From: a virus
DNA length: 63,541 nucleotides
Virus record (IMG/VR): IMGVR_UViG_3300034062_004597
Span: 1 to 63,541 of that record
Direction: 5' to 3' (one strand)
Shown: positions 1 to 63,541 of the stretch, piece after piece
Position numbering within the stretch: the first letter of the stretch is position 1
How the letters are laid out: the number at the start of each line of letters is the position of its first letter
Position numbers and translations under genes: made by a program
The notes under the pieces: model-generated
Told to the model about the DNA's origin: nothing
Databases searched by the model: none
The model's input: the letters and a program-made list of their open reading frames with translations, nothing else

Positions 1-144
1 CTATTGCTCGTACCAATGGTACTCGTAGCAAGCTGAATCATTTTTTGATTTTGCAGTTGATGGTACTTGTACAGCAGGAAATAGGTTAGCGAAAGCACTG
101 CTGCTGTACAAGCCAAAAATCATTTGTGCTAGTTCTCGTGTCAT
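1..144 (-). CDS. Hypothetical protein, 47 aa
   Basis: A short complete leftward reading frame of 47 codons whose TAG stop is formed by the first three bases of the window. The ATG (144-142) is preceded, 7 nt away, by the hexamer CATAAT (157-152), the leaderless arrangement seen at many starts here, which is the main reason to believe it. The product begins MTRELAQMIFGLYSSSAF and has a Tyr/Trp-rich C terminus. I do not recognise a family. It follows the 239-aa gene in the same direction. Confidence 0.5.
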   Translation of the reverse strand: MTRELAQMIFGLYSSSAFANLFPAVQVPSTAKSKNDSACYEYHWYEQ

Positions 145-151
145 TGTTTTT

Positions 152-157
152 ATTATG
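152..157 (-). promoter_or_regulatory. -10 element of leaderless promoter
   Basis: CATAAT on the minus strand, 7 nt before the ATG at 144. Same geometry as the other leaderless starts in this window. Confidence 0.4.
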
Positions 158-176
158 TCTCACTTTTCGGGAATCT

Positions 177-896
177 TTAGTGAATTTTACCCCAAGCCTC
201 TGCTTCTTCACGCGTCTTGTGGCAATTGCCTACCCCAAGCCATCCATAGTCGGAATTCAGTCCATGCCAAATCATTGAATGTGTGACTTGACTAGCAGAA
301 AGCCACACATAGTAACGCTCACCGTCATTCGGTACCCAAGGTCTACCAGTCTTCCTCGGAATACCAGCAGCTTCACACTTCCCATCACTCCAACTAGCTA
401 CAGTTCGTTCAGCATTGTCAAGTTGTCTTTCCAACCACTCAGGCATAGGCGTAACAGTTGTTTTCTTCAAACAAGAATACCCTAGCTCGGGAGCGTCAAC
501 TCCGTCTGCTGAAACACATGAAATTGCTTCTGCCAAATTTTTCTTCAGCCTACGAGCAAGACTTCCACGACCGTATTGTTCTCGCTGATGTTCGACCAGT
601 CGTTTAATGTCAAATTCGTCAATGCCAGGTTTTGTGTAAAACGATCTGTACGGTGCTTTTAAGAATGGTGTAACCTCTGTAACACTTGCACTGTCAATTG
701 TTACTATCTCATCTTTTTCTCGATCTAAAGCATTTTCGGCATCGAAAACGTTGTACTCTTCCTCAAAAGATTCAGGTACCGAGAATCCGCAGTAGTTCTC
801 ATCACTGTCAAAGTCCTCACCCCTGTTAATCGAAATGGTGCCTCTGACATGCAGATCGAACAGCAAAGCCTTGTCTTCGTTAGTTAGCTGCTCCAC
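177..896 (-). CDS. Hypothetical phage protein, 239 aa
   Basis: GTG start at 896; the frame overlaps the upstream 72-aa gene by 17 nt, so the two are probably co-translated. The first 140 residues are acidic and not recognised. The last 55 residues hold an aromatic/Gly segment (GERYYVWLSASQV, then GLNSDYGWLGVGNCHKTREEAE) resembling a small C-terminal domain frequent in phage proteins, where a Y-Y core is followed by GN.(F/H).T.EEAE. No catalytic motif or membrane segment is visible. Function unknown. Confidence 0.75.
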   Translation of the reverse strand: MEQLTNEDKALLFDLHVRGTISINRGEDFDSDENYCGFSVPESFEEEYNVFDAENALDREKDEIVTIDSASVTEVTPFLKAPYRSFYTKPGIDEFDIKRLVEHQREQYGRGSLARRLKKNLAEAISCVSADGVDAPELGYSCLKKTTVTPMPEWLERQLDNAERTVASWSDGKCEAAGIPRKTGRPWVPNDGERYYVWLSASQVTHSMIWHGLNSDYGWLGVGNCHKTREEAEAWGKIH

Positions 897-1098
897 GTAA
901 CACCTTTATAAAGACCATAACTACAAGTGGCAACCAACCGATTGTTACATATAAAAATGCCAAAATGCTAGCCCAAATGTTAGTTGTCAGGTTAACTTTC
1001 GCCCCGTCCACTTCTACTTGTGGGTTGTAGAACAAAAATCCGTATGTTGCGAGTGCTGCCCCCAACGCTACGTAAATGATTAAAATGTTTTGAATCAT
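880..1098 (-). CDS. Small two-TM membrane protein, 72 aa
   Basis: Begins MIQNILIIYVALGAALATYG, a hydrophobic segment (residues 3-23). A short polar loop and a second hydrophobic stretch (about 42-66, ILAFLYVTIGWLPLVVMVFI) follow, and the protein ends in a Lys/Arg tail. So two membrane passes are predicted with both ends on the same side. The ATG lies 6 nt from a GATAAT hexamer (1110-1105). A holin-like or accessory inner-membrane role is possible, but no lysis cassette is nearby, so I do not assign one. Confidence 0.7.
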   Translation of the reverse strand: MIQNILIIYVALGAALATYGFLFYNPQVEVDGAKVNLTTNIWASILAFLYVTIGWLPLVVMVFIKVLRGAAN

Positions 1099-1104
1099 GT
1101 TTTT

Positions 1105-1110
1105 ATTATC
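1105..1110 (-). promoter_or_regulatory. -10 element of leaderless promoter
   Basis: GATAAT on the minus strand, spaced 6 nt from the ATG at 1098. Confidence 0.45.
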
Positions 1111-1130
1111 CGTGTGTTTCTCAAAAAACT

Positions 1131-1679
1131 TTAGACTAATTCCAAAATTTCTTGCAATGTGTACTTCTTTTGAAGTGCTTTGATACCTCTTTGGTGTCTG
1201 AAGTAAGCTGTGGGCTTTGGGATTTTTAGCCTTTCAGCTATCTCCTCGAACGTTATGTCTTCCTCGTATCGTAACTTGATAATAGCAGCTTGATCATCTG
1301 GCAGCAGTGCCAGTAGTTCTTCTGACAGCCTTTCATCTTTGGATTGCTGGGCTTCAACTTTGCTTTCCAGAAAGTCATAGTAGCTTTCACCGCTAACCTC
1401 ATCGGTACTGGGAATGAAGTTGCATTCCAAAAGTTCCTTAGTCACTTTGTCCTTGGAGATAGCTCTTAGGTAGTCTTTCCAGATGCTGCTCATAATCTGC
1501 TGCTTGCAGTTGTTGATAGCATGTGGTTGAGCAGCAATTTTGTCCCTGTTTTGCCAGACCTTGATCCTGTAATCCTGCATAAAGTCTTCATATTGCTCAT
1601 ACTTCCCAATCACTTTTGATCTGAAGAACTTAGAGGCTGCTTTCTCACAGTAAATCTTGTCGTTAATAACCTTCAACAT
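1131..1679 (-). CDS. ECF-like RNA polymerase sigma factor
   Basis: 182 aa with the two-domain plan of an ECF-type sigma factor. A region-2-like helix set lies at residues 24-75 (YEDFMQDYRIKVWQN and following). A clear region 4 HTH lies at about 122-170: LLPDDQAAIIKLRYEEDITF, then EEIAERLKIPKPTAYFRHQR. Such proteins bind core RNA polymerase and direct it to -10/-35 elements. The start is ATG 1679 with GGGGG just upstream. With the sigma-like gene at 5099-5893, this gives the phage two candidate specificity factors. Known: region 4 contacts the -35 element. Inferred: it controls phage genes rather than host genes. Confidence 0.8.
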   Translation of the reverse strand: MLKVINDKIYCEKAASKFFRSKVIGKYEQYEDFMQDYRIKVWQNRDKIAAQPHAINNCKQQIMSSIWKDYLRAISKDKVTKELLECNFIPSTDEVSGESYYDFLESKVEAQQSKDERLSEELLALLPDDQAAIIKLRYEEDITFEEIAERLKIPKPTAYFRHQRGIKALQKKYTLQEILELV

Positions 1680-1758
1680 CCCCCGAAAGTTTGGAATTTA
1701 CAAAGCAAAGAATTGCAACGATCATAGCAATGACCAGACCAGTAAGGAGTTCAATCAA
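1663..1758 (-). CDS. Putative 31-aa single-TM peptide
   Basis: A 31-codon frame fills the gap between the sigma gene and the 92-aa gene. It starts with TTG (1758), overlaps the upstream stop codon, and has a GGAG Shine-Dalgarno match 7 nt before the start. Residues 4-20 (LLTGLVIAMIVAILCFV) form one uninterrupted hydrophobic helix, followed by a short polar tail. It overlaps the sigma start by 17 nt. The SD and the tight packing support it; its size leaves doubt. Function unknown. Confidence 0.45.
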   Translation of the reverse strand: MIELLTGLVIAMIVAILCFVNSKLSGDVEGY

Positions 1759-2029
1759 GTTTGTTCTCCCGCATATAGGCAATGATCTTCGCCGCCGCAG
1801 CCTCAAATTCGCCTTTAAGTTCTTTACCTGCAGGTAGATGCTGCATCAGCGCACTTTTAACAGCCCAATCGAGTCTATGCCCGTAGTATCCATGCTCTTT
1901 CCATTCAAGAACCTCTGGGCCGTCCTTCTTCTTGACGATTCTTACTACCTCTACTGCGTAGTTGAGTGGATCGGCCTTGACTATTCGTACTTGTCCTTCT
2001 TTTAACTTCGGTGTTGCTTTACTTGCCAT
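1751..2029 (-). CDS. Hypothetical protein, 92 aa
   Basis: The longest open frame starts further upstream, but I place the start at ATG 2029 (MASKATPKLKEGQVRIVK). A CACAAT hexamer lies exactly 6 nt before it, and the extra N-terminal residues would overlap the next gene in another frame. The product is small, Lys-rich and probably soluble, with an Ala/Glu-rich helical C terminus. No family recognised. It lies in the leftward cluster with the Tad2-like and MazG-like genes. Confidence 0.65.
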   Translation of the reverse strand: MASKATPKLKEGQVRIVKADPLNYAVEVVRIVKKKDGPEVLEWKEHGYYGHRLDWAVKSALMQHLPAGKELKGEFEAAAAKIIAYMRENKLD

Positions 2030-2035
2030 GATATT

Positions 2036-2041
2036 ATTGTG
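2036..2041 (-). promoter_or_regulatory. -10 element of leaderless promoter
   Basis: CACAAT on the minus strand, 6 nt upstream of the ATG at 2029. It decides the start of the 92-aa gene. Confidence 0.35.
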
Positions 2042-2060
2042 GTTTGTCAGTTGTAAATCT

Positions 2061-2246
2061 TCAGTGGATTTTCCAAATTGCTTTTTGATCCGTCGGTGTG
2101 GGTCGCCAAACTCGCTGTGAATCTCCTGCGTAGCACAAGATAGTGCCGTCCTTAGCTCGGTACAAGTACAACCCACTTAGCCCTGGATGGGTTACTTTGG
2201 CGTTCTTTTTAGTCTGTAGATGCGCAACTGCCTGACCGTAATCCAT
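2061..2246 (-). CDS. DUF2829 / Tad2-like small protein
   Basis: 61 aa, starting at ATG 2246 that overlaps the stop of the MazG-like gene (TGATG). It has the layout of the DUF2829 family: an N-terminal (M)(D/N)YGQA helix, a Lys-rich beta strand with a Gly (KVTHPGLSGLYLYRA), and a C-terminal W.P...D..A.W-type motif (WRPTPTDQKAIWKI). Known: some DUF2829 proteins are Tad2, which counter Thoeris defence by sequestering cyclic ADP-ribose signal molecules. Inferred: an anti-defence role. The family match rests on short motifs only. Confidence 0.55.
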   Translation of the reverse strand: MDYGQAVAHLQTKKNAKVTHPGLSGLYLYRAKDGTILCYAGDSQRVWRPTPTDQKAIWKIH

Positions 2247-2581
2247 CAATACTTCTTGCCCCCTTCCTTAGCTCGGTTCTCGCGCTTGTGATCTTCCCTG
2301 TGTGCGTTGTACGCCATCTTCTCGGCTACAGCACCTTCCAGATCATAGCCCTTGAGTCCGCAGTAATCGCAGATGCGGATAAAGGCATCAGCAAGTTCAA
2401 CTTCAGCCATCTTTCGGTGTGGTAGCTTGTCGTCCATAAGACCCTTGCGATCCCCTTCCATCGCTTCCGCGATTTCGCTAACCATCAGCATAAAAAATGT
2501 ACCGTCTTCCCTTGGAGTGTCGTGCCAACCAGCATCACGAGCGGCCTTGTGGCAAATGTTTACGTAGTTATTCAATTCCAT
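2246..2581 (-). CDS. MazG-like nucleotide pyrophosphohydrolase
   Basis: 111 aa starting at ATG 2581 (MELNNYVNICHKAARDAGWH). A TAGAAT hexamer 7 nt upstream fixes the start; the open frame extends 10 codons further. MazG-type features are the helix MLMVSEIAEAMEGDRKG (E-I-x-E metal-binding pattern) and AEVELADAFIRICDYCG (E..D motif). Family enzymes hydrolyse (d)NTPs to NMPs plus pyrophosphate, so a role in nucleotide-pool control or lowering of alarmones is likely. It is translationally linked to the Tad2-like gene. Confidence 0.8.
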   Translation of the reverse strand: MELNNYVNICHKAARDAGWHDTPREDGTFFMLMVSEIAEAMEGDRKGLMDDKLPHRKMAEVELADAFIRICDYCGLKGYDLEGAVAEKMAYNAHREDHKRENRAKEGGKKY

Positions 2582-2588
2582 TGTTATT

Positions 2589-2594
2589 ATTCTA
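2589..2594 (-). promoter_or_regulatory. -10 element of leaderless promoter
   Basis: TAGAAT (GGTAGAAT) on the minus strand, 7 nt from the ATG at 2581, divergent from the CATAAT promoter of the rightward gene at 2631. Confidence 0.45.
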
Positions 2595-2618
2595 CCTGAA
2601 TCTTTTTTCAACTTCAGG

Positions 2619-2624
2619 CATAAT
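2619..2624 (+). promoter_or_regulatory. -10 element of leaderless promoter
   Basis: GGCATAAT followed after 6 nt by the GTG start at 2631. This favours the GTG over the ATG two codons later. Confidence 0.45.
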
Positions 2625-2630
2625 ACTAAT

Positions 2631-3032
2631 GTGAGAATGATTACATGGCCCGGAAAATGGTCTGCAGACGATGTTCTGAACCATCCCGATTACTGTTTCC
2701 TGTACGGAGACAACCTGATGCAAGTGGGTTACGCAGGGCAAGCCTGCATTCGAGGGTTACCCAACACCCACGGAATCCCAACAAAGCGAAGACCTGGAAT
2801 GGACGACGCTACCGACTTCTTTTCTGATCGGTACTACGATGTGTGCTGTGCGCACATTCAGCAAGCCTTTGAGGACATTCCTAGAGGCTACCTAGCCTAT
2901 GTGGTATCAGAAGCTGGTCTAGGCACTGGACTGGCACAACTAGAGTCTCGCGCACCAAGAGTTTACGGATTCTTGCAGCAACAACTACTGAAATTTGAGA
3001 TTGAAATTGATGATGAAATTATTAAAGACTGA
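2631..3032 (+). CDS. Conserved phage protein, GDNL/GIPTK family
   Basis: 133 aa, GTG start supported by a leaderless promoter. The motif series YGDNLMQVGYAGQACIRGLP, then N-T-x-GIPTKR, and near the C terminus GLGTGLAQLESRAPRVYGFL, is characteristic of a conserved phage/bacterial family of unknown function (I recall it as DUF7831). The Gly-rich loops recall nucleotide- or ADP-ribose-binding folds, but that is only an impression. It overlaps the start region of the next gene. Confidence 0.7.
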   Translation: MRMITWPGKWSADDVLNHPDYCFLYGDNLMQVGYAGQACIRGLPNTHGIPTKRRPGMDDATDFFSDRYYDVCCAHIQQAFEDIPRGYLAYVVSEAGLGTGLAQLESRAPRVYGFLQQQLLKFEIEIDDEIIKD

Positions 3033-3390
3033 ACGCGAAATGCACCTATTCGTACACGCCTGGATTACGCAGTTTGAGACTGCTCCAGCGTTCTACATGA
3101 CCTGCGTAAATGGAGAAGACAATGATACGCTAACCATGCTGTCACCATCCAACTTCCTAGCTTATGATCAGGTTAGCCTAGCTCCACAGGATCAGTTGGG
3201 CTGTGTGTACACGTCCAAGCCGTTTGAAAGCCTCACAGAGAGCCTGTACAACTTCATCCACACAATGGAAGGCTATGCGTTTTGTATTGATGAGTCTGTT
3301 AAGCTCAACAAGAACTTCACACCAAAGTATACTGAGCTACACTACAGCAAGCCTTTTGCGGAGCTTCACGTTACTGGCATCCACAATTAG
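3010..3390 (+). CDS. Hypothetical protein, about 126 aa
   Basis: Same direction as, and overlapping, the preceding gene. Candidate starts are ATG 3010, 3013 or 3040 (just after the upstream stop); none has a convincing SD. The product is rich in aromatic residues, with segments such as HAWITQFETAPAFYMTC and SLYNFIHTMEGYAFCIDE. No family recognised and no membrane segment. Its 3' end overlaps the convergent 75-aa gene by 20 nt. Confidence 0.6.
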   Translation: MMKLLKTEREMHLFVHAWITQFETAPAFYMTCVNGEDNDTLTMLSPSNFLAYDQVSLAPQDQLGCVYTSKPFESLTESLYNFIHTMEGYAFCIDESVKLNKNFTPKYTELHYSKPFAELHVTGIHN

Positions 3391-3598
3391 CGTCTACCAA
3401 AGCACGGACACTGGTTCTAATCATAGGGCCAGTGTAATTTTTTATCAGGCTTGCGTAATCAACCGTAGCAAGGCTAGGCGATTCTTGCTCTTTCCTGAGA
3501 AGTACGGTTAGGTCTTCATCTACGTCAATAAGCTCGTAGAGTCCCCCACCGTACTTATGGCACCACATGGAGCCTTTTAGTTTAGAAGCGTTCTGCAT
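3371..3598 (-). CDS. Hypothetical protein, 75 aa
   Basis: Leftward, starting at ATG 3598 inside the last codons of the 130-aa gene (17-nt overlap), so the two form one operon. The sequence begins MQNASKLKGSMWCHKYGGG and has a central acidic beta-like stretch (LYELIDVDEDLTVLLRKE). It ends with two Cys close together (NCGCQ). No family recognised. Confidence 0.6.
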   Translation of the reverse strand: MQNASKLKGSMWCHKYGGGLYELIDVDEDLTVLLRKEQESPSLATVDYASLIKNYTGPMIRTSVRALVDANCGCQ

Positions 3599-3974
3599 CG
3601 CGTACCACTAATGTGTAACTTCCACGGTACTTCAGGAAGTCACTAGCGTTGTGCATACCAAATTCCTCATCTGGCACTAAGTTAGCACCTTCAAACTTAT
3701 TGAACACAACGATGTCTTCGTCAAAAGCCTCACCAGACACCGTGATTACCTTTGGTTTACCCTCGTCATCGAGAAAAGCGACAAATTCATTCTCCAATGT
3801 TCCGATGACACCAGCATTTTCCCTCACTACTGTAAAACTTGTCAGGTATCCGTCTTCGATTAGTGCAACTTTTTGCTCCAAATCAATACTTACAACGCGA
3901 TCAGTGACTCGCTGCCCTCGATACAATACTTCGTAGTTCTCTGCGTTTGGTGTGTTTTCGTCTAAAATGTACAT
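3582..3974 (-). CDS. Hypothetical protein, 130 aa
   Basis: First gene of a two-gene leftward operon. The ATG at 3974 is 7 nt from a strong extended -10 (TGTGGTATACT). The protein is acidic and probably mostly beta strand (for example VVSIDLEQKVALIEDGYLTS), without Cys clusters or membrane segments. Function unknown. Confidence 0.7.
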   Translation of the reverse strand: MYILDENTPNAENYEVLYRGQRVTDRVVSIDLEQKVALIEDGYLTSFTVVRENAGVIGTLENEFVAFLDDEGKPKVITVSGEAFDEDIVVFNKFEGANLVPDEEFGMHNASDFLKYRGSYTLVVRDAERF

Positions 3975-3981
3975 TATTATA

Positions 3982-3987
3982 AGTATA
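3982..3987 (-). promoter_or_regulatory. Extended -10 of leaderless promoter
   Basis: TATACT preceded by TGTGG on the minus strand, 7 nt before the ATG at 3974. It is back-to-back with the TACAAT promoter that serves the rightward ATPase gene. Confidence 0.55.
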
Positions 3988-4011
3988 CCACACCAAAAAT
4001 TTGAACTAGGC

Positions 4012-4027
4012 TACGGTACAATTAACT
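4012..4027 (+). promoter_or_regulatory. Repeated promoter motif TACGGTACAATTAACT
   Basis: The 16-mer TACGGTACAATTAACT holds a -10-like TACAAT (4017-4022) upstream of the ATPase gene start at 4045. The identical 16-mer recurs at 5722-5737 inside the sigma-like gene. Confidence 0.5.
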
Positions 4028-4044
4028 TGTACGGATATAACATC

Positions 4045-5214
4045 ATGTTTAGAAAATCAGTGTCCGAAAAAGATCGCGCTTTAGCCGTTCTGCCAAGAAA
4101 AATACGTAACTTTGTCAAAAGCATTGAAGGCTATGACACCTTGACCGAAATCGTAATCGACCTGGGAAGGCCAGCGGTTGCAAGATACTATCACGACGGT
4201 CAAGCATACACCCCCGAACTCCAACCAGATCACACAGTCACGAAACGTGACATAAACCATGTGATGCGTAGAGTATCGAAGGTCTATGACAACAACAGAG
4301 CAGGTATTTACGGTACACTACACCGAGTTGCGGTTCTGCGTGATAGATCAGGCACTGTAACAGGAATCACCATTCGTATTGCTAGGCACATCGAAGACGT
4401 TTTGGTTACAATCCAAGACATCATTGCCGAAGGCAAAAGCATCCTTCTCGTCGGCCCTCCAGGTACGGGTAAAACCTCTAAGCTGCGAAGCGCATGTAAT
4501 CTTCTAGCAAACACATACGATAAGCGTGTGATGATCGTGGACACCTCTAACGAAATTGCAGGTGACTTGGAATCTCCACACTATTCTGTCGGTATGTCCC
4601 GAAGAATCATGGTGCCTCGCAAAGAGAAGCAAGCTGACGTTATGATCGAAGCTATCGAGAACCACACACCAGAAGTGATTGTCATTGACGAAATCAGCTT
4701 GGAGCAAGAAGCTAGAGCAGCCCTTACGTGCGCTGAGCGAGGCGTACAGCTACTTGCGACTGTCCACGGCAATAATCTTGACTCCCTGCTCTACAACTTC
4801 CCTGTGAACATCCTGCTTGGCGGAATTGACACGGTTACTTTGTCTGACGCAGAATCGAAACGACGAGGCACTTCTAAGACTGTACCTGAACGAAAGGTCA
4901 AGGCTGTGTTCGACGTGCTGGTTGAGTTGCAAGACTTTGACCAGGTTGCGATCTACCACAAGCTCGAAGAATGCGTGGACGCCAAGCTACGAGGTCAGAA
5001 GGTTTTGCCTGAAATTCGCCGTAGCGACAAGAAAGGCGGGTACTTGTCAATCCAAAAATTTGACATAAAAGAAGCGTCTGTGCCTAAAGATACGGAAAAT
5101 GAACGTCATACTTATAACAGACATGACGAAATGTATCAAGAAAAAAACCAGTACGGCAGGCGAACGGACTCAGAGGCTAGCAGAAAGGGCCGTAACAACA
5201 AAAGACGCCGATGA
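4045..5214 (+). CDS. Ycf45/SpoIIIAA-like AAA ATPase
   Basis: 389 aa from ATG 4045. Order: an N-terminal domain (LPRKIRNFVKSIEGYDTLTE with IDLGRPAVAR), then the R-x-G-I-x-x-T-L-H-R segment (NRAGIYGTLHRVAVLRDRSG). Walker A (GPPGTGKTS) follows, then the diagnostic VIVDTSNEIAGDLESPH, Walker B (VIVIDEISLEQEA), the sensor AERGVQLLATVHGNN, and LGGIDTVTLSDAESKRRGTS. This series matches the Ycf45/SpoIIIAA group of secretion-type AAA ATPases, often with an R3H nucleic-acid domain; here the C terminus is instead a basic tail ending RNNKRRR. The DNA or RNA substrate is unknown. An upstream in-frame extension exists but is less likely than the ATG behind the TACAAT box. Confidence 0.85.
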   Translation: MFRKSVSEKDRALAVLPRKIRNFVKSIEGYDTLTEIVIDLGRPAVARYYHDGQAYTPELQPDHTVTKRDINHVMRRVSKVYDNNRAGIYGTLHRVAVLRDRSGTVTGITIRIARHIEDVLVTIQDIIAEGKSILLVGPPGTGKTSKLRSACNLLANTYDKRVMIVDTSNEIAGDLESPHYSVGMSRRIMVPRKEKQADVMIEAIENHTPEVIVIDEISLEQEARAALTCAERGVQLLATVHGNNLDSLLYNFPVNILLGGIDTVTLSDAESKRRGTSKTVPERKVKAVFDVLVELQDFDQVAIYHKLEECVDAKLRGQKVLPEIRRSDKKGGYLSIQKFDIKEASVPKDTENERHTYNRHDEMYQEKNQYGRRTDSEASRKGRNNKRRR

Positions 5215-5893
5215 CATCGAGGCACTAAGACAGTCATTCCTAGGGGTTATCAAAACACATGCGGCAAGGTTTGTCGGTAAATCCGAAATGGACGACATCC
5301 TTGCCGCTGGTAATGAAGGATTTATGGTTGCGTTCAACAAGTATGATAAGAGCCGAAGTAACTTCACGACGATGGCGAATAACTGGATCAAGAAGTACAT
5401 GCGCAACGAAGCGATCAATCGTTCTTACTTGATCAAACACCCAGTCGGTATTCTTGATAGAAAATCGAGAGTCATCAGAGCAATCGCAGAATCTAAGCAG
5501 AAGTTTGGTCATGTGGATCAAGCATTTGTGATGGAGACATCTGATGTTCGTGTATGGGAAACCTGTATGGAGCTTGTTGACTTTCAATTCATGGATGTAA
5601 TCTCATTACAATACGGAATGAAAGCAATCCCAGAGAAAGCAGCTACTAACTCTGTACTTGAAAAATCACCACACATGCAACAGAGTGTGGTTATCGACGA
5701 AATTAACAAATACGCTCAGTATACGGTACAATTAACTATGTTGGACGATAGTTTACCTGAAGAATATGTGTCTGTTTTACAAGACATCGAGAATGGCATG
5801 TCCATTAAGGGAATTGCTCGTAAGTATAGTCTTACCGAAAACAAGGCCGCTGAACTTGTAGAAGGAGTTAAAGAAATTGAAGACAATCGCTAA
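5099..5893 (+). CDS. Sigma-70 family-like factor
   Basis: 264 aa. Residues about 40-115 form sigma region 2: LRQSFLGVIKTHAARFVG, then DDILAAGNEGFMVAFNKYD, F-T-T-M-A-N-N-W-I-K-K and MRNEAINRSYLIKHP (core binding and -10 recognition). A middle region of about 90 residues is not recognised. The C terminus (YVSVLQDIENGMSIKGIARK plus YSLTENKAAELVEGV) looks like a region 4 HTH. The start (ATG 5099 or 5123) overlaps the ATPase gene by about 100 nt. Inferred role: redirecting RNA polymerase to phage promoters. Confidence 0.75.
   Translation: MNVILITDMTKCIKKKTSTAGERTQRLAERAVTTKDADDIEALRQSFLGVIKTHAARFVGKSEMDDILAAGNEGFMVAFNKYDKSRSNFTTMANNWIKKYMRNEAINRSYLIKHPVGILDRKSRVIRAIAESKQKFGHVDQAFVMETSDVRVWETCMELVDFQFMDVISLQYGMKAIPEKAATNSVLEKSPHMQQSVVIDEINKYAQYTVQLTMLDDSLPEEYVSVLQDIENGMSIKGIARKYSLTENKAAELVEGVKEIEDNR
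5722..5737 (+). promoter_or_regulatory. Intragenic copy of TACGGTACAATTAACT
   Basis: Exact repeat of the motif at 4012-4027. TACAAT (5727-5732) lies 5 nt before an in-frame ATG at 5738 within the sigma-like gene, so a leaderless mRNA could encode only its last 51 residues (the HTH). Confidence 0.35.
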
Positions 5894-6191
5894 TTTGATG
5901 GATGGAATCGTTCGTGGATACCCATATAGCTTTCGAGTTAAGCTAACACCCGCTGTTTCCTACACCTCATGCACGATCAACATTCGTAAGCCAATCAACG
6001 ACAACATTGTGACCGTTACGGCTACAAGTATTGCTGACGGATACGCAAACTTCACTTTGTCAGGCGTAAATACGGCCCTGCTTGTCGAAACAGAGCCATA
6101 CTTCACTTACTTTGTGCTTGCTACGAGAACAGACACTTCGCTCGAACCCATCATAAGCAATGGGATTCTTTTCGCGCTAAACCCAGCTTAG
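5877..6191 (+). CDS. Hypothetical beta-rich protein, 104 aa
   Basis: I choose TTG 5877 because AAGGAG lies about 9 nt upstream; an ATG 21 nt later lacks an SD. The product is Thr/Ser-rich with alternating strands (VTVTATSIADGYANFTLSGV) and looks like a small Ig- or fibre-type beta domain. It overlaps the sigma-like gene by 17 nt and the convergent kinase gene by 41 nt. Role unknown. Confidence 0.6.
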   Translation: MKTIANLMDGIVRGYPYSFRVKLTPAVSYTSCTINIRKPINDNIVTVTATSIADGYANFTLSGVNTALLVETEPYFTYFVLATRTDTSLEPIISNGILFALNPA

Positions 6192-6786
6192 TAGCTGTAG
6201 CGTCCCACGAAGTTTTGCTGATTCTTTCCAGCATATCCAAACCAGAACTTCGGTCATTGTGGATAAACCAATCAACCAGATTTTCTGGAATACCTTGCTC
6301 AGAGCTATGCTGCTGAGCAACGGTGCTTATGGTATTCAGTATTGGGTCGGTACCGATCATCTGCACAATCACACCGCCATTGTCAATGATCCATTGAGCC
6401 TCGAAGTCATATCGTACGTCAGGCACAATGATAACCTTGTGGCTTAGGATTCCAAGGTCTTCTGTTGGGTAAGTACATTCCTTCGTCATGTTCTCTACCC
6501 AATAAGTTTGCCAACCACCGAGCAATGGTTCTTTGTACAGATCACCTACCGTAATCATCAGAGGTCGAAGAATTTCCTTGATTTCATCTCCACGCTCCGG
6601 TGCCAGACCGTAGAAGTAATCGAGAGGGAATCCTGTCATCTCTGCGCATTTCTGTTTGAGATAGTCAGCAAAAGCCTTAATCTCAACCATGCAACTGTAG
6701 TTCTGCTCAAGATAAACTTTCGTCAAATCGGCATACGTGTTCTTTCCACTACGGGCTTTACCCGCTACTCCAATGTATTTAATCAT
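6151..6786 (-). CDS. Deoxynucleoside monophosphate kinase
   Basis: 211 aa, starting MIKYIGVAGKARSGKNTYAD at ATG 6786, one base after the ThyX stop. The P-loop GKARSGKN with the Lys-Asn ending is typical of phage dNMP kinases (T4 gp1-like). A central segment (ILRPLMITVGDLYKEPLLGG) and VIIVPDVRYDFEAQWI (Walker B/LID-type D-x-R) support the call. Such enzymes phosphorylate dTMP, dGMP and modified dCMP. Directly downstream of thyX, it would convert the dTMP made by ThyX to dTDP. Confidence 0.82.
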   Translation of the reverse strand: MIKYIGVAGKARSGKNTYADLTKVYLEQNYSCMVEIKAFADYLKQKCAEMTGFPLDYFYGLAPERGDEIKEILRPLMITVGDLYKEPLLGGWQTYWVENMTKECTYPTEDLGILSHKVIIVPDVRYDFEAQWIIDNGGVIVQMIGTDPILNTISTVAQQHSSEQGIPENLVDWFIHNDRSSGLDMLERISKTSWDATATKLGLARKESHCL

Positions 6787-6787
6787 T

Positions 6788-8191
6788 TTATTCTGGTTCC
6801 GCTCCCCCAACCACAACACCTGCGAGTGTTTCTGGATCGAGTTGTTCTGCTGCTTTCGCATACATGTCTCTGTAAAGCTGTGCGTACTTGTAGTGCGCTC
6901 CTGGCCCTGTCCGTAATTCTACCTCATAGACAAATTGCGCAAGGCTACAAACTCTTCGGTACTGGTGTGTTGTACCAAAGTTCGTGAAGTACATGTAATG
7001 CGCGTCAAAACTTTCAAGAAGATTTTGTGTCTGCTCCACACCGTAATCAAACATGCAAAGTTCAGAATACTCGTCCATATTGTTTCGTAGGAACTCTGAG
7101 GCTTCAGGGTCTTCGCTGATCGGACAGTAGAATCCGTGTGCATCCATAATGCAAGAACGCATACCTTGCCTGTGCCTATTCACGTCTCGCATTTCAGCCA
7201 TGCTGATCGAGTTGAACCGCATTCGCACAGTGCTATCAAGCGCACCGACCAAAGGACTACAGTACCTGTTGTTTCTGGTTGCAAATTCGTTACCTTCCGT
7301 GAAGTCGCTCAGGATGTCAATTCCTACCTCTCCATCTGCTGGAACTGCTGCCCATGATGCTTGTTCGATCATGGAGGCAAAGTATTCAGCGTGTGATTGC
7401 TTAGCTACAGCATGTCGTACAAAGTTTGGAGATACAAGTCGAAGCTCATCCACAATTAGGTTGCCAAGATCATTGAATTCGAGTAATTGGTGAGACAGTA
7501 AGTGAGATGCTAGCCTTGCCCATTCCCTGGAACTCATCACGAGCATCATGTTCGTCAAGGCTGTTACTGGAAGGTACACTCTAGCTCTGTCAAAAGCATA
7601 GTTCCTAGTGAGTCGGTCAACAACCTTCTTGTCTGCAGCTTGCTCCCCGGTTAGATTGATTAGATTGGCGATACCACCTCTGCTCTCGGCGTATTCAAAC
7701 CAGAACTTACGTGCTAGATTGTAGCAGGCAAAACTTTCACTTGCATGTGTAAATATATCTTCCCCGAATGATTCGTTTTCAAAATAATACGAATCCATGA
7801 TAGAGTCCATGACGGTGCTGTTCCATTCTTCCGATTCTGGTGTCAGTCCGAGTGGAACCATCGGAAGATACCGTGTGCTGGATTCTTGACCGTTAGTTGC
7901 TTGACATGTGTACCAGACAAAATATGCCAAATACATCGAGATACCGTCCATGAACATAGCCACTGGAACCATGTCTGCGATAGATTGGTGTCCGTAGTCA
8001 GTATGCTTGAAGATGCGTTCGATACTGGCATCTGGGTTGTCAAGATCGACTTTAGCCATGATAGCATCTAGTCCATCATTTGATCTGCTGTACTTAGCAC
8101 CAATAGAAGCCAGGAGTTCTGGTGGCACTGCTGGCCTTCCAGCTTCTGTTGCGCCCTTGCTCGGGCAGATTGAAACTTGTGTTACTTTCAT
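6788..8191 (-). CDS. thyX: Long-form FAD-dependent thymidylate synthase
   Basis: 467 aa, twice the length of a classical ThyX (about 220-250 aa), with two ThyX-like halves. The first has HTDYGHQSIADM and ends in NGQESSTRY, matching the N-E-x-S-x-R-Y end of the ThyX motif but without RHR. The second has LPVTALTNMML, a Pro-rich turn and FNSISMAEMRDVNRHRQGMR, carrying the RHR. This two-half form is a known family. It makes dTMP from dUMP using methylene-tetrahydrofolate, FAD and NADPH. Start ATG 8191 lies 10 nt from a TACAAT box; the gene forms an operon with the dNMP kinase. Confidence 0.88.
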   Translation of the reverse strand: MKVTQVSICPSKGATEAGRPAVPPELLASIGAKYSRSNDGLDAIMAKVDLDNPDASIERIFKHTDYGHQSIADMVPVAMFMDGISMYLAYFVWYTCQATNGQESSTRYLPMVPLGLTPESEEWNSTVMDSIMDSYYFENESFGEDIFTHASESFACYNLARKFWFEYAESRGGIANLINLTGEQAADKKVVDRLTRNYAFDRARVYLPVTALTNMMLVMSSREWARLASHLLSHQLLEFNDLGNLIVDELRLVSPNFVRHAVAKQSHAEYFASMIEQASWAAVPADGEVGIDILSDFTEGNEFATRNNRYCSPLVGALDSTVRMRFNSISMAEMRDVNRHRQGMRSCIMDAHGFYCPISEDPEASEFLRNNMDEYSELCMFDYGVEQTQNLLESFDAHYMYFTNFGTTHQYRRVCSLAQFVYEVELRTGPGAHYKYAQLYRDMYAKAAEQLDPETLAGVVVGGAEPE

Positions 8192-8201
8192 GCTTGTGAG
8201 T

Positions 8202-8215
8202 ATTGTACCTCAAAC
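8202..8215 (-). promoter_or_regulatory. Promoter motif GTTTGAGGTACAAT (thyX)
   Basis: The 14-mer GTTTGAGGTACAAT on the minus strand ends in a -10-like TACAAT 10 nt before the thyX ATG. The same 14-mer occurs at 52795-52808 after the DNA polymerase gene. Confidence 0.5.
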
Positions 8216-8231
8216 GTGGTAACTAATTACT

Positions 8232-8654
8232 ATGGACGAAACTTCTGTATCCCTTGAATCAATCTTGAAACCGTACCCAAAACCAATGGTCGGCAAGACA
8301 GTAAATCTCACCTGTGTCTACATCACCCACATTGGCTGCAGACTTATTTTCAGAGAGAGATTGCCGCTGACTCCTGAAGAGATTCCTGGTGCTAAGACAA
8401 AGGCAAATAAGCAGGGAACCACTGCAAACATTCTTTGGGACTGGGACATGGAACGCTGCATTGAATTGATCAGAAGTCTTTTGCAAGAAAAAGGCTATAA
8501 GCTGGACACAAGCAACATGCGGATCATGTACAGCAAAGCGTATCACACGGATAGCTATTCCAGACAAAGTGGGGGTACAAAAAGGGCAGGAAACAGTCCT
8601 GTCTTCCTGCCCTATAGCTCAGTTCGAGAGAATATTACGCTTGAACTCGCTTAA
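8232..8654 (+). CDS. Hypothetical protein, 140 aa
   Basis: Rightward gene divergent from thyX; its ATG follows GTGGTAACTAATTACT, a weak version of the leaderless promoter. The protein has a beta-rich N-terminal half (KTVNLTCVYITHIGCRLIFR) and a helix WDWDMERCIELIRSLLQEKG. No family recognised. Its 3' end contains a terminator hairpin belonging to the convergent gene and overlaps that gene by 20 nt, so its last residues may be less conserved. Confidence 0.6.
   Translation: MDETSVSLESILKPYPKPMVGKTVNLTCVYITHIGCRLIFRERLPLTPEEIPGAKTKANKQGTTANILWDWDMERCIELIRSLLQEKGYKLDTSNMRIMYSKAYHTDSYSRQSGGTKRAGNSPVFLPYSSVRENITLELA
8579..8612 (-). terminator. Rho-independent terminator of the 95-aa gene
   Basis: A perfect 9-bp inverted repeat (GGGCAGGAA at 8584-8592 and TTCCTGCCC at 8604-8612, 11-nt loop) is followed on the minus strand by TTTT. 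It lies 23 nt beyond the stop of the leftward 95-aa gene and inside the coding end of the rightward 140-aa gene. Confidence 0.75.
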
Positions 8655-8922
8655 TCTTCAAGAACACGTTAGCATCTTCGATACCAGCTACAAGATTACC
8701 AAAGAATGGAATCTTAGCTGCGAGTGCTTTGATGACAGCAGGCTTGAGTGGAATGTCTGCTTCACCGTCTGGCGAACCGTCAACTAGGTCGTATTGCATC
8801 ACGAGGGCTTCAATGACCAGTTCTACGGTGTCGTCTAGGTCTACGATTTGGTCGATTGGCGTCAATCGAAGAGGGGTACTCTTGGACTCTACACCGATTT
8901 GGATTTTGAGTTTTTGCTTCAT
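8635..8922 (-). CDS. Hypothetical acidic protein, 95 aa
   Basis: Monocistronic leftward gene with its own terminator. Product starts MKQKLKIQIGVESKSTPLRL and contains a hydrophobic/acidic middle (DDTVELVIEALVMQYDLVDG). No recognised family. The 5' leader holds an inverted repeat (GAGGA taaat TCCTC) between a possible CACAAT -10 box and the ATG. Confidence 0.65.
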   Translation of the reverse strand: MKQKLKIQIGVESKSTPLRLTPIDQIVDLDDTVELVIEALVMQYDLVDGSPDGEADIPLKPAVIKALAAKIPFFGNLVAGIEDANVFLKIKRVQA

Positions 8923-8932
8923 AGGTTTCTCG

Positions 8933-8947
8933 GAGGAATTTATCCTC
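8933..8947 (-). promoter_or_regulatory. Inverted repeat in the leader of the 95-aa gene
   Basis: GAGGATAAATTCCTC, a 5-bp palindrome with 5-nt spacer, lies between a CACAAT hexamer and the ATG at 8922. It could be an operator or a small leader hairpin. Confidence 0.3.
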
Positions 8948-8973
8948 TAATCTGATTGTGCCATCTTTTGTGG

Positions 8974-8979
8974 AACAAT
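8974..8979 (+). promoter_or_regulatory. Extended -10 of leaderless promoter
   Basis: TGTGGAACAAT followed by 6 nt and an in-frame GTG at 8986. It moves the start of the downstream gene 10 codons into the longest open frame. Confidence 0.45.
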
Positions 8980-8985
8980 CAAAAT

Positions 8986-9393
8986 GTGCTACTTGAAATC
9001 AAGTTATTTGAATTGACACCAGGACTACCAGGATTCATGGACATCCCATACCAGGGTAGACGATGCAGAAAGCACATTTGTGATCGAACTGCGATTGACA
9101 CGGCCTACGTGTACCTTGGTATCCAAAAAAAGAACAACAAATTTCCCGAAGAAATTATCGTGAATGATTTCTTTGTGTATCTGGCTTTGACCAAGCAAAT
9201 CAATACTTGTAGCAATACGCAGGTTCCGATCAAGAAGTTTATCAAAAACGAACTCAAAAACTGCAGGATTATGTACAGACCCGAGAAGGATTTCATCAAA
9301 AATTGTTTTGAATCAAAGTACAACCGTACACCAAGAAAACCTGTACTCAGAAATATGCGAATGGAGATTGAAGTAAGTGCGAGATATTCCTAA
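8986..9393 (+). CDS. Hypothetical protein, 135 aa
   Basis: Start assigned to GTG 8986 from the leaderless promoter; the longest frame opens at TTG 8956. The product is basic, with Cys at several positions (RRCRKHICDRT, INTCSNTQ, LKNCRIMYR) and a Lys-rich helical C terminus. It might bind nucleic acid, but no known domain is recognised. It overlaps the next gene by 17 nt. Confidence 0.6.
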   Translation: MLLEIKLFELTPGLPGFMDIPYQGRRCRKHICDRTAIDTAYVYLGIQKKNNKFPEEIIVNDFFVYLALTKQINTCSNTQVPIKKFIKNELKNCRIMYRPEKDFIKNCFESKYNRTPRKPVLRNMRMEIEVSARYS

Positions 9394-9730
9394 GATTAAC
9401 ATACCAGGATTGACTTTCAAGAAGCCGTACGATCCTGATGCTGAAACGGAAGTTCCTGATCATGTGTACGTTGCTGAAATGGCGCAGGCACTGGAACTCG
9501 AAAGAGCTAGCCGCATCGAAGAGTTGAGATTGTCTTTTGACAAGAAGCTAAACAACTTGGAAAGACTTGATGTTACTCCAGAGTACATCGAAGAACTCAA
9601 ATCGCTTGGAATATACAAAGAATTCAACGAAAAGTACACAAAAGCGGTAGCAAACATGTCTTTTGCTAGGACTATGCAGGCCATTGAAATTTACGATGAT
9701 ATGTCTGACGCAGGATTTGATTTTGACTAA
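9377..9730 (+). CDS. Hypothetical acidic helical protein, 117 aa
   Basis: GTG start within the end of the previous gene. The N terminus is Pro-rich (IPKINIPGLTFKKPYDPD). The rest is charged helix suited to coiled coil (ALELERASRIEELRLSFDKK and following), and the C terminus is acidic (DDMSDAGFDFD), a tail type seen in ssDNA-binding and scaffold-like phage proteins. Function unknown. Confidence 0.65.
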   Translation: MRDIPKINIPGLTFKKPYDPDAETEVPDHVYVAEMAQALELERASRIEELRLSFDKKLNNLERLDVTPEYIEELKSLGIYKEFNEKYTKAVANMSFARTMQAIEIYDDMSDAGFDFD

Positions 9731-9735
9731 GAATT

Positions 9736-10113
9736 TTACTTGGTCTTTTGATCACGAAGTTTGCTAAGCAACTCTTGTTTTTCGTTTAGCAAATGATTGT
9801 AATTGTCTTGCAGATTTTGAAGGTCAACCCGGAATGAAGCGATGTCCGATTTAAGTTTTAAGTTTTCCTCGTGCTGAAGCCTAAGTTCTGCTCGTAACTT
9901 CCCAATGTCTTCAATCAAAGCCTCATTTTCGATTTTATGCCGAGCTAAGTCTTCGAGAACTTCTTTTCGGAAAGATTGTTGATCAACGAAAAATGATCGC
10001 TGAAAGTCATTGGACTGTTTCCGACTGCTGGTGAGATGTCCTAGTACAGTTCCAACAACGGTACCGATACCAACCATAAATACTTCACTGGTGAAAATTG
10101 TTGTGATGTCCAT
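9736..10113 (-). CDS. Membrane-anchored coiled-coil protein, 125 aa
   Basis: Starts at ATG 10113 (MDITTIFTSEVFMVGIGTVV) behind TTGTGGTATAAA; the open frame upstream is not needed. An N-terminal hydrophobic segment (about residues 9-26) is followed by a long heptad-like coil to the C terminus (LRLQHEENLKLKSDIASFRV). One membrane anchor plus a coil is the plan of inner-membrane spanins (Rz-like), but the gene is not next to an endolysin or holin, so this is only a possibility. It borders the large non-coding region. Confidence 0.65.
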   Translation of the reverse strand: MDITTIFTSEVFMVGIGTVVGTVLGHLTSSRKQSNDFQRSFFVDQQSFRKEVLEDLARHKIENEALIEDIGKLRAELRLQHEENLKLKSDIASFRVDLQNLQDNYNHLLNEKQELLSKLRDQKTK

Positions 10114-10122
10114 GACAATGAT

Positions 10123-10128
10123 TTTATA
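10123..10128 (-). promoter_or_regulatory. Extended -10 (TGTGGTATAAA)
   Basis: TTGTGGTATAAA on the minus strand, 9 nt before the ATG at 10113; the predicted mRNA has a leader of only about 3 nt. Confidence 0.45.
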
Positions 10129-10446
10129 CCACAACTGGGCATTTACACACAAAACCGTGTACAAGCAAATTCTAGGCCTTTGTTTTTGGATACCCCTCCC
10201 AACATACCACTTGCACCCTAAAACGCCTGTGCGTTGCTTCTAGGCCACCAAAACGGGGTATTCTGTGGCGAGGACGCACCCGCCAAGGCAGGGCCGCGCC
10301 TCTTATCAAAACAATTGCTCCGTAGAGGCAATCAGGCATTGGGAAATTTTCAAATTTAATTTCTTGATCAATTCTCCCTGGGAAATCCTGAGAAATTGAA
10401 AAAGAAGATTCCCGGGCTACTCCTGGGAGCTTGCGACCAGGAACTA

Positions 10447-10491
10447 GAAATTTCCATCATTTCCGGGCGAAGCCTGGGAAGTGGAAATTTC
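10447..10491. repeat. 45-nt imperfect palindrome (cruciform-capable)
   Basis: Arms GAAATTTCC (10447-10455) and GGAAATTTC (10483-10491) are perfectly complementary. Inside them CATTTCC pairs with GGAAGTG (one G-T pair) and GGGC with GCCT/GCCC-like bases around a GAA loop. The whole can fold into a nearly continuous stem. A candidate origin hairpin or structured RNA element. Confidence 0.6.
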
Positions 10492-10793
10492 ACAAATTCG
10501 TACTTGCTATATACACTATATACGCGTGACGCGTGTACGCTGGTGTCATGTGTGCGCGTTAAAAAAGAATAAAATTCCTATGGCGCAGCTTGAGAGCCGC
10601 GAGGCTCAATGGGAAATTTTGTAATACGACTTTGCCTGCGGCAAAGCCCGTAGCTCACTTACGTTCGCTACCCGCGTTTTCATTCTCAATTTTCTAATTC
10701 AATTTTTCACCGAAGGTGATACACTATTATATACACGTGCGCTTACGCGCACTCTAAAGGGTGTAAATTTTAATTTACTCGTTTGCCCCGAAA

Positions 10794-10835
10794 GGGGGTG
10801 TTGGGGGTCAGGGGGAAGAGGGGGAAAACCTGGGG
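10794..10835 (+). promoter_or_regulatory. G-quadruplex motif upstream of a promoter
   Basis: Four runs of five G separated by TGTT, TCA and AAGA loops, plus a fifth run of four G after AAAACCT, all on the coding strand. It ends 7 nt before the TATAAT box at 10843. The preceding GCCCCGAAAGGGGG can form a competing CCCC-GAAA-GGGG hairpin. Confidence 0.75.
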
Positions 10836-10842
10836 CGTGTGG

Positions 10843-10848
10843 TATAAT
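10843..10848 (+). promoter_or_regulatory. Extended -10 of leaderless promoter
   Basis: GTGTGGTATAAT, then 6 nt (TCCAAC), then ATG at 10855. One of the best matches to the shared motif. Confidence 0.65.
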
Positions 10849-10854
10849 TCCAAC

Positions 10855-11475
10855 ATGAGTGAATTTACTCCGACAGTTGATCAGCAGGAATCCTTGAAGT
10901 TGTTTGAATACGGATTTTACCGGATTGACGATTTAGCCAGAGAAGCAGGATCAGAAGCTGCAAACAATTCAAAAACCAGATTCAAGTCTGACCTGCTGGA
11001 ACTACAAGAAATCGCTAAGCAATCAGGTTTGCAAGTGTTCATCCAAGAAAAAAATCCAGACCTTTGCCTTTCGACGGCTGTGCCTGGTGGTGGATTTAAT
11101 ATCAAAGTCCACGAAGAACGAGGATTTGCTCAGGTTAGTGGATGGTTACTCACGAGAACACCACAACCGTTTTTGATCGAAACCGTCAAGGCAGGAGTCT
11201 ACGGGAAAACCCAAATTCCGTACATCGTTGCGATCCCGAACATGTCTAAGCAGGAATTTTACAATACCTTCAAAACCGAATCGACGGTAGGTATTATCTT
11301 CTCAGGACTGGCAATGCCGATCCAACCGTACGGCGGATTCATGGAAGAAAATGGCATTGATCCACTTGTGGAAATCTTTGTAATCACACATGCCAGAAAC
11401 ACTGACGACGAGTTCACCAAGTTAACTTTACCAAGCCTTGACGATCCAAAGCTAACGCCTTTCGGTTGGGGGTAA
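10855..11475 (+). CDS. Hypothetical protein, 206 aa
   Basis: ATG 10855 is set by the consensus leaderless promoter; the open frame extends further upstream through the G-rich region but is unlikely to be translated there. The N-terminal half is helical and charged. The second half is beta-rich (FNIKVHEERGFAQVSGWLLT, VYGKTQIPYIVAIPNM). No recognised motif. It forms a pair with the 131-aa gene one base downstream. Its promoter carries the G-quadruplex motif. Confidence 0.75.
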   Translation: MSEFTPTVDQQESLKLFEYGFYRIDDLAREAGSEAANNSKTRFKSDLLELQEIAKQSGLQVFIQEKNPDLCLSTAVPGGGFNIKVHEERGFAQVSGWLLTRTPQPFLIETVKAGVYGKTQIPYIVAIPNMSKQEFYNTFKTESTVGIIFSGLAMPIQPYGGFMEENGIDPLVEIFVITHARNTDDEFTKLTLPSLDDPKLTPFGWG

Positions 11476-11476
11476 C

Positions 11477-11872
11477 ATGTCTCAAGAATACAGGCTAATC
11501 GAACACATCCATAAGCTCAGGAATAGTATTCCTTTGCAGACAGCGATCTACAAACCTGGAGAGGTTGTGGGTAACCCAGACTTCGAGATTAGGTTAGAGC
11601 AAGCACTACGAACGCTGAATGTCAAACTCGTACAAGTCGAGAAGCCGTTGTACTATTCCTTCGACTTCGAGGAAAGAATTCTCATGGGCCTGTATCCGCA
11701 CAATCCAGAATCGCTTTGGTGGATGTTGATTAACCTCGCACACCTGGTAGCTATGCCAACGACAACTCAGTACGGGTTTGAATTTGCCCGTTATGCAGGT
11801 GCGGAAATCTTGTATTTCAGCCAATTTGAGGGCGAGTGGTATAATACCTACACGGGCATGGAAAAGCTCTAA
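11477..11872 (+). CDS. Hypothetical protein, 131 aa
   Basis: Second gene of a two-gene unit, starting ATG 11477 right after the upstream stop. It begins MSQEYRLIEHIHKLRNSIPL and contains a Trp-rich helix (ESLWWMLINLAHLVAM). No family recognised. It ends 23 nt from the convergent tnpB stop; a TGGTATAAT sequence near 11838 inside its 3' end could be a fortuitous or real -10 box. Confidence 0.65.
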   Translation: MSQEYRLIEHIHKLRNSIPLQTAIYKPGEVVGNPDFEIRLEQALRTLNVKLVQVEKPLYYSFDFEERILMGLYPHNPESLWWMLINLAHLVAMPTTTQYGFEFARYAGAEILYFSQFEGEWYNTYTGMEKL

Positions 11873-11990
11873 AATACTTATCAACTACCTAACCACTAAT
11901 TGGTCAGACTTGTTACAAGCTCAGCCGAAGGCTGAGCGAACAATAGGACGGTTGATTGCACCCCTAAATTGGCTATATTCTTACTTGCGT
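11873..11990 (-). ncRNA. Candidate omegaRNA (reRNA) at the tnpB 3' end
   Basis: In known TnpB systems the guide scaffold overlaps the 3' end of tnpB. Here the last 25 codons contain a perfect 8-bp stem with a 3-nt loop (GCTCAGCC-TTC-GGCTGAGC, 11937-11919 on the minus strand), 21 nt before the stop. Position and structure fit; the ends of the RNA are not defined by the sequence. Confidence 0.35.
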
Positions 11991-13005
11991 TAAAGTCAGC
12001 ATTCTCTGTGTGTCCGCAGGACATGCAGAGAAACAGTTCTTGACTCTTTCGGTTTTTCTTTTCGCAATGTCCACATGCTGAACACGTCTGCGACGTGTAT
12101 GCTGGTTTGACAATCACCAAAGGAACTCCATAAAGTTCTGACTTGTAAGTAATGTAGCTTCTAAGCTGGAAGAAACTCCAACTCATACGTTCACTTCTAT
12201 TAACCCGCCTGACCGTTACTTGTTTGTTGATACCAGTTAGCTCTTCCAGAGCCAATGAGTATCCAAGTGCCTTCGCTTTTGTTACTAGAAGTTTTGAAAT
12301 AACATGGTTAGTGTCTTTTCTAAATCTTGATTCTTTTTTACCAATTGTTTTAATTCGTTTTCTTGCAGAGCGTGTTCCACGCTTTTGAAGTCGTTGCCTA
12401 TGGGCATGTAGTTGTTTTCGTTTCTTCTCGATGTGTTCACCAGAAAATACATCACCTTCAGAACTCACAGCAATTTTCTTGACTCCAAGATCAACACCCA
12501 TGACGCCTTTGGCGTCATATTTCTCTGGCGTAGGCACAACTAGATTACAGATCAAGTAGAAGTTACCATCCTGCAGCACTAAGTCTACCTGACCTTTTCT
12601 AAAATTAAATTTGTCTTTGTCGTAAACTTGGATAGGAATATCCATTCTACCATCGTTTGTCCAGATGTTTACGACATCTTCACCTTTGAATTTTATGATT
12701 CTATCATCGTAGACTACAGCAGAATTTTTCTTGAAGTAATTTTGGTGATGTCGAGTTCTCTTAATTTTGTACGAGTCAGACACAACACCTATGGCTCTGA
12801 TAACAAGTTGTGATCCGCATAGTGGAAACGTTTCACGTTGACTTCTGTAAACAAGATGATGGAGTTGAATTTTTTGATATTCTTTCGCCTCGAATGCTTG
12901 ACGAGAAATATCGTTGCAGACATCGTTGAAGGTATTCATAGTGCGCATAAGCGCACGATGTTGAATCTCATTAGTTTTGAGTTTCACCTTCAAAGTGATG
13001 TGCAT
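11896..13005 (-). CDS. tnpB: TnpB RNA-guided endonuclease
   Basis: 369 aa from ATG 13005, chosen because GCGGTATAAC sits 6 nt upstream. The N-terminal WED/REC-like part is followed by the RuvC motifs GVMGVDLGVKK (first Asp), YSLALEELTGI (Glu) and NADFNASKNIA (last Asp). Before the last motif lies a zinc ribbon with CSACG and CMSCG. All catalytic residues look intact. Length is near the 370-400 aa typical of TnpB. Known: TnpB cuts DNA next to a TAM using an omegaRNA and supports element retention. Its role in a phage is open: homing, competitor exclusion or passenger. Confidence 0.93.
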   Translation of the reverse strand: MHITLKVKLKTNEIQHRALMRTMNTFNDVCNDISRQAFEAKEYQKIQLHHLVYRSQRETFPLCGSQLVIRAIGVVSDSYKIKRTRHHQNYFKKNSAVVYDDRIIKFKGEDVVNIWTNDGRMDIPIQVYDKDKFNFRKGQVDLVLQDGNFYLICNLVVPTPEKYDAKGVMGVDLGVKKIAVSSEGDVFSGEHIEKKRKQLHAHRQRLQKRGTRSARKRIKTIGKKESRFRKDTNHVISKLLVTKAKALGYSLALEELTGINKQVTVRRVNRSERMSWSFFQLRSYITYKSELYGVPLVIVKPAYTSQTCSACGHCEKKNRKSQELFLCMSCGHTENADFNASKNIANLGVQSTVLLFAQPSAELVTSLTN

Positions 13006-13011
13006 AATAAT

Positions 13012-13017
13012 GTTATA
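13012..13017 (-). promoter_or_regulatory. -10 element of leaderless tnpB promoter
   Basis: GCGGTATAAC with exactly 6 nt to the tnpB ATG at 13005. Confidence 0.5.
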
Positions 13018-13030
13018 CCGCGTTTTAGGG

Positions 13031-13036
13031 TATAAT
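13031..13036 (+). promoter_or_regulatory. Extended -10 before the metallophosphoesterase gene
   Basis: AGGGTATAAT, giving a predicted leader of about 18 nt before ATG 13061. Back-to-back with the tnpB promoter. Confidence 0.55.
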
Positions 13037-13060
13037 ATCCACAAGGGCTACTGTAAGTAT

Positions 13061-14353
13061 ATGATTTGGCAAAAAGAAGAAGTTGAGTGGTTGCAAGCCA
13101 ACCAAGAGTTAGATTTGTCCGCTAAGGCCAGTTACTTGAAAAGATCGTACGATTCCGTGCGTAAGAAGGTCAAGAGTCTTGAGAACGAAGGCAAGGTAAC
13201 CAACCTAAAAGATTTTGCGAGTGTAGAAGGTCACATCCGCGTTAACGAAGCAGGAACAATCCTTGAAGGCGTACTTGAACGTAGACACATCACGGTTGAC
13301 TACATCCACGAAGCCTACAACATTGATCCAGAAGAATACAAGATCGTCAAGATCATCTTCGGCAATCACGAAGGCTTAACGAAAGACAACGACGGTGATG
13401 CTCACATTCACCAGATGGTAAACTTCAAAGTTATCATCGAACCAAACAAGGACAGCAAGTTCTACAAGGCCGTTCTTGATCAGATCATCAGCCGTGTACC
13501 GAAAGCTGCTCCACGAGTTATCAAGCCTACCTTTACAGGTGAAAATGTTCTCGAAATAGCTATCGTGGATCACCACTTAGGAAAGAAAATTGCTAAGGGA
13601 AATACTGGCTACCACGACTACGACATGGAAGAGGCACTGTCTCAGCACATGATAGCTCTCAGGACACTTGTGGGTAAAGCACAAGTACACGACGTAGGCA
13701 AGGCAATTTATGTACTCGGTAACGACTTGCTACACATTGACACTCCTGCACGTACAACAACCCGTGGGACGCAGCAGCACACCACAGGCAATCTGCAAGA
13801 AATCTTTATGAGTGCTGCCGAACTTACGATTCAATCTGTTGACTTCCTACGCAACAATTTCAAAGAGGTTTTGATTGTATGTACTCCTGGCAACCACGAC
13901 ACTATTTCCACATGGATGCTAAGTAAGCTAATCGAAGCGCACTACAAGGACAACGAAGAAGTAAAGCACCTTAACAAGCCTTTACCGAGGCAGTACGTGA
14001 CCATCGGTAACACGATCATCATGTTTACCCACGGACACCAGATGAAGGCTAAGAAACTTGCTGCCAAGATGCCAGGTGAGATTGAATGGATTGAAGGTAA
14101 GTTCCCGTTCAAGGAAATTCACGTAGGACACTTCCACCACGAAAAGGTAGAAGACATCGACGGTAAGATGTACCGTATCTTGCCTTCTCTCACACCAGTA
14201 GACGAATGGCACAATGACAATGGATGGATCGGTGCTAACATGCGATCAAAAGCCTTCGTATGGAATCCGTTGACCGGATGCGAAGCTGAAATCTATTTCA
14301 CACCGTTTTACGAAGCACCTGAAATACCACATTTCTCTTTAAGCAGGCTGTAA
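13061..14353 (+). CDS. HTH-metallophosphoesterase fusion
   Basis: 430 aa from ATG 13061 (MIWQKEEVEWLQANQELDLS); the frame opens earlier, across the promoter. The first 50 residues form an HTH (ASYLKRSYDSVRKKVKSLEN). The C-terminal two thirds hold calcineurin-like phosphoesterase motifs: AIVDHHLGK, YVLGNDLLHID, CTPGNHDT, MFTHGHQMK and VGHFHHEK. Such proteins occur close to packaging and head genes in large phages, where they may act on DNA ends or on host nucleic acid. The gene directly precedes the portal gene. Substrate unknown. Confidence 0.8.
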   Translation: MIWQKEEVEWLQANQELDLSAKASYLKRSYDSVRKKVKSLENEGKVTNLKDFASVEGHIRVNEAGTILEGVLERRHITVDYIHEAYNIDPEEYKIVKIIFGNHEGLTKDNDGDAHIHQMVNFKVIIEPNKDSKFYKAVLDQIISRVPKAAPRVIKPTFTGENVLEIAIVDHHLGKKIAKGNTGYHDYDMEEALSQHMIALRTLVGKAQVHDVGKAIYVLGNDLLHIDTPARTTTRGTQQHTTGNLQEIFMSAAELTIQSVDFLRNNFKEVLIVCTPGNHDTISTWMLSKLIEAHYKDNEEVKHLNKPLPRQYVTIGNTIIMFTHGHQMKAKKLAAKMPGEIEWIEGKFPFKEIHVGHFHHEKVEDIDGKMYRILPSLTPVDEWHNDNGWIGANMRSKAFVWNPLTGCEAEIYFTPFYEAPEIPHFSLSRL

Positions 14354-14384
14354 TACGGTAAATAACCATTAGAGGAAAATTTAT

Positions 14385-15839
14385 TTGATACACGCTCTGG
14401 CATTCAAACAAAACAAGACAAAGGGGTTCGTAGACACACTTCACGCAAACGAAGTTGGCGGTAAACTCACACGTCAATCCGGGTTTGGTGTCGGTGGCCC
14501 GACTCAAGATGGTAAATACTCCCACGACCAAGCTGCTCGTTTGTTTAGGGAAAACCCTATCATTCGACGAGCAATTTTGTTTGGATCAAACCAGATCAAG
14601 GTACTCAACTGGGACATCTTTGCTGAAGACAGTAAGAACCGCACCACAAAAGTTCGTAAAGGTTATCCATACAAAATTCTTGAGTTCTGTAATCCCCAAC
14701 AATCGTTTAGAGACCTTGTAGCCCAGCACTACGCTGACGCAGAACTCTACGGAAACGCCTTTATCGTAATCGAGAAGACTGCTCCAGAGTATGCAAACAT
14801 TAGCCCTTTGTCTCTTTACCCGCTCAACCCTAAGTATGTTCAGATCGTTCCAGACGAGGAAACGAAGGTTCGCTGGTATGTCTACAAGAACGGCACGGAT
14901 GAATTCGCCTATCCCGAGAATATGGTTATCCATACGTACGAGTACGCTTCTTCAAATTACTATCTCGGTGATAAAGCAGTTGATGCTGCTGACTTTGATA
15001 TTCAAATTGAAAAGCTGACAAAACGTGCTTCTCGCAATATACAACAACAAGCAGCGGTTATCTCTGGTGTGCTTACTTGTAAGAACACAATTGGTGCTGA
15101 CGAATTAGCAAGGCTTAAAAAGGAATTTAACGAACAATACGCTGGAAGCAAGAATTCTTACAGAGTCCTCGTGCTTGAAAAAGACATGGAGTACAAGTCT
15201 CTGAATCAGTCCTCAGCACATGAAGGTGTTATGGAGCTTATCACACAGGCGCAGAAGAACCAAGCAATCGCTTTCGGTGTGCCGTTTGCTTTACTTGACG
15301 CTGAATCAAAGGATATTGATAAGTTAGAAAGTTTCTTCTGGAGAACAAAACTTGTACCTTGGGCATTGACATTCCAAGAGACTGTCACAAAGAAGTTATG
15401 CGCTCCTGTGGTCAGTGGGCTGTCTGCTAATACTCGAATTGGTAAGTTGTACTTCGCATTTAGATTTAAGGAAGTTCAAGCCCTACGCCGAGAAATGCTT
15501 GATGATATGCGTGTGATCACTGCTGCCCTTAACACAGGTAAGATGACTCCTAACGAGGCTCGTGAATTCACTGGTGATGATCCGTATGACGGTGAAGCAG
15601 AAGAGTTTGGAAATCTTCCAAGACCAGTGTATGACAACAAGATGGGTACGAAAGCGCAGGAAGCGGCAGACGCAGCTTCACCATCACTAACTTTACCAGG
15701 TTCAATGGGCGGTAGAGACCAATCAGACGGCGGGGAAGCACAGCTTGTTGATGAGACAGGAACGAGGTCTGTGCCACTTACTGAGAACGAAAAGTTACTA
15801 GCAATGTGGAATAAACTTGATAGTAAGGGCAAACAATGA
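14385..15839 (+). CDS. Portal protein
   Basis: 484 aa, TTG start at 14385 with AGAGG 9-10 nt upstream. HK97-type portal features: a segment RLFRENPIIRRAILFGSNQI, the wing/stem region AELYGNAFIVIEKTAP with LYPLNPKYVQI, and a helical crown (IQIEKLTKRASRNIQQQAAV). FGVPFALLDAESKDIDKLES and a C-terminal MTPNEAREFTGDDP follow. The dodecameric portal forms the DNA entry channel and docks terminase. It precedes the protease and capsid genes, the usual HK97 order; the terminase gene is far away at 60.7 kb. Confidence 0.88.
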   Translation: MIHALAFKQNKTKGFVDTLHANEVGGKLTRQSGFGVGGPTQDGKYSHDQAARLFRENPIIRRAILFGSNQIKVLNWDIFAEDSKNRTTKVRKGYPYKILEFCNPQQSFRDLVAQHYADAELYGNAFIVIEKTAPEYANISPLSLYPLNPKYVQIVPDEETKVRWYVYKNGTDEFAYPENMVIHTYEYASSNYYLGDKAVDAADFDIQIEKLTKRASRNIQQQAAVISGVLTCKNTIGADELARLKKEFNEQYAGSKNSYRVLVLEKDMEYKSLNQSSAHEGVMELITQAQKNQAIAFGVPFALLDAESKDIDKLESFFWRTKLVPWALTFQETVTKKLCAPVVSGLSANTRIGKLYFAFRFKEVQALRREMLDDMRVITAALNTGKMTPNEAREFTGDDPYDGEAEEFGNLPRPVYDNKMGTKAQEAADAASPSLTLPGSMGGRDQSDGGEAQLVDETGTRSVPLTENEKLLAMWNKLDSKGKQ

Positions 15840-17260
15840 CAAACGTTTTCAAGCCAGGTGTACCAGTTGATCCAGAAACCAAGATTCTAAGACTTGGTGA
15901 CATTAAGAGTACCCTAGGTGACTTTGAGGATAGTACATCAACCAAACAAATGTCTGGATACGTTAGCGTGTCTACCCCAGACTTGGTTAATGACATTATC
16001 GAGCCTGCAGCATGGAATAAGCACCTTTGGAGATACCTTAACAATCCAGTGTATTGCTTCATGCACGATCACTTGCAACCAATTGGCCACGTAAAGAACT
16101 CATACACTGATGCAAACGGTTTGTATTTGGAAGGAATTACTCTTTCAGATATTCCGTTAGTCAGAGATATGCTATGGCCTATGATCAAAGACGGCAGCCT
16201 TAAACAGCAGTCAGTCGGATTTAGGTCACTGGCTGGTGAGTACGTTAGCAATGCTAAGTTCTACAAGCACACCGAATGCTATCTACTTGAGAGTTCGCTC
16301 GTAACGGTAGCTTGTAACCCGGATGCAATGCTGGATCAAATCAAGAAGATTTCAAAGTTCATACCGGACTACGAAAATATTTATGGCAATAATGTCAACA
16401 AGTTTATGGCAGATTACTCTGCTGGTAAACTCCCGTCCCTTTCTGAAGTAAGAAAAGAGTTTTATATGAGCATACCAAACGAATCGTCAACAGTCGAAGA
16501 GACTAAATCCCAAGTCGCAAGTCCTCTGTACGAAGCGTGTGAGCCTTCTACAGTCCTTGACGGTGATAATGTTAGCAATGATGACACCCACCTTATCAAG
16601 CGTGTCAACGGCAAGCGTTTAGACTATGCCCTTCGAGTTGGTACTCAGCACAAGTCTGGTGTGGACATTACGTTTGAAGACCTGGCTATCTCCACGTACA
16701 AGTTGCTTGGAGCTAGAACAGATTTTGTATTTGCTCCTGGTGAGCGCGAGAAGGCTATTAAGCGAGTAGCTGGTCTTTACCGACAGCTTGAAAAGTCTGT
16801 ACCAACACACAACGGTGTTGATATTGATAAGCTAGAAGATGTTGCTCTTTACGAAACTGTGAAGTACGACACTGTTACTTTCGCAGAGAACGAGCCTTTC
16901 ATTTACGAGCAGAAAACGTTCGAGAATCAAATGAATTCGGCTATCAACATTCTAAGTAGTTGGAATAAGTCTGGGGCTGTCACTAAGGATACAATCGACA
17001 TGCTTCTCAAGTACGTGTACGCTGTGTTTGAAGTTTACGTATCAATTGGTGACAGGGAAGATGCTGACATGGTTAATGCAATCATTGATGCCATGATGAG
17101 TGCTGCTGAAGCTGCTAAGGAAGATGAGCCACCTAGTATCTACGAAATGAATACAGATAGCGAAGTAGAGAAGTCTGAAGAAGCTGCTGAAACGCCTGAA
17201 GAGTCAAAGATTGACAAAGAATTCGCAGAACTTATGAAGAAATTCGCAAAAAAGCAGTAA
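15836..17260 (+). CDS. Prohead protease with long C-terminal extension
   Basis: 474 aa, overlapping the portal stop by 4 nt. The first 170 residues match the HK97 prohead protease fold: GYVSVSTPDLVNDIIEPAAW, then NNPVYCFMHDHLQPIGHV (catalytic His region), SLKQQSVGFR (catalytic Ser) and ESSLVTVACNPDA. The remaining 300 residues are unusual: a helical domain (LDYALRVGTQHKSGVDITFE and beyond) and a strongly acidic, Lys-ending tail. The extension may act as a built-in scaffold or serve capsid assembly. It lies 102 nt upstream of the capsid gene. Confidence 0.85.
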   Translation: MTNVFKPGVPVDPETKILRLGDIKSTLGDFEDSTSTKQMSGYVSVSTPDLVNDIIEPAAWNKHLWRYLNNPVYCFMHDHLQPIGHVKNSYTDANGLYLEGITLSDIPLVRDMLWPMIKDGSLKQQSVGFRSLAGEYVSNAKFYKHTECYLLESSLVTVACNPDAMLDQIKKISKFIPDYENIYGNNVNKFMADYSAGKLPSLSEVRKEFYMSIPNESSTVEETKSQVASPLYEACEPSTVLDGDNVSNDDTHLIKRVNGKRLDYALRVGTQHKSGVDITFEDLAISTYKLLGARTDFVFAPGEREKAIKRVAGLYRQLEKSVPTHNGVDIDKLEDVALYETVKYDTVTFAENEPFIYEQKTFENQMNSAINILSSWNKSGAVTKDTIDMLLKYVYAVFEVYVSIGDREDADMVNAIIDAMMSAAEAAKEDEPPSIYEMNTDSEVEKSEEAAETPEESKIDKEFAELMKKFAKKQ

Positions 17261-17281
17261 AAAATTATCCATAAAGCATTT

Positions 17282-17320
17282 AATCGCTACTGATATGTGG
17301 AATACATATTAGTAGCGATT
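17282..17320 (+). promoter_or_regulatory. Long hairpin upstream of the capsid gene
   Basis: AATCGCTACT and AGTAGCGATT form a perfect 10-bp stem that continues inward through ATATGT/ACATAT around a GGAAT loop. No T-tract follows, so it is not a classic terminator. It lies 43 nt before the capsid start and may stabilise or process the capsid mRNA, or attenuate readthrough. Confidence 0.65.
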
Positions 17321-17362
17321 CTCATGGAGACCTATCCGCGTTAGAATCTGAAGGAAAATACA

Positions 17363-19003
17363 ATGATTGATCCTAATACACAACCTAACGAACCCGTACT
17401 AACACGGAAGGACTTAAATGACCTTGGTATCGAAGGCGTAGCAGAAGCGAAGGCTTTGCTCTCCCGAGCTATCGAAAAAGGCTCTGACATCGAAAAGCTG
17501 GTTCAGCTTCAAGAAGCTCAAATCGAAGCTACAAAGGCTTTGACGGAAAACTCCAAGCTCTTGCTCGAACAACGCAAAGAAGAAATCGAATCCAACAAGT
17601 TTGACGAACTCAATTCCTCGAACATTGTAAAGCTGTTTGAAGGCGCATCGGAAGATGACCAACGAAAGATTTACGAAGATGCAAGTGCTAAGTTTGGTGC
17701 GCACAACGCTCAATTGGTTCTTACAGGAACTGAAATCGAGAAGGCTGTTAGCCGACAAATTCACCGCGACCACAAGGACTACGAAAAGATCACTGCCATT
17801 CAAAAGGCTAATGACCAAATCTTCCTTGCAGTTGCTGCTCTCGGTGGCTCCAAGGCTACTATGGCTGAAGGTGGAATCCGAATTGACCGAGATGTTCTTG
17901 CACAAGTTAAGGACATGTTCAAGAATGCTGGTGAGAACACCAAGGCTATCAACGATGCCCTTGACTCCATCACTGCTACGGACGGTTTGGAATGGGTTCC
18001 AACGATGTATTCCAGTAACCTTTTGCGAGACGTTTATCTTTCGCTCCAAGTTGCAAGTACATTCCGCCGAATCAACATGCCAAGTGCTACGTACAAGTTG
18101 CCTTACCTCACTAAGCGAACTCGTGCGTACAAGATGGGTCAAGCTACTTCAGCTTCCCCGTTCACTAACCTTGCGAAAGTCCACGGTCTTGACACCGCTG
18201 ACCTGACAATGACTGCTGTTAAGCTCGGCTTTGCACAGTTCGTGTCTGGTGAACTACGAGAAGATTCCATCATTGACGTTGTTTCAGAAATGTACGACGA
18301 AACAGTTTGGGGTCTTGCTAGCGCAATTGACGATGCTTGTCTCAACGGTAGCTTGCTGCTTACCGACCTTGATAACGCTGGTGCTGACGGTGGTGGTACT
18401 CCTGCCAACAACGCTCGTCTCTGGTCTAACACCAACGACTCTGGTGACGACATCCGCTTGAACACAGGTGCTGATGACGCTCGTAACGCATGGAATGGTA
18501 TCCGTAAGTTGACCAACGCTGGTGCGCGACTTGACGGTGGTGGTGTGGCTCCAAACCTCGCTAACTTCCGTGCAATTCGTAAGCTGATGGGCAAGTATGG
18601 CGCGACTGCAAGCAACTTGATTGCTTTCATCAACCCAGCTTCGCAAATCGACTTCTTGAACCTTCCTGAAGTTCTTACCCTTGAAAAGTACGGCCCTAAT
18701 GCTACGGTTCTCGTTGGTGAAATTGGACGACTTGACAGCATTCCTTTGGTTCAATCTGAGTACCAACGAAATGACTACAACGCAAGTGGCGTGTTTGACA
18801 ACGCTACCAAGACTCGAACGATCATCTCCCTTGTTCACAAGGACGGATTCTTGTTCGGTGACCGAAGAATGCCAACCGTTCAATCGGGTGACAACGTTCT
18901 CGCTGACCAATCCTACATCGTGACAACTAACCGTGTTGCGTTTATGAAGCGATTCCAGTCTGCTGACAACATTGCTGCTGAACTCTACAACGTTGCTAAG
19001 TAA
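17363..19003 (+). CDS. Major capsid protein, HK97 fold
   Basis: 546 aa, ATG with AAGGA upstream. The first 130 residues are charged helix (delta domain: VQLQEAQIEATKALTENSKL), which in this family assists assembly and is usually removed by the prohead protease. The shell domain starts near residue 205 (DGLEWVPTMYSSNLLRDVYL) and continues with the N-arm/E-loop region and the P-domain helix (DVVSEMYDETVWGLASAIDD). An A-domain region is seen at ANFRAIRKLMGKYG. Arg codons are often CGA. A strong terminator follows. Confidence 0.92.
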   Translation: MIDPNTQPNEPVLTRKDLNDLGIEGVAEAKALLSRAIEKGSDIEKLVQLQEAQIEATKALTENSKLLLEQRKEEIESNKFDELNSSNIVKLFEGASEDDQRKIYEDASAKFGAHNAQLVLTGTEIEKAVSRQIHRDHKDYEKITAIQKANDQIFLAVAALGGSKATMAEGGIRIDRDVLAQVKDMFKNAGENTKAINDALDSITATDGLEWVPTMYSSNLLRDVYLSLQVASTFRRINMPSATYKLPYLTKRTRAYKMGQATSASPFTNLAKVHGLDTADLTMTAVKLGFAQFVSGELREDSIIDVVSEMYDETVWGLASAIDDACLNGSLLLTDLDNAGADGGGTPANNARLWSNTNDSGDDIRLNTGADDARNAWNGIRKLTNAGARLDGGGVAPNLANFRAIRKLMGKYGATASNLIAFINPASQIDFLNLPEVLTLEKYGPNATVLVGEIGRLDSIPLVQSEYQRNDYNASGVFDNATKTRTIISLVHKDGFLFGDRRMPTVQSGDNVLADQSYIVTTNRVAFMKRFQSADNIAAELYNVAK

Positions 19004-19022
19004 GATTAGCAATTGAGTTAAA

Positions 19023-19054
19023 GAGGCTCCTAGATTTAGGTCTAGGAGCCTTTT
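19023..19054 (+). terminator. Rho-independent terminator after the capsid gene
   Basis: GGCTCCTAGA (19025-19034) and TCTAGGAGCC (19041-19050) form a perfect 10-bp stem with a 6-nt loop, followed by TTTTGTT. The -10 box of the next gene starts 5 nt later. Confidence 0.9.
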
Positions 19055-19058
19055 GTTG

Positions 19059-19064
19059 TATAAT
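19059..19064 (+). promoter_or_regulatory. -10 element of leaderless promoter
   Basis: TATAAT, then 6 nt (ATAAGT), then ATG 19071, directly after the capsid terminator. A clear new transcription unit. Confidence 0.6.
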
Positions 19065-19070
19065 ATAAGT

Positions 19071-19619
19071 ATGCCATTCAAGAATGTCACAAGATCGGGT
19101 GAAATCATGGATTACCGATTCGAGTTAGAACCGGGTAGCCTGTCTTTAATAGAAGACGTGCTTATTCAAATATCCCATGAGCGACGGTACTCCAATAACC
19201 TATCATGGACTGTGTTACAGCACTCGTGTGCTATTTACAGTTGTGCAAAGGCTATGGGCTATGGATATGACTTCTGTAGGTATGCTTTAACGCATGACTT
19301 CCATGAGGCGATTGTACGCGATGTACCAACTCCGATCAAAGAAGCTATTGGAGAGGCATGGTATCGTGTAGAGGATACAGTAGCAAAAAGACTAGCAAAC
19401 TACTTTGAATATCCTATATTGACAGATTTGACAATTGAGGAGCAGGAAGAATTCAAGAAGCTAGATAAGGATTTTGCCAAATACGAATGGATGATGTTCA
19501 TTGAAAATCAAATAGACAGTGTTCCAGAGGTAATTCGTTCCTCGATAGTTTCGGTTCTTGGTATCGAGCGTAAAGACTTGATAATCCGTGTTGCAGAAAC
19601 CTTTTTGAACTTACCATAA
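19071..19619 (+). CDS. HD-domain phosphohydrolase
   Basis: 182 aa from ATG 19071, fixed by the promoter. HD-superfamily motifs: first His in LSWTVLQHSCAIYSC, then the doublet in YALTHDFHEAIVRDVPTPIK, and a distant Asp in the LDKDFAKYEW helix. The P-T-P-I-K turn after the HD motif resembles YfbR-type 5'-deoxynucleotidases. It probably dephosphorylates (d)NMPs or a related nucleotide. Its place between capsid and connector genes, with its own promoter, marks it as an inserted accessory gene. Confidence 0.8.
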   Translation: MPFKNVTRSGEIMDYRFELEPGSLSLIEDVLIQISHERRYSNNLSWTVLQHSCAIYSCAKAMGYGYDFCRYALTHDFHEAIVRDVPTPIKEAIGEAWYRVEDTVAKRLANYFEYPILTDLTIEEQEEFKKLDKDFAKYEWMMFIENQIDSVPEVIRSSIVSVLGIERKDLIIRVAETFLNLP

Positions 19620-19629
19620 ACCGCAGTGG

Positions 19630-19635
19630 TATAAT
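19630..19635 (+). promoter_or_regulatory. Extended -10 of leaderless promoter
   Basis: AGTGGTATAAT, then 6 nt (ATCTTT), then ATG 19642. Confidence 0.6.
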
Positions 19636-19641
19636 ATCTTT

Positions 19642-20121
19642 ATGCAGACGCATAAGTTAATTCTGAATAACACTGGGAGTGTATACTCCAACATGTCCGT
19701 AACAGGACTCGAATACGGATGGAGTGTTCTTCTAAATGAAGAAGCAGCGAACTATCTACTTAACGAACGGCAAGGCTTTGTACAGCAAGAAATTGATGAC
19801 GAGACTTACGAATATCTGGTTCAAATTGCAGGGTACGATAGCCCATTTGTTCTCGATGATGTGCTTGCACTTACTAGCAAGAATTATTTTTTCGCTTCCG
19901 ACGATTCTGTAAGCGAATTGCTCGGAGAAAACGTTAAGATTGACGTAGAGGCTACGGTGGCTTCAAACGATTCCGCAGAGGCTGGGGTCGCTGAAACAAA
20001 TGCTGACCTAGCTGCTCTTACTGCCGACGTAAGTGCTGGATCAACCGTTGTTGAAGATGCACCAGCTACTGAGAATGCACCAGCTAAGGCTCCTAAAGGC
20101 AACACAGGGCGAGGTAAGTAA
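19642..20121 (+). CDS. Hypothetical head-region protein, 159 aa
   Basis: Leaderless ATG start. The N-terminal 70 residues look globular (YGWSVLLNEEAANYLLNERQ). The C-terminal half is Ala/Asp/Glu-rich low complexity (about residues 100-159), ending in a basic NTGRGK. It overlaps the connector gene by one base. A head decoration or connector-accessory role is possible from position only. Confidence 0.6.
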   Translation: MQTHKLILNNTGSVYSNMSVTGLEYGWSVLLNEEAANYLLNERQGFVQQEIDDETYEYLVQIAGYDSPFVLDDVLALTSKNYFFASDDSVSELLGENVKIDVEATVASNDSAEAGVAETNADLAALTADVSAGSTVVEDAPATENAPAKAPKGNTGRGK

Positions 20122-20732
20122 TGTTAGGCCTTGTAGACGTGGCTGACCTGGCTGTAAGGCTTGGATACCAGACTGATGATTTGCATTTGATGGGGCAACT
20201 ACAAGTGGCTATTGCCGACGTAGGTGCTGCCATTGAAACATACTGCCAAACATCGTTCCAACCAACCACGTCTACAAGGCTTTACAATGGCACGGATATT
20301 GCCACACTATCCCTGAAGGATTTCACACGAACTGTATCCGGTGTAAGGGTGGATTATGGCGATGGAGTTTTCGTAGCGTTGACTGGATGGGCATTGCAGC
20401 CATCAAATCCTCGAAGAAAAGATGGGGCAGGCAATCCGCTGTACACCTACATCGTGCTGAAGCCTAGCGCAGACATTCTAGTGTTCCCTCACGGTGTAGC
20501 AAACATCGAGGTGGCAGGAACCTTTGGTATGACGAAGTTACCTGCACAAGTAATTGCTGCCCTAGCAATGGGTGTAAGGCACTGGTTTAATCTTAGGGAC
20601 TACGACGAAACCAAGGCTGTTAACTCAGGTGCTGGCAGGTTGATCGAAGAGGCCAGAGACGTAGATTATCTACCAACTGCTGCCCGTAACCTGTTAAGCA
20701 CATACGTCTACCGAGGCTTTGATAATTCGTAA
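20121..20732 (+). CDS. Head-tail connector (gp6-like adaptor)
   Basis: 203 aa, starting within the previous stop (TAATG). Typical of adaptor proteins: a short helical N terminus (LVDVADLAVRLGY), a helix pair (LQVAIADVGAAIETYCQTSF) and a central beta part (NGTDIATLSLKDF). A helical end that includes VIAALAMGVRHWFNLRDYD and a Tyr/Arg C terminus follows. These rings sit under the portal. Position between capsid and neck genes supports the call. Confidence 0.7.
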   Translation: MLGLVDVADLAVRLGYQTDDLHLMGQLQVAIADVGAAIETYCQTSFQPTTSTRLYNGTDIATLSLKDFTRTVSGVRVDYGDGVFVALTGWALQPSNPRRKDGAGNPLYTYIVLKPSADILVFPHGVANIEVAGTFGMTKLPAQVIAALAMGVRHWFNLRDYDETKAVNSGAGRLIEEARDVDYLPTAARNLLSTYVYRGFDNS

Positions 20733-21124
20733 TGATTGCAGATTCCAACGTTAAAGTATCCATCTATGGCAGCAAGAAATTAGCTGCCATTAACAGAATT
20801 GTGCCTGACCCAGAGAATGTAGTTCTGGAGTACGTAGAGGGTATCTACACTGACCTTAATGCAGGCCCACTGGCGCAGCAGCAAGGCTTTGACGCAGATA
20901 GTCTATCAATGCAGTACAGGTTGGTAATCAATGTGAGTAGAACAGATTTTTTGAAAATTAAGACTGGAATGTTTGTCTCGATAGATTACATTAAGCATCC
21001 AGACACAAAGAGTTTCATCAATGCAGAACTGCCGAAGGAGCAATTTCTCATTAAGTATTTGAATCCTGTGTACACTGCAAGCAAGACTGTCACAATGACC
21101 ATTGCGAGGTTGCCAGCAGGATGA
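20732..21124 (+). CDS. Head closure/stopper-like neck protein
   Basis: 130 aa, overlapping the adaptor gene by one base. Mostly beta sheet (VVLEYVEGIYTDLNAG, YRLVINVSRTDFLKIKTGMF), fitting head-closure proteins of siphophages in size and position. No motif is diagnostic; the call relies on gene order. Confidence 0.55.
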   Translation: MIADSNVKVSIYGSKKLAAINRIVPDPENVVLEYVEGIYTDLNAGPLAQQQGFDADSLSMQYRLVINVSRTDFLKIKTGMFVSIDYIKHPDTKSFINAELPKEQFLIKYLNPVYTASKTVTMTIARLPAG

Positions 21125-21828
21125 GAATAAGACCTGGCGGTAGTCGGATGACTTTCGACGTAGTTGGGGTTGAGATATTCCAGCAAGAAGTTCTAGCCAC
21201 TTTGACGGGCATGAACGAAGAGGTGAAAGCACGTTTTACCCAGAAAATGGCGAGTGCAATCATTGCTGAAGCGAAACGCAATATCCGAAGAAACAACCGT
21301 CCCACAAGGTATCCTATGACTGGAAACTTAGCTCGTTCTTTAAGGTACGAAGTAACGGTTCAAGGTTTCGATATTCTGGCTGGCGGTGAAGACGTACCGT
21401 ATGCTCGTCTTATGGATGAACCGAAAGGCACATACGAACGTATATGGTCTAATACAAAATCATTGAACTTTTATTGGTACCGTCATGGTCTTGATATGTC
21501 TAAAAAGTCAATTAACAAGCCAGGTACAGGATTTCTCAGTGAAGCAATTGACACAGTAGCGTCTTCCAGCAAAATGGATGTGATATTTGGAGATGTTATT
21601 GATGATGTAAACAAGGGCATGGCTACGCAGGGACGTACGATAAAGCTGGATGACTCTGGTGCAGGTAAATACCGACTCGGCTCTCTCAGCCACACAAAGG
21701 CACAACGAATGGGATTGGTTAAGCAGACAGGCAGCGGCTACGCTCTTACCAAAGCAGGGAAGCAGTACGTAAATTTGACACCTTCCCAAAAAAGAGCTTT
21801 TAGAAAGATTGCGAAAGGAAAATTATGA
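21121..21828 (+). CDS. Neck/tail completion protein, HK97 gp10-like
   Basis: 235 aa, start overlapping the previous stop (ATGA). The N-terminal part resembles HK97 gp10: FQQEVLATLTGMNEEVKARF and MASAIIAEAKRNIRRNNRPT. Next come TGNLARSLRYEV and a PYARLMDEPKG segment (usually PYA..vE.G). The basic C terminus is longer than usual. It acts at the joint of head and tail. Confidence 0.7.
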   Translation: MRIRPGGSRMTFDVVGVEIFQQEVLATLTGMNEEVKARFTQKMASAIIAEAKRNIRRNNRPTRYPMTGNLARSLRYEVTVQGFDILAGGEDVPYARLMDEPKGTYERIWSNTKSLNFYWYRHGLDMSKKSINKPGTGFLSEAIDTVASSSKMDVIFGDVIDDVNKGMATQGRTIKLDDSGAGKYRLGSLSHTKAQRMGLVKQTGSGYALTKAGKQYVNLTPSQKRAFRKIAKGKL

Positions 21829-22616
21829 TTTCAGATGTTAGAGTTTGTCACGATCTTGTAGATCAATTATCAACCCTTGGAGAAGTCCTTGGAACAACTT
21901 CACATACCACAACGGTAGCAAGTTGGTTTGGTGGATCAGAACACACAATGGTCTTGACAGCACCACTCCCAACTGTCGCAGGTAGCTATGAAGCCTGGAG
22001 AAACACCATTGTGGAAGTAACAATTTCAGCCAATCCTAAGATGAAAGCTATGTACGCCATTGTCGAAGGTGCAGAAGGTAATGGTGCTAGAATTCGATTG
22101 GCTAGTCCATTCCCTAAGAATAGGAAACCAGCACCTGGAGACACAATCAAGATTAGTGGTGGGCCTCTAGGGGCAGCAGTAGTTTACTTCGCTAACCCAG
22201 ACACAATCGAGTATGACATTACTGAAGGCAAGAAGTTCTTTGTCATGGTTAATTCACTAGAAGGAAGTTATGAGATTAACAGCCTAAGTGGTTCTGACAG
22301 AGTTCGTAAGGGTCAAGCGAGTACAGAGTGTACGATTGACTTCGAGATTACTTGTGAGACCTACCTAACCACGGGCAGCGTAGTGGGTGAGGATGGCGTT
22401 CAGTTCATACAAACCGAAGAGTCCATATACAGGGCTATCTATGACGCTCCAAAGCTCAAAGAACAGGTAGCTCGTGAAGTTATGAAGTACCTAGCTGCTG
22501 GATGTGACAATAATTTCTCAGCACCAAGTATTGATTGGGAATACGCTATTGGTGAACGAGCTAATAGACGTTTAATGAAGATCACCAACCTATCCACATC
22601 AGTAACTACTCGTTAA
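21825..22616 (+). CDS. Tail terminator-region protein, 263 aa
   Basis: Start overlaps the previous stop. It begins MISDVRVCHDLVDQLSTLGE, and a central beta domain includes GDTIKISGGPLGAAVVYFAN and TIDFEITCETYLTTG. Siphophages carry the tail terminator here, but this protein is longer than usual (about 130-150 aa) and shows no diagnostic motif. Placement only. Confidence 0.5.
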   Translation: MISDVRVCHDLVDQLSTLGEVLGTTSHTTTVASWFGGSEHTMVLTAPLPTVAGSYEAWRNTIVEVTISANPKMKAMYAIVEGAEGNGARIRLASPFPKNRKPAPGDTIKISGGPLGAAVVYFANPDTIEYDITEGKKFFVMVNSLEGSYEINSLSGSDRVRKGQASTECTIDFEITCETYLTTGSVVGEDGVQFIQTEESIYRAIYDAPKLKEQVAREVMKYLAAGCDNNFSAPSIDWEYAIGERANRRLMKITNLSTSVTTR

Positions 22617-22627
22617 TTCGATTGTGG

Positions 22628-22633
22628 TATAAA
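22628..22633 (+). promoter_or_regulatory. Extended -10 (TGTGGTATAAA)
   Basis: TTGTGGTATAAA, 9 nt before ATG 22643; supports the ATG over the upstream TTG of the open frame. Confidence 0.45.
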
Positions 22634-22642
22634 TATAGTAGC

Positions 22643-22894
22643 ATGGACAGAATCGTAAGAAAAGTCATTTATATCGCAGGCGCAGGTCTCGAACTAGCGC
22701 ATAAGCTGGAAGACGGGACATTATTCATCCCAGGTGGAGAAGTAATTGAGGTGTGCGATGCAGACTGGCACCGTCTTATGACAAGTGGACTATTTGAAGA
22801 TAGAAGTGTAGTACCTCAAAGCGTACTAGATGTTATTGAACCAAAGGTCGAAGACAAGATTTCTATTGCTGACAAGAAAAAGGGTGATAACTAA
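22643..22894 (+). CDS. Hypothetical tail-region protein, 83 aa
   Basis: ATG 22643 (MDRIVRKVIYIAGAGLELAH). A small beta-rich N terminus is followed by the helix DADWHRLMTSGLFED and a charged Lys/Asp tail. It overlaps the tail tube start by one base, so the two are probably co-translated. No family recognised. Confidence 0.65.
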   Translation: MDRIVRKVIYIAGAGLELAHKLEDGTLFIPGGEVIEVCDADWHRLMTSGLFEDRSVVPQSVLDVIEPKVEDKISIADKKKGDN

Positions 22895-24615
22895 TGTACG
22901 ATTTTACAACCGCTAATCCGATCTATGCAGACGCAGCTTCAAGGCTGACAGAACAAACTACGGCAGTTGCCGCTGGTACCACCTTTGCGGTAGGTTCCAA
23001 CTTTGGTACAAACGGTAAACACGCTCTTTTGCGTTTTGTTACTACTGCTCTTCTGGCTGCACAAACAGTTGTTGATACCAACCTAACTTTCACAGTTGCT
23101 ACTACAGCTACAAGCTCCGGTGCTTTCGAGCTTTGGGCTTCTGAATTTGGCTCGACTATCGACCATAATGACTACGCTAAGCCAGCAAACAATAAGTTTG
23201 TCAAACTTGGTGAAGCTACTGGTGTTGGTGATGTCCACACTGGACGTGTGCGTATTGGTACTTTAGCTCCTGCAGCTACATACACCGCTGGCGATGTTAT
23301 AACGATTGCGATTCCTAGCCGATTCATTTTCCGTGGTGATGGTATTGTTGCTAAGGTTTCTGACTTTGAAATCAGACCATCTGTAACTGGTGTGCCTGCT
23401 GCTGGGCATATCATCACTTTTCACGGCCCAGGTGCAGCTTCAGACGCCAACAAACCTCGACTTACAGGTTACCAATACACTGACGACGAAATCTATGCAG
23501 GTGCTGCTGCTCCTCACCGATACATGGCTGTGGGCGGTGACTCCTACGTTGGATTTGCTATCGAAGCTCTGGAAGGTATTCCTCAGAAAGCAGTCTACAT
23601 GTTGGACTACCTGACACACTCCCTTGACTCGTACGCTACACGTATCAACTCCAACGCACGAAACGCACAACGACAACGACCTCGTAAGTCTGCTCTTGGA
23701 CGTGCTGGTGCTGGTGGATCGCTAAGTATTGAGTTGACTCCTGAAAAGTGGACTCCACTTTTGACAGGATTCTTTGCGCTGCAATCAGGAACAACTTCAC
23801 GACTTGTTAATGGAGTTACCATTTGGGATAAGACGTTTAAGGTAGGCGATACCAAGGCTATCAAGACCTTCACACTTGTTACCCGTAAAGGGCCATTCCG
23901 TGAAGTGTTCTACGGGGCAAGACCGTCCACAATGTCAATTTCCGCTTCGATGGACTCTGCTGTTACCGCTGATATTGACTTTACATGTATCGACAAGATC
24001 GTGTATGACGAAGACGCCGCTGGTATCAATGATGTCTTCATCCAAAATACCGCTGCAGCTTACGATACCACAGACAATAGCTTCTTCTCATTCACTGGTG
24101 CGCGAGTTACTTTTGATGATAAGGAACTTGGAGACTCGGTACAAAACTTCAGCGTTTCGTTCTCACAAACCGTTAACGAGCGACGCGGACTTAACCGAAG
24201 ACGACGTATCACTGGAACCTACGCAAGTATCTTTACTGCGCAAGTTAACTTCAGTATGTACTTCGACAACGACCTTCAGTACAGAAACTACATGGGAGAC
24301 GCTGCTCGTGACTATCCTTATGAAGCTAGCTGTACTCTAGGATTCCAAAAGGTTATCTTCGAGCTTGCTGCTGACGGCTGTAACGTTAACAAGAACACAA
24401 TGCAAATTGAGTTCCCTAAGATTGGTTACGACACGATCTCTGCTCCTGCGGATACCGACGAAGCTATTATGCTTAGTTGTTCAGCCACAGCGAACTTCAG
24501 TGAGTCATCGGGTGCATCGGTTATCGTTCGAGTTTCTAACTCTGAACCAGTGGCTGTATACAGCGCAATCGCTAACAACGAAATCACCATTCTTCCTCCT
24601 GCTCGACGAACATAA
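22894..24615 (+). CDS. Major tail (tube) protein
   Basis: 573 aa. A Thr/Ala-rich beta-structured protein, with GGSLSIELTPEKWTPLLTGF, an Arg-rich loop (NERRGLNRRRRITGT) and SIFTAQVNFSMYFDN in the C-terminal half. Size, composition and position before a frameshifting chaperone pair and the tape measure identify it as the tail tube subunit. It is longer than the common 200-350 aa, so it may carry an extra surface domain in its first 250 residues. A terminator follows. Confidence 0.75.
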   Translation: MYDFTTANPIYADAASRLTEQTTAVAAGTTFAVGSNFGTNGKHALLRFVTTALLAAQTVVDTNLTFTVATTATSSGAFELWASEFGSTIDHNDYAKPANNKFVKLGEATGVGDVHTGRVRIGTLAPAATYTAGDVITIAIPSRFIFRGDGIVAKVSDFEIRPSVTGVPAAGHIITFHGPGAASDANKPRLTGYQYTDDEIYAGAAAPHRYMAVGGDSYVGFAIEALEGIPQKAVYMLDYLTHSLDSYATRINSNARNAQRQRPRKSALGRAGAGGSLSIELTPEKWTPLLTGFFALQSGTTSRLVNGVTIWDKTFKVGDTKAIKTFTLVTRKGPFREVFYGARPSTMSISASMDSAVTADIDFTCIDKIVYDEDAAGINDVFIQNTAAAYDTTDNSFFSFTGARVTFDDKELGDSVQNFSVSFSQTVNERRGLNRRRRITGTYASIFTAQVNFSMYFDNDLQYRNYMGDAARDYPYEASCTLGFQKVIFELAADGCNVNKNTMQIEFPKIGYDTISAPADTDEAIMLSCSATANFSESSGASVIVRVSNSEPVAVYSAIANNEITILPPARRT

Positions 24616-24639
24616 GATTGTTTCCATGAGTTGCCTCCT

Positions 24640-24670
24640 AACCCCTCAGTTTCTGAGGGGTTATTTTTTT
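24640..24670 (+). terminator. Rho-independent terminator after the tail tube gene
   Basis: AACCCCTCAG and CTGAGGGGTT form a perfect 10-bp stem with a TTT loop, followed by ATTTTTTT. The next -10 box begins at 24675. Confidence 0.92.
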
Positions 24671-24674
24671 AGGG

Positions 24675-24680
24675 TATAAT
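24675..24680 (+). promoter_or_regulatory. -10 element of leaderless promoter
   Basis: AGGGTATAAT, then 7 nt (AATAATA), then ATG 24688, directly behind the tail tube terminator. Confidence 0.6.
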
Positions 24681-24687
24681 AATAATA

Positions 24688-25419
24688 ATGAGTTCACAGA
24701 ATCCTCGACCTGGAAAGCCACAACTACCAAAAGTTCCAGAACCACCTAAGCCATATAAGTTTTCAAAAGCGTCCAGAGACCTTTACCCGAAGGTATTCTG
24801 GCTAACTGGCGACTCAGAAAAGAAGTTACCAAACACAACAGAGACCGACTATGTATCGGACGGTCAGTTTGCGTGTCTGTGCCGTCCTTGTACGATGTGG
24901 GACGCCATTGCCTACGAGAACCTGTACGGTGAAACAACTGACATTACCATTGCTAGAGCGCACTGGTTTATGAGCATCTACTATGAACAAAGCATTGCTG
25001 CCCAACAACAAAACGATGAACAGTTAAGTGCGATTGCAGAGTTGCTACAAAAGGTGGAAACTCCTAAAGGAAACTTCTACGTTACTCCTTACGGCCCAAG
25101 CATGGGATTGATTCAGGACATGGCTAGGATCGTAGGATTCCTATTCTCTCGCGGTGGACGTGTCGTAGGGCAACAAGGTAATGGGGAGTACACTACAGAT
25201 GATGTAACTCCTGATATGGTTCTTCAGAGACTATCACCGCACGATTTCATGGATTCCACGGACGAAGAAGCTGGTAGGCTACTCTGGTATACCCTCATCA
25301 TTCATGGAAACCTGTGGGACGATACTGTAGCCAAGGAATCTACCTCTGATGTGGATAAAGAAGCTATTCCACAGGATGATGAAATGGGAAACTCAGTCGA
25401 GTCGAGCAGCGAAGGTTAA
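24688..25419 (+). CDS. Tail assembly chaperone (gpG-like)
   Basis: 243 aa from a leaderless ATG. The N terminus is Pro-rich (PGKPQLPKVPEPPKPYKFSK). A helical middle (TIARAHWFMSIYYEQSIAAQ) and an acidic C terminus (DKEAIPQDDEMGNSVESSSE) follow. It stands between tail tube and tape measure, the place of lambda gpG. A canonical slippery heptamer near its 3' end and an open -1 frame make a longer gpGT-type product likely. Such proteins coat the tape measure during tail assembly. Confidence 0.8.
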   Translation: MSSQNPRPGKPQLPKVPEPPKPYKFSKASRDLYPKVFWLTGDSEKKLPNTTETDYVSDGQFACLCRPCTMWDAIAYENLYGETTDITIARAHWFMSIYYEQSIAAQQQNDEQLSAIAELLQKVETPKGNFYVTPYGPSMGLIQDMARIVGFLFSRGGRVVGQQGNGEYTTDDVTPDMVLQRLSPHDFMDSTDEEAGRLLWYTLIIHGNLWDDTVAKESTSDVDKEAIPQDDEMGNSVESSSEG

Positions 25420-25664
25420 TTCGTAACGCTCAGGCAAACAGCAAGAAAGTCCAGAAGCTAGTGGTTGAGGAAAAGCGATCACTACAGATGCTGGACTACG
25501 ACTTCATGGATTTGTTAGGACTTCTCGGTTCACACTTCCCTACACTCGTGTATCCAGACGTTATGCACATACCACTTAGGTTGGTATGGGAATATGCAAA
25601 ACGAGCTAGATATATGGAACAATTAGATATGTACAAGCTCAATCTACAGCTTATGTCCGGTTAA
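25383..25664 (+). CDS. -1 frameshift extension (gpT-like)
   Basis: The -1 frame is open from 25383 to the stop at 25664 and overlaps the end of the gpG-like gene. A slip at 25386-25392 would give 235 residues of the gpG-like protein plus 90 from this frame (about 325 aa). The extension contains LIRNAQANSKKVQKLVVEEK and a hydrophobic helix (LDYDFMDLLGLLG). It ends 5 nt before the tape measure start. In lambda the T part recruits the tape measure and tube subunits. A GTG at 25461 would be an alternative separate start. Confidence 0.78.
   Translation, partial: NGKLSRVEQRRLIRNAQANSKKVQKLVVEEKRSLQMLDYDFMDLLGLLGSHFPTLVYPDVMHIPLRLVWEYAKRARYMEQLDMYKLNLQLMSG
25386..25392 (+). promoter_or_regulatory. 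Programmed -1 frameshift site GGGAAAC
   Basis: The heptamer G GGA AAC is in the correct register (zero-frame codons GGA AAC) and fits X XXY YYZ, one base from the lambda G-T site GGGAAAG. It lies 27 nt before the zero-frame stop, and the -1 frame has no stop until 25664. Confidence 0.85.
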
Positions 25665-25669
25665 CCATA

Positions 25670-28600
25670 ATGGCAAGAAACAAAACCTTAAAAGCAACTT
25701 TAGTAATCGACGCAGATGTTAGCAAAGCTAGCAAAGCGGTTGCGGATATTAAAAATGCAGCCGCTAAAGGTATTAACACACCTCAAGATAGACGTTCTTA
25801 CGAAAAGAAAGTTGATACAGCCATTAAGGACACATCAGCTAGTGCCGCAAAGACTACTGCTCTCGGGCAGGCTGAATCAAAAAGAGCCGCTGCTATTCAA
25901 GCCGAATTGCTTAACTTACTAAAGGGTCAATTAAAAGCTATAGGTGGTCGAGACCCTAAAACTGGTAGATTTGTTGGTATGGTGGATGCCACAGCCAAGG
26001 ACAAAGCCCTGGTTTCTGCTGTCGTTGCTGCTATTAAAGCTGCCAACCTTGGCCCCCAGTTTGACGCTAAAGCAGGTATTACGGGTAGGATGACTGCTGC
26101 TGCTCGTGCGCGAAAAAGTTTGGAGTTTGCTTACGCTCCGCCATCAAATGATCCATCAGAGCGAAGATTTCAAGAACAGGCTAGAGAAGCATTAGGACTA
26201 CTAAAGACACAAGAAGAATTAAAAGATTCTGTTAAAAAAACAATCACGTCTTTAGAAGATATGGCTGGAGATTATCGTGATGCTGCCGATAGTGCGCAAG
26301 CGTTAAACATCGGCGCAACAAAGCTAAATACCATTCTCGCCAATCTTACAAAAGAGCAAAAAGCCTTTAACGAGGCTATGGAAAGAGGTGTCGCACTCTC
26401 CAAAGAATTCTTTAATGGTGTTGAAGGTGAAGCAAAGAAGGTTGCTAAGTCTGCCTCGCAAATTGCTAAGTCTCTGGAAAAGCTGGACGCTAGCCAACTA
26501 ACTTCTGAGCTAAAGAAGATTGATACCGCTTTTGACAAGGTAAATCTTAAAGCACAGAATCTCGAAAGAAAGCTGGCTAATGCAAAGAACAGTCCTCAAG
26601 AAGCTGCAAAAGCTGCTGAAAGGGTTAAAGAACTTAATGCGCTGGAAGCACAAAGAACCGCCCTGCTCAATTCGCGTAATGCAATTCTTGCAAGACAAGC
26701 AAAGATACAAGGTGAGCGAAGCGGTGTTGAATCTCTTTTAAGACCATACCAACCAAATCCTAACCAAAGCCAGACTATGGCTGATAGCCGTATGGTTCGG
26801 TCAGGTTACGAAGACAAAATGCACAAGCTACATCGTAGAATTACCAAGACTGGTGATATTGACGATGCTATCTACAACCAAAGCCGTGCAGAATTGGAGA
26901 GTAGTTACCGGGCAGTTCGAGGTGTAAAAAACCAATTAGGCCAAGAACTCGATGCAGGTGTGTACACAGGTTCAGACTTAGCAGAAGCTAAGAAAGCCTA
27001 TGAGCGCATGGAAGCACTTACCAAAGCTCACTTTGAAAAGTTGGAAGACTTGGAAAGAGCCTACGAGAAGCAAAAGACTCATGGTTCATTGCTCAATAAG
27101 AACTTAGATCAAGATAGAGCAAAAAATGCTGATCAAGAGGCACGAAACAGAGCGTACATCAAGATGATTAAAAAGCTAGCTGCTGCTCGTGCTGAGGCTG
27201 AAAGTTTTGCGGAAAATGACAATTCGTTTAAGGCTCGTAGAGCTAAGAAAAGATACCTTCGTCTACAAGAAAGTAGCCTTAACCCGTTAGCAGATTTGCT
27301 GCAGGGCAAAGCTGGTACCAATCCAATCAAGGCGCAGGCTTTGGGTATCTATGGTCTTGATGCTAACTTAACTGCTCCAGAATTTCGAGAAGCGTACAAC
27401 GAACGAACTCAAGCTGCTCGTGACGCTTACCAGCTTTCAAAGCGAAAGAACTTCTATGAAATTGCTGGTGCTAAGCTAAAGGGTGGATTCAAGTCGCAAG
27501 GATTCAGAGACTTCCAAGGTAGATTTGGATACGGTCTTGGTATGCTCGGTGTTGGTCTGGGAGCAGGTGGATTTGGCTACGCCGCCACAAATCTAATCAG
27601 AGGTACTGCAGGAGCATACATTGATAGAACGTCTACTGAAGCAGGACTCGCTGGTTTAACCAACACCTATACTCGGTTCCTAGATAGCAATGGTAGGAAT
27701 GTGTCTCCTGCTGGTAATTTTACGGCTTCTGTATTCTCCGCTAAAGCACTGTACACGCGTCTTAGAGAGGCTTCAAAGGAGACCCTAGTTACACCACAGG
27801 AACTAGCTGAATCATTCATGTCCGGTGCGCCTGCGCTCCGTAATAAGGGTTTTAGCGAAGATCAAGCATTGAAACTCACTTCGCGCATTGTCGCTATGGG
27901 TAGGGCCATGAACCTTCCTTCGGCAGCTATCCAATCAGACATCCGTGACTTTGCTCGTGGATCGGTTACTCGTAACTCTCAGGTGCTACAAGCTCTGGGC
28001 CTATCTACGACAGGATTAAAGGAAGCAACAGCTAAAGGCCCAGAGGCAGCTATGGCTTACTTTAATGAAAGGGTTGCAGGCTTTGAGCCAGCGTTTAAGA
28101 AACTACGAGAAGAACTTCCGGGCCAAATCAATGAAATGCGAATCGAGCTTGAAAAAGCTGCACAAGACATTGGTATGTATGCTACTCCAAATATTATCAA
28201 GGGTATCCAAACAATTCGTAAAGAATTGGTTAGCTTCGGAGAAAGTGGTGGTTTTGAGAAAATAGGTACACAGCTAGGCGACATGATTTATGGCCTTAGC
28301 AACATGCTAAATGGCATAATGCCCATTATTACGACCCTAACCGCTTCCCCACTAAATGCAAGTTTGGGTGTGCTGAGCGGAACGCTTGGTTTGGTTAGTG
28401 TGCAGGCATTTGCCGCATCAAAGCCTTGGGCAGCTTTAGGGGCGGCTGTTGTTTTGACTACGGGTATTATTATAGACCAAACTAAGAAGTTGCAAGATAG
28501 TGCGGTATTGGCACAGTCTGACAACGCTGTTGACTTATTAAGGTATAAACCTGATGAATCTGCAAAATACGATGCAAAATTTGATTATCAAGAGCAGTAC

Positions 28601-31600
28601 GCAAAGTACGTCGCTAAAACTGGAAAAACAGATGGCTTTGTGTACGAACCTCTTACTGAGTACAATAAAATTATAGGTAAGAAAAATGCTCTACTTCTGG
28701 CAAAAGATTTAGGGCCAGCGGTAACTAACGACCCAGGCAGAGACCCGTTTGGTATGTTATCTAGTAATTTGGCTCCTTTCATGGGAGTAGGCGCACCAAC
28801 GGTTGCTGATACGGGTAGAAACTACGATACAGCAATGGACTTCTTGGCGCAAGCCGATCAAACTGTACAAGAAATGCTTAGCTCTGGTGAATTAACCAAA
28901 GAAAAGTACGATGAGGCTGTGGAAATTTTATCCGCTGTCAATGTTGGTGATCTAGCATACCTTATTCAAGATATTTATAAGGCACTTCAGCCTAATACTC
29001 CCTACGTTACGTCTGAAGCTACAAATAACATAGTTGGCAATATAACTGGTAGAAAAGGAGCATTTAGGGGTGCAATTAACAATGTTGGCGAGAGAAGTTT
29101 GTTAATCAAAGCTATAGATGAGGTTAACAAAAAGAAAGGTTACGGATTTGAAGAATTAACTTCTGTGGCTGGAGCATTGTCGAACTCAGTGGATAAAAAG
29201 AAGTACGAATCAGGTGCGGCCTACACATCCGATTTGTTTGAAAACCAGGCCAGAGCAGCTAAGCAGCAAACTGCGGCGGATAGCGCGTATAAAGCTGCAA
29301 AAAAAGCGGGTAAGACAGATTCTGAAGCTGCGCAGATGGCTGCTGATGCAGTGCGAAATTGGGGTAGGAAAGATTTACCGGGTGCAAGTTCAGAAGATGC
29401 TGGCAAGGCTAAGAAGCAAACCAGTGCGTTAGAAGCTAAGATTGCTCAACTACAATACGCTGCCAATCAAGCCGATAGATATGTTCAAAGAACTAGCGAC
29501 TTCGCTATCTCTGGTGGTGGATACTTAAAGTTAAATGCCCTTGGTAGATCAATGGATGCAGGTATCGCTCTTGCTCGTGCTGAGTACGAACTCGGTATGG
29601 CTAACGCTAAGGAAAATGAGTTAGGGCCGTACGAAGATCAAAGACTTCAAACCCAGTTGCAACAAGCTATTACGAATGTTACCAATGCCTATGAAGATCA
29701 AAGACGGCAGATGGAGCTTAACATCGAACAGCAAAAGATGCAAAACAAGTTGCTTAGCGAATCCAATGAAATTAAGCGAAAGGAGTTGCAATACGCTGAG
29801 AAAGAATTCCAAGTCTCTAAAATAGACAAGGACGACATTCAAGGTGGATACGCTGCCCGTATGGGATTGTTGCAAGACAAGTACGGTCTTACCAGAATGC
29901 GCTATGCTTCTAGCCTTACGCAAATCAGCGAGTCCGATAGAATCCGAAGGTTGGAATATGCAGAGGCTTCCAAGTCTACTATGGATGCTGTAAGTAATGC
30001 TGCTTTGGATGATGGTATGAGCAGTACAGGGTTGTCGAACTCGACTCCTGGCGGTGCCTTTACACTAGGTAATCAATTTGGTAACACTCAGACTAGCGGA
30101 TTTGGCCCGAGACGAAGACCTTCTACATTCGGCGGAAAGCAAGGTAGCGCGAATCACGGTGGTATTGACTACGGTGTACCAACTGGTACTAAGATCAGAG
30201 CGCAAGCCGATGGTAAAGTAATCTTTGCTGGAAGCAAGGGTGGATATGGATTCTATCTTCAGATTGACCACGGCCCAGTAGTAACTGCTTACGGACACCT
30301 TTCAAAGATTTTTGTTAGGGTAGGAGACATCGTAACCAAGGGTCAAGTGGTAGCTTTGTCTGGTGGTGGAAAGAATGATCCAGGTAGAGGAAACTCTTCA
30401 GGCGCACACGTTCACTTTGAGACTCGTGTAAATGGTAAGACTGTTAACCCAGCTAATATTTACGGAAAACAATTCACAAATAGTGGTTTCAAATCAAGCG
30501 GAAGCACATTCACAAAACCTTTGTCAATGGCAGCATCTGGTGTTAGCTATGGTCTGTGGGATGAAGACCTAGGACTGCAATATGATCAAGCTATGCTAGA
30601 TGGCCCAAGAACTGACATGCAAACTTTGCGACAAAGTGCATTCAGCGAGGGTTATAAAATGGCGGGTGAAACCGCAGCTAAAAGCACACTTGAGATGGGC
30701 AAGCGTGGCGCAAGATACGATGTCCTTAATGGTGAGTATGAATCAAACGCACAACGACAAAGAGCAATCCAACTCTTTAATGCACAGCAACGCTTTGATT
30801 TGCTTAAAGAAAGCACAGACAGAAGAATGAGAGATTATTCTACAGTTGTTGGTGAAAGAGCTTCAAGAATTTTTGATCTGAGAGCAAATCTTGGTTCTGG
30901 CGGTACGTACGAAACTATGCTTGACATAGCAGAGATTGCTAAGCTCGAAAAACTTAACGCTACGGAACCACAAAAGGCTTTCGATGCTTTGTTCAACACA
31001 TTGAATAATGCAAACAATGCTTTGAAGGATTTCAACAAGGAAATTATTAGGGCTAATGAGCTTGAGAAGGCACGTAATGATCGAGATGCACTAGGAATCG
31101 AACAGTCCATAGCTGCAGGTACCAGAGGTTATGATAAATCAATGTCGCGTTTGGGTGGTTCAGGACGTATTGACGCTGGATTCTTCTCTACTGATTCTAT
31201 CAGGGGTACGTATACGGAAGCAGGGGCAGCAGCGCAAGAATCCGCACAATCGCAACTTGATATGCAGATTGCTAATGACAAAGCTACCGAGGTTATCAAG
31301 TATGAAAGAGTTGGTATGTATGGCATTAAGCCTAGGAAATTAACGCGATACCAGCTAAATCTGGAAAAAGACCCACAATACTACAACAAGATTAGGCAAG
31401 CCAACATCAGCAGAATTCAAGGAAACACTTTGTCTGCTGCAGGCAAGGACAGACTGCTTGGCAATCCTAGGCTCTCAGGGCTTATTTCAGGGGGTATTGG
31501 ATCGTTAGGGTCTTTAGATGCCTACGGACTTCTAAGCAACCCAGAAGGCCGTCTGGACGCCATTAAAGGGCTAGTCTCACCGCTCACCGCGATGGGTGCA

Positions 31601-32230
31601 GACGACAAAAACAGCGCACTGTCAATGTTGGCTGCTGGAGCGTTCGCTAGTGATGCCTCTATGTTTGGTAACCCAGCGTTCAATAAGTATCTTGAAATAA
31701 ATGCTGTTGGTAAATATGGAATTCCTACTAAGGCTGGATTTAACCGTAAGAAAATGATGGCTGATGCAGCTTCCAGTGCTGCCGCACAATTCGGTGGGGA
31801 CATTGCTGGTAACTTCATAGGAACTTCGTTATTCAGAAACACAGACCCAGGAGCAATTGGACTCGGTACAAGTATGGGATCGACGCTAGGAAGTATGGCA
31901 GGTTCTGGGCTACTTGGTACGGGTGGAGCAGCATTATTTGCACCACTCGGGCCTTGGGCACCCGTTGTTGGAGCAGTTCTTGGCGGTATGCTTGGTGGAA
32001 TGTTTGGTGGTAAGAAGAAAGACCCTAGAGAACAACAAGAGAAAGAGAATCGAAAGCAATTCCAAAGAAGAATTGAAGACATCTTGAACAACATTGATAA
32101 GAGTCTTGGGCCACAAAGCGACTACTACCGTGCCATTAGAGGTGATCTTCTTTACGGAGCAGCATCGTCTTACTACAGCGGAAGAGCATACTCTCGAATG
32201 GGAATTGGGTATAATACAGGTGGAAGGTAA
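25670..32230 (+). CDS. Tape measure protein with M23 peptidase domain
   Basis: 2186 aa, the largest gene. Long Ala/Lys/Glu coiled-coil stretches (for example ASQIAKSLEKLDASQLTSEL) alternate with hydrophobic segments (GYGLGMLGVGLGAGGFGYAA near residue 625, and WAPVVGAVLGGMLGGMFGG near the C terminus). An M23/LytM-type peptidase domain lies at about 1480-1600: NHGGIDYGVP (His, Asp ligands) and SSGAHVHFETRV (H-x-H). It spans the tail tube, sets tail length and probably opens peptidoglycan at DNA injection. At about 0.15 nm per residue the tail would be roughly 330 nm (inference). Confidence 0.93.
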   Translation: MARNKTLKATLVIDADVSKASKAVADIKNAAAKGINTPQDRRSYEKKVDTAIKDTSASAAKTTALGQAESKRAAAIQAELLNLLKGQLKAIGGRDPKTGRFVGMVDATAKDKALVSAVVAAIKAANLGPQFDAKAGITGRMTAAARARKSLEFAYAPPSNDPSERRFQEQAREALGLLKTQEELKDSVKKTITSLEDMAGDYRDAADSAQALNIGATKLNTILANLTKEQKAFNEAMERGVALSKEFFNGVEGEAKKVAKSASQIAKSLEKLDASQLTSELKKIDTAFDKVNLKAQNLERKLANAKNSPQEAAKAAERVKELNALEAQRTALLNSRNAILARQAKIQGERSGVESLLRPYQPNPNQSQTMADSRMVRSGYEDKMHKLHRRITKTGDIDDAIYNQSRAELESSYRAVRGVKNQLGQELDAGVYTGSDLAEAKKAYERMEALTKAHFEKLEDLERAYEKQKTHGSLLNKNLDQDRAKNADQEARNRAYIKMIKKLAAARAEAESFAENDNSFKARRAKKRYLRLQESSLNPLADLLQGKAGTNPIKAQALGIYGLDANLTAPEFREAYNERTQAARDAYQLSKRKNFYEIAGAKLKGGFKSQGFRDFQGRFGYGLGMLGVGLGAGGFGYAATNLIRGTAGAYIDRTSTEAGLAGLTNTYTRFLDSNGRNVSPAGNFTASVFSAKALYTRLREASKETLVTPQELAESFMSGAPALRNKGFSEDQALKLTSRIVAMGRAMNLPSAAIQSDIRDFARGSVTRNSQVLQALGLSTTGLKEATAKGPEAAMAYFNERVAGFEPAFKKLREELPGQINEMRIELEKAAQDIGMYATPNIIKGIQTIRKELVSFGESGGFEKIGTQLGDMIYGLSNMLNGIMPIITTLTASPLNASLGVLSGTLGLVSVQAFAASKPWAALGAAVVLTTGIIIDQTKKLQDSAVLAQSDNAVDLLRYKPDESAKYDAKFDYQEQYAKYVAKTGKTDGFVYEPLTEYNKIIGKKNALLLAKDLGPAVTNDPGRDPFGMLSSNLAPFMGVGAPTVADTGRNYDTAMDFLAQADQTVQEMLSSGELTKEKYDEAVEILSAVNVGDLAYLIQDIYKALQPNTPYVTSEATNNIVGNITGRKGAFRGAINNVGERSLLIKAIDEVNKKKGYGFEELTSVAGALSNSVDKKKYESGAAYTSDLFENQARAAKQQTAADSAYKAAKKAGKTDSEAAQMAADAVRNWGRKDLPGASSEDAGKAKKQTSALEAKIAQLQYAANQADRYVQRTSDFAISGGGYLKLNALGRSMDAGIALARAEYELGMANAKENELGPYEDQRLQTQLQQAITNVTNAYEDQRRQMELNIEQQKMQNKLLSESNEIKRKELQYAEKEFQVSKIDKDDIQGGYAARMGLLQDKYGLTRMRYASSLTQISESDRIRRLEYAEASKSTMDAVSNAALDDGMSSTGLSNSTPGGAFTLGNQFGNTQTSGFGPRRRPSTFGGKQGSANHGGIDYGVPTGTKIRAQADGKVIFAGSKGGYGFYLQIDHGPVVTAYGHLSKIFVRVGDIVTKGQVVALSGGGKNDPGRGNSSGAHVHFETRVNGKTVNPANIYGKQFTNSGFKSSGSTFTKPLSMAASGVSYGLWDEDLGLQYDQAMLDGPRTDMQTLRQSAFSEGYKMAGETAAKSTLEMGKRGARYDVLNGEYESNAQRQRAIQLFNAQQRFDLLKESTDRRMRDYSTVVGERASRIFDLRANLGSGGTYETMLDIAEIAKLEKLNATEPQKAFDALFNTLNNANNALKDFNKEIIRANELEKARNDRDALGIEQSIAAGTRGYDKSMSRLGGSGRIDAGFFSTDSIRGTYTEAGAAAQESAQSQLDMQIANDKATEVIKYERVGMYGIKPRKLTRYQLNLEKDPQYYNKIRQANISRIQGNTLSAAGKDRLLGNPRLSGLISGGIGSLGSLDAYGLLSNPEGRLDAIKGLVSPLTAMGADDKNSALSMLAAGAFASDASMFGNPAFNKYLEINAVGKYGIPTKAGFNRKKMMADAASSAAAQFGGDIAGNFIGTSLFRNTDPGAIGLGTSMGSTLGSMAGSGLLGTGGAALFAPLGPWAPVVGAVLGGMLGGMFGGKKKDPREQQEKENRKQFQRRIEDILNNIDKSLGPQSDYYRAIRGDLLYGAASSYYSGRAYSRMGIGYNTGGR
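32210..32215 (+). promoter_or_regulatory. Extended -10 before the distal tail genes
   Basis: TTGGGTATAAT at the end of the tape measure gene, with GGAAGG 5 nt before the TTG start at 32233. A possible internal promoter for the distal tail operon. Confidence 0.4.
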
Positions 32231-32232
32231 TA

Positions 32233-34635
32233 TTGGCATACACACACTCTGATTTTGAATTATACCCAGACCATATTGTTCTGGACAACATATTATACCC
32301 GTACACACCAGCAATCGAATTTATTGCTGATCAGGTTGCGGGTATTCAACGTCAGAGTGTTCTTACGGCTGATATGTCTAGGGCAGTTAGCTTCGTGAAG
32401 CCGTTCGATGTACTTGAGTGGAGAACTTCAACTAGCATCTATCCAGCAGGTAGTTATGCTTTCGCGCAGGTAATGCGGTTCAAATGGGATGACTTCATCA
32501 CGGAAACAATGTACGATCACCTTATCGCTCTTTACAGAACGCAGAAAGGTGTTTGGGTACAGTACGATTCTGAGATGTCCAGAACGGATGTTGTGGTATC
32601 TCCAAGCCCAACCGATTCAAAGGTATACATTCTGCCTACCTATCCACTGGCATATTCTTCGGATGCTACAGACATCACAACCGATGAGAAAGTTGCTATT
32701 AAAATCAAAATTGATGATGTGGAGTTAGACTGGGCGACTAATCCTTATAGGTTAGACTACGAGAGAGGGATCATCAGATTTAACGCTGCTCCTGTAGGTG
32801 TAGTAACTGTAACATACGTATGGAGAATGTTTGCTCGTGTTGTCAATGTAGACATGCAACCGATCACGGACAATGGCGGACTTTACCAAGGCTCGATTGT
32901 TCTTGAACAAATCAAAGCACCTAAGCAAGTTGCAGAGTATGGACAATACATTAGTGAGCAATACAAGTGCGGTGATGAAGTTAATTGGTTTGGCCCAGAT
33001 GTAAAAAGCGATACTTTGCAGTGCCTTACAGCATACGTTGAGAACACTGAAGACAACGTGGAAAGAATTTGTGTGCCTTGTACTTCGTCTAAATTCAGAC
33101 AGTCAGACAATACTATAATCCGAACAAGCTACACGCAAAATTTCACAAACGTGAACGGTGCCTACACGGTGGACTTGTCCTCTATTCCTTCCTCTAATTT
33201 GGTGATGGGTATTCGCGTAACAAGCCTAAAAGCATCGTTAGCAAGTTATGCTACCACGAACGATAAGGTTTACGCTACTGTTGGTATGAGATTTGTAGCT
33301 ACTGGTGGAGCATACTTGTCGCTAAATAAAGATAACCTCAACAACAATAGGCAAGATATTGCGTTAGCAAATGTTAACACGGCAAATGGTACGCCTGTGT
33401 TTGGTGGATGTGACATCTTGTACACAACACCTTTCAGAACATTAACCACTGCGCAAATTAAGCAAGGTTTGGAGTTCTCCGCTGTTGTTCAGATGACTGG
33501 CTCAGCCTCTGGTATCAAACCGAAATACTATCTCAATATCATCACAAGTGGGACTAAAAATGTTAGAGACAGCGGTGGATCACCTACGGCTACGGCTATC
33601 GGAACTAACAATGATACAACTGCAGTTGGAACCATAACTGCGCCTTTTGATTTGACTCTCACACCAACTGCCATAACGACACCAGCAACTGGTTACGTCT
33701 ACGCAGATAGCAGCGCGGATATAACCTACAGAGTGGTGTACCAAAATCCAAACTTCAGTGCGGCTGAAGCTGGTTTAAGTTCTATCTACGTCACGCACAA
33801 AGTTACATCGAGAACGAACCACGCCACAACTGGATCAGGTTTGAGTGGTTACTCTGATTTTATTGACCTTCCAACTCCTAATGTAGATGTCACAACCGTT
33901 TTAGGATCGGCAGCGACCTTGTATGCTTTAGAATACACAAACTCTTACACAATCAATGGTTTGATTGATGAGACAAGAGGCGTGTTCTCGCTAGCTTCTA
34001 GGGTTGATATTATCCCTCATGGTACAACTTCTCCTGTGTATGACAGATGGGCAAGCATCAACACAACACAGGAATACAAAGCTAGGTTAGTTTCAGAAAT
34101 CAATGAATTTGAAGTTGAAGTTCTGCACAGGCCAATATGTCAGACAGACTTGTTTAGGCTAGGAACCTATACCAATCAAGGTGGGGGCAGCGGTGCAAGC
34201 GTAGACATACCTATTATTCGTGGTGAACCAGCACTGGTAACAACTACGCCAGCATACACAGTCACTGGCCCTGGTGCGTTAAACATCTTAATAAACGGTG
34301 CTGTACTTGATTCGCTACCAGACTACGCTACTGTTGTTGGATTTGAACTCGACTTGGAATTATCATGTAGCTCGAATAGAACTGTATCAGTAAATTTGTA
34401 CAGAGGAGCAGCAGGCGCACCAGTGTTCACTGCTAAGAGTGCTGTATTAACGTCAGCTATGACAAACTTTACATTGGGTGGACAACTCGATATGTGGGGA
34501 GTGTCAAGCACTGTAGACAAAGCTGATCTGCCAAACATTGGTGTTGTCATTACTGGTGATGCTTTGGGTTCTGGTGAGGTTTTGAAAGTGCGAAATGTGG
34601 AACTAAGAATATACTATGTCGTGGGGTGCTGCTAA
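32233..34635 (+). CDS. Distal tail protein, 800 aa
   Basis: TTG start with GGAAGG upstream. Residues 1-235 form a domain resembling DUF2460/distal tail proteins: MYDHLIALYRTQKGVWVQYD, then YRLDYERGIIRFNAAPVGVV and a final GLYQGSIVLEQI. The rest is a Thr/Ser-rich run of beta domains (about 240-800), of the type found in receptor-binding or carbohydrate-facing tail proteins. The N-terminal domain is related to the whole of the next gene product. Confidence 0.72.
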   Translation: MAYTHSDFELYPDHIVLDNILYPYTPAIEFIADQVAGIQRQSVLTADMSRAVSFVKPFDVLEWRTSTSIYPAGSYAFAQVMRFKWDDFITETMYDHLIALYRTQKGVWVQYDSEMSRTDVVVSPSPTDSKVYILPTYPLAYSSDATDITTDEKVAIKIKIDDVELDWATNPYRLDYERGIIRFNAAPVGVVTVTYVWRMFARVVNVDMQPITDNGGLYQGSIVLEQIKAPKQVAEYGQYISEQYKCGDEVNWFGPDVKSDTLQCLTAYVENTEDNVERICVPCTSSKFRQSDNTIIRTSYTQNFTNVNGAYTVDLSSIPSSNLVMGIRVTSLKASLASYATTNDKVYATVGMRFVATGGAYLSLNKDNLNNNRQDIALANVNTANGTPVFGGCDILYTTPFRTLTTAQIKQGLEFSAVVQMTGSASGIKPKYYLNIITSGTKNVRDSGGSPTATAIGTNNDTTAVGTITAPFDLTLTPTAITTPATGYVYADSSADITYRVVYQNPNFSAAEAGLSSIYVTHKVTSRTNHATTGSGLSGYSDFIDLPTPNVDVTTVLGSAATLYALEYTNSYTINGLIDETRGVFSLASRVDIIPHGTTSPVYDRWASINTTQEYKARLVSEINEFEVEVLHRPICQTDLFRLGTYTNQGGGSGASVDIPIIRGEPALVTTTPAYTVTGPGALNILINGAVLDSLPDYATVVGFELDLELSCSSNRTVSVNLYRGAAGAPVFTAKSAVLTSAMTNFTLGGQLDMWGVSSTVDKADLPNIGVVITGDALGSGEVLKVRNVELRIYYVVGCC

Positions 34636-35252
34636 TGATTACGTTTGACTCTGTTGTGTGTTCGTATGAGCCAGCAGTTATTCAACCAAACTGGTCTGAC
34701 TACGGACTAGCGGTAAATAGGTTCACGACTTTCCTTGGCAGGAATCACACTACGGTAAACGTTGACGCCACAAACAAATACTCATGCGTGAGGGTGGTTT
34801 CCTACACACTCACATGGGATGCCCAGGATGCTCCACTGGATGCAGCGATGTATAATAAGCTGATGATGCTTTACACAACGCAAAAGTCATTCGTCTGCAG
34901 AATAGACGATCCACTCGCTAGGGACTATGGAAGGTGCATCAAGATCGAGGATGGCGTGTACGCTACTCCTACGCACCCTATCAAGCCTCATAATTGGGTA
35001 GAAGGCGTAGGCGGATCGTGGCAGCTAGAAGATGTTATTGTGGGTGGGGAATACTGGACTGGAACAATTGCGATTGACGAGGAATCAGGTATAATAACTC
35101 TTACAGACCCGAGCATAAGCCTGACTGACTCAACACAAGTTCACATTAGGTACAAATTCGTCGGTAACTTCAAAGTGGTGCAGATTATGATGTCACCAAA
35201 TGATTTGGCCCAAGAATATTACTCGGGTACTGTAGTGATTGAAAGTTTATGA
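34635..35252 (+). CDS. Distal tail protein, 205 aa (paralogue of previous N terminus)
   Basis: ATG 34635 overlaps the preceding stop (TAATG). Shared features with the previous protein are MYNKLMMLYTTQKSFVCRID against MYDHLIALYRTQKGVWVQYD, and the closing YYSGTVVIESL against GLYQGSIVLEQI. The two probably form stacked rings at the tail tip. It overlaps the hub gene by 4 nt. Confidence 0.7.
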   Translation: MITFDSVVCSYEPAVIQPNWSDYGLAVNRFTTFLGRNHTTVNVDATNKYSCVRVVSYTLTWDAQDAPLDAAMYNKLMMLYTTQKSFVCRIDDPLARDYGRCIKIEDGVYATPTHPIKPHNWVEGVGGSWQLEDVIVGGEYWTGTIAIDEESGIITLTDPSISLTDSTQVHIRYKFVGNFKVVQIMMSPNDLAQEYYSGTVVIESL

Positions 35253-38200
35253 TTAGTATTAAAGATGCCATCGAGTCGGGTAGTGGTTTTCACGTTACTC
35301 GCAGAGTGACAAGATACGATGTTGAGTGGGGTGTTCCAACAGGAGTAGTCACTTACAGAAAGTTCATTCAATCTTTGATACCCGCGTATTACTACAAATT
35401 CAAAGACTTCACTAATTCTGGACACAGAACAGACGCTACACTAACCAATCCTGTAGGCGCACCAACACTTGTAGCTGCCCATGTTGACACATCAGACTTT
35501 GCTGCTGAGTATAATGGTACTAAGTACAGCCAGAGCAGCGCATCCGTTGCAGAGACAACAATAAGAGAAAATGGTTATTCATTAGTTGCTTGGTTCAAAT
35601 ACACGACAGGAAAGACAGGCGACCAAACCATCGTATCGAAGGCGAGTGTGGCTGGTAACCCTAACGTTAATATCACTGTTGGTGTTGGTAACAATGATTT
35701 TCCTTATCTTCTTTTCGCAAGTGGCGTACGAAGAACATTAGGTATCAAAGCAAATCTTTCCGATTGGAATAGTTTAATCGTTTGTGTGATCCCTTCTGGA
35801 GCAGATTGGAAGTTATCCTGCTATCTAAACGGTGTACTTGTTTACGGAGATGTTAGTGCAGCATACGCACCTAGCAATTCTGATACGTCACCTATGTACA
35901 TTGCAACAGCAAGAAACTCCGGTGGATCATTTGTTAACAAGTGGGTCGGGCAGCTTGATGAGATTTCGTTACACATGTTCGGTTTCAACAAAGAAACCGC
36001 TGTAACAATTCACAACTTAGGATACCAGAACACATATCTCGATCCTTCACAAGAGTTCGATACTACTGGTGTTAATTTGTCTGAGCAAACTCCTGCGCAG
36101 TACAAAGATACCGTGCTGTCCACTTCGCCGCTAGACTACTATAAATTTGATGCTTTAGTCAGCGGAACCACGGTAGTAAATGAAATGGCTGGCAGACAGT
36201 CTATGGTTTTTGGATCGGGTACGTCAGCAGTGCAGACTTCCGCTATCAACCCACGAGCAGAGACAGTGACCGGGTACTCGAAGGGTCTTGCAAATAATGC
36301 GGCTGGTACTGGACAAGTAAATAATTTTACGATAGGTACACCGACACGCCAAGGAATCTATGGTGCGTTTAGTATGTCTATGTGGTTCAAACCTTTTGCT
36401 TTCGGTAGCACTGGCGGTGGGCCTTTAGCACCGATAAATAGTATTTTTAGATTATTTGGAAAGAGGGCAGCAAATCCGAATTTTGAAGAACTGTTTTCCC
36501 TTGTTGAGCGAGGCGGGTACCTTGATGTTTACAAAGGCTCCAACCAAATCACAAATACGAATTCAGCAGTTTCGCAGATGACTGTGAACCAGTGGACGCA
36601 TGTTGCTGTGACGATCACTGACGATGGGCAGCTAGCTATATACATCAATGGAACGCTAGCGTTGACCACTACTAACTTTTTGATTGATGCTACTTACCCA
36701 CAATACCGATATTCACTTGGCCCAAACACTAATCAGATTACAGGTGATGATTGCGCGGTGGACGAGCTTGCCACGTACAGCAAAGCACTTACTTCTGGGG
36801 AAGTATCAAAGCTGTTTAGGGTTGGTAAGTATGGATCATTCTATAGCTACACATTTAACGGTGTTCCAATTATTGATGGCGGTGCGCCTTACAGACTTAG
36901 CCAAAGCGAATATAGTGTCTTGCAAAATGAGGAAGACGTTACAAAGTATGTTGATCCAAGCTATGCAGTAGAGAGAGACATTAGTAATGTAATCGAAACG
37001 TTGACCTTGAACATTTACCCTGGAGAAGAAAATCCTACGGATGTAATGCGCAAGTTCAGAGCCAATACTTACATTAAGATTGAGCATAGATTGCATAACG
37101 TAGAAACTGGTTACGATAGTGGTTGGGTTAGTTTAGGACATTTCCTTAGTGATGGAGTTCCTGCAGAATCGTACTCAGCTATCGAGGGCAGAAGTGTTGT
37201 GACTGTCGTACTTCGAGGTTTGATGAAACTTCTGACTCTGGATGCTTGCGTAGATAGGTTTGAACCGGATAAGGTTTACTACAGCAAGATGCAACTTACA
37301 GGGCCGCAAGACTTTGGAGATTACTTACAGTTTGAAGCCCCTGACATCAACAATCCAGGTGCGCCGCTGTACAATATTGCACCGTACCCTAAGCCAACCA
37401 TTTATGTAACAGAATTCTCTAACATGGGAGATGAAGCGAATGGCGGCCCATTCAGTGCGAACGAAGTCATTCCTATCAAGGGAGCTAACGGATCGGTACG
37501 AGTTCAGGGCGGCAGCGGTGCGTTCCAATTCGATTCTGATTATTTTGCCGATAAGTTTTCAGAAAATGGAATCGGGAACCCACAAAAGGTATACGCTGAG
37601 TTTCACAAGTGGGTAACACCGCAAGATGTGGATGACAATGTGGCTATCACTTCGATTAAGTTCAATAAGGACAGGTGGTACATAGAGACATCGAGATTGC
37701 AGAGTTTTGCCGATGGTAAGACTGTCACTTTCAAATCTGGTCTAGCCAAAGGAAAGCGATTTAAGGCTGTACAGTATGGTGCAACAAACAATCTAGTTAG
37801 CTCCGGTAATCAAGGTGAGTTTGGAGATTACAGAAACGCAGCCAGGGCAGGATCAACTGGATCATGGTCGGCGTCAGGCGATGCCTGGAGATGGGCATTT
37901 AACGTACCAAGTGGTGCTAGTGTTATAAATTCTAGCTTCCTTAATGCTTACACTTTCACTTTGCCTAACCTACTTACAAGTTTGACTGTAGATGATGTAC
38001 CTAGAACTGCTAAGCTGAAGGGCATTGAAGTAACTGTACGCAGAAAAACTGATGTTGGTTCATCAACCGATTCAGACGCAAATAGGCCAGTAAGCGACTT
38101 AGAGGTTCGTATTAGTAAGAATGGTACACAAGCTGTGCCAGCTTGGAGTGCAAACAGGGCAAGACCCGGACAGTGGATTGCCTCCACTGATTATTTGGAT

Positions 38201-39919
38201 GTCGTTTACGGGAATGAATTAGACACATGGGGATTAGGTACCCCAACCGTAGGCGAACTAAACACATGGCTTTCAGGTATGCAAGTTTTCTTCGCTGTAC
38301 AAGCCAAAGGTTCTAGCACCTATGCTACACAAGCAAAAGTTGTGGATGTGGATAGTATAAAGGTCACTTTGTACTTTGAAGACTACCAGCTTATCGTGCT
38401 GCTGGATGCTAACGGATACATGGTCAATCCAAGGGCTGAGGGCGTCGTAGAGGGCGATGTGGTGACGATTGGGGACTACAATGCCCCCGACACTGTAATG
38501 CGCCGCATTCTCGCTAGCAGAGGCTTTCAAGAAGTTGATCCAACAAAACCATTCTACATGGATTTGGAACCATGCCCTATCGAGCTAGCAGCATCGGTAG
38601 AGCCACTGATAACAACAATTGAAGACGCTCAAACACATTTGGAAGTTTTGGAGTTAATTCGAGGTTATGCTCCGCCTGACTACAGACTGTATGTAGATAA
38701 CACTGGTGTAGTTCGCGGAAGGTTGATCGGTTTGACAGCAGATAGGCCAGTAGATTACGAACTCGATGCGGTAGTCGATATTAACTCTGACACATCAGAC
38801 TTTGGTATTGCTACTCGAATCATTGTTACCGGGCAGTCTACGGATAGAATCAATGTTGGTAAAGGTGTTACGGGTGGTGGTACAGCAGCTATTAGAGCAT
38901 ACCAATTGAACGGATATGCAGATACTAGAACATCTGCTACTGGGAAATCTTTAACGCAGTCTGCAGCAGATGCCTACGTAGCACAAGTTTTTGATGGCAA
39001 CGCTAAAACTCCATTACCAACTGGTGCAAGCTGGAACTACGGATCACCAAGCATCAATAGACACTATGGTGTTATCCTCAGCAAGTTTGGATCACAAGGC
39101 AGCGTTAAGCGTTGGGACTTTTCCAATATTCCTTTGTGCGCTGTAGACATTGGTAGATCGGCAAACGGTACGCAAATTTCTATCGAGGAGTTTGAGATGG
39201 TGCATTTCAACCACTTCTACGAAGTTGGCTCTAACCCTATCAATCAGACAATGAAGATATACTACATGTCTGAATCGGATTACACCGCTGACAATGGCAA
39301 GTTGCCTCCAGAATCGCCAAGCCAGGATAACACTGATTACTTCCCTCGTGCTACGGATAAAGGTTGGAAACTTCTAGTGGATGAATTCACAGTCAAGGAA
39401 GGAGAGAACACAATATCTTCTTCAGACTTCGTGGAGCAAAAACCTGTCAAGGCTAGGTTCATCAGGTTTGATGTTGTGCAAGCACACTTCAGGTATCCAA
39501 TTCAGGGTGGGGATTCAAATGCCTGCGCTCGTGTTGTTTTGTCTGAAATCAAAATCTACACATCACAAAGAATCTATGCAACCGCAGAACTCGGAGTGGA
39601 TGGAGAGTTTGGTACGCCATACTACCGAGAACTCAACACAAGACTTCGACGTAGAACTAGCGTGGAACCAGAGAACCTGTACATTGATACGTACGATAAG
39701 GCTAAGAGCCATGCTGCAAACCTACTTAGGGAAAGATACATTGACTTTACTCCTTACTCTGCTAACGTTTATCACCCATTCGTTTCTGCTGGGGATAGGG
39801 TAAGTTTGATCAACCCTGCTACTGGATTGCGCAAGCGATACTTAGTCATTGCTTCAGCTAGCGTATCTGACCTAAGCACACGTCTGCAACTCGTAGACTA
39901 CGACATCGTGGAGAACTAA
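35249..39919 (+). CDS. Tail hub/host-recognition protein, 1556 aa
   Basis: Multi-domain. Residues about 45-265 form a LamG/concanavalin-like sandwich (YSLVAWFKYTTGKTGDQTIV, KWVGQLDEISLHMFGFNKE). About 285-525 form a second copy (FSMSMWFKPFAFGS, QWTHVAVTITDDGQLAIYIN, DDCAVDELATYSKALTSGEV). A hub-like middle follows (NVIETLTLNIYPGEENPTDV, GYAPPDYRLYVDNTG). About 1250-1440 resemble an F5/8C (discoidin) domain (KARFIRFDVVQAHFR, VVLSEIKIY). It likely forms the baseplate centre and binds cell-surface sugars. Confidence 0.75.
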   Translation: MISIKDAIESGSGFHVTRRVTRYDVEWGVPTGVVTYRKFIQSLIPAYYYKFKDFTNSGHRTDATLTNPVGAPTLVAAHVDTSDFAAEYNGTKYSQSSASVAETTIRENGYSLVAWFKYTTGKTGDQTIVSKASVAGNPNVNITVGVGNNDFPYLLFASGVRRTLGIKANLSDWNSLIVCVIPSGADWKLSCYLNGVLVYGDVSAAYAPSNSDTSPMYIATARNSGGSFVNKWVGQLDEISLHMFGFNKETAVTIHNLGYQNTYLDPSQEFDTTGVNLSEQTPAQYKDTVLSTSPLDYYKFDALVSGTTVVNEMAGRQSMVFGSGTSAVQTSAINPRAETVTGYSKGLANNAAGTGQVNNFTIGTPTRQGIYGAFSMSMWFKPFAFGSTGGGPLAPINSIFRLFGKRAANPNFEELFSLVERGGYLDVYKGSNQITNTNSAVSQMTVNQWTHVAVTITDDGQLAIYINGTLALTTTNFLIDATYPQYRYSLGPNTNQITGDDCAVDELATYSKALTSGEVSKLFRVGKYGSFYSYTFNGVPIIDGGAPYRLSQSEYSVLQNEEDVTKYVDPSYAVERDISNVIETLTLNIYPGEENPTDVMRKFRANTYIKIEHRLHNVETGYDSGWVSLGHFLSDGVPAESYSAIEGRSVVTVVLRGLMKLLTLDACVDRFEPDKVYYSKMQLTGPQDFGDYLQFEAPDINNPGAPLYNIAPYPKPTIYVTEFSNMGDEANGGPFSANEVIPIKGANGSVRVQGGSGAFQFDSDYFADKFSENGIGNPQKVYAEFHKWVTPQDVDDNVAITSIKFNKDRWYIETSRLQSFADGKTVTFKSGLAKGKRFKAVQYGATNNLVSSGNQGEFGDYRNAARAGSTGSWSASGDAWRWAFNVPSGASVINSSFLNAYTFTLPNLLTSLTVDDVPRTAKLKGIEVTVRRKTDVGSSTDSDANRPVSDLEVRISKNGTQAVPAWSANRARPGQWIASTDYLDVVYGNELDTWGLGTPTVGELNTWLSGMQVFFAVQAKGSSTYATQAKVVDVDSIKVTLYFEDYQLIVLLDANGYMVNPRAEGVVEGDVVTIGDYNAPDTVMRRILASRGFQEVDPTKPFYMDLEPCPIELAASVEPLITTIEDAQTHLEVLELIRGYAPPDYRLYVDNTGVVRGRLIGLTADRPVDYELDAVVDINSDTSDFGIATRIIVTGQSTDRINVGKGVTGGGTAAIRAYQLNGYADTRTSATGKSLTQSAADAYVAQVFDGNAKTPLPTGASWNYGSPSINRHYGVILSKFGSQGSVKRWDFSNIPLCAVDIGRSANGTQISIEEFEMVHFNHFYEVGSNPINQTMKIYYMSESDYTADNGKLPPESPSQDNTDYFPRATDKGWKLLVDEFTVKEGENTISSSDFVEQKPVKARFIRFDVVQAHFRYPIQGGDSNACARVVLSEIKIYTSQRIYATAELGVDGEFGTPYYRELNTRLRRRTSVEPENLYIDTYDKAKSHAANLLRERYIDFTPYSANVYHPFVSAGDRVSLINPATGLRKRYLVIASASVSDLSTRLQLVDYDIVEN

Positions 39920-39920
39920 C

Positions 39921-40511
39921 ATGACAAAAGTAATTGAAAGTGTTGTAGTAAATACCGCCAGCATTAAGCCTGGTGACAACGTTCAGCTAACCGTTACTAT
40001 GAACGAGGTTGGTGCAGTTACGCTAACCACTGATTGTGACAATGCACTATGTACATGTCCAGCTACGGTTTCTGTTCTTGGTGGAGCTTCAACGGTTACA
40101 TTCAATGTAGCGGTTGGATCGAGTGTTGCTCCTGGTGAAAAGATCAAAGTCAGAGTAAGATGCCACACACAAATCTACACAGCGATATTTAAGGTAGGGT
40201 ACAATGTCCTAGGCCCACTTACGGCTAGTCCAAACATTGTTCTCGGTGGTAGCACCGGGCCTGTGCTGGTTACGGTAAGATTACAGAACGATGCTCCGCT
40301 TGGTGGATGTGAGATTGAATTCTCGCAAGATTCCGGGCCAGCATTTGGATTCTCAAATGTTCCAGCAAGGGTATTTATCCCAGAGGGTGATGATGCGGTA
40401 CAATTTTATTTGAACCACATGAGAGTCACTAGAAACGTAGGCGTCACACTTTACGCACGATATGCAGGTTCAGAAAGCACAGCTTTCGTGACAATACTTC
40501 CAGCACCATGA
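39921..40511 (+). CDS. Ig-like tail protein, 196 aa
   Basis: Two beta-sandwich repeats of about 90 residues each (VVVNTASIKPGDNVQLTVTM; then SPNIVLGGSTGPVLVTVRLQ) resembling bacterial Ig-like domains. Cys pairs (DCDNALCTC) in the first could form a disulphide. Probably a surface-exposed tail-tip component. It overlaps the next gene by 4 nt. Confidence 0.65.
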   Translation: MTKVIESVVVNTASIKPGDNVQLTVTMNEVGAVTLTTDCDNALCTCPATVSVLGGASTVTFNVAVGSSVAPGEKIKVRVRCHTQIYTAIFKVGYNVLGPLTASPNIVLGGSTGPVLVTVRLQNDAPLGGCEIEFSQDSGPAFGFSNVPARVFIPEGDDAVQFYLNHMRVTRNVGVTLYARYAGSESTAFVTILPAP

Positions 40512-40939
40512 TAAGAAAAACAGGAGAGAACGAAAGAAGAATTATTGAGCGACTTGCCAAAAAGATCGTCAATAATATTCAACGACAACAATCTTACAGG
40601 GATTTGCGAAAGCTGAATCCGGTAGATGATTTTGTATTTCAAGATAGTGCAAACACTGCGTTTGGCAGACCTATAACTGTGATACCTACTACCAGAACTC
40701 AAGTGGCTATTGTTGCAGGTACAGTCGCAGACGACAGCCCTGAAAAAGAAAAAGTTACATTACTTCTCGAAGACGAAATCATTGTTCGAGGTGGGCCAGA
40801 AATTCCAGTGAACAAGGTTGCTTACAATACAGATGTTATCAACGCACATGCCCCAATTTTCTTCGTAGAAGACCCTGACTTCGATGCAGCAATCGTAATT
40901 TCTCCAACAAACAGTGCCTATTTCTGGCATAATAACTGA
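40508..40939 (+). CDS. Hypothetical tail-tip protein, 143 aa
   Basis: Starts in the overlap ATGA. The N terminus is basic and helical (ENERRIIERLAKKIVNNIQR), the rest beta-rich (TRTQVAIVAGTVADDSPEKE). No recognised family; placement suggests a minor tail protein. Confidence 0.6.
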   Translation: MIRKTGENERRIIERLAKKIVNNIQRQQSYRDLRKLNPVDDFVFQDSANTAFGRPITVIPTTRTQVAIVAGTVADDSPEKEKVTLLLEDEIIVRGGPEIPVNKVAYNTDVINAHAPIFFVEDPDFDAAIVISPTNSAYFWHNN

Positions 40940-40941
40940 AA

Positions 40942-41298
40942 ATGAGCTATCAACACGCACAAGTAAAACAACTTTTCACAGGGGCAATCGGAATTACTCC
41001 TGTAGAAATATACACCGTTCCAGCAGACCAGCAGGCAATCGTGGGGTCATTCATCGTACACGTAAACCCTGATGCTGGGGCTACCGTCACGTTTGAGTTA
41101 TGGTTGGTTAAGGTAGGGGATGCTGGAGTGGACGACTCAAATAGGGTTATGAGGCGAGTACGAACTGTGGACACAGATGTTGAGTTGATTAGCAAGCCTT
41201 GGGTACTAGAAGAAGGACAAAGTTTGTACGCTAAGAGCAGCATCGAGGGTGGTGCAACTTTGGTAGTATCCGGTTCTACGGTGGTTAATGTCGTATAG
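40942..41298 (+). CDS. Hypothetical beta-rich tail protein, 118 aa
   Basis: Begins MSYQHAQVKQLFTGAIGITP, with alternating strands (GATVTFELWLVKVGDAGVDD, LYAKSSIEGGATLVVSGSTV). This looks like a small jelly-roll or fibre-tip domain of the kind found at the end of tail operons. It overlaps the helicase gene by 11 nt, so tail and replication genes may be co-transcribed. Confidence 0.6.
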   Translation: MSYQHAQVKQLFTGAIGITPVEIYTVPADQQAIVGSFIVHVNPDAGATVTFELWLVKVGDAGVDDSNRVMRRVRTVDTDVELISKPWVLEEGQSLYAKSSIEGGATLVVSGSTVVNVV

Positions 41299-42721
41299 GC
41301 TATCCATACGAGGAACTTACGCGAAACTAACAGGTGATCTTACGCTCGAAGAGCATATAAGACTCGCTGATAGCTTGGCATATTACCCTGGAGATAATCT
41401 TGGCGATTGTTTCCAGATGTACTCGAACGGAGTTTGCTACCGTGGTGTAGTAGATGATTTGCTAGTTCTCCTAAAGCGCGAAGGCATTGTACCAGAGATT
41501 GATGACTCCAGTACAAAGGTACGCAACCCTGACAAACACACATTCCTACGAGAAGATGTATTCCCAGAAAACCTAGAATCAGTTGATAAGATGTCCGAAG
41601 CGGGGTTTGGTGTGCTGGTTGCCCCTCCTGGCAGCGGTAAGACTGTGTGTATGGCTGGAATCACCTGTGCCTACGGTGTGAAGACGGCTATCGTTGTTCA
41701 GCAAAGAGAAGTCATGGATCAGGCTCTGGATGCCTTCAAGAACTTTACAGACATCAAAAATGTTGGAGTTCTCGGCAATGGTAAGAAAGACTTGCAAGAT
41801 GTTACAGTTGTAACGATCCAAACCTTGAACAAGAAACTCGGAGTCGATAAGGAGATAACCGATTGGTGGATGTCCGTGGAATGCGTAATCATTGATGAAT
41901 GCCATCACGGTGTGGCAGACAGCTATCTGAAGGCAATCCAACACGCAAAGGCTTCGAGATTCTTCCACGGCGTTACAGCTACATACCGAAGAGACTGTGA
42001 ACTTGACTACGCACTAAACAAGCTATTCGGCCCGGTGGTACACTCGATTCAGTACAAGACTCAAATTGACTTGGGAACCATTGTACCTACTACGTTCTTC
42101 TTTGATCCCGTGAAACCTAAGAACTACGGTTTCACATCAGATGGCTCCAACCAAAATAGATCACAAAACAAAAGACTGCAGGAAATGCAGCAAGTCTACA
42201 GGGACTACATTGTGAATGGATCAACTGGTAGGAATAAGCAGATATTGAAATTTGTGGAAGCGTGTCGAGAAAACAATCGAACGGTGGTTTGTGTGGTCAA
42301 GGTAATTGAACATGCCGAAGTGCTGGCGAAGATTATACCTGACTCAGTTATACTTCACGGAAAGACTCCAGCAAAGCTAAGGGAACAAATCTTAGATCAA
42401 CTGAAACATAGGGAGATAGATTGTGTCATCAGTACACTCTTCGATGAGGCTGTAAACATTCCTTCCTTGGATGCTGTGGCTCTTGTAGCTGGCGGTAAGA
42501 GTACAGTTAAGGCAGAGCAGCGACTTCGTGCAACCAGATCGTGTGACAAGGTTCTTCGCACGGGCAGGTATACTAAGACTAGAGGATTCGTGTATTACCC
42601 AATTGACCGTGCTGACTATTTGATCGGACATTCGACTTCGACAAAAGCATTCTACAAAGGAATCGCTGCCCAGCACCCCGATAATAAAGTGGTAGAATTA
42701 CCAGACACACACAACAGATGA
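41288..42721 (+). CDS. SF2 DNA helicase (UvsW/XPB-like)
   Basis: 477 aa. N-terminal 100 residues precede the RecA-like core: Walker A APPGSGKTVC, motif II IIDECHHG (DECH), motif III GVTATYRR, then the second domain with SVILHGKTPAKLRE and CVISTLFDEAVNIPSLDAVA. Motif VI reads EQRLRATRS rather than QxxGRxGR, as in the UvsW/RAD25-like branch. Such helicases remodel recombination intermediates and R-loops. First gene of the replication block. Confidence 0.85.
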   Translation: MSYRLSIRGTYAKLTGDLTLEEHIRLADSLAYYPGDNLGDCFQMYSNGVCYRGVVDDLLVLLKREGIVPEIDDSSTKVRNPDKHTFLREDVFPENLESVDKMSEAGFGVLVAPPGSGKTVCMAGITCAYGVKTAIVVQQREVMDQALDAFKNFTDIKNVGVLGNGKKDLQDVTVVTIQTLNKKLGVDKEITDWWMSVECVIIDECHHGVADSYLKAIQHAKASRFFHGVTATYRRDCELDYALNKLFGPVVHSIQYKTQIDLGTIVPTTFFFDPVKPKNYGFTSDGSNQNRSQNKRLQEMQQVYRDYIVNGSTGRNKQILKFVEACRENNRTVVCVVKVIEHAEVLAKIIPDSVILHGKTPAKLREQILDQLKHREIDCVISTLFDEAVNIPSLDAVALVAGGKSTVKAEQRLRATRSCDKVLRTGRYTKTRGFVYYPIDRADYLIGHSTSTKAFYKGIAAQHPDNKVVELPDTHNR

Positions 42722-43116
42722 AATTAAACTCTAAATCAGTTTTCGCAAGATGGTACGCATGGTACAGTGGCTCCACTGGTATTCCGATGGACAACTTGAT
42801 GCGTGGGAGTGTTGCTGCTAGGTACAAGACCTTCAACACAAAAGTCCTAATCATCAAAAGTGCATACGGATACGACAACACTGATCTGTACCATTTGATA
42901 GATTATCACTACATTGTTAATCCGCTTGGAGTTAAAGAACCTAAGCAGATGGGCAACCTAGAACTTCTGATGTATGCGGCTAGACCTTTCGAGGAGTGGA
43001 AGAAGCAGAACAAGACTCTGATCGAGATGTATGGAATTTCCGAAACACTCAGAAAGTTAAATGAAGCAACGTCATTGGATGAGGACTACGCCAAGCTGTT
43101 AGCGGAGATTTCCTAG
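42718..43116 (+). CDS. Hypothetical protein, 132 aa
   Basis: Overlaps the helicase stop by 4 nt and the loader-like gene by one base, so it is embedded in the replication operon. It begins MKLNSKSVFARWYAWYSGST and has a helical C-terminal half (NLELLMYAARPFEEWKKQNK). No family recognised; position suggests a replication accessory factor. Confidence 0.6.
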   Translation: MKLNSKSVFARWYAWYSGSTGIPMDNLMRGSVAARYKTFNTKVLIIKSAYGYDNTDLYHLIDYHYIVNPLGVKEPKQMGNLELLMYAARPFEEWKKQNKTLIEMYGISETLRKLNEATSLDEDYAKLLAEIS

Positions 43117-43865
43117 TGTTTGATTCATGCGACCTCGAAGAGCTTCTTAGTGCTGAGCCAGAAGAAGTTAGGGAAGAGCTTTTCAACAAGATTAGTTTGG
43201 AGACTCTGCGGGAAGCTGATAAGCTGTGTGCAAGATGCTGTGAACTTTCTGACTCAGAAATGTTATGCTCTGGGATACGGTCAAGACTAAACAGGCAGAA
43301 ATGGGATTCTCTGAAGCAAGCCTATTTGTATCCATCGGCCTGCCACAAACGTAACCAGAAAGATGCTGCAGGCATGTTGAATGATAGACTTGCAACATCT
43401 GGAATACCTGCTAGCTTCTATCAAGAATGCCCACACTACGAAGCATTGTCGGTTGATCTTTCGTCTGGTATAATTTTAGCAGGAGAACGGAAGCCGTCAT
43501 TCCTGCAAGCAGAATTTAGCCTATCGAACACCAAATACATGTGGGGAGTAGCTGTACACGCCGTACGTGCAAACTACACGGTAAGGTACATCGTACCAAG
43601 TGTTCTGCTTGCATCTGGATATGTTTCAGACGAAGAGTTGAGCGGTATTACGGAAGGTTATGATTTATTGATATTGGATAGGGTTAACAGTGTTGATGGT
43701 AAGCCAACTCAGAAAGAAAAGTTGTTTAATGCTATCCTAGATAGGATCGCTGCCCGTAAGCCTGTAATTGCTACTCTGACCAGTGGTGCAACACAAACGC
43801 ACACTGGTTCAGAAGACTTGTTGGTTAAAGAAGTAGCAAGTTGGAGTTTGTTAAGGAATGATTGA
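43116..43865 (+). CDS. DnaC-like helicase loader with degenerate P-loop
   Basis: 249 aa, GTG start overlapping the upstream stop. The C-terminal half follows the DnaC/DnaI AAA+ plan: GIILAGE, then a helix ending VRANYTVRYIVPSVLLASG, Walker B-like YDLLILDRVN and ERIAARKPVIATLTSG-type sensor region (seen as DRIAARKPVIATLTSG). The expected GxxGxGKT is replaced by ERKPSFLQAEFS, so ATP binding is probably lost. N-terminal Cys residues (LCARCCELSD, EMLCSG) may bind zinc. It lies directly upstream of the DnaB-like gene, where loaders are found. Confidence 0.6.
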   Translation: MFDSCDLEELLSAEPEEVREELFNKISLETLREADKLCARCCELSDSEMLCSGIRSRLNRQKWDSLKQAYLYPSACHKRNQKDAAGMLNDRLATSGIPASFYQECPHYEALSVDLSSGIILAGERKPSFLQAEFSLSNTKYMWGVAVHAVRANYTVRYIVPSVLLASGYVSDEELSGITEGYDLLILDRVNSVDGKPTQKEKLFNAILDRIAARKPVIATLTSGATQTHTGSEDLLVKEVASWSLLRND

Positions 43866-45342
43866 AGAAAGCAAAGCCAGGTTACTATATCTTCTCATGC
43901 GAGTAAGTCCAGATTGCGACAGCACAATCGCGGCAAGAAAGATATTCGGAAGTGAAGTAAGCACGGTTTGGTTTGCTGACTATAGTTTTGACCGACAAGC
44001 ATTTGACGTTTCAAACGCTGCCTCTATTGTTTTCGATGTTTGCAAAGCGTACTTTGATGCTTTCGGTAGATTGGCAAGTCCTGAAATCATTAACCTTGAG
44101 GTGCAGAAACTTTCTGCGATTGACATTGTTAAGAAACAAAAGGTTAGCGATTTAATAGCTTTCATTATCGAGCTTGATGTAGCTCCAGACGAAGTTGACT
44201 ACCTGAAAATGCAGGTAAGGGAATCTTATACCAGGTCTTCTCTTACGCAGTTCAGTCAGAAGTTGCTGTCCAACATGGGAGATAGCCCTGTTGCCGCGCT
44301 GAAGCAAGCCACACGCGATATAATCCATCTAAGCACTTCGGTATCGAGCAACCACACTAAAGGCTCTGAAACGCTCTGGCTTGGCGACATGATCGACAAC
44401 TACCGGGCTAAGCTATTGGAGGGTAAACCATTCATCGAAAACATGGTTCCGTTTCCTTTCCAATCTTGGAATAGGACTCTTGGGGGTATGCGGCCTGGTG
44501 AGTTAGTTGTTCTTGCAGCAAGTCACAACGTTGGTAAGTCATTCTTACTCCACGAAATTGCTTGGTATGCGAGTCAAGCTGGATACGCTACTGTTTGCGC
44601 AGAATTAGAAATGCTTAACGGCCCATTGATGCAGCGATTAGCGTCTAGCATGAGCGGCGTACCGTCTAGGAAGATAGAAGCTATGGCACTCACGGAAGTT
44701 GAAATGAAACTTCTTGACGCATCAATGCTCAGAATTCGCGCTAGTGAACAATCGAAGAAGATGCTTTTCGTACAGAATAGCAGGTGTGCAACTCCTACAC
44801 TTCTTCGTGCTGAAATCGAGCAGGCATTCGGTGATGATTCTCCTCGGCTAGTGATGATTGACTACTTCGATAAGATGAGGCCAAGCAAGTCAAAGTTTAA
44901 TGACAGCACCGCTGCCCAGTCAGACCTGTGCGATGAACTCGTTGACAACATCGGCAAGTATTTTGAGGTTCCAGTTCTCACAGCAGTCCACTTGAATCGG
45001 CAGGATAAAGTACAATACCAATTCATGGACAGAAAGGCAGACATCATTTTGGTTGGTGAGTTCGACGATGCGCACCCGTACGTTCCGCCTAGCAACAAAG
45101 ATGATGACTGGATCGGTAGACCGGGTAAGCTGGACTGGAAGGTGACTCGAAACAGAAACGGTGTGAAGAGCAAAGAAATCGTATTGTCTCTGGCTATGGA
45201 GTTCGCAACGTCATCTGTTACAGAATGGTACGGAACTACTTCAGCGGCACCGATACCTTCCGCTGACAGAAAAGAAAGTAGTACAATATTTGGGTCAGTT
45301 GATCTGGAACCAAGTGACGATCATATTCAGTTTGAAGACTAA
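43858..45342 (+). CDS. Replicative DnaB-like helicase
   Basis: 494 aa. N-terminal helical domain (residues 1-150: ARLLYLLMRVSPDCDSTIAA), then the RecA-like motor: LGGMRPGELVVLAASHNVGK with P-loop ASHNVGKS, motif 1a YATVCAELEM, motif 2 PRLVMIDYFDKMR and motif 3 VPVLTAVHLNRQ. A C-terminal KVTRNRNGVKSKEIVLSL completes the DnaB pattern. It unwinds DNA ahead of the fork as a hexamer. It overlaps the loader-like gene by 8 nt and the primase zinc-domain gene by one base. Confidence 0.88.
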   Translation: MIEESKARLLYLLMRVSPDCDSTIAARKIFGSEVSTVWFADYSFDRQAFDVSNAASIVFDVCKAYFDAFGRLASPEIINLEVQKLSAIDIVKKQKVSDLIAFIIELDVAPDEVDYLKMQVRESYTRSSLTQFSQKLLSNMGDSPVAALKQATRDIIHLSTSVSSNHTKGSETLWLGDMIDNYRAKLLEGKPFIENMVPFPFQSWNRTLGGMRPGELVVLAASHNVGKSFLLHEIAWYASQAGYATVCAELEMLNGPLMQRLASSMSGVPSRKIEAMALTEVEMKLLDASMLRIRASEQSKKMLFVQNSRCATPTLLRAEIEQAFGDDSPRLVMIDYFDKMRPSKSKFNDSTAAQSDLCDELVDNIGKYFEVPVLTAVHLNRQDKVQYQFMDRKADIILVGEFDDAHPYVPPSNKDDDWIGRPGKLDWKVTRNRNGVKSKEIVLSLAMEFATSSVTEWYGTTSAAPIPSADRKESSTIFGSVDLEPSDDHIQFED

Positions 45343-45842
45343 TGCCATACGTTAAGAGAGACATTTTAGAAGTTTTTGAGAAGATACTTCCTGAAGTGGA
45401 ATTGGTATACAGTGAATCTGATAAACCATTTTACACAGGCAAGTGTCCATTTCACAATGACAGGAATCCAAGTTTTGTAATATTCCCGTTAACGCAGAAG
45501 TGGATTTGTTATTCTTGTCATCCTGAGTGGGGTGATGTAATTGATTTGGTTCGCACAAGATACGGTTGCGGATTTGTCGAAGCACAAAGAATAGCCTGCA
45601 CCGAAGTCGCTAATGAGACATTCCTGTTTCAGACTTTGATGGATACAGCAAGGAAAGCAGAGAAGCAATCAACACCATACAGTGAAAGCCATGTATTAGA
45701 AATTATTGATAGGATTAGAGATTTACAAAAGAAGAAGCCAAGGGTTCTACGGGACAACCTGGCAAAGTTTGACATTCTGTTTAAGCAGGGCGCATACATG
45801 ACCATTGAACAATTTATTAGGAAACTCGAAAATGATAATTGA
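45342..45842 (+). CDS. Primase zinc-binding half (CHC2 domain)
   Basis: 166 aa. The first 90 residues are the DnaG zinc domain: KCPFHNDRNPSFVIFP, then KWICYSCHPEWGDVIDLVR, giving Cys-His-Cys-Cys ligands. The rest is helical and unlike the RNA polymerase core. No TOPRIM domain is present; that half lies at 55529-56218. It probably recognises template trinucleotides for the separate catalytic subunit. Confidence 0.85.
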   Translation: MPYVKRDILEVFEKILPEVELVYSESDKPFYTGKCPFHNDRNPSFVIFPLTQKWICYSCHPEWGDVIDLVRTRYGCGFVEAQRIACTEVANETFLFQTLMDTARKAEKQSTPYSESHVLEIIDRIRDLQKKKPRVLRDNLAKFDILFKQGAYMTIEQFIRKLENDN

Positions 45843-47799
45843 TAGAAAATACACAGGATTCCCAGAAGGGAGAGAACTAAATGAGATGCAGGAACTATTG
45901 GTTCCGTACATCGAAGACAGCAGCTACAATCTGGTAATCGGATCACCAACGGGGAGCGGTAAGTCTACAGCACTAACCATGTTTGGACACCAGCACTTAG
46001 AGCGTGGCAAGTCAGTGGTGTATGTCGGTATCACTAAGGCACTTGTGGATGAGAAGCTGGAATCTGTTTCCGAGGAAGGACATCCCTGGGCTGAGTATCC
46101 TATGTTTACTTTGACTGGAGATTTTGTTCTGGATGATGCAGCCGTTAGAGAATTGCAGAAAGCAAAGATCATTATGGCTACACCTGAATCGCTTTTGGCT
46201 AGGTTGCGCAACCACACGTCTGACAAATCGAAATTCCTCGATAACATTGGCCTGGTAGTTTGGGATGAAATTCACTTGGTAGCTGAAGAAAGCCGTGGCG
46301 GTAACTACGAGATTGCTGTAGCAGAACTCGCAAGTCACTATCCAGAGATTCAACATGTTGCGTTATCTGGAACTATCCCAAACGCAAATGAATTTCAAGC
46401 ATGGTTCGATAACATTGGTAACAAACCTTGTAAGTTAATTCTCAGCGACTACCGAGCAGTTCCAGTTGAAACCAAGTTCGTAGTTTACTCTCCGCTCAGT
46501 GGTAAGGTCAACGATGTTGAATCTGCAAAGATCGTGGAGATTAAGAAGCTAGTGAGTTCTAAGCCCGATGAGAAGTGGATGATCTGTGTGTTTAAGAAAG
46601 CATTCGGTAAGGCTATCCATAAGGAACTACAAGAAGCTGGATACAACTTTGCCCTGCACAATGCTGACCTCGATAGAACAACCAGAAAGGATGTTGAGAG
46701 AGCGATCCGAAATAAGAGCTATGACGGTGTGATCTGCACACAGACGCTTATGACTGGTGTAAACATGCCAACACCCAATTTGATCTTGACGGCCCTAGAA
46801 GTCGCTCAGAAGCCCGTTCCGGTGTATACCTTGCACCAGGCAATGGGTAGAGCAGGTCGAAAAGGACTCGATGAAGCTGGCTACTGTTATCTGCTAACCA
46901 ACTCTGGTAACTACAACTTCCACAGGGATCGTCTAGCTCAAGGTGAACGAATTGTTTCTACATTGCACGAACCATCAATTCTGGCTACTCACTTCCTAGG
47001 AGCAATTCACATGGGTACGATCAAGCATGAGAATGATATTGAAGTGTGGTTTGAGAGGACATTCCTTTACGCACAGAATAGGATACTAAAGGTTGACGAC
47101 TTCAACGCTTCGGATGTTAGATCAAAGTTGTTACTTCACATGAGAGCTTGCGGCATGATTGGTGCTAAAGACCCTAAAGGTTGGTTGACTCTTACGAATC
47201 GTGGTAAAATCTCAGTACAGCAAATGGTAGACCCCTATCACTTTGCAGATATTTTGAAGAACTTTAAGACCTATCTATCACTTGCAAGTCCGACAGACGT
47301 TGATCTGGCTATGGCATTCTCGTGTTGCAGTGCGTACAGAGCTTCGTATATCGGTAAGGATCAGAAGAGAAATGCTCCGCCTGAATTGGTTGGTAGATGC
47401 CCAGACGAATATCTTGCACACGCTTCTGCAACTTATGCCAGGTTAAAAGGTAAAGACCCGTTGTACTACTTCACAACAGCAAACTTCCAAGTGTGGCAAG
47501 ACTCCATGCGAATTGGCGAGGCAGTTGTGAGAGCTTCTAAGGAAAGCGAGAAGTGGTATGAGCAGGACGATTCCTTGCTGAGAGCTTTGTTCGTACGCAT
47601 TCAAATGAAACTTGGAATGAGCGAGGCTATCTTGAAGTCGCACAAACTGACTGCGAAGGAAGCCAAAAAGCTAGTAGCGGAAGGGTATAATACCATTGAA
47701 GCAGTGAAGGACAACAAATCAGAGGCCGCAAAGATACTTGGAAAATCAAGCACATCGAGTAGGTTAGCTGATCTTGGATTGCTTCTCGGAGACGAATGA
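45832..47799 (+). CDS. Ski2/Hel308-like DExH helicase
   Basis: 655 aa from ATG 45832, which overlaps the previous stop by 11 nt. Motifs: Q-motif-like MQELLVPY, Walker A IGSPTGSGKSTALTM, ATPESLLARL (Ib), VVWDEIHLVAEE (DEIH), ALSGTIPNANEF (III). The second domain has VICTQTLMTGVNMPTPNLIL (V) and HQAMGRAGRKGLDEAG (VI). A winged-helix/ratchet-like region and an HhH-type end (LTAKEAKKLVAEGYNTIEAV) fit the Hel308/Ski2 group. Likely acts on stalled forks or structured substrates. Confidence 0.85.
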   Translation: MIIDRKYTGFPEGRELNEMQELLVPYIEDSSYNLVIGSPTGSGKSTALTMFGHQHLERGKSVVYVGITKALVDEKLESVSEEGHPWAEYPMFTLTGDFVLDDAAVRELQKAKIIMATPESLLARLRNHTSDKSKFLDNIGLVVWDEIHLVAEESRGGNYEIAVAELASHYPEIQHVALSGTIPNANEFQAWFDNIGNKPCKLILSDYRAVPVETKFVVYSPLSGKVNDVESAKIVEIKKLVSSKPDEKWMICVFKKAFGKAIHKELQEAGYNFALHNADLDRTTRKDVERAIRNKSYDGVICTQTLMTGVNMPTPNLILTALEVAQKPVPVYTLHQAMGRAGRKGLDEAGYCYLLTNSGNYNFHRDRLAQGERIVSTLHEPSILATHFLGAIHMGTIKHENDIEVWFERTFLYAQNRILKVDDFNASDVRSKLLLHMRACGMIGAKDPKGWLTLTNRGKISVQQMVDPYHFADILKNFKTYLSLASPTDVDLAMAFSCCSAYRASYIGKDQKRNAPPELVGRCPDEYLAHASATYARLKGKDPLYYFTTANFQVWQDSMRIGEAVVRASKESEKWYEQDDSLLRALFVRIQMKLGMSEAILKSHKLTAKEAKKLVAEGYNTIEAVKDNKSEAAKILGKSSTSSRLADLGLLLGDE

Positions 47800-48512
47800 G
47801 TACGAATTACGATGTAGCTGAAGTTTTTGGACGGTACACAAGTCACCAGGATATTTCCGACGTTGACCTGAGACCTAAAGACTGGTTGATCCTGCCTGTA
47901 GAGGGTGAGGAGATGATTTGCTACGAAGCGCAAGACCATACCACGATTAACCCAGGGCAACCAAATACTACCGTGACTCGTTGTAAGTTGGTTCTGAGTA
48001 CCAATATCCATCACCAAATTGGAGACGTGCGAGATATTGTACGTGAAAAGTTTGGTGTGCCTATCATGGGTACGGTGGTTCGCTATGAAGATAGGCAGAC
48101 AAAGATTGATCCAATCACTGCTCAGGGAATGATTCCTTTTGAGATTGTAAAGCTGATCGGATCAAAACATGCTGGTAAGAACCGTGTGAGTTTCAGCGAA
48201 GCACATGCTCACTTGCAAACCATTCAGCTATTCAACAAATGCGAAGTAGGAAGCAAAGAATATTTAGAGCAGAAGTCAATGATTTCTTATGCTTTGAAAC
48301 ACGCCAAGAATACCCTGAAGAGTCATGGTGCTTGGATTCGATTGCAGGTTGGGGCTGTTCATAGACCTTCACACTCGCAGCTTGACGCTCCACAGACTTC
48401 ATCCCAAGATGTAAAAGTTGTTGATTACGAACGACTTTGTATGGGGGTGTACATGTTGCTAACTTCTGGTATATTTGGCAACGTGGTAGTAAAGAACATG
48501 CCAGAGAAGTAA
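47796..48512 (+). CDS. Hypothetical replication-module protein, 238 aa
   Basis: Overlaps the helicase stop by 4 nt and precedes the polymerase by one base. Beta-rich N-terminal half (DWLILPVEGEEMICYEAQDH) and helical C-terminal half (KSMISYALKHAKNTLKSHGA). No recognised motif. Genes in this place often encode polymerase partners or ssDNA-binding factors, but that is only a guess. Confidence 0.65.
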   Translation: MSTNYDVAEVFGRYTSHQDISDVDLRPKDWLILPVEGEEMICYEAQDHTTINPGQPNTTVTRCKLVLSTNIHHQIGDVRDIVREKFGVPIMGTVVRYEDRQTKIDPITAQGMIPFEIVKLIGSKHAGKNRVSFSEAHAHLQTIQLFNKCEVGSKEYLEQKSMISYALKHAKNTLKSHGAWIRLQVGAVHRPSHSQLDAPQTSSQDVKVVDYERLCMGVYMLLTSGIFGNVVVKNMPEK

Positions 48513-48513
48513 C

Positions 48514-51500
48514 ATGATATACACTATAGGAAGGGTTGACGCTCCCGTAATTGTCGTCTTAACACAACCAAACTACGCAGACATTAAGAAAGGTGAACTT
48601 GCTTCTGGACAAGAACGAGACGCTATCTTATCTATCTTTGAAAGCAGAGGGATCAGCAGAGATGATGTTTGCATCACATGTGTGTACAACACAGACAATA
48701 AAATTGTATCAACAAAAGCAAATGCTGACCGCTATGTTGATAGCTGGTTAAAGCCGTTCATCAAATCACACAAGCGAAGATTGATCGTACCGATGGGTAA
48801 CGATGCTTCGTATGCTGTAGGCGTACTCAAAGACATTGCAGGCGTTAACTTAGTTCGTGGATCAAACTGTAGCTCTGAAGACTATCCAGGCGTACCGATC
48901 TTCCCAACAATCAATGTTTACTTTATCATGCAGACTCCTGATGAGGCAGATGATGTAAGTATCGACGTTCGCAACGCAGTAAACGCTCTAAGAGGATTTG
49001 ACTATAACTTGCCAGAACTTGACATTAGGGATTTGGAAACTCCTGATGACGTGCGAAATATGTTCCTCGAAGCGGCGGAAGAAGGTATCTGTGGATATGA
49101 CTTTGAAACTGATACTGGTGAGAAGCATATTGCAACGGCTGTAACAGCCTCGTTCTACACAGGAAGAAAGAATGACGATGGTGTGCCAATCGTTTACTTC
49201 TGGGGAGCTTATGATCTATTAGTTCCTAGATTCTCAGAAGACCATTTGAAGAAGATGGGGAAAGCATTCAAAGTGTTCTTCTCGAATGCAAAAGATAATT
49301 TCAAGTTGCTGGCCTGGAATATGGGCTTCGATGATGCTGTAGCTCAGCACAACTACTTCGATGACGAAGAGTGGGAAGGCTCTGACGAAGATGGAATGCT
49401 TTATGAGTGGGGAGTTGACAACAGAACTTATAACGGACTCAAAGAAGCTGCGTTCCGAAGGCTTGGCTATCCAAACTATGATGGCCCCGTTGATGAACAC
49501 GTTAAGGCTATCTCAGCTAGACGAGGAAAGAATCTAGTACACCCAGACGACTTCAGAACTCTCGAAAGATTTGGTCAAGAAGCACAAGTTGAAATTTTGA
49601 AGAGCGGCAAGGAAAAGCTGACTTGGCCTAAGACTCTCGATAAGAAGACAGCGGCATGGGCATTGGTTCCTTACGATGATCTTCGCCTGTACAATGCTTA
49701 CGACGCATACTTCACCGTTGAAGTTATCAAGGTTCTAAAGCCGCTGGTCAAGAAGTACAAACTCGAAAACTCGCAGAAGCTAAGACACCGAATCGCTAAG
49801 ATGTTTATGAAGTCCGAGCTTCGTGGATTCCAGTGCGACGTTAAAGCTAACAGAGAAATCAGTGCCGAGCTAGGTGAGTTAATTGAATCATCGAAGAATC
49901 TTTGCCTTAAAGAACTTGATGAACTATTCGAGGACATTAGAGTATTGGAGTTGAATGTGTCGGATGGCAAGTTTGTACTTAACTCTGGGGATAACCTTGC
50001 GAAAATTCTGTACGGTAAGCCGACTGCTATGCCAGCGATTGTTCCAGTGAATGAGCGTGTGAGCAAGAAGCACAAAGCAATTATCGCAGACTTCAACGCA
50101 GAGTTCTACTCGCAAACAGAGAAGGTTAAGGCATTAGTTGATTCTGGTGCTATGGACATCACAGCCATTGATGCGAAGATCAAACACGCATTCAACGTTG
50201 TACATGGCGATGCTGGTATACCATACACCACTTCGATGCAAGACCAATACCTGCACGGATTCTACGTACCAAAATTGTTCACTAAGAATGGTAAGCCATC
50301 TGTGACTGCTGGTGTGCTGAACAATCTTTACGCCGAAAAGCCAATGGAGTTGCTGAAGTACATTCTGATGTACAGACGTGCGTACAAGTTGAAGTCAACG
50401 TTTGTGGACTCGATTTACAATAAGCTGGACGCTGATGGTATTCTTCGCTACAGACTTAATGCTATTGGCACGAATACGGGCCGTGTGAGTTCTTGCGTTC
50501 AGCTTGGTACAGTTGTTAACACCATTGATGGGGCTAAGAACATTGAGGATTTGAAGATTGGCGACATGGTGCTAGGACATGATGGACTTTACCATGCTTG
50601 TGAATCTGATGCCTATACAAAACCACAAGCAATGTTCTACAGAGTGATCAATGCTAATGGTGATAGTATCGTATGTACTGAGAGCCATAGATTCTACACA
50701 GAAAGAGGTTGGAAGGATTGCAACCAATTAGTGCCTGGTTCAACACTCCTATACACATATAAGAATGGTGAATTCAGTTTGGTGGAAGTAGATCGGATTG
50801 AAAAAGAGTACGTAGGCATTCCCTGGGACGTTGCAGTTGAAGGATGTCATAGTTATGTTGCACAAGGGTTTGTAAACCATAACAGCAAGCCGAATTGCCA
50901 GAACTTTGTGAAGTATATTCGTGGACAAATGATTCCTCGTGAGGGTTATGAGTTTGTCGAGTTTGACCTTTCACAAGCTGAAATCCGTGCTATCGCTGCA
51001 TTCTCCGGTGACAAGAGACTTATCGCTGCTCTCTATGAGAAAGACATGCACCGATACATTGCATCTCTTATCTTCAAGAAGCCAATGGAAGAGGTTACGG
51101 ACTACGAACGTAAGGCCAGTAAAGCGCAACCATTGACATCCAATATCTTGACTCCGAATGGTTGGGTAAAGATGGGTGATTTGTCTGAGGGAGATTATGT
51201 AATTGGATCGAATGGTGGTGCCACGCGAGTCATGGGCATATTTCCACAGGGGGAAAAGCAGGTTTATAAGGTTAACGTAGGTGGACACGTAGTAGAATGC
51301 TCTGAAGATCACTGGTGGACTGTGTTTGATAGGAAGTATCGAAAGGATGTTTTGATGACCACAAAAGAAATACAAGATGCTGGTCTCAAATTTAACAAAA
51401 CAAATAGATTTGCTATTAAGACAGTTGACCCAGTAAAGTTCACTAAAACTCAACTGCCGCTGCACCCATACGTTTTAGGTGTTATGCTGGGTGATGGTCA

Positions 51501-52800
51501 CTTTACAGATTCATCCTTCTCTACTAATGACGTTGAGATAGCTGAAAGAGTCAGAGAATTGCTAGGGTGTGAGTACGAAGTCAGGTTGCTACCGAAAGAC
51601 GTACCAAACAAAGTAGATAGCTACAGGATAACGCAGGCATTCAAAGGAGCCAAATCTGGTAAGGCCTTAAATGCTATACTTCGTAATTTAGGATTTAACC
51701 ACAACAGCAAGTCGCATGAGAAATTTATCCCTGATATGTACAAGTACGCTAGTCTTGAAGACAGAATGTGGTTGTTGCGCGGACTAATGGACACTGATGG
51801 AACGTGCGATGCAAGTAAGCCGCAGGCTACGTACACAACTGTTAGTGATAGATTTCGAGATGACGTTATGGAGTTAGTGCGGTCACTCGGCGGCACAACC
51901 AGCAGCCACTCTGAGTACGGTAGTTACATAGATAAAGATGGCAACAAAGTACAAGGAAGATTGGCACATAGGGTCAGAGTCACCGTTCCGAATGATCCAT
52001 TCTCATTGGACAGAAAATCTAGTAGATGGAACATTAAGAAGTACCACGACAAAACGTTCATGCAACCAATTCTAGGTATTGAATCCACGGATGATTATGT
52101 GCCTATGCAGTGTATTCGTGTTGATAGTCCTGATAGCTTGTATGTAACTGATGGGTATGTCCTCACACATAATACGATCATCTTCGGGATTTTATACGGA
52201 CTCAGCCACATTAGCCTAGCTGTAGCCATCAATTGTAGCGAAGAAGAAGCACAAGACTTCATCGAATTCTTCTATGCTGCATTCCCTGATGTTAAGATTT
52301 GGCTTGATAAGCAGATCGAACTAGCAAAGGTTGCGCCGTACAAGGCACGAACTCCGTGGGGAACGATGCGATCCACAAAGAATATCTTCTCAGTCAGCAA
52401 GAAAGAAATCAAGCACATGGAGAACGTGTCTCAAAATATGCCGATCCAAGGTGCTGCTGGTGAACTGACACTTTACTACATCTGTGAAATCATGGATGAA
52501 GTGAAGCGTCAAGGATGGGATGTCCACATGATCAATACTACCCACGACTCCTGTACGCTGGAAGTACCGATTGGATTGTCTGAGCGTGTCATAGAGCTTG
52601 TGGAGAAGGTTGTGGCTGCCCCAGCACCCGTAGCTCCACTAGACACGGTTGTATTCAAGGCAGACATTGAAGTAAGCATGTTCTGGTCTTGTGAGCCTAA
52701 CGTCCGAAAGGCGATTGATCCAAAATACGACACTCCTGACTCAACATTCCCGTGGGATATTGTCCTCGGGATCGACGACACTGAACCTGTAACGGTTTGA
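48514..52800 (+). CDS. Family A DNA polymerase with UDG-like domain and two inteins
   Basis: 1428-aa precursor; about 948 aa after removal of two inteins (residues 661-790 and 871-1220). Order: a UDG family 4-like domain (about 1-165: LASGQERDAILSIFESRGIS), then a 3'-5' exonuclease with GYDFETDT, LAWNMGFDDAVAQHN and YNAYDAYF. The polymerase domain follows with TGRVSS-SKPNCQN, motif A EFVEFDLSQAEIRAIAAFSG, motif B RKASK-TIIFGILYG and motif C THDSCTLEVP. It copies the phage genome. Both inteins sit in the most conserved active-site motifs. Motif C has HDS instead of HDE, as seen in other phage enzymes. Confidence 0.93.
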   Translation: MIYTIGRVDAPVIVVLTQPNYADIKKGELASGQERDAILSIFESRGISRDDVCITCVYNTDNKIVSTKANADRYVDSWLKPFIKSHKRRLIVPMGNDASYAVGVLKDIAGVNLVRGSNCSSEDYPGVPIFPTINVYFIMQTPDEADDVSIDVRNAVNALRGFDYNLPELDIRDLETPDDVRNMFLEAAEEGICGYDFETDTGEKHIATAVTASFYTGRKNDDGVPIVYFWGAYDLLVPRFSEDHLKKMGKAFKVFFSNAKDNFKLLAWNMGFDDAVAQHNYFDDEEWEGSDEDGMLYEWGVDNRTYNGLKEAAFRRLGYPNYDGPVDEHVKAISARRGKNLVHPDDFRTLERFGQEAQVEILKSGKEKLTWPKTLDKKTAAWALVPYDDLRLYNAYDAYFTVEVIKVLKPLVKKYKLENSQKLRHRIAKMFMKSELRGFQCDVKANREISAELGELIESSKNLCLKELDELFEDIRVLELNVSDGKFVLNSGDNLAKILYGKPTAMPAIVPVNERVSKKHKAIIADFNAEFYSQTEKVKALVDSGAMDITAIDAKIKHAFNVVHGDAGIPYTTSMQDQYLHGFYVPKLFTKNGKPSVTAGVLNNLYAEKPMELLKYILMYRRAYKLKSTFVDSIYNKLDADGILRYRLNAIGTNTGRVSSCVQLGTVVNTIDGAKNIEDLKIGDMVLGHDGLYHACESDAYTKPQAMFYRVINANGDSIVCTESHRFYTERGWKDCNQLVPGSTLLYTYKNGEFSLVEVDRIEKEYVGIPWDVAVEGCHSYVAQGFVNHNSKPNCQNFVKYIRGQMIPREGYEFVEFDLSQAEIRAIAAFSGDKRLIAALYEKDMHRYIASLIFKKPMEEVTDYERKASKAQPLTSNILTPNGWVKMGDLSEGDYVIGSNGGATRVMGIFPQGEKQVYKVNVGGHVVECSEDHWWTVFDRKYRKDVLMTTKEIQDAGLKFNKTNRFAIKTVDPVKFTKTQLPLHPYVLGVMLGDGHFTDSSFSTNDVEIAERVRELLGCEYEVRLLPKDVPNKVDSYRITQAFKGAKSGKALNAILRNLGFNHNSKSHEKFIPDMYKYASLEDRMWLLRGLMDTDGTCDASKPQATYTTVSDRFRDDVMELVRSLGGTTSSHSEYGSYIDKDGNKVQGRLAHRVRVTVPNDPFSLDRKSSRWNIKKYHDKTFMQPILGIESTDDYVPMQCIRVDSPDSLYVTDGYVLTHNTIIFGILYGLSHISLAVAINCSEEEAQDFIEFFYAAFPDVKIWLDKQIELAKVAPYKARTPWGTMRSTKNIFSVSKKEIKHMENVSQNMPIQGAAGELTLYYICEIMDEVKRQGWDVHMINTTHDSCTLEVPIGLSERVIELVEKVVAAPAPVAPLDTVVFKADIEVSMFWSCEPNVRKAIDPKYDTPDSTFPWDIVLGIDDTEPVTV
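50494..50883 (+). other. Mini-intein 1 in DNA polymerase (130 aa)
   Basis: Begins with Cys (CVQLGTVVNTIDGAKNIEDL), block A/B features GDMVLGHDG and VCTESHRFYTERGWKD (T-x-x-H), and ends with GCHSYVAQGFVNHN followed by +1 Ser. Removal restores TGRVSSSKPNCQN, the conserved family A motif TGRxSSSxPNxQN. No homing endonuclease domain is present, so it is a natural mini-intein. Confidence 0.93.
51124..52173 (+). mobile_element. Intein 2 in DNA polymerase, class 3-like, LAGLIDADG
   Basis: 350 aa. First residue Ala (AQPLTSNILTPNGWVKMGDL), block B CSEDHWWTV, endonuclease motifs YVLGVMLGDGHF and LLRGLMDTDGTC. Block F reads MQCIRVDSPDSLYVTDGYVL and the end is THN, with +1 Thr. Ala1 plus Trp in block B, Cys in block F and Thr in block G match the WCT signature of class 3 inteins. 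Splicing restores RKASKTIIFGILYG, polymerase motif B. Confidence 0.9.
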
Positions 52801-52808
52801 GGTACAAT
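52795..52808 (+). promoter_or_regulatory. Promoter motif GTTTGAGGTACAAT
   Basis: Identical 14-mer to the thyX promoter at 8202-8215 (minus). The -10-like TACAAT is 52803-52808, about 70 nt before the 205-aa gene. The ATG overlapping the hexamer (52807) opens a 23-codon frame that is unlikely to be used. Confidence 0.5.
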
Positions 52809-52877
52809 GATAGTAAGGCCCAGAGAGATTTTTGGAATTTATCTAAAGTTTTTTGGGCGGAACACGGAAAATAAGTA

Positions 52878-53495
52878 ATGACCGACCAGAAAGCGTTTGA
52901 CACCAAGGTAAGCGACCTAGAACAATCATTGATCAACTATGCTATCGTTAGCGCAACAGCAGTAACGAAGCGATCACCAGAGCAGGCTACTTTGTTTGGG
53001 AAGGCAGAAGAATACATTCGCCTGAACTTCAAAGAAGCAATCGAGCTTGAGATTCGAGATGACATCCACAAGATTAACGCTCGTAAGCTAAACATTGCAG
53101 AGCTTAATGAAAGACTTGACTCTCCAGACCTAAAGCCAAAGCCATTCCCGTCTGAGTACGCACACAATGCAGTATCGAATTATGTGGTTGGTACGGTTAA
53201 CACTGTCATGGAGCTTTACAGCATCCTAGAACGTGTTACGGTTGTCACTGAGTTCATTGATACTCGGTATGACCGAATCAAAGCTATCGTAAGGGCAGTA
53301 TTGTCCTCACACGAGAAAACAGAAGCTGATGCGATTACGCAATTGATCATCCCTAGCGATATTGCTCGAACGTTGCAATACCATAAGGAGATTGAGGAAA
53401 TTATCAAACTTCGCATTAAGGCTTTTGAGTACGCTGACTCGCAGATACAGAAATTGTTAAAGATCAATGTAGATGCGGTTCAAAAGAATCTGTAG
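52878..53495 (+). CDS. Hypothetical helical protein, 205 aa
   Basis: ATG 52878, first gene of the recombination cluster, with its own promoter. Almost entirely charged helix (KVSDLEQSLINYAIVSATAV, DIARTLQYHKEIEEIIKLRI), so probably a coiled-coil protein. It stands before an SSB-like protein and RecA, suggesting a mediator or loader function, but no family is recognised. Confidence 0.65.
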   Translation: MTDQKAFDTKVSDLEQSLINYAIVSATAVTKRSPEQATLFGKAEEYIRLNFKEAIELEIRDDIHKINARKLNIAELNERLDSPDLKPKPFPSEYAHNAVSNYVVGTVNTVMELYSILERVTVVTEFIDTRYDRIKAIVRAVLSSHEKTEADAITQLIIPSDIARTLQYHKEIEEIIKLRIKAFEYADSQIQKLLKINVDAVQKNL

Positions 53496-53548
53496 GAAAC
53501 AACTGTTTCTGACGACCCAAACAAATACACAAAAACACACATAACACA

Positions 53549-54445
53549 ATGAGTAACAACAAAGCATCAACATTATTTGGCAACCCAACAGACGCCTACG
53601 TAGCATCCGACGTTAAGAGCAACGAACGTGGTAACCCACTGGAGTTCACTTACCGAGGTAAGAGCGTACAGGTTGGCGAGTCATTCACATTCCGACTCCT
53701 TTCTCTCGATAAGCGAGTGGTTAAGGAAGTGCGAATGCGATCAATCAAGTATGTCGTTAACAAGAAGGATGGCGGTACGGCTACAATCTACAAGTCCATT
53801 CCAGCGTTTAGCGACGAAGAAATCAAGGGTAAGACAACTCCAGATGGTGAACCACTGTCTAGCTTCCCTGTGTCAACACAGTATCGACTTCCTGTGTTTG
53901 TCTACAGCAAGACTGTGAAGGATGGTAAGTCCACAAAGGTAGAGAAAGTTGAAGAACTTCGATTTATCTCTGTGACTCCAACCATGTACACCCAATTGCT
54001 CACAATTCCAGATTCGGAAACTGACAACGATTACTCGTTCAGCGAAGATTCTGCAAAGCCTGATTACGATTTGAAGATCGTGGCAGAGGCTGGCAAGGAC
54101 AAGGACAGTGTTCGATACCGAGTAACAGTATCCACGTCTAAGGATTCGTCTGAGCGATACCGTGTAACTGACGGTGAGGCATTGGCTCCTTGGGTCGAAG
54201 ATGGAACTCTTTCTAAGGAAGTTCGTCTTGCTGTGATCGAAGCTATGGGCTATGATCAGTCGATGGAATACCTTGAAGAGCAAATCAAGGCTAGCACATC
54301 ACGAGCCGATGATACCCGTCCAGCATCTGCTGTTCCAACGGGTGTGTTCAGCGGTGACGATGCGGCTGATGAGGTTGAAGAAGAATCGAAGCCTGCACCA
54401 AAGGAAAAGAAGTCGGCGGCAGCAGTCAAGTTTGATTTTGAATAA
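53549..54445 (+). CDS. Putative ssDNA-binding protein
   Basis: 298 aa. Beta-rich core (residues 25-215; GESFTFRLLSLDKRVVKEVR, EELRFISVTPTMYTQLL) that could be an OB-fold. An acidic, disordered C-terminal tail (DDAADEVEEESKPAPKEKKS) ends with the motif VKFDFE. An acidic tail with a terminal aromatic/acidic patch is the hallmark of SSB and gp2.5-type proteins, which use it to contact replication partners. Immediately upstream of recA. Sequence similarity to known SSBs is not evident, so this is an inference. Confidence 0.5.
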   Translation: MSNNKASTLFGNPTDAYVASDVKSNERGNPLEFTYRGKSVQVGESFTFRLLSLDKRVVKEVRMRSIKYVVNKKDGGTATIYKSIPAFSDEEIKGKTTPDGEPLSSFPVSTQYRLPVFVYSKTVKDGKSTKVEKVEELRFISVTPTMYTQLLTIPDSETDNDYSFSEDSAKPDYDLKIVAEAGKDKDSVRYRVTVSTSKDSSERYRVTDGEALAPWVEDGTLSKEVRLAVIEAMGYDQSMEYLEEQIKASTSRADDTRPASAVPTGVFSGDDAADEVEEESKPAPKEKKSAAAVKFDFE

Positions 54446-54452
54446 GGAGAAC

Positions 54453-54485
54453 ATGTGGGGTGTTTGTACGCAGACACCCTGCTAA
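54453..54485 (+). CDS. 10-aa leader peptide upstream of recA
   Basis: Frame MWGVCTQTPC with a strong Shine-Dalgarno (AAGGAG, spacing 4 nt in the run AAGGAGAACATG). It ends in TAA 6 nt before the recA ATG. A 9-bp hairpin covers most of it. recA itself has no SD, so ribosomes finishing the leader may reinitiate at recA. Confidence 0.45.
   Translation: MWGVCTQTPC
54458..54479 (+). promoter_or_regulatory. Hairpin in the recA leader
   Basis: GGGTGTTTG and CAGACACCC pair over 9 bp (one G-T pair) around a TACG tetraloop. No T-tract follows. It lies inside the leader peptide and 12 nt before the recA start, a layout suited to translational control. Confidence 0.6.
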
Positions 54486-54491
54486 GCTATT

Positions 54492-55532
54492 ATGGGCAAA
54501 ATCAAAACAAAATTCGATGGCTTACCTGAGCCAACAGAGCCGCTAAAGGTTGAGTTTATCAGCACTGGTTCTGACGCAATTGACGCCATGCTCGGTGGTG
54601 GAATCCCAAGAACCCGCATTACGCAGGTTTATGGGCCAGAAGACTCGTGCAAAACTGTCTTTGCTTACCGCATTGCAGCTATGGCACAGCGCAAGTACCC
54701 TGACGAAGTTGTAGTATGGATTGACGTAGAACGTACATTCAATGCAGACTTTGCAGAGCTTAACGGTGTGGACATGTCGAGACTTCGGTATCACGCTGCG
54801 ACGAAAGCAGAAGATGTTGCAAATCTTCTTGTCAGGTACGCATGGGCAGAATCCGGTGTGTCACTAATCGTTGTGGATTCTATCGGTCACACTAATCCAG
54901 CATCTAGGATGGATGCTGAGGCGTTTGTTAAGGACTACAATCAAGCGATGGGTAAGAACCCGAAGATCAATACTGACATGGCAAAGAATGTCACCGAAGG
55001 TATTGCAAGGCCAGGTGGGGCTGCTGTCCTAGCTGTTAACCAGATTCGGTTCAAACTTGGCGGGTATGGTGATCCAGAAACAACTCCAGGTGGGCAGAAC
55101 TTGAAACACTCTCTGTCTCTTAACCTACGTGTTGGTAAGGCAAAATCAATTGATGTGCCAACTCCAGGGTATGGCGTAGAGATTCGGGTTCGTGTAAAGC
55201 GTTCTAAGTTGGGTAAGAGCAACGTAGCTACTACCGACAACAACCACTTGAAAGTGTACTTCGCCAAGGATGGTATCGAAGACGCTGACATTTACAATAT
55301 GCGGGATGAGGCCATTCGACGTGGTATCATCTCCAAGTCTGGTGCTTGGTACACAAGTACAGAAATTCCAGGCTTGAAGTCGCAAGGAGATGCAAAGCTG
55401 TTCGCACTGCTCAAGGGTAGCGCAGAACTGCAGGAAACACTCCGAAGGGCTATCGCAGAAGCTCCAGAGGCGTTTGTGTTCGGTGGGCAGGATGTACCTG
55501 AACTGGAAGATGAGTTGGACGCCGATCAATGA
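54492..55532 (+). CDS. recA: RecA recombinase with altered Walker A
   Basis: 346 aa, near normal RecA length (about 350). Features: TGSDAIDAMLGGGIPRTRIT, P-loop GPEDSCKT, WIDVERTFNADFA, Walker B LIVVDSIGHTNP and the strongly conserved NQIRFKLGGYGDPETTPGGQ (L2). An acidic C terminus (ELEDELDADQ) completes it. The canonical P-loop is GPESSGKT; here the invariant Gly before Lys is Cys (codon TGC). Whether this lowers ATPase activity is unknown. It overlaps the primase catalytic gene by 4 nt. Confidence 0.92.
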   Translation: MGKIKTKFDGLPEPTEPLKVEFISTGSDAIDAMLGGGIPRTRITQVYGPEDSCKTVFAYRIAAMAQRKYPDEVVVWIDVERTFNADFAELNGVDMSRLRYHAATKAEDVANLLVRYAWAESGVSLIVVDSIGHTNPASRMDAEAFVKDYNQAMGKNPKINTDMAKNVTEGIARPGGAAVLAVNQIRFKLGGYGDPETTPGGQNLKHSLSLNLRVGKAKSIDVPTPGYGVEIRVRVKRSKLGKSNVATTDNNHLKVYFAKDGIEDADIYNMRDEAIRRGIISKSGAWYTSTEIPGLKSQGDAKLFALLKGSAELQETLRRAIAEAPEAFVFGGQDVPELEDELDADQ

Positions 55533-56218
55533 TAAAGTTAGTTGCTGAAGAATGTCTTCAAGACAAATTTGTACAGCAAGTAACAGAACGAGTATCGACT
55601 AGCGAGGATGCTAGTCGGTACTTGGAAAGTAGAGGAATTAACGAAGATGCTATATTCAAATTTGGAATTGGCTATTTTGATGATAGCGAATACTCTGCGT
55701 TTTATCGCAGGATACTTTTCCCGGTTAAAGACATGGCTGGGAATGTTCTGACCTACCAAGGCAGAGCAAACTTCCTGTGGAAAGAACTCGGTAAACCCAA
55801 GTATTGGCATGGTCAATATGACAAGTCAAACTTCCTTTATGGTCTGTACGAGAACTATCACAAGATTCTCAAAGAAGATTATGTCTTTGTGGTCGAAGGG
55901 CCAATAGATGTCATCTCTCTTTGGCAGGTGGGTGTTCCAGCAGTAGCACTATTCTCAACCGTTCTAACAAAACCCCAAGCTATGCTCCTGCGCATGTTCA
56001 CAAAGAACGTAGTGCTGCTGCTTGACGCAGACGAAGCTGGCGGCAAAGGGTCAAATAAAGCTGCTAAAGTGCTTGAAGATTTAGGCATGAACTATGTACA
56101 GGTGCGTTCTCCGGGCAAGGACGCCAACGAAATGTACTGCGATGACGAAATTGGCCCGGAAAAGTTGTATAATTCTTGTATGGAAGTGGTGAATGTTAAA
56201 TTCAGAACAATACTCTGA
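55529..56218 (+). CDS. Primase catalytic half (DnaG core with TOPRIM)
   Basis: 229 aa. DnaG N-terminal catalytic region (EDASRYLESRGINEDAIFKF, then FYRRILFPVKDMAGNVLTYQ and GRA), followed by TOPRIM: VFVVEGPIDVISLW (Glu), then VVLLLDADEAGGKGSNKAAK (D-x-D) and SPGKDANEMY. The zinc domain and the C-terminal helicase-binding domain are missing. The zinc domain is encoded at 45342-45842. It synthesises RNA primers. Confidence 0.87.
   Translation: MIKLVAEECLQDKFVQQVTERVSTSEDASRYLESRGINEDAIFKFGIGYFDDSEYSAFYRRILFPVKDMAGNVLTYQGRANFLWKELGKPKYWHGQYDKSNFLYGLYENYHKILKEDYVFVVEGPIDVISLWQVGVPAVALFSTVLTKPQAMLLRMFTKNVVLLLDADEAGGKGSNKAAKVLEDLGMNYVQVRSPGKDANEMYCDDEIGPEKLYNSCMEVVNVKFRTIL
56168..56173 (+). promoter_or_regulatory. 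-10 element inside the primase gene
   Basis: TTGTATAAT followed by 6 nt and an ATG at 56180 that is in the primase frame (12 residues left). The likely target is the 124-aa gene starting 13 nt downstream at 56193. Confidence 0.35.
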
Positions 56219-56567
56219 TTACTTGAAAGAAATTGATTCAGAGGTGAGAGGTGCGCTCAAAATCATTAGGATATGGGATGACGCCGCTTTTGAATACTTT
56301 GGATGTAGGTTGACAAAAAAGCAAGTGAAAAGGCTAGTAGGCAAGTTTCTCAAAAACGAGACTGCAGCCAGAATGGATGTAGTGGAGCTTGTTTACGAAG
56401 CTATTCGTAATACATTACTTGCGGAAGATGATTGGGACAATGCAGAAAAATTGCACAACGCATTTCACTCGTCTGTTTGCTGGAGTATTGAAGACAGGAA
56501 AGCTCGTGTGGCTGCACTAATGCAGGAACTTGTTATGGTTTCACAGGAGATACTTTGCGAACAATAA
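56193..56567 (+). CDS. Hypothetical helical protein, 124 aa
   Basis: Overlaps the primase gene by 26 nt and the Rad50-N gene by 13 nt. Mostly helical (RLTKKQVKRLVGKFLKNETA, MQELVMVSQEILCEQ). No recognised family. Being wedged between primase and Rad50 suggests a partner of one of them. Confidence 0.6.
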   Translation: MLNSEQYSDYLKEIDSEVRGALKIIRIWDDAAFEYFGCRLTKKQVKRLVGKFLKNETAARMDVVELVYEAIRNTLLAEDDWDNAEKLHNAFHSSVCWSIEDRKARVAALMQELVMVSQEILCEQ

Positions 56568-57568
56568 AGCGAATCACACTCCATAACTACCTGAGTCATA
56601 AGGATACAACTCTCGATGATCTTGGGGATAGCGTCTGTATCAAAGGGCCAAACCAATCAGGTAAGTCCAACATCTACAATGCTGTATCGCTGGTACACAA
56701 CAACGAAGACTGGCCCGAGCAAGATTTGTTTATTGACAAGTCTGATCCGAACTCTAAACCTTCTATTGAAGGCTACGTTGAAATCGAGTATTCAGACGGC
56801 AGAATCATTCGCAGATCGAAGACAAAATCTAAGAACACCTATGTACTAACATACCCTGACGGTAGGCAAGAACACCTAGGAACAATCAGAGGAGCCGAGG
56901 ATAAGATCAATGAGTTCACTGGATTCATTCCGATGCGACTTTTTAAGGATGATCCAAAGGAAAAACCAGTGATGGTTCAGATGGTTCCACTAGACAACAC
57001 CACACCGTTCCTTATGACGGGTACAAGCCCAGCAGGAGTGCTTCAGGCGATCAACAGGCTATCCAGTGGGTCGCTGTATGATTCTGCCCGTAGACTTGCT
57101 GAGACGGATCACAAGAAGGTACAAGCTGAGCTATCTGCCCTAACCAGGCAGTCTGAGACGCTAAACACTTTGCTCAAAAGCTACGAAGAAAAGAAAGTAG
57201 TCGAAGCAGAAAGTAGGCTAAACGATTTGATCGAAGCCAACAAGAAGATTGATTCTTTGCAGGTAAGGCAACTAGGCATTGAAGCGTCCATTAAAGAATG
57301 TACGTCACTGAGCAAAGTTGACTTCGCTGGATTCAAAAAGTCCGCTGAGATTTTACGCGAGAAGCTAGATGAAGTCACAACTGGCGCAGAAGAATCCATC
57401 AGTAAGAAGAGAGCCAAACTCGATGCTGTGAACGCTGCGATAGTAAACATCGAAACCCTGAAGTCAAAGATAAAGTCAAAAATGAACACCATCAAAACAT
57501 TACAAGAAGAACTTGAAAAAATCAAGGATACAGTGCCGATCTGTGAAACTTGCGGGAGACCACTATGA
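56555..57568 (+). CDS. Rad50/SbcC N-terminal half with hook CxxC
   Basis: 337 aa, TTG start with AGGAG 6 nt upstream. Residues 1-150 carry the ABC ATPase N-lobe with Walker A GPNQSGKS (31-38) and a Q-loop region. A coiled coil follows (about 185-325: VQAELSALTRQSETLNTLLK). The protein ends at a zinc-hook half, PICETCGRPL (Cys 330 and 333). It stops exactly where a normal Rad50 would turn at the hook apex. The C-terminal ATPase half is a separate gene at 58788. Together with SbcD it would form a DNA-end processing nuclease. Confidence 0.87.
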   Translation: MRTIKRITLHNYLSHKDTTLDDLGDSVCIKGPNQSGKSNIYNAVSLVHNNEDWPEQDLFIDKSDPNSKPSIEGYVEIEYSDGRIIRRSKTKSKNTYVLTYPDGRQEHLGTIRGAEDKINEFTGFIPMRLFKDDPKEKPVMVQMVPLDNTTPFLMTGTSPAGVLQAINRLSSGSLYDSARRLAETDHKKVQAELSALTRQSETLNTLLKSYEEKKVVEAESRLNDLIEANKKIDSLQVRQLGIEASIKECTSLSKVDFAGFKKSAEILREKLDEVTTGAEESISKKRAKLDAVNAAIVNIETLKSKIKSKMNTIKTLQEELEKIKDTVPICETCGRPL

Positions 57569-58524
57569 GCTTCAAGGCATTAGCACTTAGCGACCTGCAC
57601 CTTACGGATGCAAACGTAGCTTGCCGTGGTGATGATGTATTCGAGACTCAGCTTAACATGCTGAAGAACATTTACGAGATTGCTGACGAAGAAGGTTGTG
57701 ATTACATCTTGCAGGCAGGAGACGTACTCGATAAGCCTAGGGTATCAAACCGTGTGCTTACGGGATTTGTTGACCTGATCAAGAGCCACAAACAGCACTG
57801 GGTTGTAGTTCCTGGTCAACATGACTTGAAGAACCACAACTACAACAACTGGCAAGTGGATAGCGACTTAGCGATCATTGCGACTCTTACAGACAAGTTC
57901 ACTGTGTTACACGCTGGTGAAAGTAAAGTATTGTCCGAGGAGTTCAAGGTACGTGTGACTGGGTTTGGATTCGAGGAGCCAGCAACTGAAGAGTTCCTGT
58001 ATTCGCAACCTGGATTTATGCCTACAGCATCGGAATACAGAGAGATTGCTATTGTTCATGCTTCAGTGTGCGATGATGGATCACCGTATTGGCAAGACAT
58101 TGCTGAACTAAGTTGGTTGAAAGACTTTACATACGCACAGTTTGGAGACATTCACAAAGGGTTTAGTCCGTGCTTTGTAGGTGAAACCAAGTGCTTCAAT
58201 GGTGGGGTTCTTACTCCAATGAAATCCAATGAATCACAATGCCCATACGTTACTATTCTGCAATTCGATAAGAAAGGTAGCAAGGACAAGATCGTTCGGA
58301 TTCTTGATGATTGGACATTCCTGCAGGACGACAATAAGGTAAAGGATTTGTCCCTAGTCGAGAAGGCTTCAGATAATTTCTTAGAGGTGATCAACACGGC
58401 TAAGAGTCGAGTAAGCGAAGACCCATTAGTTCTTTTGGCAGACATAGCCAGTTCTAATTCCCTGGATGCTAAGATTGTAACAACCGCATCGAAATATGTC
58501 AAGGAAGCAATGATAAATGGCTAA
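57565..58524 (+). CDS. Mre11/SbcD-like nuclease
   Basis: 319 aa from ATG 57565 overlapping the Rad50-N stop (ATGA), with GGGAG upstream. Metallophosphoesterase motifs: LALSDLHLTD (D-x-H), QAGDVLDKPR (GD..D), VVPGQHDLKN (GQHD in place of GNHD), IVHASV and FGDIHKGF (GDIH in place of GHxH). The helical C terminus should bind the Rad50 coil base. The Gln and Asp changes at the metal site are worth noting. Acts on DNA ends and hairpins. Confidence 0.85.
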   Translation: MSFKALALSDLHLTDANVACRGDDVFETQLNMLKNIYEIADEEGCDYILQAGDVLDKPRVSNRVLTGFVDLIKSHKQHWVVVPGQHDLKNHNYNNWQVDSDLAIIATLTDKFTVLHAGESKVLSEEFKVRVTGFGFEEPATEEFLYSQPGFMPTASEYREIAIVHASVCDDGSPYWQDIAELSWLKDFTYAQFGDIHKGFSPCFVGETKCFNGGVLTPMKSNESQCPYVTILQFDKKGSKDKIVRILDDWTFLQDDNKVKDLSLVEKASDNFLEVINTAKSRVSEDPLVLLADIASSNSLDAKIVTTASKYVKEAMING

Positions 58525-58810
58525 TTACGAAGAAACAAAGAGAGAAATTGACAAGTTTGTTAACTTGCTTGAACAAGATCACAATACGCTAACTGAATCA
58601 GCCGCTGCCCTGGCAGAGTTGGTAAAGGCAGATATTGCAGACTACGAAGATAACTTGGAAGGTTTGCTTGAATTCTCATGCGAGTATAAGGATGCACTAG
58701 CTGAACACATCAATGGTGAGGAAGACAAAGTGCAAGCCGCTGCCGATGGTATTATCGCTGAATTTGGTAAGCTGAAGTTGGAGTACAATGCCCGAAAGTC
58801 TACGATCTAA
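58517..58810 (+). CDS. Small acidic coiled-coil protein, 97 aa
   Basis: Between SbcD and the Rad50 C-terminal half, overlapping both (8 and 23 nt). Entirely helical and acidic (ETKREIDKFVNLLEQDHNTL, KADIADYEDNLEGLLEFSCE). It has no CxxC. It may supply part of the returning Rad50 coil or act as a small third subunit. Confidence 0.65.
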   Translation: MANYEETKREIDKFVNLLEQDHNTLTESAAALAELVKADIADYEDNLEGLLEFSCEYKDALAEHINGEEDKVQAAADGIIAEFGKLKLEYNARKSTI

Positions 58811-59405
58811 AATTGCTGAAGCCCAGGCCGCAGTGTCCGCCTACCAGAGTGTTGCTAAGTCTGATCAGCAATTACTCACAAGTGTGGATACACGCACCGT
58901 AGAGGCGAAGGAAAACGCTGCCCACCTTACGGATACGGTTAACTTCCTAAAGCTCTGTGTGACCTCTCAGACGAACGTACGGCAGGATTTAGACTTGATG
59001 AACACCAACATGCTGCAAACACTGTGGGATGATACCTTTGAGTTTAAGTATGTCGAGACCTATGATGAGAATGGAGCGATCAAGGGACTTGTTCCTACAG
59101 TCTTTGAGAATGGACACCCTTCGGCTACAGTAGCCAATGGTGGTGGTATGCGAAATGTGCTAGGGGCATTAACCCGTATGCAGTTCCTGCTTCTTAGGCC
59201 GCAGAATAGTCCTGTTATTGTATGGGATGAGTTTGGTAACAACATGGACGAGTCTAAGTTCAGTGCATTCTTTGACATTGTTAAGTTTGTACAAATGAAG
59301 ACTGATCTACAAGTTATTGCAATCTCACACTCCAGTCACAAATTCGATCAAGAGTTTAATGTACAGCGAGTTAACAAGGTAAGCAAAGTTACTCATACGG
59401 TATAA
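58788..59405 (+). CDS. Rad50/SbcC C-terminal ATPase half
   Basis: 205 aa. A short coiled coil (residues 5-80) is followed by the ABC C-lobe: signature-like VANGGGMRNVLGALTRMQF, Walker B SPVIVWDEFGNNMDESKF and the H-loop VIAISHSSHKFD. No Walker A or hook is present; those are in the gene at 56555. Two halves must pair to form each ATPase head. Its stop codon overlaps the -10 box of the next gene. Confidence 0.85.
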   Translation: MPESLRSKIAEAQAAVSAYQSVAKSDQQLLTSVDTRTVEAKENAAHLTDTVNFLKLCVTSQTNVRQDLDLMNTNMLQTLWDDTFEFKYVETYDENGAIKGLVPTVFENGHPSATVANGGGMRNVLGALTRMQFLLLRPQNSPVIVWDEFGNNMDESKFSAFFDIVKFVQMKTDLQVIAISHSSHKFDQEFNVQRVNKVSKVTHTV

Positions 59406-59406
59406 T
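59401..59406 (+). promoter_or_regulatory. Extended -10 of leaderless promoter
   Basis: ACGGTATAAT, then 7 nt (TAGGTAT), then ATG 59414; overlaps the stop codon of the Rad50 C-terminal gene. Confidence 0.6.
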
Positions 59407-59413
59407 TAGGTAT

Positions 59414-59932
59414 ATGCCTAGAAAACCAATAAGTGGTAAAGGTGCTAAAGCGAAAGGCACTAGGGGAGAGACCGAGTTCGTTGATATTCTCACTGAACTC
59501 GGTGTGCCTTCGCAGCGAGTGATTGCATCTGGAGCTATTAAAGGTGCCGAAGGCGATGTAAAGGTGGGGGTGAGATTGAAACCTGATGGCAGTATGCCAG
59601 AGAAGGATGAATCATTTCCCCTACTTAGGGCCGAGGTAAAGAATAGAGCAAGTCACCCTGAATGGGTTTTTACAGAGTTAGAAAAAGCTGCTGTGGAAGT
59701 TCCATTCAAAGACTTAGAGCAATCGAAAGCTACTTCGCTACTTGCCTGGAGAAGATCAAAGATTCCTAGTGGTGCTTTGGTTGGTAAGAGATACAACGAG
59801 ATTTGGTTGTGTATCATGGGCATCGAAGACTTTGCACTTATGGCTAAGAAGCTAACTCTACTTGAAGAGGAGAACAATGAACTACGATCCGCTATTAAGC
59901 AGCTACGAAAAGAGAATACTCGAAACGATTAA
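59414..59932 (+). CDS. Holliday junction resolvase-like nuclease
   Basis: 172 aa from a leaderless ATG. The N-terminal half fits the PD-(D/E)xK fold of RecU/Hjc-type resolvases: KGTRGETEFVDILTELGV (Glu), IKGAEGDVKVG (Asp) and LLRAEVKNRA (E-x-K). The C-terminal 60 residues end in a coil (LTLLEEENNELRSAIKQLRK). A resolvase would clear branched DNA before packaging, and the gene is just upstream of the terminase genes. Confidence 0.72.
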   Translation: MPRKPISGKGAKAKGTRGETEFVDILTELGVPSQRVIASGAIKGAEGDVKVGVRLKPDGSMPEKDESFPLLRAEVKNRASHPEWVFTELEKAAVEVPFKDLEQSKATSLLAWRRSKIPSGALVGKRYNEIWLCIMGIEDFALMAKKLTLLEEENNELRSAIKQLRKENTRND

Positions 59933-60044
59933 AATGGATAAGGTTTACGGGCATGGTATCTGTGAGATATGCAAATCTGTTTTTCAAATAACAGACAAAC
60001 ACAAGGACGTAGTTAGGTGCAGTAGCTGCACACTGGATAAATAA
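59877..60044 (+). CDS. Small zinc-ribbon protein, 55 aa
   Basis: ATG 59877 has GAGGAG 5 nt upstream; the frame overlaps the resolvase end by 56 nt and ends one base into the small terminase start. The C-terminal half has two Cys pairs (GICEICKSVF and VVRCSSCTLD), a likely zinc ribbon. Perhaps a regulator or DNA-binding helper of packaging or transcription. Confidence 0.65.
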   Translation: MNYDPLLSSYEKRILETIKMDKVYGHGICEICKSVFQITDKHKDVVRCSSCTLDK

Positions 60045-60682
60045 TGGATTTACAAGGAAGAACAAAAGACCAAAGAATACAGTTAGCAAAGGATCACTTC
60101 ATTAAGCAAAACTTGGAGTTGAATTACTCCGACGCATACAACTTAACTGAAATCGTAACTGTACTTGCTAACACCTACGATTTGACTGAATCTACAATCA
60201 TGCAGAACATAAACCTGCAAGACTGGATAGGTTTACGTGCAAGCTATAAGGCCAACAGAGATAAAGAGTTTAGAGAACAAGTAGCAAGAGCAGAGCGTTC
60301 ACGAGAGGTTGAGATGTCTGCGCTTAGGGCTAAGCTACTTAATGCACTTGACAGAGGATTTGATGCAGTGATGGATCGAATTGTGGATGACATTCCTATC
60401 ATGGAAACTCAACACGTTCTAAAAGCTGCTGACACTCTCCTGAAAATGGCTACCATGTACAACGAACTTAGCAAGGAAACTGTTAAGACCGATGACAATG
60501 AAAATGCTACTGCAACACTCGAAACCACATTGCAACGTGTGGAGAAGCTGGCAGGAGAACCATCAAAGGTTATTGACCTAGCGGAGAGAGCTTTAGATAA
60601 AGGTACAGAGAAAGCATTAGCAGAACATAATTCGCAGGCAGCGGAGAAAGAGCAATTGTTTAATAGGCTCAGTGAGATATGA
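60044..60682 (+). CDS. Putative terminase small subunit
   Basis: 212 aa. An N-terminal HTH-like region (LNYSDAYNLTEIVTVLANTY, then DLTESTIMQNINLQDW) and a charged helical oligomerisation region (AERSREVEMSALRAKLLNAL, then VLKAADTLLKMATMYNELS) follow the small terminase plan. It overlaps the large terminase gene by 4 nt. It would recognise the packaging site. No sequence-level family match is certain. Confidence 0.68.
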   Translation: MDLQGRTKDQRIQLAKDHFIKQNLELNYSDAYNLTEIVTVLANTYDLTESTIMQNINLQDWIGLRASYKANRDKEFREQVARAERSREVEMSALRAKLLNALDRGFDAVMDRIVDDIPIMETQHVLKAADTLLKMATMYNELSKETVKTDDNENATATLETTLQRVEKLAGEPSKVIDLAERALDKGTEKALAEHNSQAAEKEQLFNRLSEI

Positions 60683-63426
60683 GTAAGAAATTTGGCGATG
60701 AACTAATCGAGAAAGCGCAGCAAGAAGATGCGGCTAAACTTGTTGACGAAAACAAGAAAGCTATTGTAGAAATTCTTGCTACAGAGGAAGGAAAGTCTAC
60801 GCTGGAGACTATTAAGTTCCATGTAAAGAAGGAGACGGTTGGTAAGCTACCGAGAACTCCTGAAGATGTGTACCAGTACGTCAAGAAAGTTTACGGATAT
60901 GATATTCCGTGGACAGCTTGTAGCCCTGAAATGAATGCACCTTTCGAGTGGTTCTATGAAGTCTTCACTGGTAAGGTTCGTAAGTCTGTGGCCCAAGGTT
61001 CACGGGGCAGCGGTAAGACTCTTCTGGGTTCTGTTATGCACCACATGTGGTGTTCAACTACTCCAGGCGCAGAAACACGACACGCTGCTGCTTCCAAACA
61101 ACAATCTTCAGTTGCACAGGGATACTTACGTGTTTGGGATAGAGACCCAGTTCTCAGCAGCTTACTCGTCAAGGGTGGACTTAACAAAGAATCCGCTACC
61201 TGGATAAACGGATCGTACTGGAAAATCGTTACTGGTTCTATGGCTGGCGTTTGTCTCAGTGGAGATACACAAATCATAACCAACATCGGTGCGCTTCCAA
61301 TCCATGAAATTGTTGACAACAAACTACAAGTCAGGGTTCTATCTGCAAATCCAGCTACGCATTTGCTAGAATGGAAAGATGTGATTGGTTGGCACAATAA
61401 CGGACGTGAAAACGAATGGTGGCGTGTCAGGTTGCAATATTGCTTAAACAGCAAGGTCAAACAAAGTAAGTTCACGAAGAATCACCAGATCATGCTTCGA
61501 GATGGAAGCAAGAAGCAGCTATGTGATCTACTGCCAGGAGATAGGGTTGCACAAAAATGCTATCGCTACAGCGAAGATGAAAAGCAAGTCTTACTTGGTA
61601 GTCTTCTAGGTGATTCCACTGTAGATAAATCATTTAGATATTGCTTTGTTCACGGTAACGAACAGAAATACTATGGTGATTGGAAGTACGCTGCACTGGT
61701 TGATGATACTCACCAAGGTAAAGTTACAAAGTGTAAAGGTGGATTTGGAACGGAATGTAACTACTATCGTCTACGAAAAACTTTGTACACACAAAAGCTA
61801 CGGCCTCTTTGTTACCCTAACGATACAAAGAAAGTTACCAGAGAATGGTTAGATCAGCTTAATGAACTAGGTGTAGCCACTTGGCTAATGGATGATGGGT
61901 CGTTTAGTAGTGGGCGTAATTGGGACATATACACTAATGGATTCACTTTAGAGGAACAGCATGTTGTAGCTGACTTCTTCAAAGATCGACTAGGTATAAC
62001 CGCTAATATCAGAACCGACAAACGTAATGGAGTAAGGTACTACATATCTTTCACAGCAGAGGACAGTAAGATTCTTACGAAGTACGTCGAACGTTACCTG
62101 GTAGTCAAAGACAAAAAGAAAATTTGGCTGTGTGTACCAATCATAAAAGGTGCGCCAGGTGTGTGTAGCAATCCAGTGCTAAAAATACAACGTGCTACAA
62201 CAGAACACGTAAATGGTCGTAAGGGCAAGAATTTCATGGAACCCACAAATCGTATTAAGTACGATATTACGGTTGCTGATTTCCACAACTACGTAACGGT
62301 TGATGGATTGAATGTATCAAATTCTGGGTCGCACCCGATGGCAGTTACATGGGACGAGTTGGAGTTCTGGGACACTGCTGCTATCGAACAAACTTGGGCT
62401 GTGCCTATCAATGTTAACCCAAACATTCCTGGTATTTGGGCTGGGTTTAGTACGATGCAACGAGCGTATGGTGCTATGGCTTATCTTGTCAATGCTATCG
62501 AGACAAAAGAGAAGGAAGACATTAAGCTGTACAAGTGGTGCATGTTTGAAACCATGAAGAGGTGTGAAACATGTGTTGCCATTGACGAGAATCCTCACGG
62601 TGATGACGAATCGAGGCAGAAGTCATGTGTTCTATGGGAAGACTGTCACGGGCAGCGAGGCATCAAATCAAGTGGATGGATTCCTCGTGAAGATGTATGC
62701 TCACTTAAAAATAGCATGAGCTTGACATCATGGCAAACCCAAGGACTATGTTTAAGACCTAGCTCCCAGGGTGTTGTTCTACACAACTTCACACACGAGT
62801 ACAAACCAAAGGGTAATTACAGCAAGTGGGTATTCGACTACGATAACCCTGTCTGGTACGCCTGTATCGACCCAGCAGAGGGCAAGAAATGCGTAATCTA
62901 CTTTATCCAGCTAGACCAGTATGGGAATAGATATGTATTTGATGAACTCAACATTGAACAGTGCGCTGACGCTTCCCAAGCCAAATTAGCATTCTATGCT
63001 AGGTGTATGGAAAAAAGATACGGCGATCCAGAAGTCATGGTGTTTGACCCACGAAGAACTGACGCTATGGCTACGTTTGCGCATGGTTCAAAGTTTGGTA
63101 GCGGTTTGAACAAGTCATACAAGGTAGACAAACCTGACATGGCTGAGAACAAAGGTGGACAAGAAATTGTTGTCACTATTGAATTTTTGAGAGCATCAAT
63201 TAGAAATGGTGCAGGTGAGATGTCTTTGTTTGTGAATCCAGAGACATGTCCAAAGTTGGTGATTGCGATTAAGCAGCACCACTACAGAACAAAGAAGAAT
63301 TCTACTGAGATTGTGGGTAACATCCCTGCTGAAGCATACAAGGATGAAATTGACCCGCTACGATATTTTGAGCAATGGTTTAAGTACAAATTTGGCTCGA
63401 ACAACGTCAGTATCAGAATTCTTTAG
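60679..63426 (+). CDS. Large terminase with intein
   Basis: 915-aa precursor, about 558 aa after splicing. Walker A QGSRGSGKT (residues about 106-114). After the intein, Walker B lies in GSHPMAVTWDELEFWD (precursor about 551-566), followed by the coupling motif AGFSTMQ. The C-terminal RNase H-like nuclease has WYACIDPAEGKKC (first Asp), DPEVMVFDPRRTDA and DEIDPLRYFEQWF (last Asp). It pumps DNA through the portal and cuts concatemers. It is separated from portal and capsid genes by the window edge or by many kilobases. Confidence 0.92.
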   Translation: MSKKFGDELIEKAQQEDAAKLVDENKKAIVEILATEEGKSTLETIKFHVKKETVGKLPRTPEDVYQYVKKVYGYDIPWTACSPEMNAPFEWFYEVFTGKVRKSVAQGSRGSGKTLLGSVMHHMWCSTTPGAETRHAAASKQQSSVAQGYLRVWDRDPVLSSLLVKGGLNKESATWINGSYWKIVTGSMAGVCLSGDTQIITNIGALPIHEIVDNKLQVRVLSANPATHLLEWKDVIGWHNNGRENEWWRVRLQYCLNSKVKQSKFTKNHQIMLRDGSKKQLCDLLPGDRVAQKCYRYSEDEKQVLLGSLLGDSTVDKSFRYCFVHGNEQKYYGDWKYAALVDDTHQGKVTKCKGGFGTECNYYRLRKTLYTQKLRPLCYPNDTKKVTREWLDQLNELGVATWLMDDGSFSSGRNWDIYTNGFTLEEQHVVADFFKDRLGITANIRTDKRNGVRYYISFTAEDSKILTKYVERYLVVKDKKKIWLCVPIIKGAPGVCSNPVLKIQRATTEHVNGRKGKNFMEPTNRIKYDITVADFHNYVTVDGLNVSNSGSHPMAVTWDELEFWDTAAIEQTWAVPINVNPNIPGIWAGFSTMQRAYGAMAYLVNAIETKEKEDIKLYKWCMFETMKRCETCVAIDENPHGDDESRQKSCVLWEDCHGQRGIKSSGWIPREDVCSLKNSMSLTSWQTQGLCLRPSSQGVVLHNFTHEYKPKGNYSKWVFDYDNPVWYACIDPAEGKKCVIYFIQLDQYGNRYVFDELNIEQCADASQAKLAFYARCMEKRYGDPEVMVFDPRRTDAMATFAHGSKFGSGLNKSYKVDKPDMAENKGGQEIVVTIEFLRASIRNGAGEMSLFVNPETCPKLVIAIKQHHYRTKKNSTEIVGNIPAEAYKDEIDPLRYFEQWFKYKFGSNNVSIRIL
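61252..62322 (+). mobile_element. Intein in large terminase, LAGLIDADG endonuclease
   Basis: 357 aa. Starts CLSGDTQIITNIGALPIHEI (Cys1). Block B reads FTKNHQIML. The endonuclease has LLGSLLGDSTVDKS and GVATWLMDDGSFSSGR, of the LAGLIDADG type. Block F is YDITVADFHNYVTVDGLNV and the end is SN before +1 Ser. Splicing restores GSMAGVSGSHPMAVTWDE. The penultimate residue is Ser instead of the usual His. Confidence 0.92.
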
Positions 63427-63429
63427 TGG

Positions 63430-63435
63430 TATAAT
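63430..63435 (+). promoter_or_regulatory. Extended -10 after the terminase gene
   Basis: AGTGGTATAAT directly after the terminase stop, giving a leader of about 26 nt with GAGAGAG near the expected SD position before ATG 63468. Confidence 0.55.
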
Positions 63436-63467
63436 ATAGATACGAGCCACTGCGAGAGAGCAAGACT

Positions 63468-63541
63468 ATGAAAAAAACAACAGGAATTTTAGGGCTATCA
63501 GTCCTTACAACAAAATTTGAGGTAGGAGAACCTACATCAGT
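63468..63541 (+). CDS. Partial hypothetical gene at the right edge
   Basis: Begins MKKTTGILGLSVLTTKFEVG and runs off the window after 24 codons. Promoter and GAGAGAG support a real start. The basic then hydrophobic N terminus could suggest a membrane or signal segment, but it is short. If the window were a closed circle, the frame would end nine codons into the left edge, opposite the 47-aa gene there. Confidence 0.5.
   Translation, partial: MKKTTGILGLSVLTTKFEVGEPTS

What the first reader, a model, noticed from the sequence alone, without database searches (positions are those of the whole stretch)
11873..13020. Phage tnpB with intact nuclease motifs and an omegaRNA-like 3' hairpin, no tnpA
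Seen: complete RuvC motifs and zinc ribbon, own leaderless promoter, and a perfect 8-bp hairpin in the last codons; the neighbouring genes look intact. Known: TnpB uses an omegaRNA from the element 3' end to cut DNA beside a TAM. If the sequence past the stop (TAGTGGTTAGGTAGTTGAT on the minus strand) supplies the guide, the target might be an empty phage locus (homing) or a rival phage.
Basis: partly seen in the sequence, partly recalled or inferred. Interest (0 to 1): 0.6.

Follow-up and report, generated by a model that had tools for sequence, protein, structure and literature searches.

The report
Phage TnpB nuclease with covarying guide RNA

Summary
The finding is real. Window 13005-11896(-) encodes a 369-aa TnpB with the RuvC D172/E254/D337 and zinc-ribbon residues intact, and no tnpA. 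Its 3' end overlaps an omegaRNA. A covariance model built from eight relatives without the window finds it at 11971-11880(-) (68 bits, E=6e-19). A terminal pseudoknot (ATCAAC/GTTGAT) matches the one solved in ISDra2. In the last 29 codons selection shifts from protein to RNA.

Near-identical relatives at different sites diverge exactly after GTTGAC, so the guide starts at 11879 (AAGTATTTTAGAGCTT). Relatives' left ends and empty plasmid sites give a TTCAY-like TAM.

New here: the IS605 left-end hairpin present in most relatives is missing, so the element should not transpose by TnpA. A second omegaRNA of the same family is cut by the contig's left edge (1-61). Best explanation: a TnpA-immobile TnpB-omegaRNA cassette kept as a homing (gene-drive-like) nuclease against phage genomes lacking it. 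No empty allele of this phage was found, so homing is inferred, not shown.

The parts
11896..13005 (-). tnpB, 369 aa, RuvC D172/E254/D337, zinc ribbon C308 C311 C327 C330
   Evidence: 74% identical to L002 and L003
11880..11971 (-). omegaRNA 3' scaffold (covariance-model match, overlaps the end of tnpB and its stop codon)
   Evidence: 68.4 bits, E=5.8e-19 with a model built without the window
11946..11963 (-). stem A (GGGTG/CGTCC), whose loop carries the 5' pseudoknot strand ATCAAC (11956-11951)
   Evidence: helix 1, 97% of cells paired
11888..11908 (-). hairpin 2 (CTGACCA-ATTAG-TGGTTAG), GC-rich in relatives, AT-richer here but still paired; the tnpB stop codon lies in its loop
11880..11885 (-). 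3' pseudoknot strand GTTGAT, last bases of the element's right end
   Evidence: 89 of 96 Watson-Crick pairs in own loci against 77 shuffled, P=4e-5; ISDra2 pseudoknot in PMC10097598
11864..11879 (-). predicted guide AAGTATTTTAGAGCTT, antisense to the 3' end of the neighbouring gene 11477-11872
   Evidence: element boundary mapped in relatives; inferred for the window
1..61 (+). 3' end of a second tnpB (frame 1, TGA 34-36) and its omegaRNA, cut by the contig's left edge; guide would start at 62 (GGTACTTGTACAGCAG)
   Evidence: 26.8 bits, E=2.8e-6, truncated match; sequence
13006..13060 (-). 55 bp between tnpB and the divergent exonuclease gene: all that is left for a left end; TATAAC 12 nt before ATG; no left-end hairpin

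Best explanation
It is an IS200/IS605-derived TnpB-omegaRNA cassette in a phage. Shown by sequence: an intact nuclease, an omegaRNA under selection for its fold, an element right end at 11880, no recognisable left end and no tnpA. Inferred: TnpB is translated, trims its own mRNA to the omegaRNA, and loads a ~16-nt guide copied from the DNA after 11880. It cuts phage genomes that carry TTCA(C/T)-AAGTATTTTAGAGCTT (the site without the element) beside the 3' end of gene 11477-11872. Repair from the tnpB-bearing genome copies the cassette in, as a homing endonuclease or gene drive does. Its own copy is spared because the bases before the guide are GTTGAT, not the TAM. Without a left end it should no longer move by TnpA, so its upkeep would rest on cutting.
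For: Intact catalytic and zinc residues and a TnpB/Cas12f-like predicted fold. omegaRNA model match, covariation, and a shift of constraint from protein to RNA in the last 29 codons: dN/dS 0.09-0.13 in the body against 0.77-0.96, with synonymous differences falling from 0.65-0.69 to 0.24-0.35. Right border: two 98% identical copies on unrelated plasmid sites diverge right after GTTGAC. TAM: TTCAY near -18 in 8 of 13 left ends, 0.9 expected. Empty sites TTCAC|flank-like and CTCAC|guide in plasmids. Left-end hairpin found in relatives not used to build its model, but not in the window. TnpB acting as a gene drive is reported for plasmids (PMC11870625).
Against: No allele of this phage without the element was found, so homing at this site is not shown. 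The TAM of this very protein is inferred from relatives. Hairpin 2 of the window is AT-richer than in relatives, and the folding energy of the region is only mildly better than shuffles (z -1.7). Purifying selection was measured against diverged relatives and may date from before the left end was lost. No expression data.
Confidence: 0.5

Rival explanations
1. A stranded remnant: an IS605/IS1341-type element jumped into the phage, lost its left end, and the intact tnpB-omegaRNA is a passenger with no present use that has not yet decayed.
For: Left end missing, no tnpA. The terminal hairpin has changed from GC-rich to AT-rich. Close relative L003 also lacks the left-end hairpin.
Against: The frame, all catalytic residues and the pairing of every helix are kept although the hairpin sequences changed. 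Phage genomes usually lose unused DNA quickly (general knowledge).
Confidence: 0.3
2. A non-autonomous but still mobile IS element: a TnpA supplied in trans by host or co-infecting phage moves it using a diverged left end not recognised here, and TnpB only secures the donor site.
For: Two different members sit in this one contig. Relatives in phages have intact left ends but no tnpA in their records either. One relative (L017) has a diverged left end that the model missed.
Against: Only 55 bp lie between tnpB and a conserved coding region, while left-end hairpins in relatives lie about 80-130 bp upstream of the start.
Confidence: 0.12
3. A weapon or regulator exapted by the phage: the guide region is used against a rival phage or a host gene rather than the empty site.
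For: TnpB-derived factors exapted by prophages exist (TldR; PMC13418256).
Against: The guide is the phage's own flank, as in ordinary elements. No target was found in IMG/VR (exact 20-mer) or in the 373 kb of held loci. The nuclease is not dead as in TldR.
Confidence: 0.08

Closest known systems
ISDra2 TnpB-omegaRNA (IS200/IS605, Deinococcus radiodurans; PDB 8h1j, 8exa)
   Same: RuvC nuclease with zinc ribbon; omegaRNA overlapping the 3' end of tnpB; pseudoknot between the last bases before the guide and an upstream loop (PMC10097598); predicted model aligns at Z 17-19
   Different: 369 aa; TAM inferred as TTCAY-like instead of TTGAT; no tnpA and no left end
Compact TnpB of Parageobacillus/Geobacillus plasmids (L025, L027) and huge-phage relatives L002, L003, L009
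   Same: 42-74% identical protein, same omegaRNA layout and same right border GTTGAC
   Different: Most relatives (not L003) keep the left end TTCAC...GGAAGCC-hairpin-GGAGGAA, which is missing in the window
TnpB gene drive of IS200/605 elements in plasmids (PMC11870625)
   Same: Guide taken from the flank cuts replicons without the insertion
   Different: There the IS is mobile and on plasmids; here it is in a phage, apparently not mobile by TnpA, and the drive is inferred
Prophage TldR (PMC13418256)
   Same: TnpB-derived, phage-encoded
   Different: TldR has an inactivated RuvC site; here the site is intact

Membership tests
TnpB RNA-guided nuclease (OMEGA) | RuvC catalytic triad and zinc ribbon | tested here: met
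   D172, E254, D337; C308, C311, C327, C330 conserved
TnpB RNA-guided nuclease (OMEGA) | omegaRNA overlapping the 3' end of tnpB with a pseudoknot before the guide | tested here: met
   comparison with PMC10097598
TnpB RNA-guided nuclease (OMEGA) | RNA-guided cleavage beside a TAM | not testable with these tools
   TAM TTCAY inferred from relatives only
IS200/IS605 transposon (complete element) | tnpA (Y1 HUH transposase) | tested here: not met
   no PF01797 match in the contig; tnpA-less elements of this family are common
IS200/IS605 transposon (complete element) | left-end subterminal hairpin | tested here: not met
   model R2 finds it in relatives, not in the window; L017 shows that a diverged end can be missed
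IS200/IS605 transposon (complete element) | right-end hairpin and border | tested here: met
   hairpin 2 and border at 11880
TldR (nuclease-dead TnpB repressor) | inactivated RuvC active site | tested here: not met
   active-site residues intact
Type V CRISPR-Cas (Cas12f) | CRISPR array beside the effector | tested here: not met
   no direct-repeat family of 25 nt or more in the window
Homing nuclease | related genomes with and without the element at one site, carrying the target | tested here: inconclusive
   no related locus found

The most novel reading that the evidence does not exclude
Phages keep left-end-less, TnpA-independent TnpB-omegaRNA cassettes (window, L003) that spread only by RNA-guided homing between co-infecting phage genomes, doing in RNA-guided form what LAGLIDADG and HNH homing endonucleases do.
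Probability: 0.3. Interest if true: 0.6.

Novelty: new member of a known kind. Interest (0 to 1): 0.38.

Why it matters
Phages often carry tnpB without tnpA, and why they keep it is not settled. Here the guide, scaffold, probable TAM and expected target can all be named, so the homing idea becomes directly testable. It also corrects where the guide begins in this compact TnpB group.

Tried and rejected
No Rfam family matched. Exact guide searched in IMG/VR: none. TAM plus guide seed in 373 kb of held loci: none. Neighbouring genes and the leftmost gene searched in IMG/VR for empty or filled sites: none. The portal gene found two near-identical short contigs, L050 and L051, that do not reach tnpB. 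A conserved leaderless promoter was not above chance. The idea that the contig's right end carries the start of the second tnpB was rejected. A 6-bp palindrome in the exonuclease gene at the place expected for the left end was judged chance, since that stretch is coding sequence covered by the phrog_704 match. The model-to-PDB rmsd values (about 18 A over the whole chain) mean that domain arrangement is not reliable; only the family-level match is used.

Full report
What was checked. The window is a 63,541-base virus record from IMG/VR, a tailed phage with portal, protease, family A DNA polymerase and terminase-like genes. The ORF named in the finding starts at ATG 13005 and ends at TAG 11898-11896 on the minus strand, 369 aa. 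Pfam scores it as TnpB over both curated cut-offs. The RuvC residues D172, E254 and D337 and the four zinc-ribbon cysteines are kept and conserved in relatives. An AlphaFold2 model (mean pLDDT 82) aligns best with Cas12f and TnpB structures (Z 17-23). No tnpA is present in the contig.

Relatives. Two huge-phage contigs carry proteins 74% identical (L002, L003). A bacterial MAG contig (L006, 68%), more phage contigs (L009-L017) and plasmid copies (L024-L029) follow at roughly 38-66%. DNA similarity to L002 and L003 begins near the start codon and ends sharply after GGTAGTTGA(C/T).

The RNA. A covariance model built from eight relatives without the window matches window 11971-11880(-) at 68.4 bits, E=5.8e-19. 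On 22 aligned matches 85% of cells are paired against 59% in shuffles and at most 51% in slid controls, with 94 double changes against 34; that alignment is fitted to the model, so it leans towards it. The loop hexamer and the terminal hexamer pair better with their own partner than with those of other loci (89 of 96 Watson-Crick, shuffled mean 77, P=4e-5). The covariation comes mainly from pairs 5 and 6 (L009, L024, L026, L028, L029). At pair 1 the window has A-U where most have G-C, but that pair is not kept in all loci. This corresponds to the pseudoknot solved in ISDra2, where -6 to -2 pair with -102 to -106 (PMC10097598). In the last 29 codons synonymous divergence from L002/L003 drops from 0.65-0.69 to 0.24-0.35 and dN/dS rises from about 0.1 to 0.8-1.0, as expected where the RNA rather than the protein is under constraint.

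The border and the guide. Two copies 98% identical on unrelated plasmid sites (L025, L027) stop matching exactly after GTTGAC; two phage copies 90% identical (L014, L016) stop after GTTGA. The same column in the window is base 11880. The predicted guide is AAGTATTTTAGAGCTT from 11879 down (one base of uncertainty), antisense to the last codons of gene 11477-11872.

The left end and the TAM. In relatives a hairpin GGAAGCC...GGAGGAA lies roughly 80-130 bp before tnpB, with TTCAY mostly 18 bases further out (8 of 13 loci, 0.9 expected). An Anoxybacillus plasmid shows a diverged but continuous empty version of the L025 site, with the junction inside the alignment. Nine Geobacillus and Parageobacillus plasmids, one of them read base by base (L067), carry CTCAC directly followed by the sequence that serves as L027's guide, without the element; the left flank of L027 itself does not match them. 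So the family probably uses a TTCAY-like TAM. In the window only 55 bp separate tnpB from a divergent exonuclease gene, and the left-end model finds nothing. The model does find left ends in relatives not used to build it (L024, L029, L012, L010), so the test works, although it misses a diverged one in L017. L003 lacks the hairpin too.

A second copy. The same covariance model finds a truncated match at window 1-61(+) (26.8 bits, E=2.8e-6). Read in frame it gives LLLVPMVLVAS-stop, like the usual C-terminal tail, followed by a right end closing with GTTGAT at 61. The contig is cut inside a second tnpB of this family. It is not a recent duplicate of the first: its hairpins differ.

How it most likely works. 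Shown: intact nuclease sequence, folded and selected omegaRNA, border, missing left end, no tnpA. Inferred from TnpB biochemistry: self-processing of the RNA, loading of a guide copied from the flank, and cutting of TTCAY-AAGTATTTTAGAGCTT. The own locus is spared because GTTGAT, not the TAM, precedes the guide. In a phage this would act on co-infecting genomes without the insertion and copy the cassette in, comparable to what is reported for TnpB on plasmids (PMC11870625). The stranded-remnant reading remains open, because no empty allele of this phage was found.

Verdict. A well-supported new member of a known kind, with two points of interest: loss of the transposition end with the nuclease and omegaRNA kept, and two members in one phage contig that also carries probable inteins.

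Noticed in passing
window 1-61 (+): Truncated right end and omegaRNA of a second tnpB of the same family, cut by the contig edge; predicted guide GGTACTTGTACAGCAG.
   Followed up: partly
window 48514-52800 (+): Family A DNA polymerase with probably two inteins (Hint match at aa 661-790; LAGLIDADG and intein-bearing-family matches at about aa 860-1220).
   Followed up: partly
window 60679-63426 (+): Probable terminase large subunit interrupted by a LAGLIDADG intein (LAGLIDADG match aa 303-465).
   Followed up: partly
window 1131-1679 (-) and 5099-5893 (+): Two sigma-factor-like genes, matching different parts of sigma factor families.
   Followed up: no
window 62-112 (+): Perfect 12-bp inverted repeat CTTGTACAGCAG/CTGCTGTACAAG directly after the second tnpB right end, overlapping its predicted guide.
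   Followed up: no
window 25670-32230 (+): 2186-aa tape-measure-like protein with an embedded metallo-endopeptidase/endolysin domain.
   Followed up: no
L050, L051: Contigs from two other samples are 99.98% identical to window 14335-19276, so the same phage recurs.
   Followed up: partly

Follow-up and report, generated by a model that had tools for sequence, protein, structure and literature searches.

A Rad50 encoded in separate halves, with SbcD and a small coil protein, in viruses and on Bacillota chromosomes

The described SbcCD/Mre11-Rad50 complexes, among them E. coli SbcCD, archaeal Mre11-Rad50 and T4 gp46-gp47, have ABC ATPase halves with Rad50 motifs, a coil arm, a CxxC hook and a calcineurin-type nuclease. 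The same features were found at the locus reported here, but its Rad50 appears as three separate proteins, with one break at the hook and a second in the descending coil, and a small coil protein (S) is an added component. Two long-standing questions about Rad50 are whether its hook needs a covalent loop and what mechanical part the coil plays. Some phage enzymes in pieces were made by homing endonuclease insertion, as in nrdA of phage Aeh1. As there, one enzyme would be made from separate chains, and endonuclease-like genes lie at the split in some members; here, however, the split is common to phages and chromosomes and looks old, and most loci have no endonuclease at the split.

The SbcDC fusions of Mimivirus R555 and its relatives, which occur in viruses and Firmicutes, are likewise rearranged forms of this complex. 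They join SbcD to SbcC, whereas here SbcC is split, and the passages of Yoshida et al. 2011 (PMC3175470) consulted describe no separate C-half or small coil subunit. The paper states that one SbcC P-loop segment was not observed in Anaerostipes and in Bacillus phage 0305phi8-36; with its Firmicutes fusions, this is the nearest published hint. In the open-access literature searched (subscription papers and preprints were outside the scope), no split Rad50 was found, and the set is apparently undescribed; an earlier note on this DNA knew of no described system of this layout.

The window, i.e. the whole stretch of DNA analysed, was a 63.5-kb IMG/VR virus record. Four overlapping ORFs on its + strand, named N, D, S and C, spanned 56555-59405:

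56555..57568, + strand: Rad50 N-half (N), 337 aa, TTG start, Walker A GPNQSGKS, ending VPICETCGRPL-stop; made up of ATPase lobe I with Walker A, an ascending coil arm and the C-terminal zinc-hook motif CETCGRPL
57534..57557, + strand: zinc-hook CxxC region at the C-terminus of the N-half, sequence VPICETCG
57565..58524, + strand: SbcD/Mre11 nuclease (D), 319 aa, with GQHD as motif III and GDIH as motif V
58517..58810, + strand: small coil protein S, 97 aa, acidic, without CxxC, predicted single helix 2-96
58788..59405, + strand: Rad50 C-half (C), 205 aa, with NGGG signature, Walker B VIVWDE and His-switch AISHS, without hook

The SbcD start overlaps the N-half stop through ATGA, and a Shine-Dalgarno-like stretch was present 5' of all four gene starts. 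A RecA/UvsX-type gene and a Toprim-domain primase gene were identified immediately upstream of the set, and a RusA-like resolvase gene immediately downstream (Pfam/PHROGs). The arrangement described in the earlier note, with four overlapping genes for an N-half ending in CETCGRPL, SbcD, an S without CxxC and a hookless C-half, was confirmed. The C-half was not bare of coil, its first ~70 residues being a coil root that is followed by the signature motif, Walker B, D-loop and His-switch of ATPase lobe II. The free, asymmetric hook that the note had proposed was not demonstrated: the CxxC is a complete half-hook in each N, and two N chains can still pair via one zinc, like ordinary Rad50. What appears unusual is that each hook lies at a chain end, with the descending strand not covalently attached.

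Profile searches recovered 249 viral loci, 160 of them distinct, and 84 distinct loci from bacteria or MAGs. N, D, S and C were four separate ORFs at 147 of the 160 distinct viral loci and at 75 of the 84 distinct bacterial/MAG loci; most incomplete loci were cut by contig ends. This recurrence of the four-part set is far beyond chance. The order was N-D-S-C in viruses and D-N-S-C in most Bacillota. Relatives in IMG/VR were reached only with family alignments; neither individual window proteins nor an N alignment of two rows gave matches there. Among 50,697 deposited phage genomes only a handful had a detectable match, a rarity that may explain why the split set went unnoticed.

Microcystis phage Mvi-JY20 shares with the window the order N-D-S-C and the resolvase after it (18-33% identity, depending on the gene), and its N-half likewise stops just after CSQCNRLV. 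Bacillus phage vB_BboS-125 has N, which ends CPLCEQTHKGGGC, then an AP2-domain gene, a 78-aa coil gene, C and an unannotated SbcD. The last CxxC lay 6-34 residues from the N-half end in 139 of 144 distinct viral cases, typically 8-12 aa from the stop. Four of the five exceptions have C-x6-C in place of CxxC; N-halves with such a hook (CPxxxxxC) were those of L052, L072, L089 and L269. In the fifth, L050, the hook (CVLCG) is directly followed by a fused HNH-like domain. Homing-endonuclease-like genes or domains (HNH, AP2) were seen at or near the split at L050:411-2003, L003:3158-3730 and L013:4403-4945. Endonuclease-like insertion is a possible origin of the split.

The window N-half matched AAA_23 (Pfam, 2.6e-10) and phrog_77 SbcC (PHROGs, 2.5e-13), and the window SbcD matched Metallophos (Pfam, 1.1e-11) and phrog_100 (PHROGs, 2.3e-8). 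The window C-half matched phrog_77 (PHROGs, 1.3e-4) at profile positions 820-953 of 967 and had no NCBIfam match, the lobe II match being weakest in the window and strong in relatives. Profiles and structure model matches placed a Rad50-type ABC ATPase lobe I with Walker A in the set, lobe II with signature motif, Walker B and His-switch was present too, and the partner nuclease carried Mre11 phosphoesterase motifs I-V. Walker A was confined to N, and the signature and Walker B were confined to C. In comparisons with one-chain proteins, the Thermoactinomyces N matched positions 4-463 of 878 of archaeal Rad50 (1.9e-28), and the Peptoniphilus C matched positions 658-869 of 872 of Rad50 (1.5e-12). 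The CxxC was invariant in a 76-row N alignment. Both lobes and the hook were not found on one polypeptide, as they were separate ORFs in all complete split loci, and no conventional one-chain Rad50 of the split family was found among the 160 distinct viral and 84 distinct bacterial/MAG loci. The split complex is descended from Mre11-Rad50 and, judged from its sequences, would work like it.

S, as the family was defined, is a helical protein of 75-118 aa that is encoded between D or N and C and matches the S profile. The window S reached 3.9 bits against the S profile in a jackknife, compared with a coil-decoy 95% level of 8.0; it is a putative family member, placed there for its gene position, size and helical prediction and not for its sequence. 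The case for the window member is carried by the layout and not by S sequence similarity. It is the most divergent member of the family, and in a preliminary C-half tree, with mostly-viral and mostly-Bacillota clades, the window and Mvi-JY20 were on a very long branch.

The most probable reading, in our judgement, is a Mre11-Rad50 (SbcCD) complex whose Rad50 consists of three chains, N, S and C; we infer its assembly, the position of S, zinc binding and activity as follows. N (Walker A, ascending arm and hook) and C (coil root, signature and Walker B) would form one composite ABC ATPase, with SbcD bound at their joint coil root. The hook would form from two N chains whose C-terminal CxxC motifs share one zinc, and the long helix of S would replace the upper descending coil, packed along the N arm in the stretch from the hook to where C begins. 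The complex would process DNA ends for phage RecA/UvsX-type recombination and, in Bacillota with a chromosomal set, for RecA.

AlphaFold2 modelled the window N-half (76 rows; pLDDT 81, pTM 0.42) as lobe I, helices 172-253 and 257-326, and hook 327-337, with residues 116-155 at low confidence and unreliable; its best matches in the PDB (Foldseek) were Rad50 ATPase lobes. The window S was modelled as one helix, residues 2-96 (pLDDT 88.6, pTM 0.40); the pTM was low for both models. In the window, the N arm of ~155 residues is roughly equal to S (95) plus the C coil (~65), and in the PHROG SbcC profile the N and C matches are 184 columns apart, a spacing that agrees with the ~172 residues of S plus C coil. 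The layout is as if an ordinary phage Rad50 of short length had been severed behind the hook and once more in the descending arm. This rough match in length of the putative antiparallel arms was absent from members with longer arms. N arm lengths peaked at 151, 198 and 245 residues in viruses and at 254 and 301 in Bacillota, in steps of ~47 residues that represent helical modules gained or lost singly (e.g. L118, L123, L132 and L177). The S+C length was constant (285 +/- 8 and 301 +/- 8), with no positive correlation with the N arm. In Peptoniphilus, N-halves of 434-435 and 482-483 aa were one contiguous module apart, and S (77-78) and C (216-218) in the same set were unchanged between the two N lengths. 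Since N arms lengthen while S+C stays constant, the longer arms cannot be paired with S+C over their full length. The surplus N modules may remain unpaired, fold back or pair with those of another N. No significant covariation was seen between S and N; the positive control of this analysis was so weak that the test lacked power.

In three Bacillota genomes, SbcD, Rad50 lobe I and lobe II were fused in a single chain of ~690 aa without coil or hook:

L188:4264-6318: SbcD-Rad50 fusion
L189:4652-6754: SbcD-Rad50 fusion
L190:5083-7170: SbcD-Rad50 fusion

These were the only N+C fusions found, and no S was found near the three. They are possibly close relatives and perhaps represent one event. The joint loss of S and coil links S to the coil and not to the nuclease or the ATPase. 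A Rad50 with a cut loop, arms of discrete lengths and a coil-free fused version are ready-made test variants for the questions of loop and coil raised above.

Other readings of the set are less probable. The Rad50 could be three-chain with S acting as a separate helical adaptor or regulator instead of descending coil, for example as a third strand accompanying C at the coil root, or as a factor that binds DNA or SbcD. S length did not track the N arm, S and C were not adjacent genes in 38 of 95 viral loci, the best diagonal between S and the C coil was parallel and not end-to-end (and insignificant), and the S family consensus has a break (EWGCKTLEEA), so that many S members may be hairpins. 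However, S was missing only where coil and hook were missing too, in the window its predicted length suits the missing stretch of the descending arm, and it accompanied the split in essentially every complete locus; we regard this role of S as rather unlikely. A rather improbable arrangement is one in which two N arms pair in parallel, with their two C-terminal CxxC closing one rod and antiparallel N:C contact at the root only. It would explain how N arms lengthen by single 47-residue modules without change in S or C, but known Rad50 offers no example of such pairing, and short N arms match the S+C length.

That N, S and C are really one protein, through a sequencing error or programmed frameshift, has next to no probability. 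The genes do overlap, and S and C are in different frames in most adjacent loci, but in viruses SbcD is encoded between N and S/C, Bacillota have another order (D-N-S-C), the pieces are parted by other genes in many loci, and the same layout occurs in hundreds of contigs and type-strain genomes. A missed frameshift, named in the earlier note as what would overturn a three-chain Rad50 split at the hook, was ruled out by the recurrence, the SbcD in between and the differing gene orders, and the split is conserved. A programmed +1 shift between S and C was also rejected, the frames being variable and other genes often intervening. Equally negligible is the chance that the set is a decaying remnant of a Rad50 gene, for which the split itself is the whole of the argument: ATPase, hook and nuclease motifs were kept across deep divergence, and the chromosomal locus beside recA is conserved, so this candidate was refuted by conservation. 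A defence system was considered as well and rejected, as the PADLOC matches were generic ABC-ATPase matches to partial profiles.

The three-chain layout is not restricted to phages. In Bacillota the set is chromosomal and usually beside recA; of the 80 genome loci checked, ~48 had RecA in the flanks. In Thermoactinomyces vulgaris the operon has recA-recX on one side and rny-ymdB on the other, and in Peptoniphilus genitalis it comes after cinA-recA; gene names at these loci are from sequence reading, and recA, recX, rny, ymdB and cinA in other loci were assigned by BLAST. The chromosomal arrangement recA-(recX)-SbcD-N-S-C(-rny) was seen at L123:1544-8419 and L132:1011-6639 in Thermoactinomyces and Peptoniphilus, and the Rad50 parts at these two loci had no curated NCBIfam match at cutoff. 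In a sample of 398 Bacillota genomes, ~61 had a strong match in a C-half-sized frame, the C-half frame being the only one scored. SbcD above the TIGR00619 cutoff was found in 0 of 20 genomes with the set, compared with 7 of 20 without it, so that the split complex may be the chief one in those Bacillota and their main end-processing complex. For many Bacillota this suggests that the genes beside recA, with Rad50 parts lacking a curated NCBIfam match, are the missing SbcCD. We lean towards a distinct, old lineage in phages and Bacillota, with an obligate three-chain Rad50, free-end hooks, arms of ~47-residue modules uncompensated elsewhere and a helical S, which may be the main complex beside recA.

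The metal site of the viral SbcD was changed in many members. GQHD replaced GNHD in 87 of 152 (the window and 86 others), always together with GDxH for GHxH. For motifs III and V, the combinations were Q+D in 87, N+D in 35, N+H in 30 and Q+H in none of the 152 members; the two changes, GNHD to GQHD and GHxH to GDxH, were thus ordered and linked, as Q never occurred with H. In Mre11 structures these residues are ligands of the second metal, and altered metal use or activity is possible.

Elsewhere in the window, the short primase (55529-56218, 229 aa) matched DnaG_N and Toprim, and a similar short Toprim-type gene was present in Mvi-JY20 (L001:2406-3062). Read by eye from Hint-like motifs, the DNA polymerase ORF (48514-52800) apparently contains two inteins and the terminase ORF (60679-63426) apparently one.
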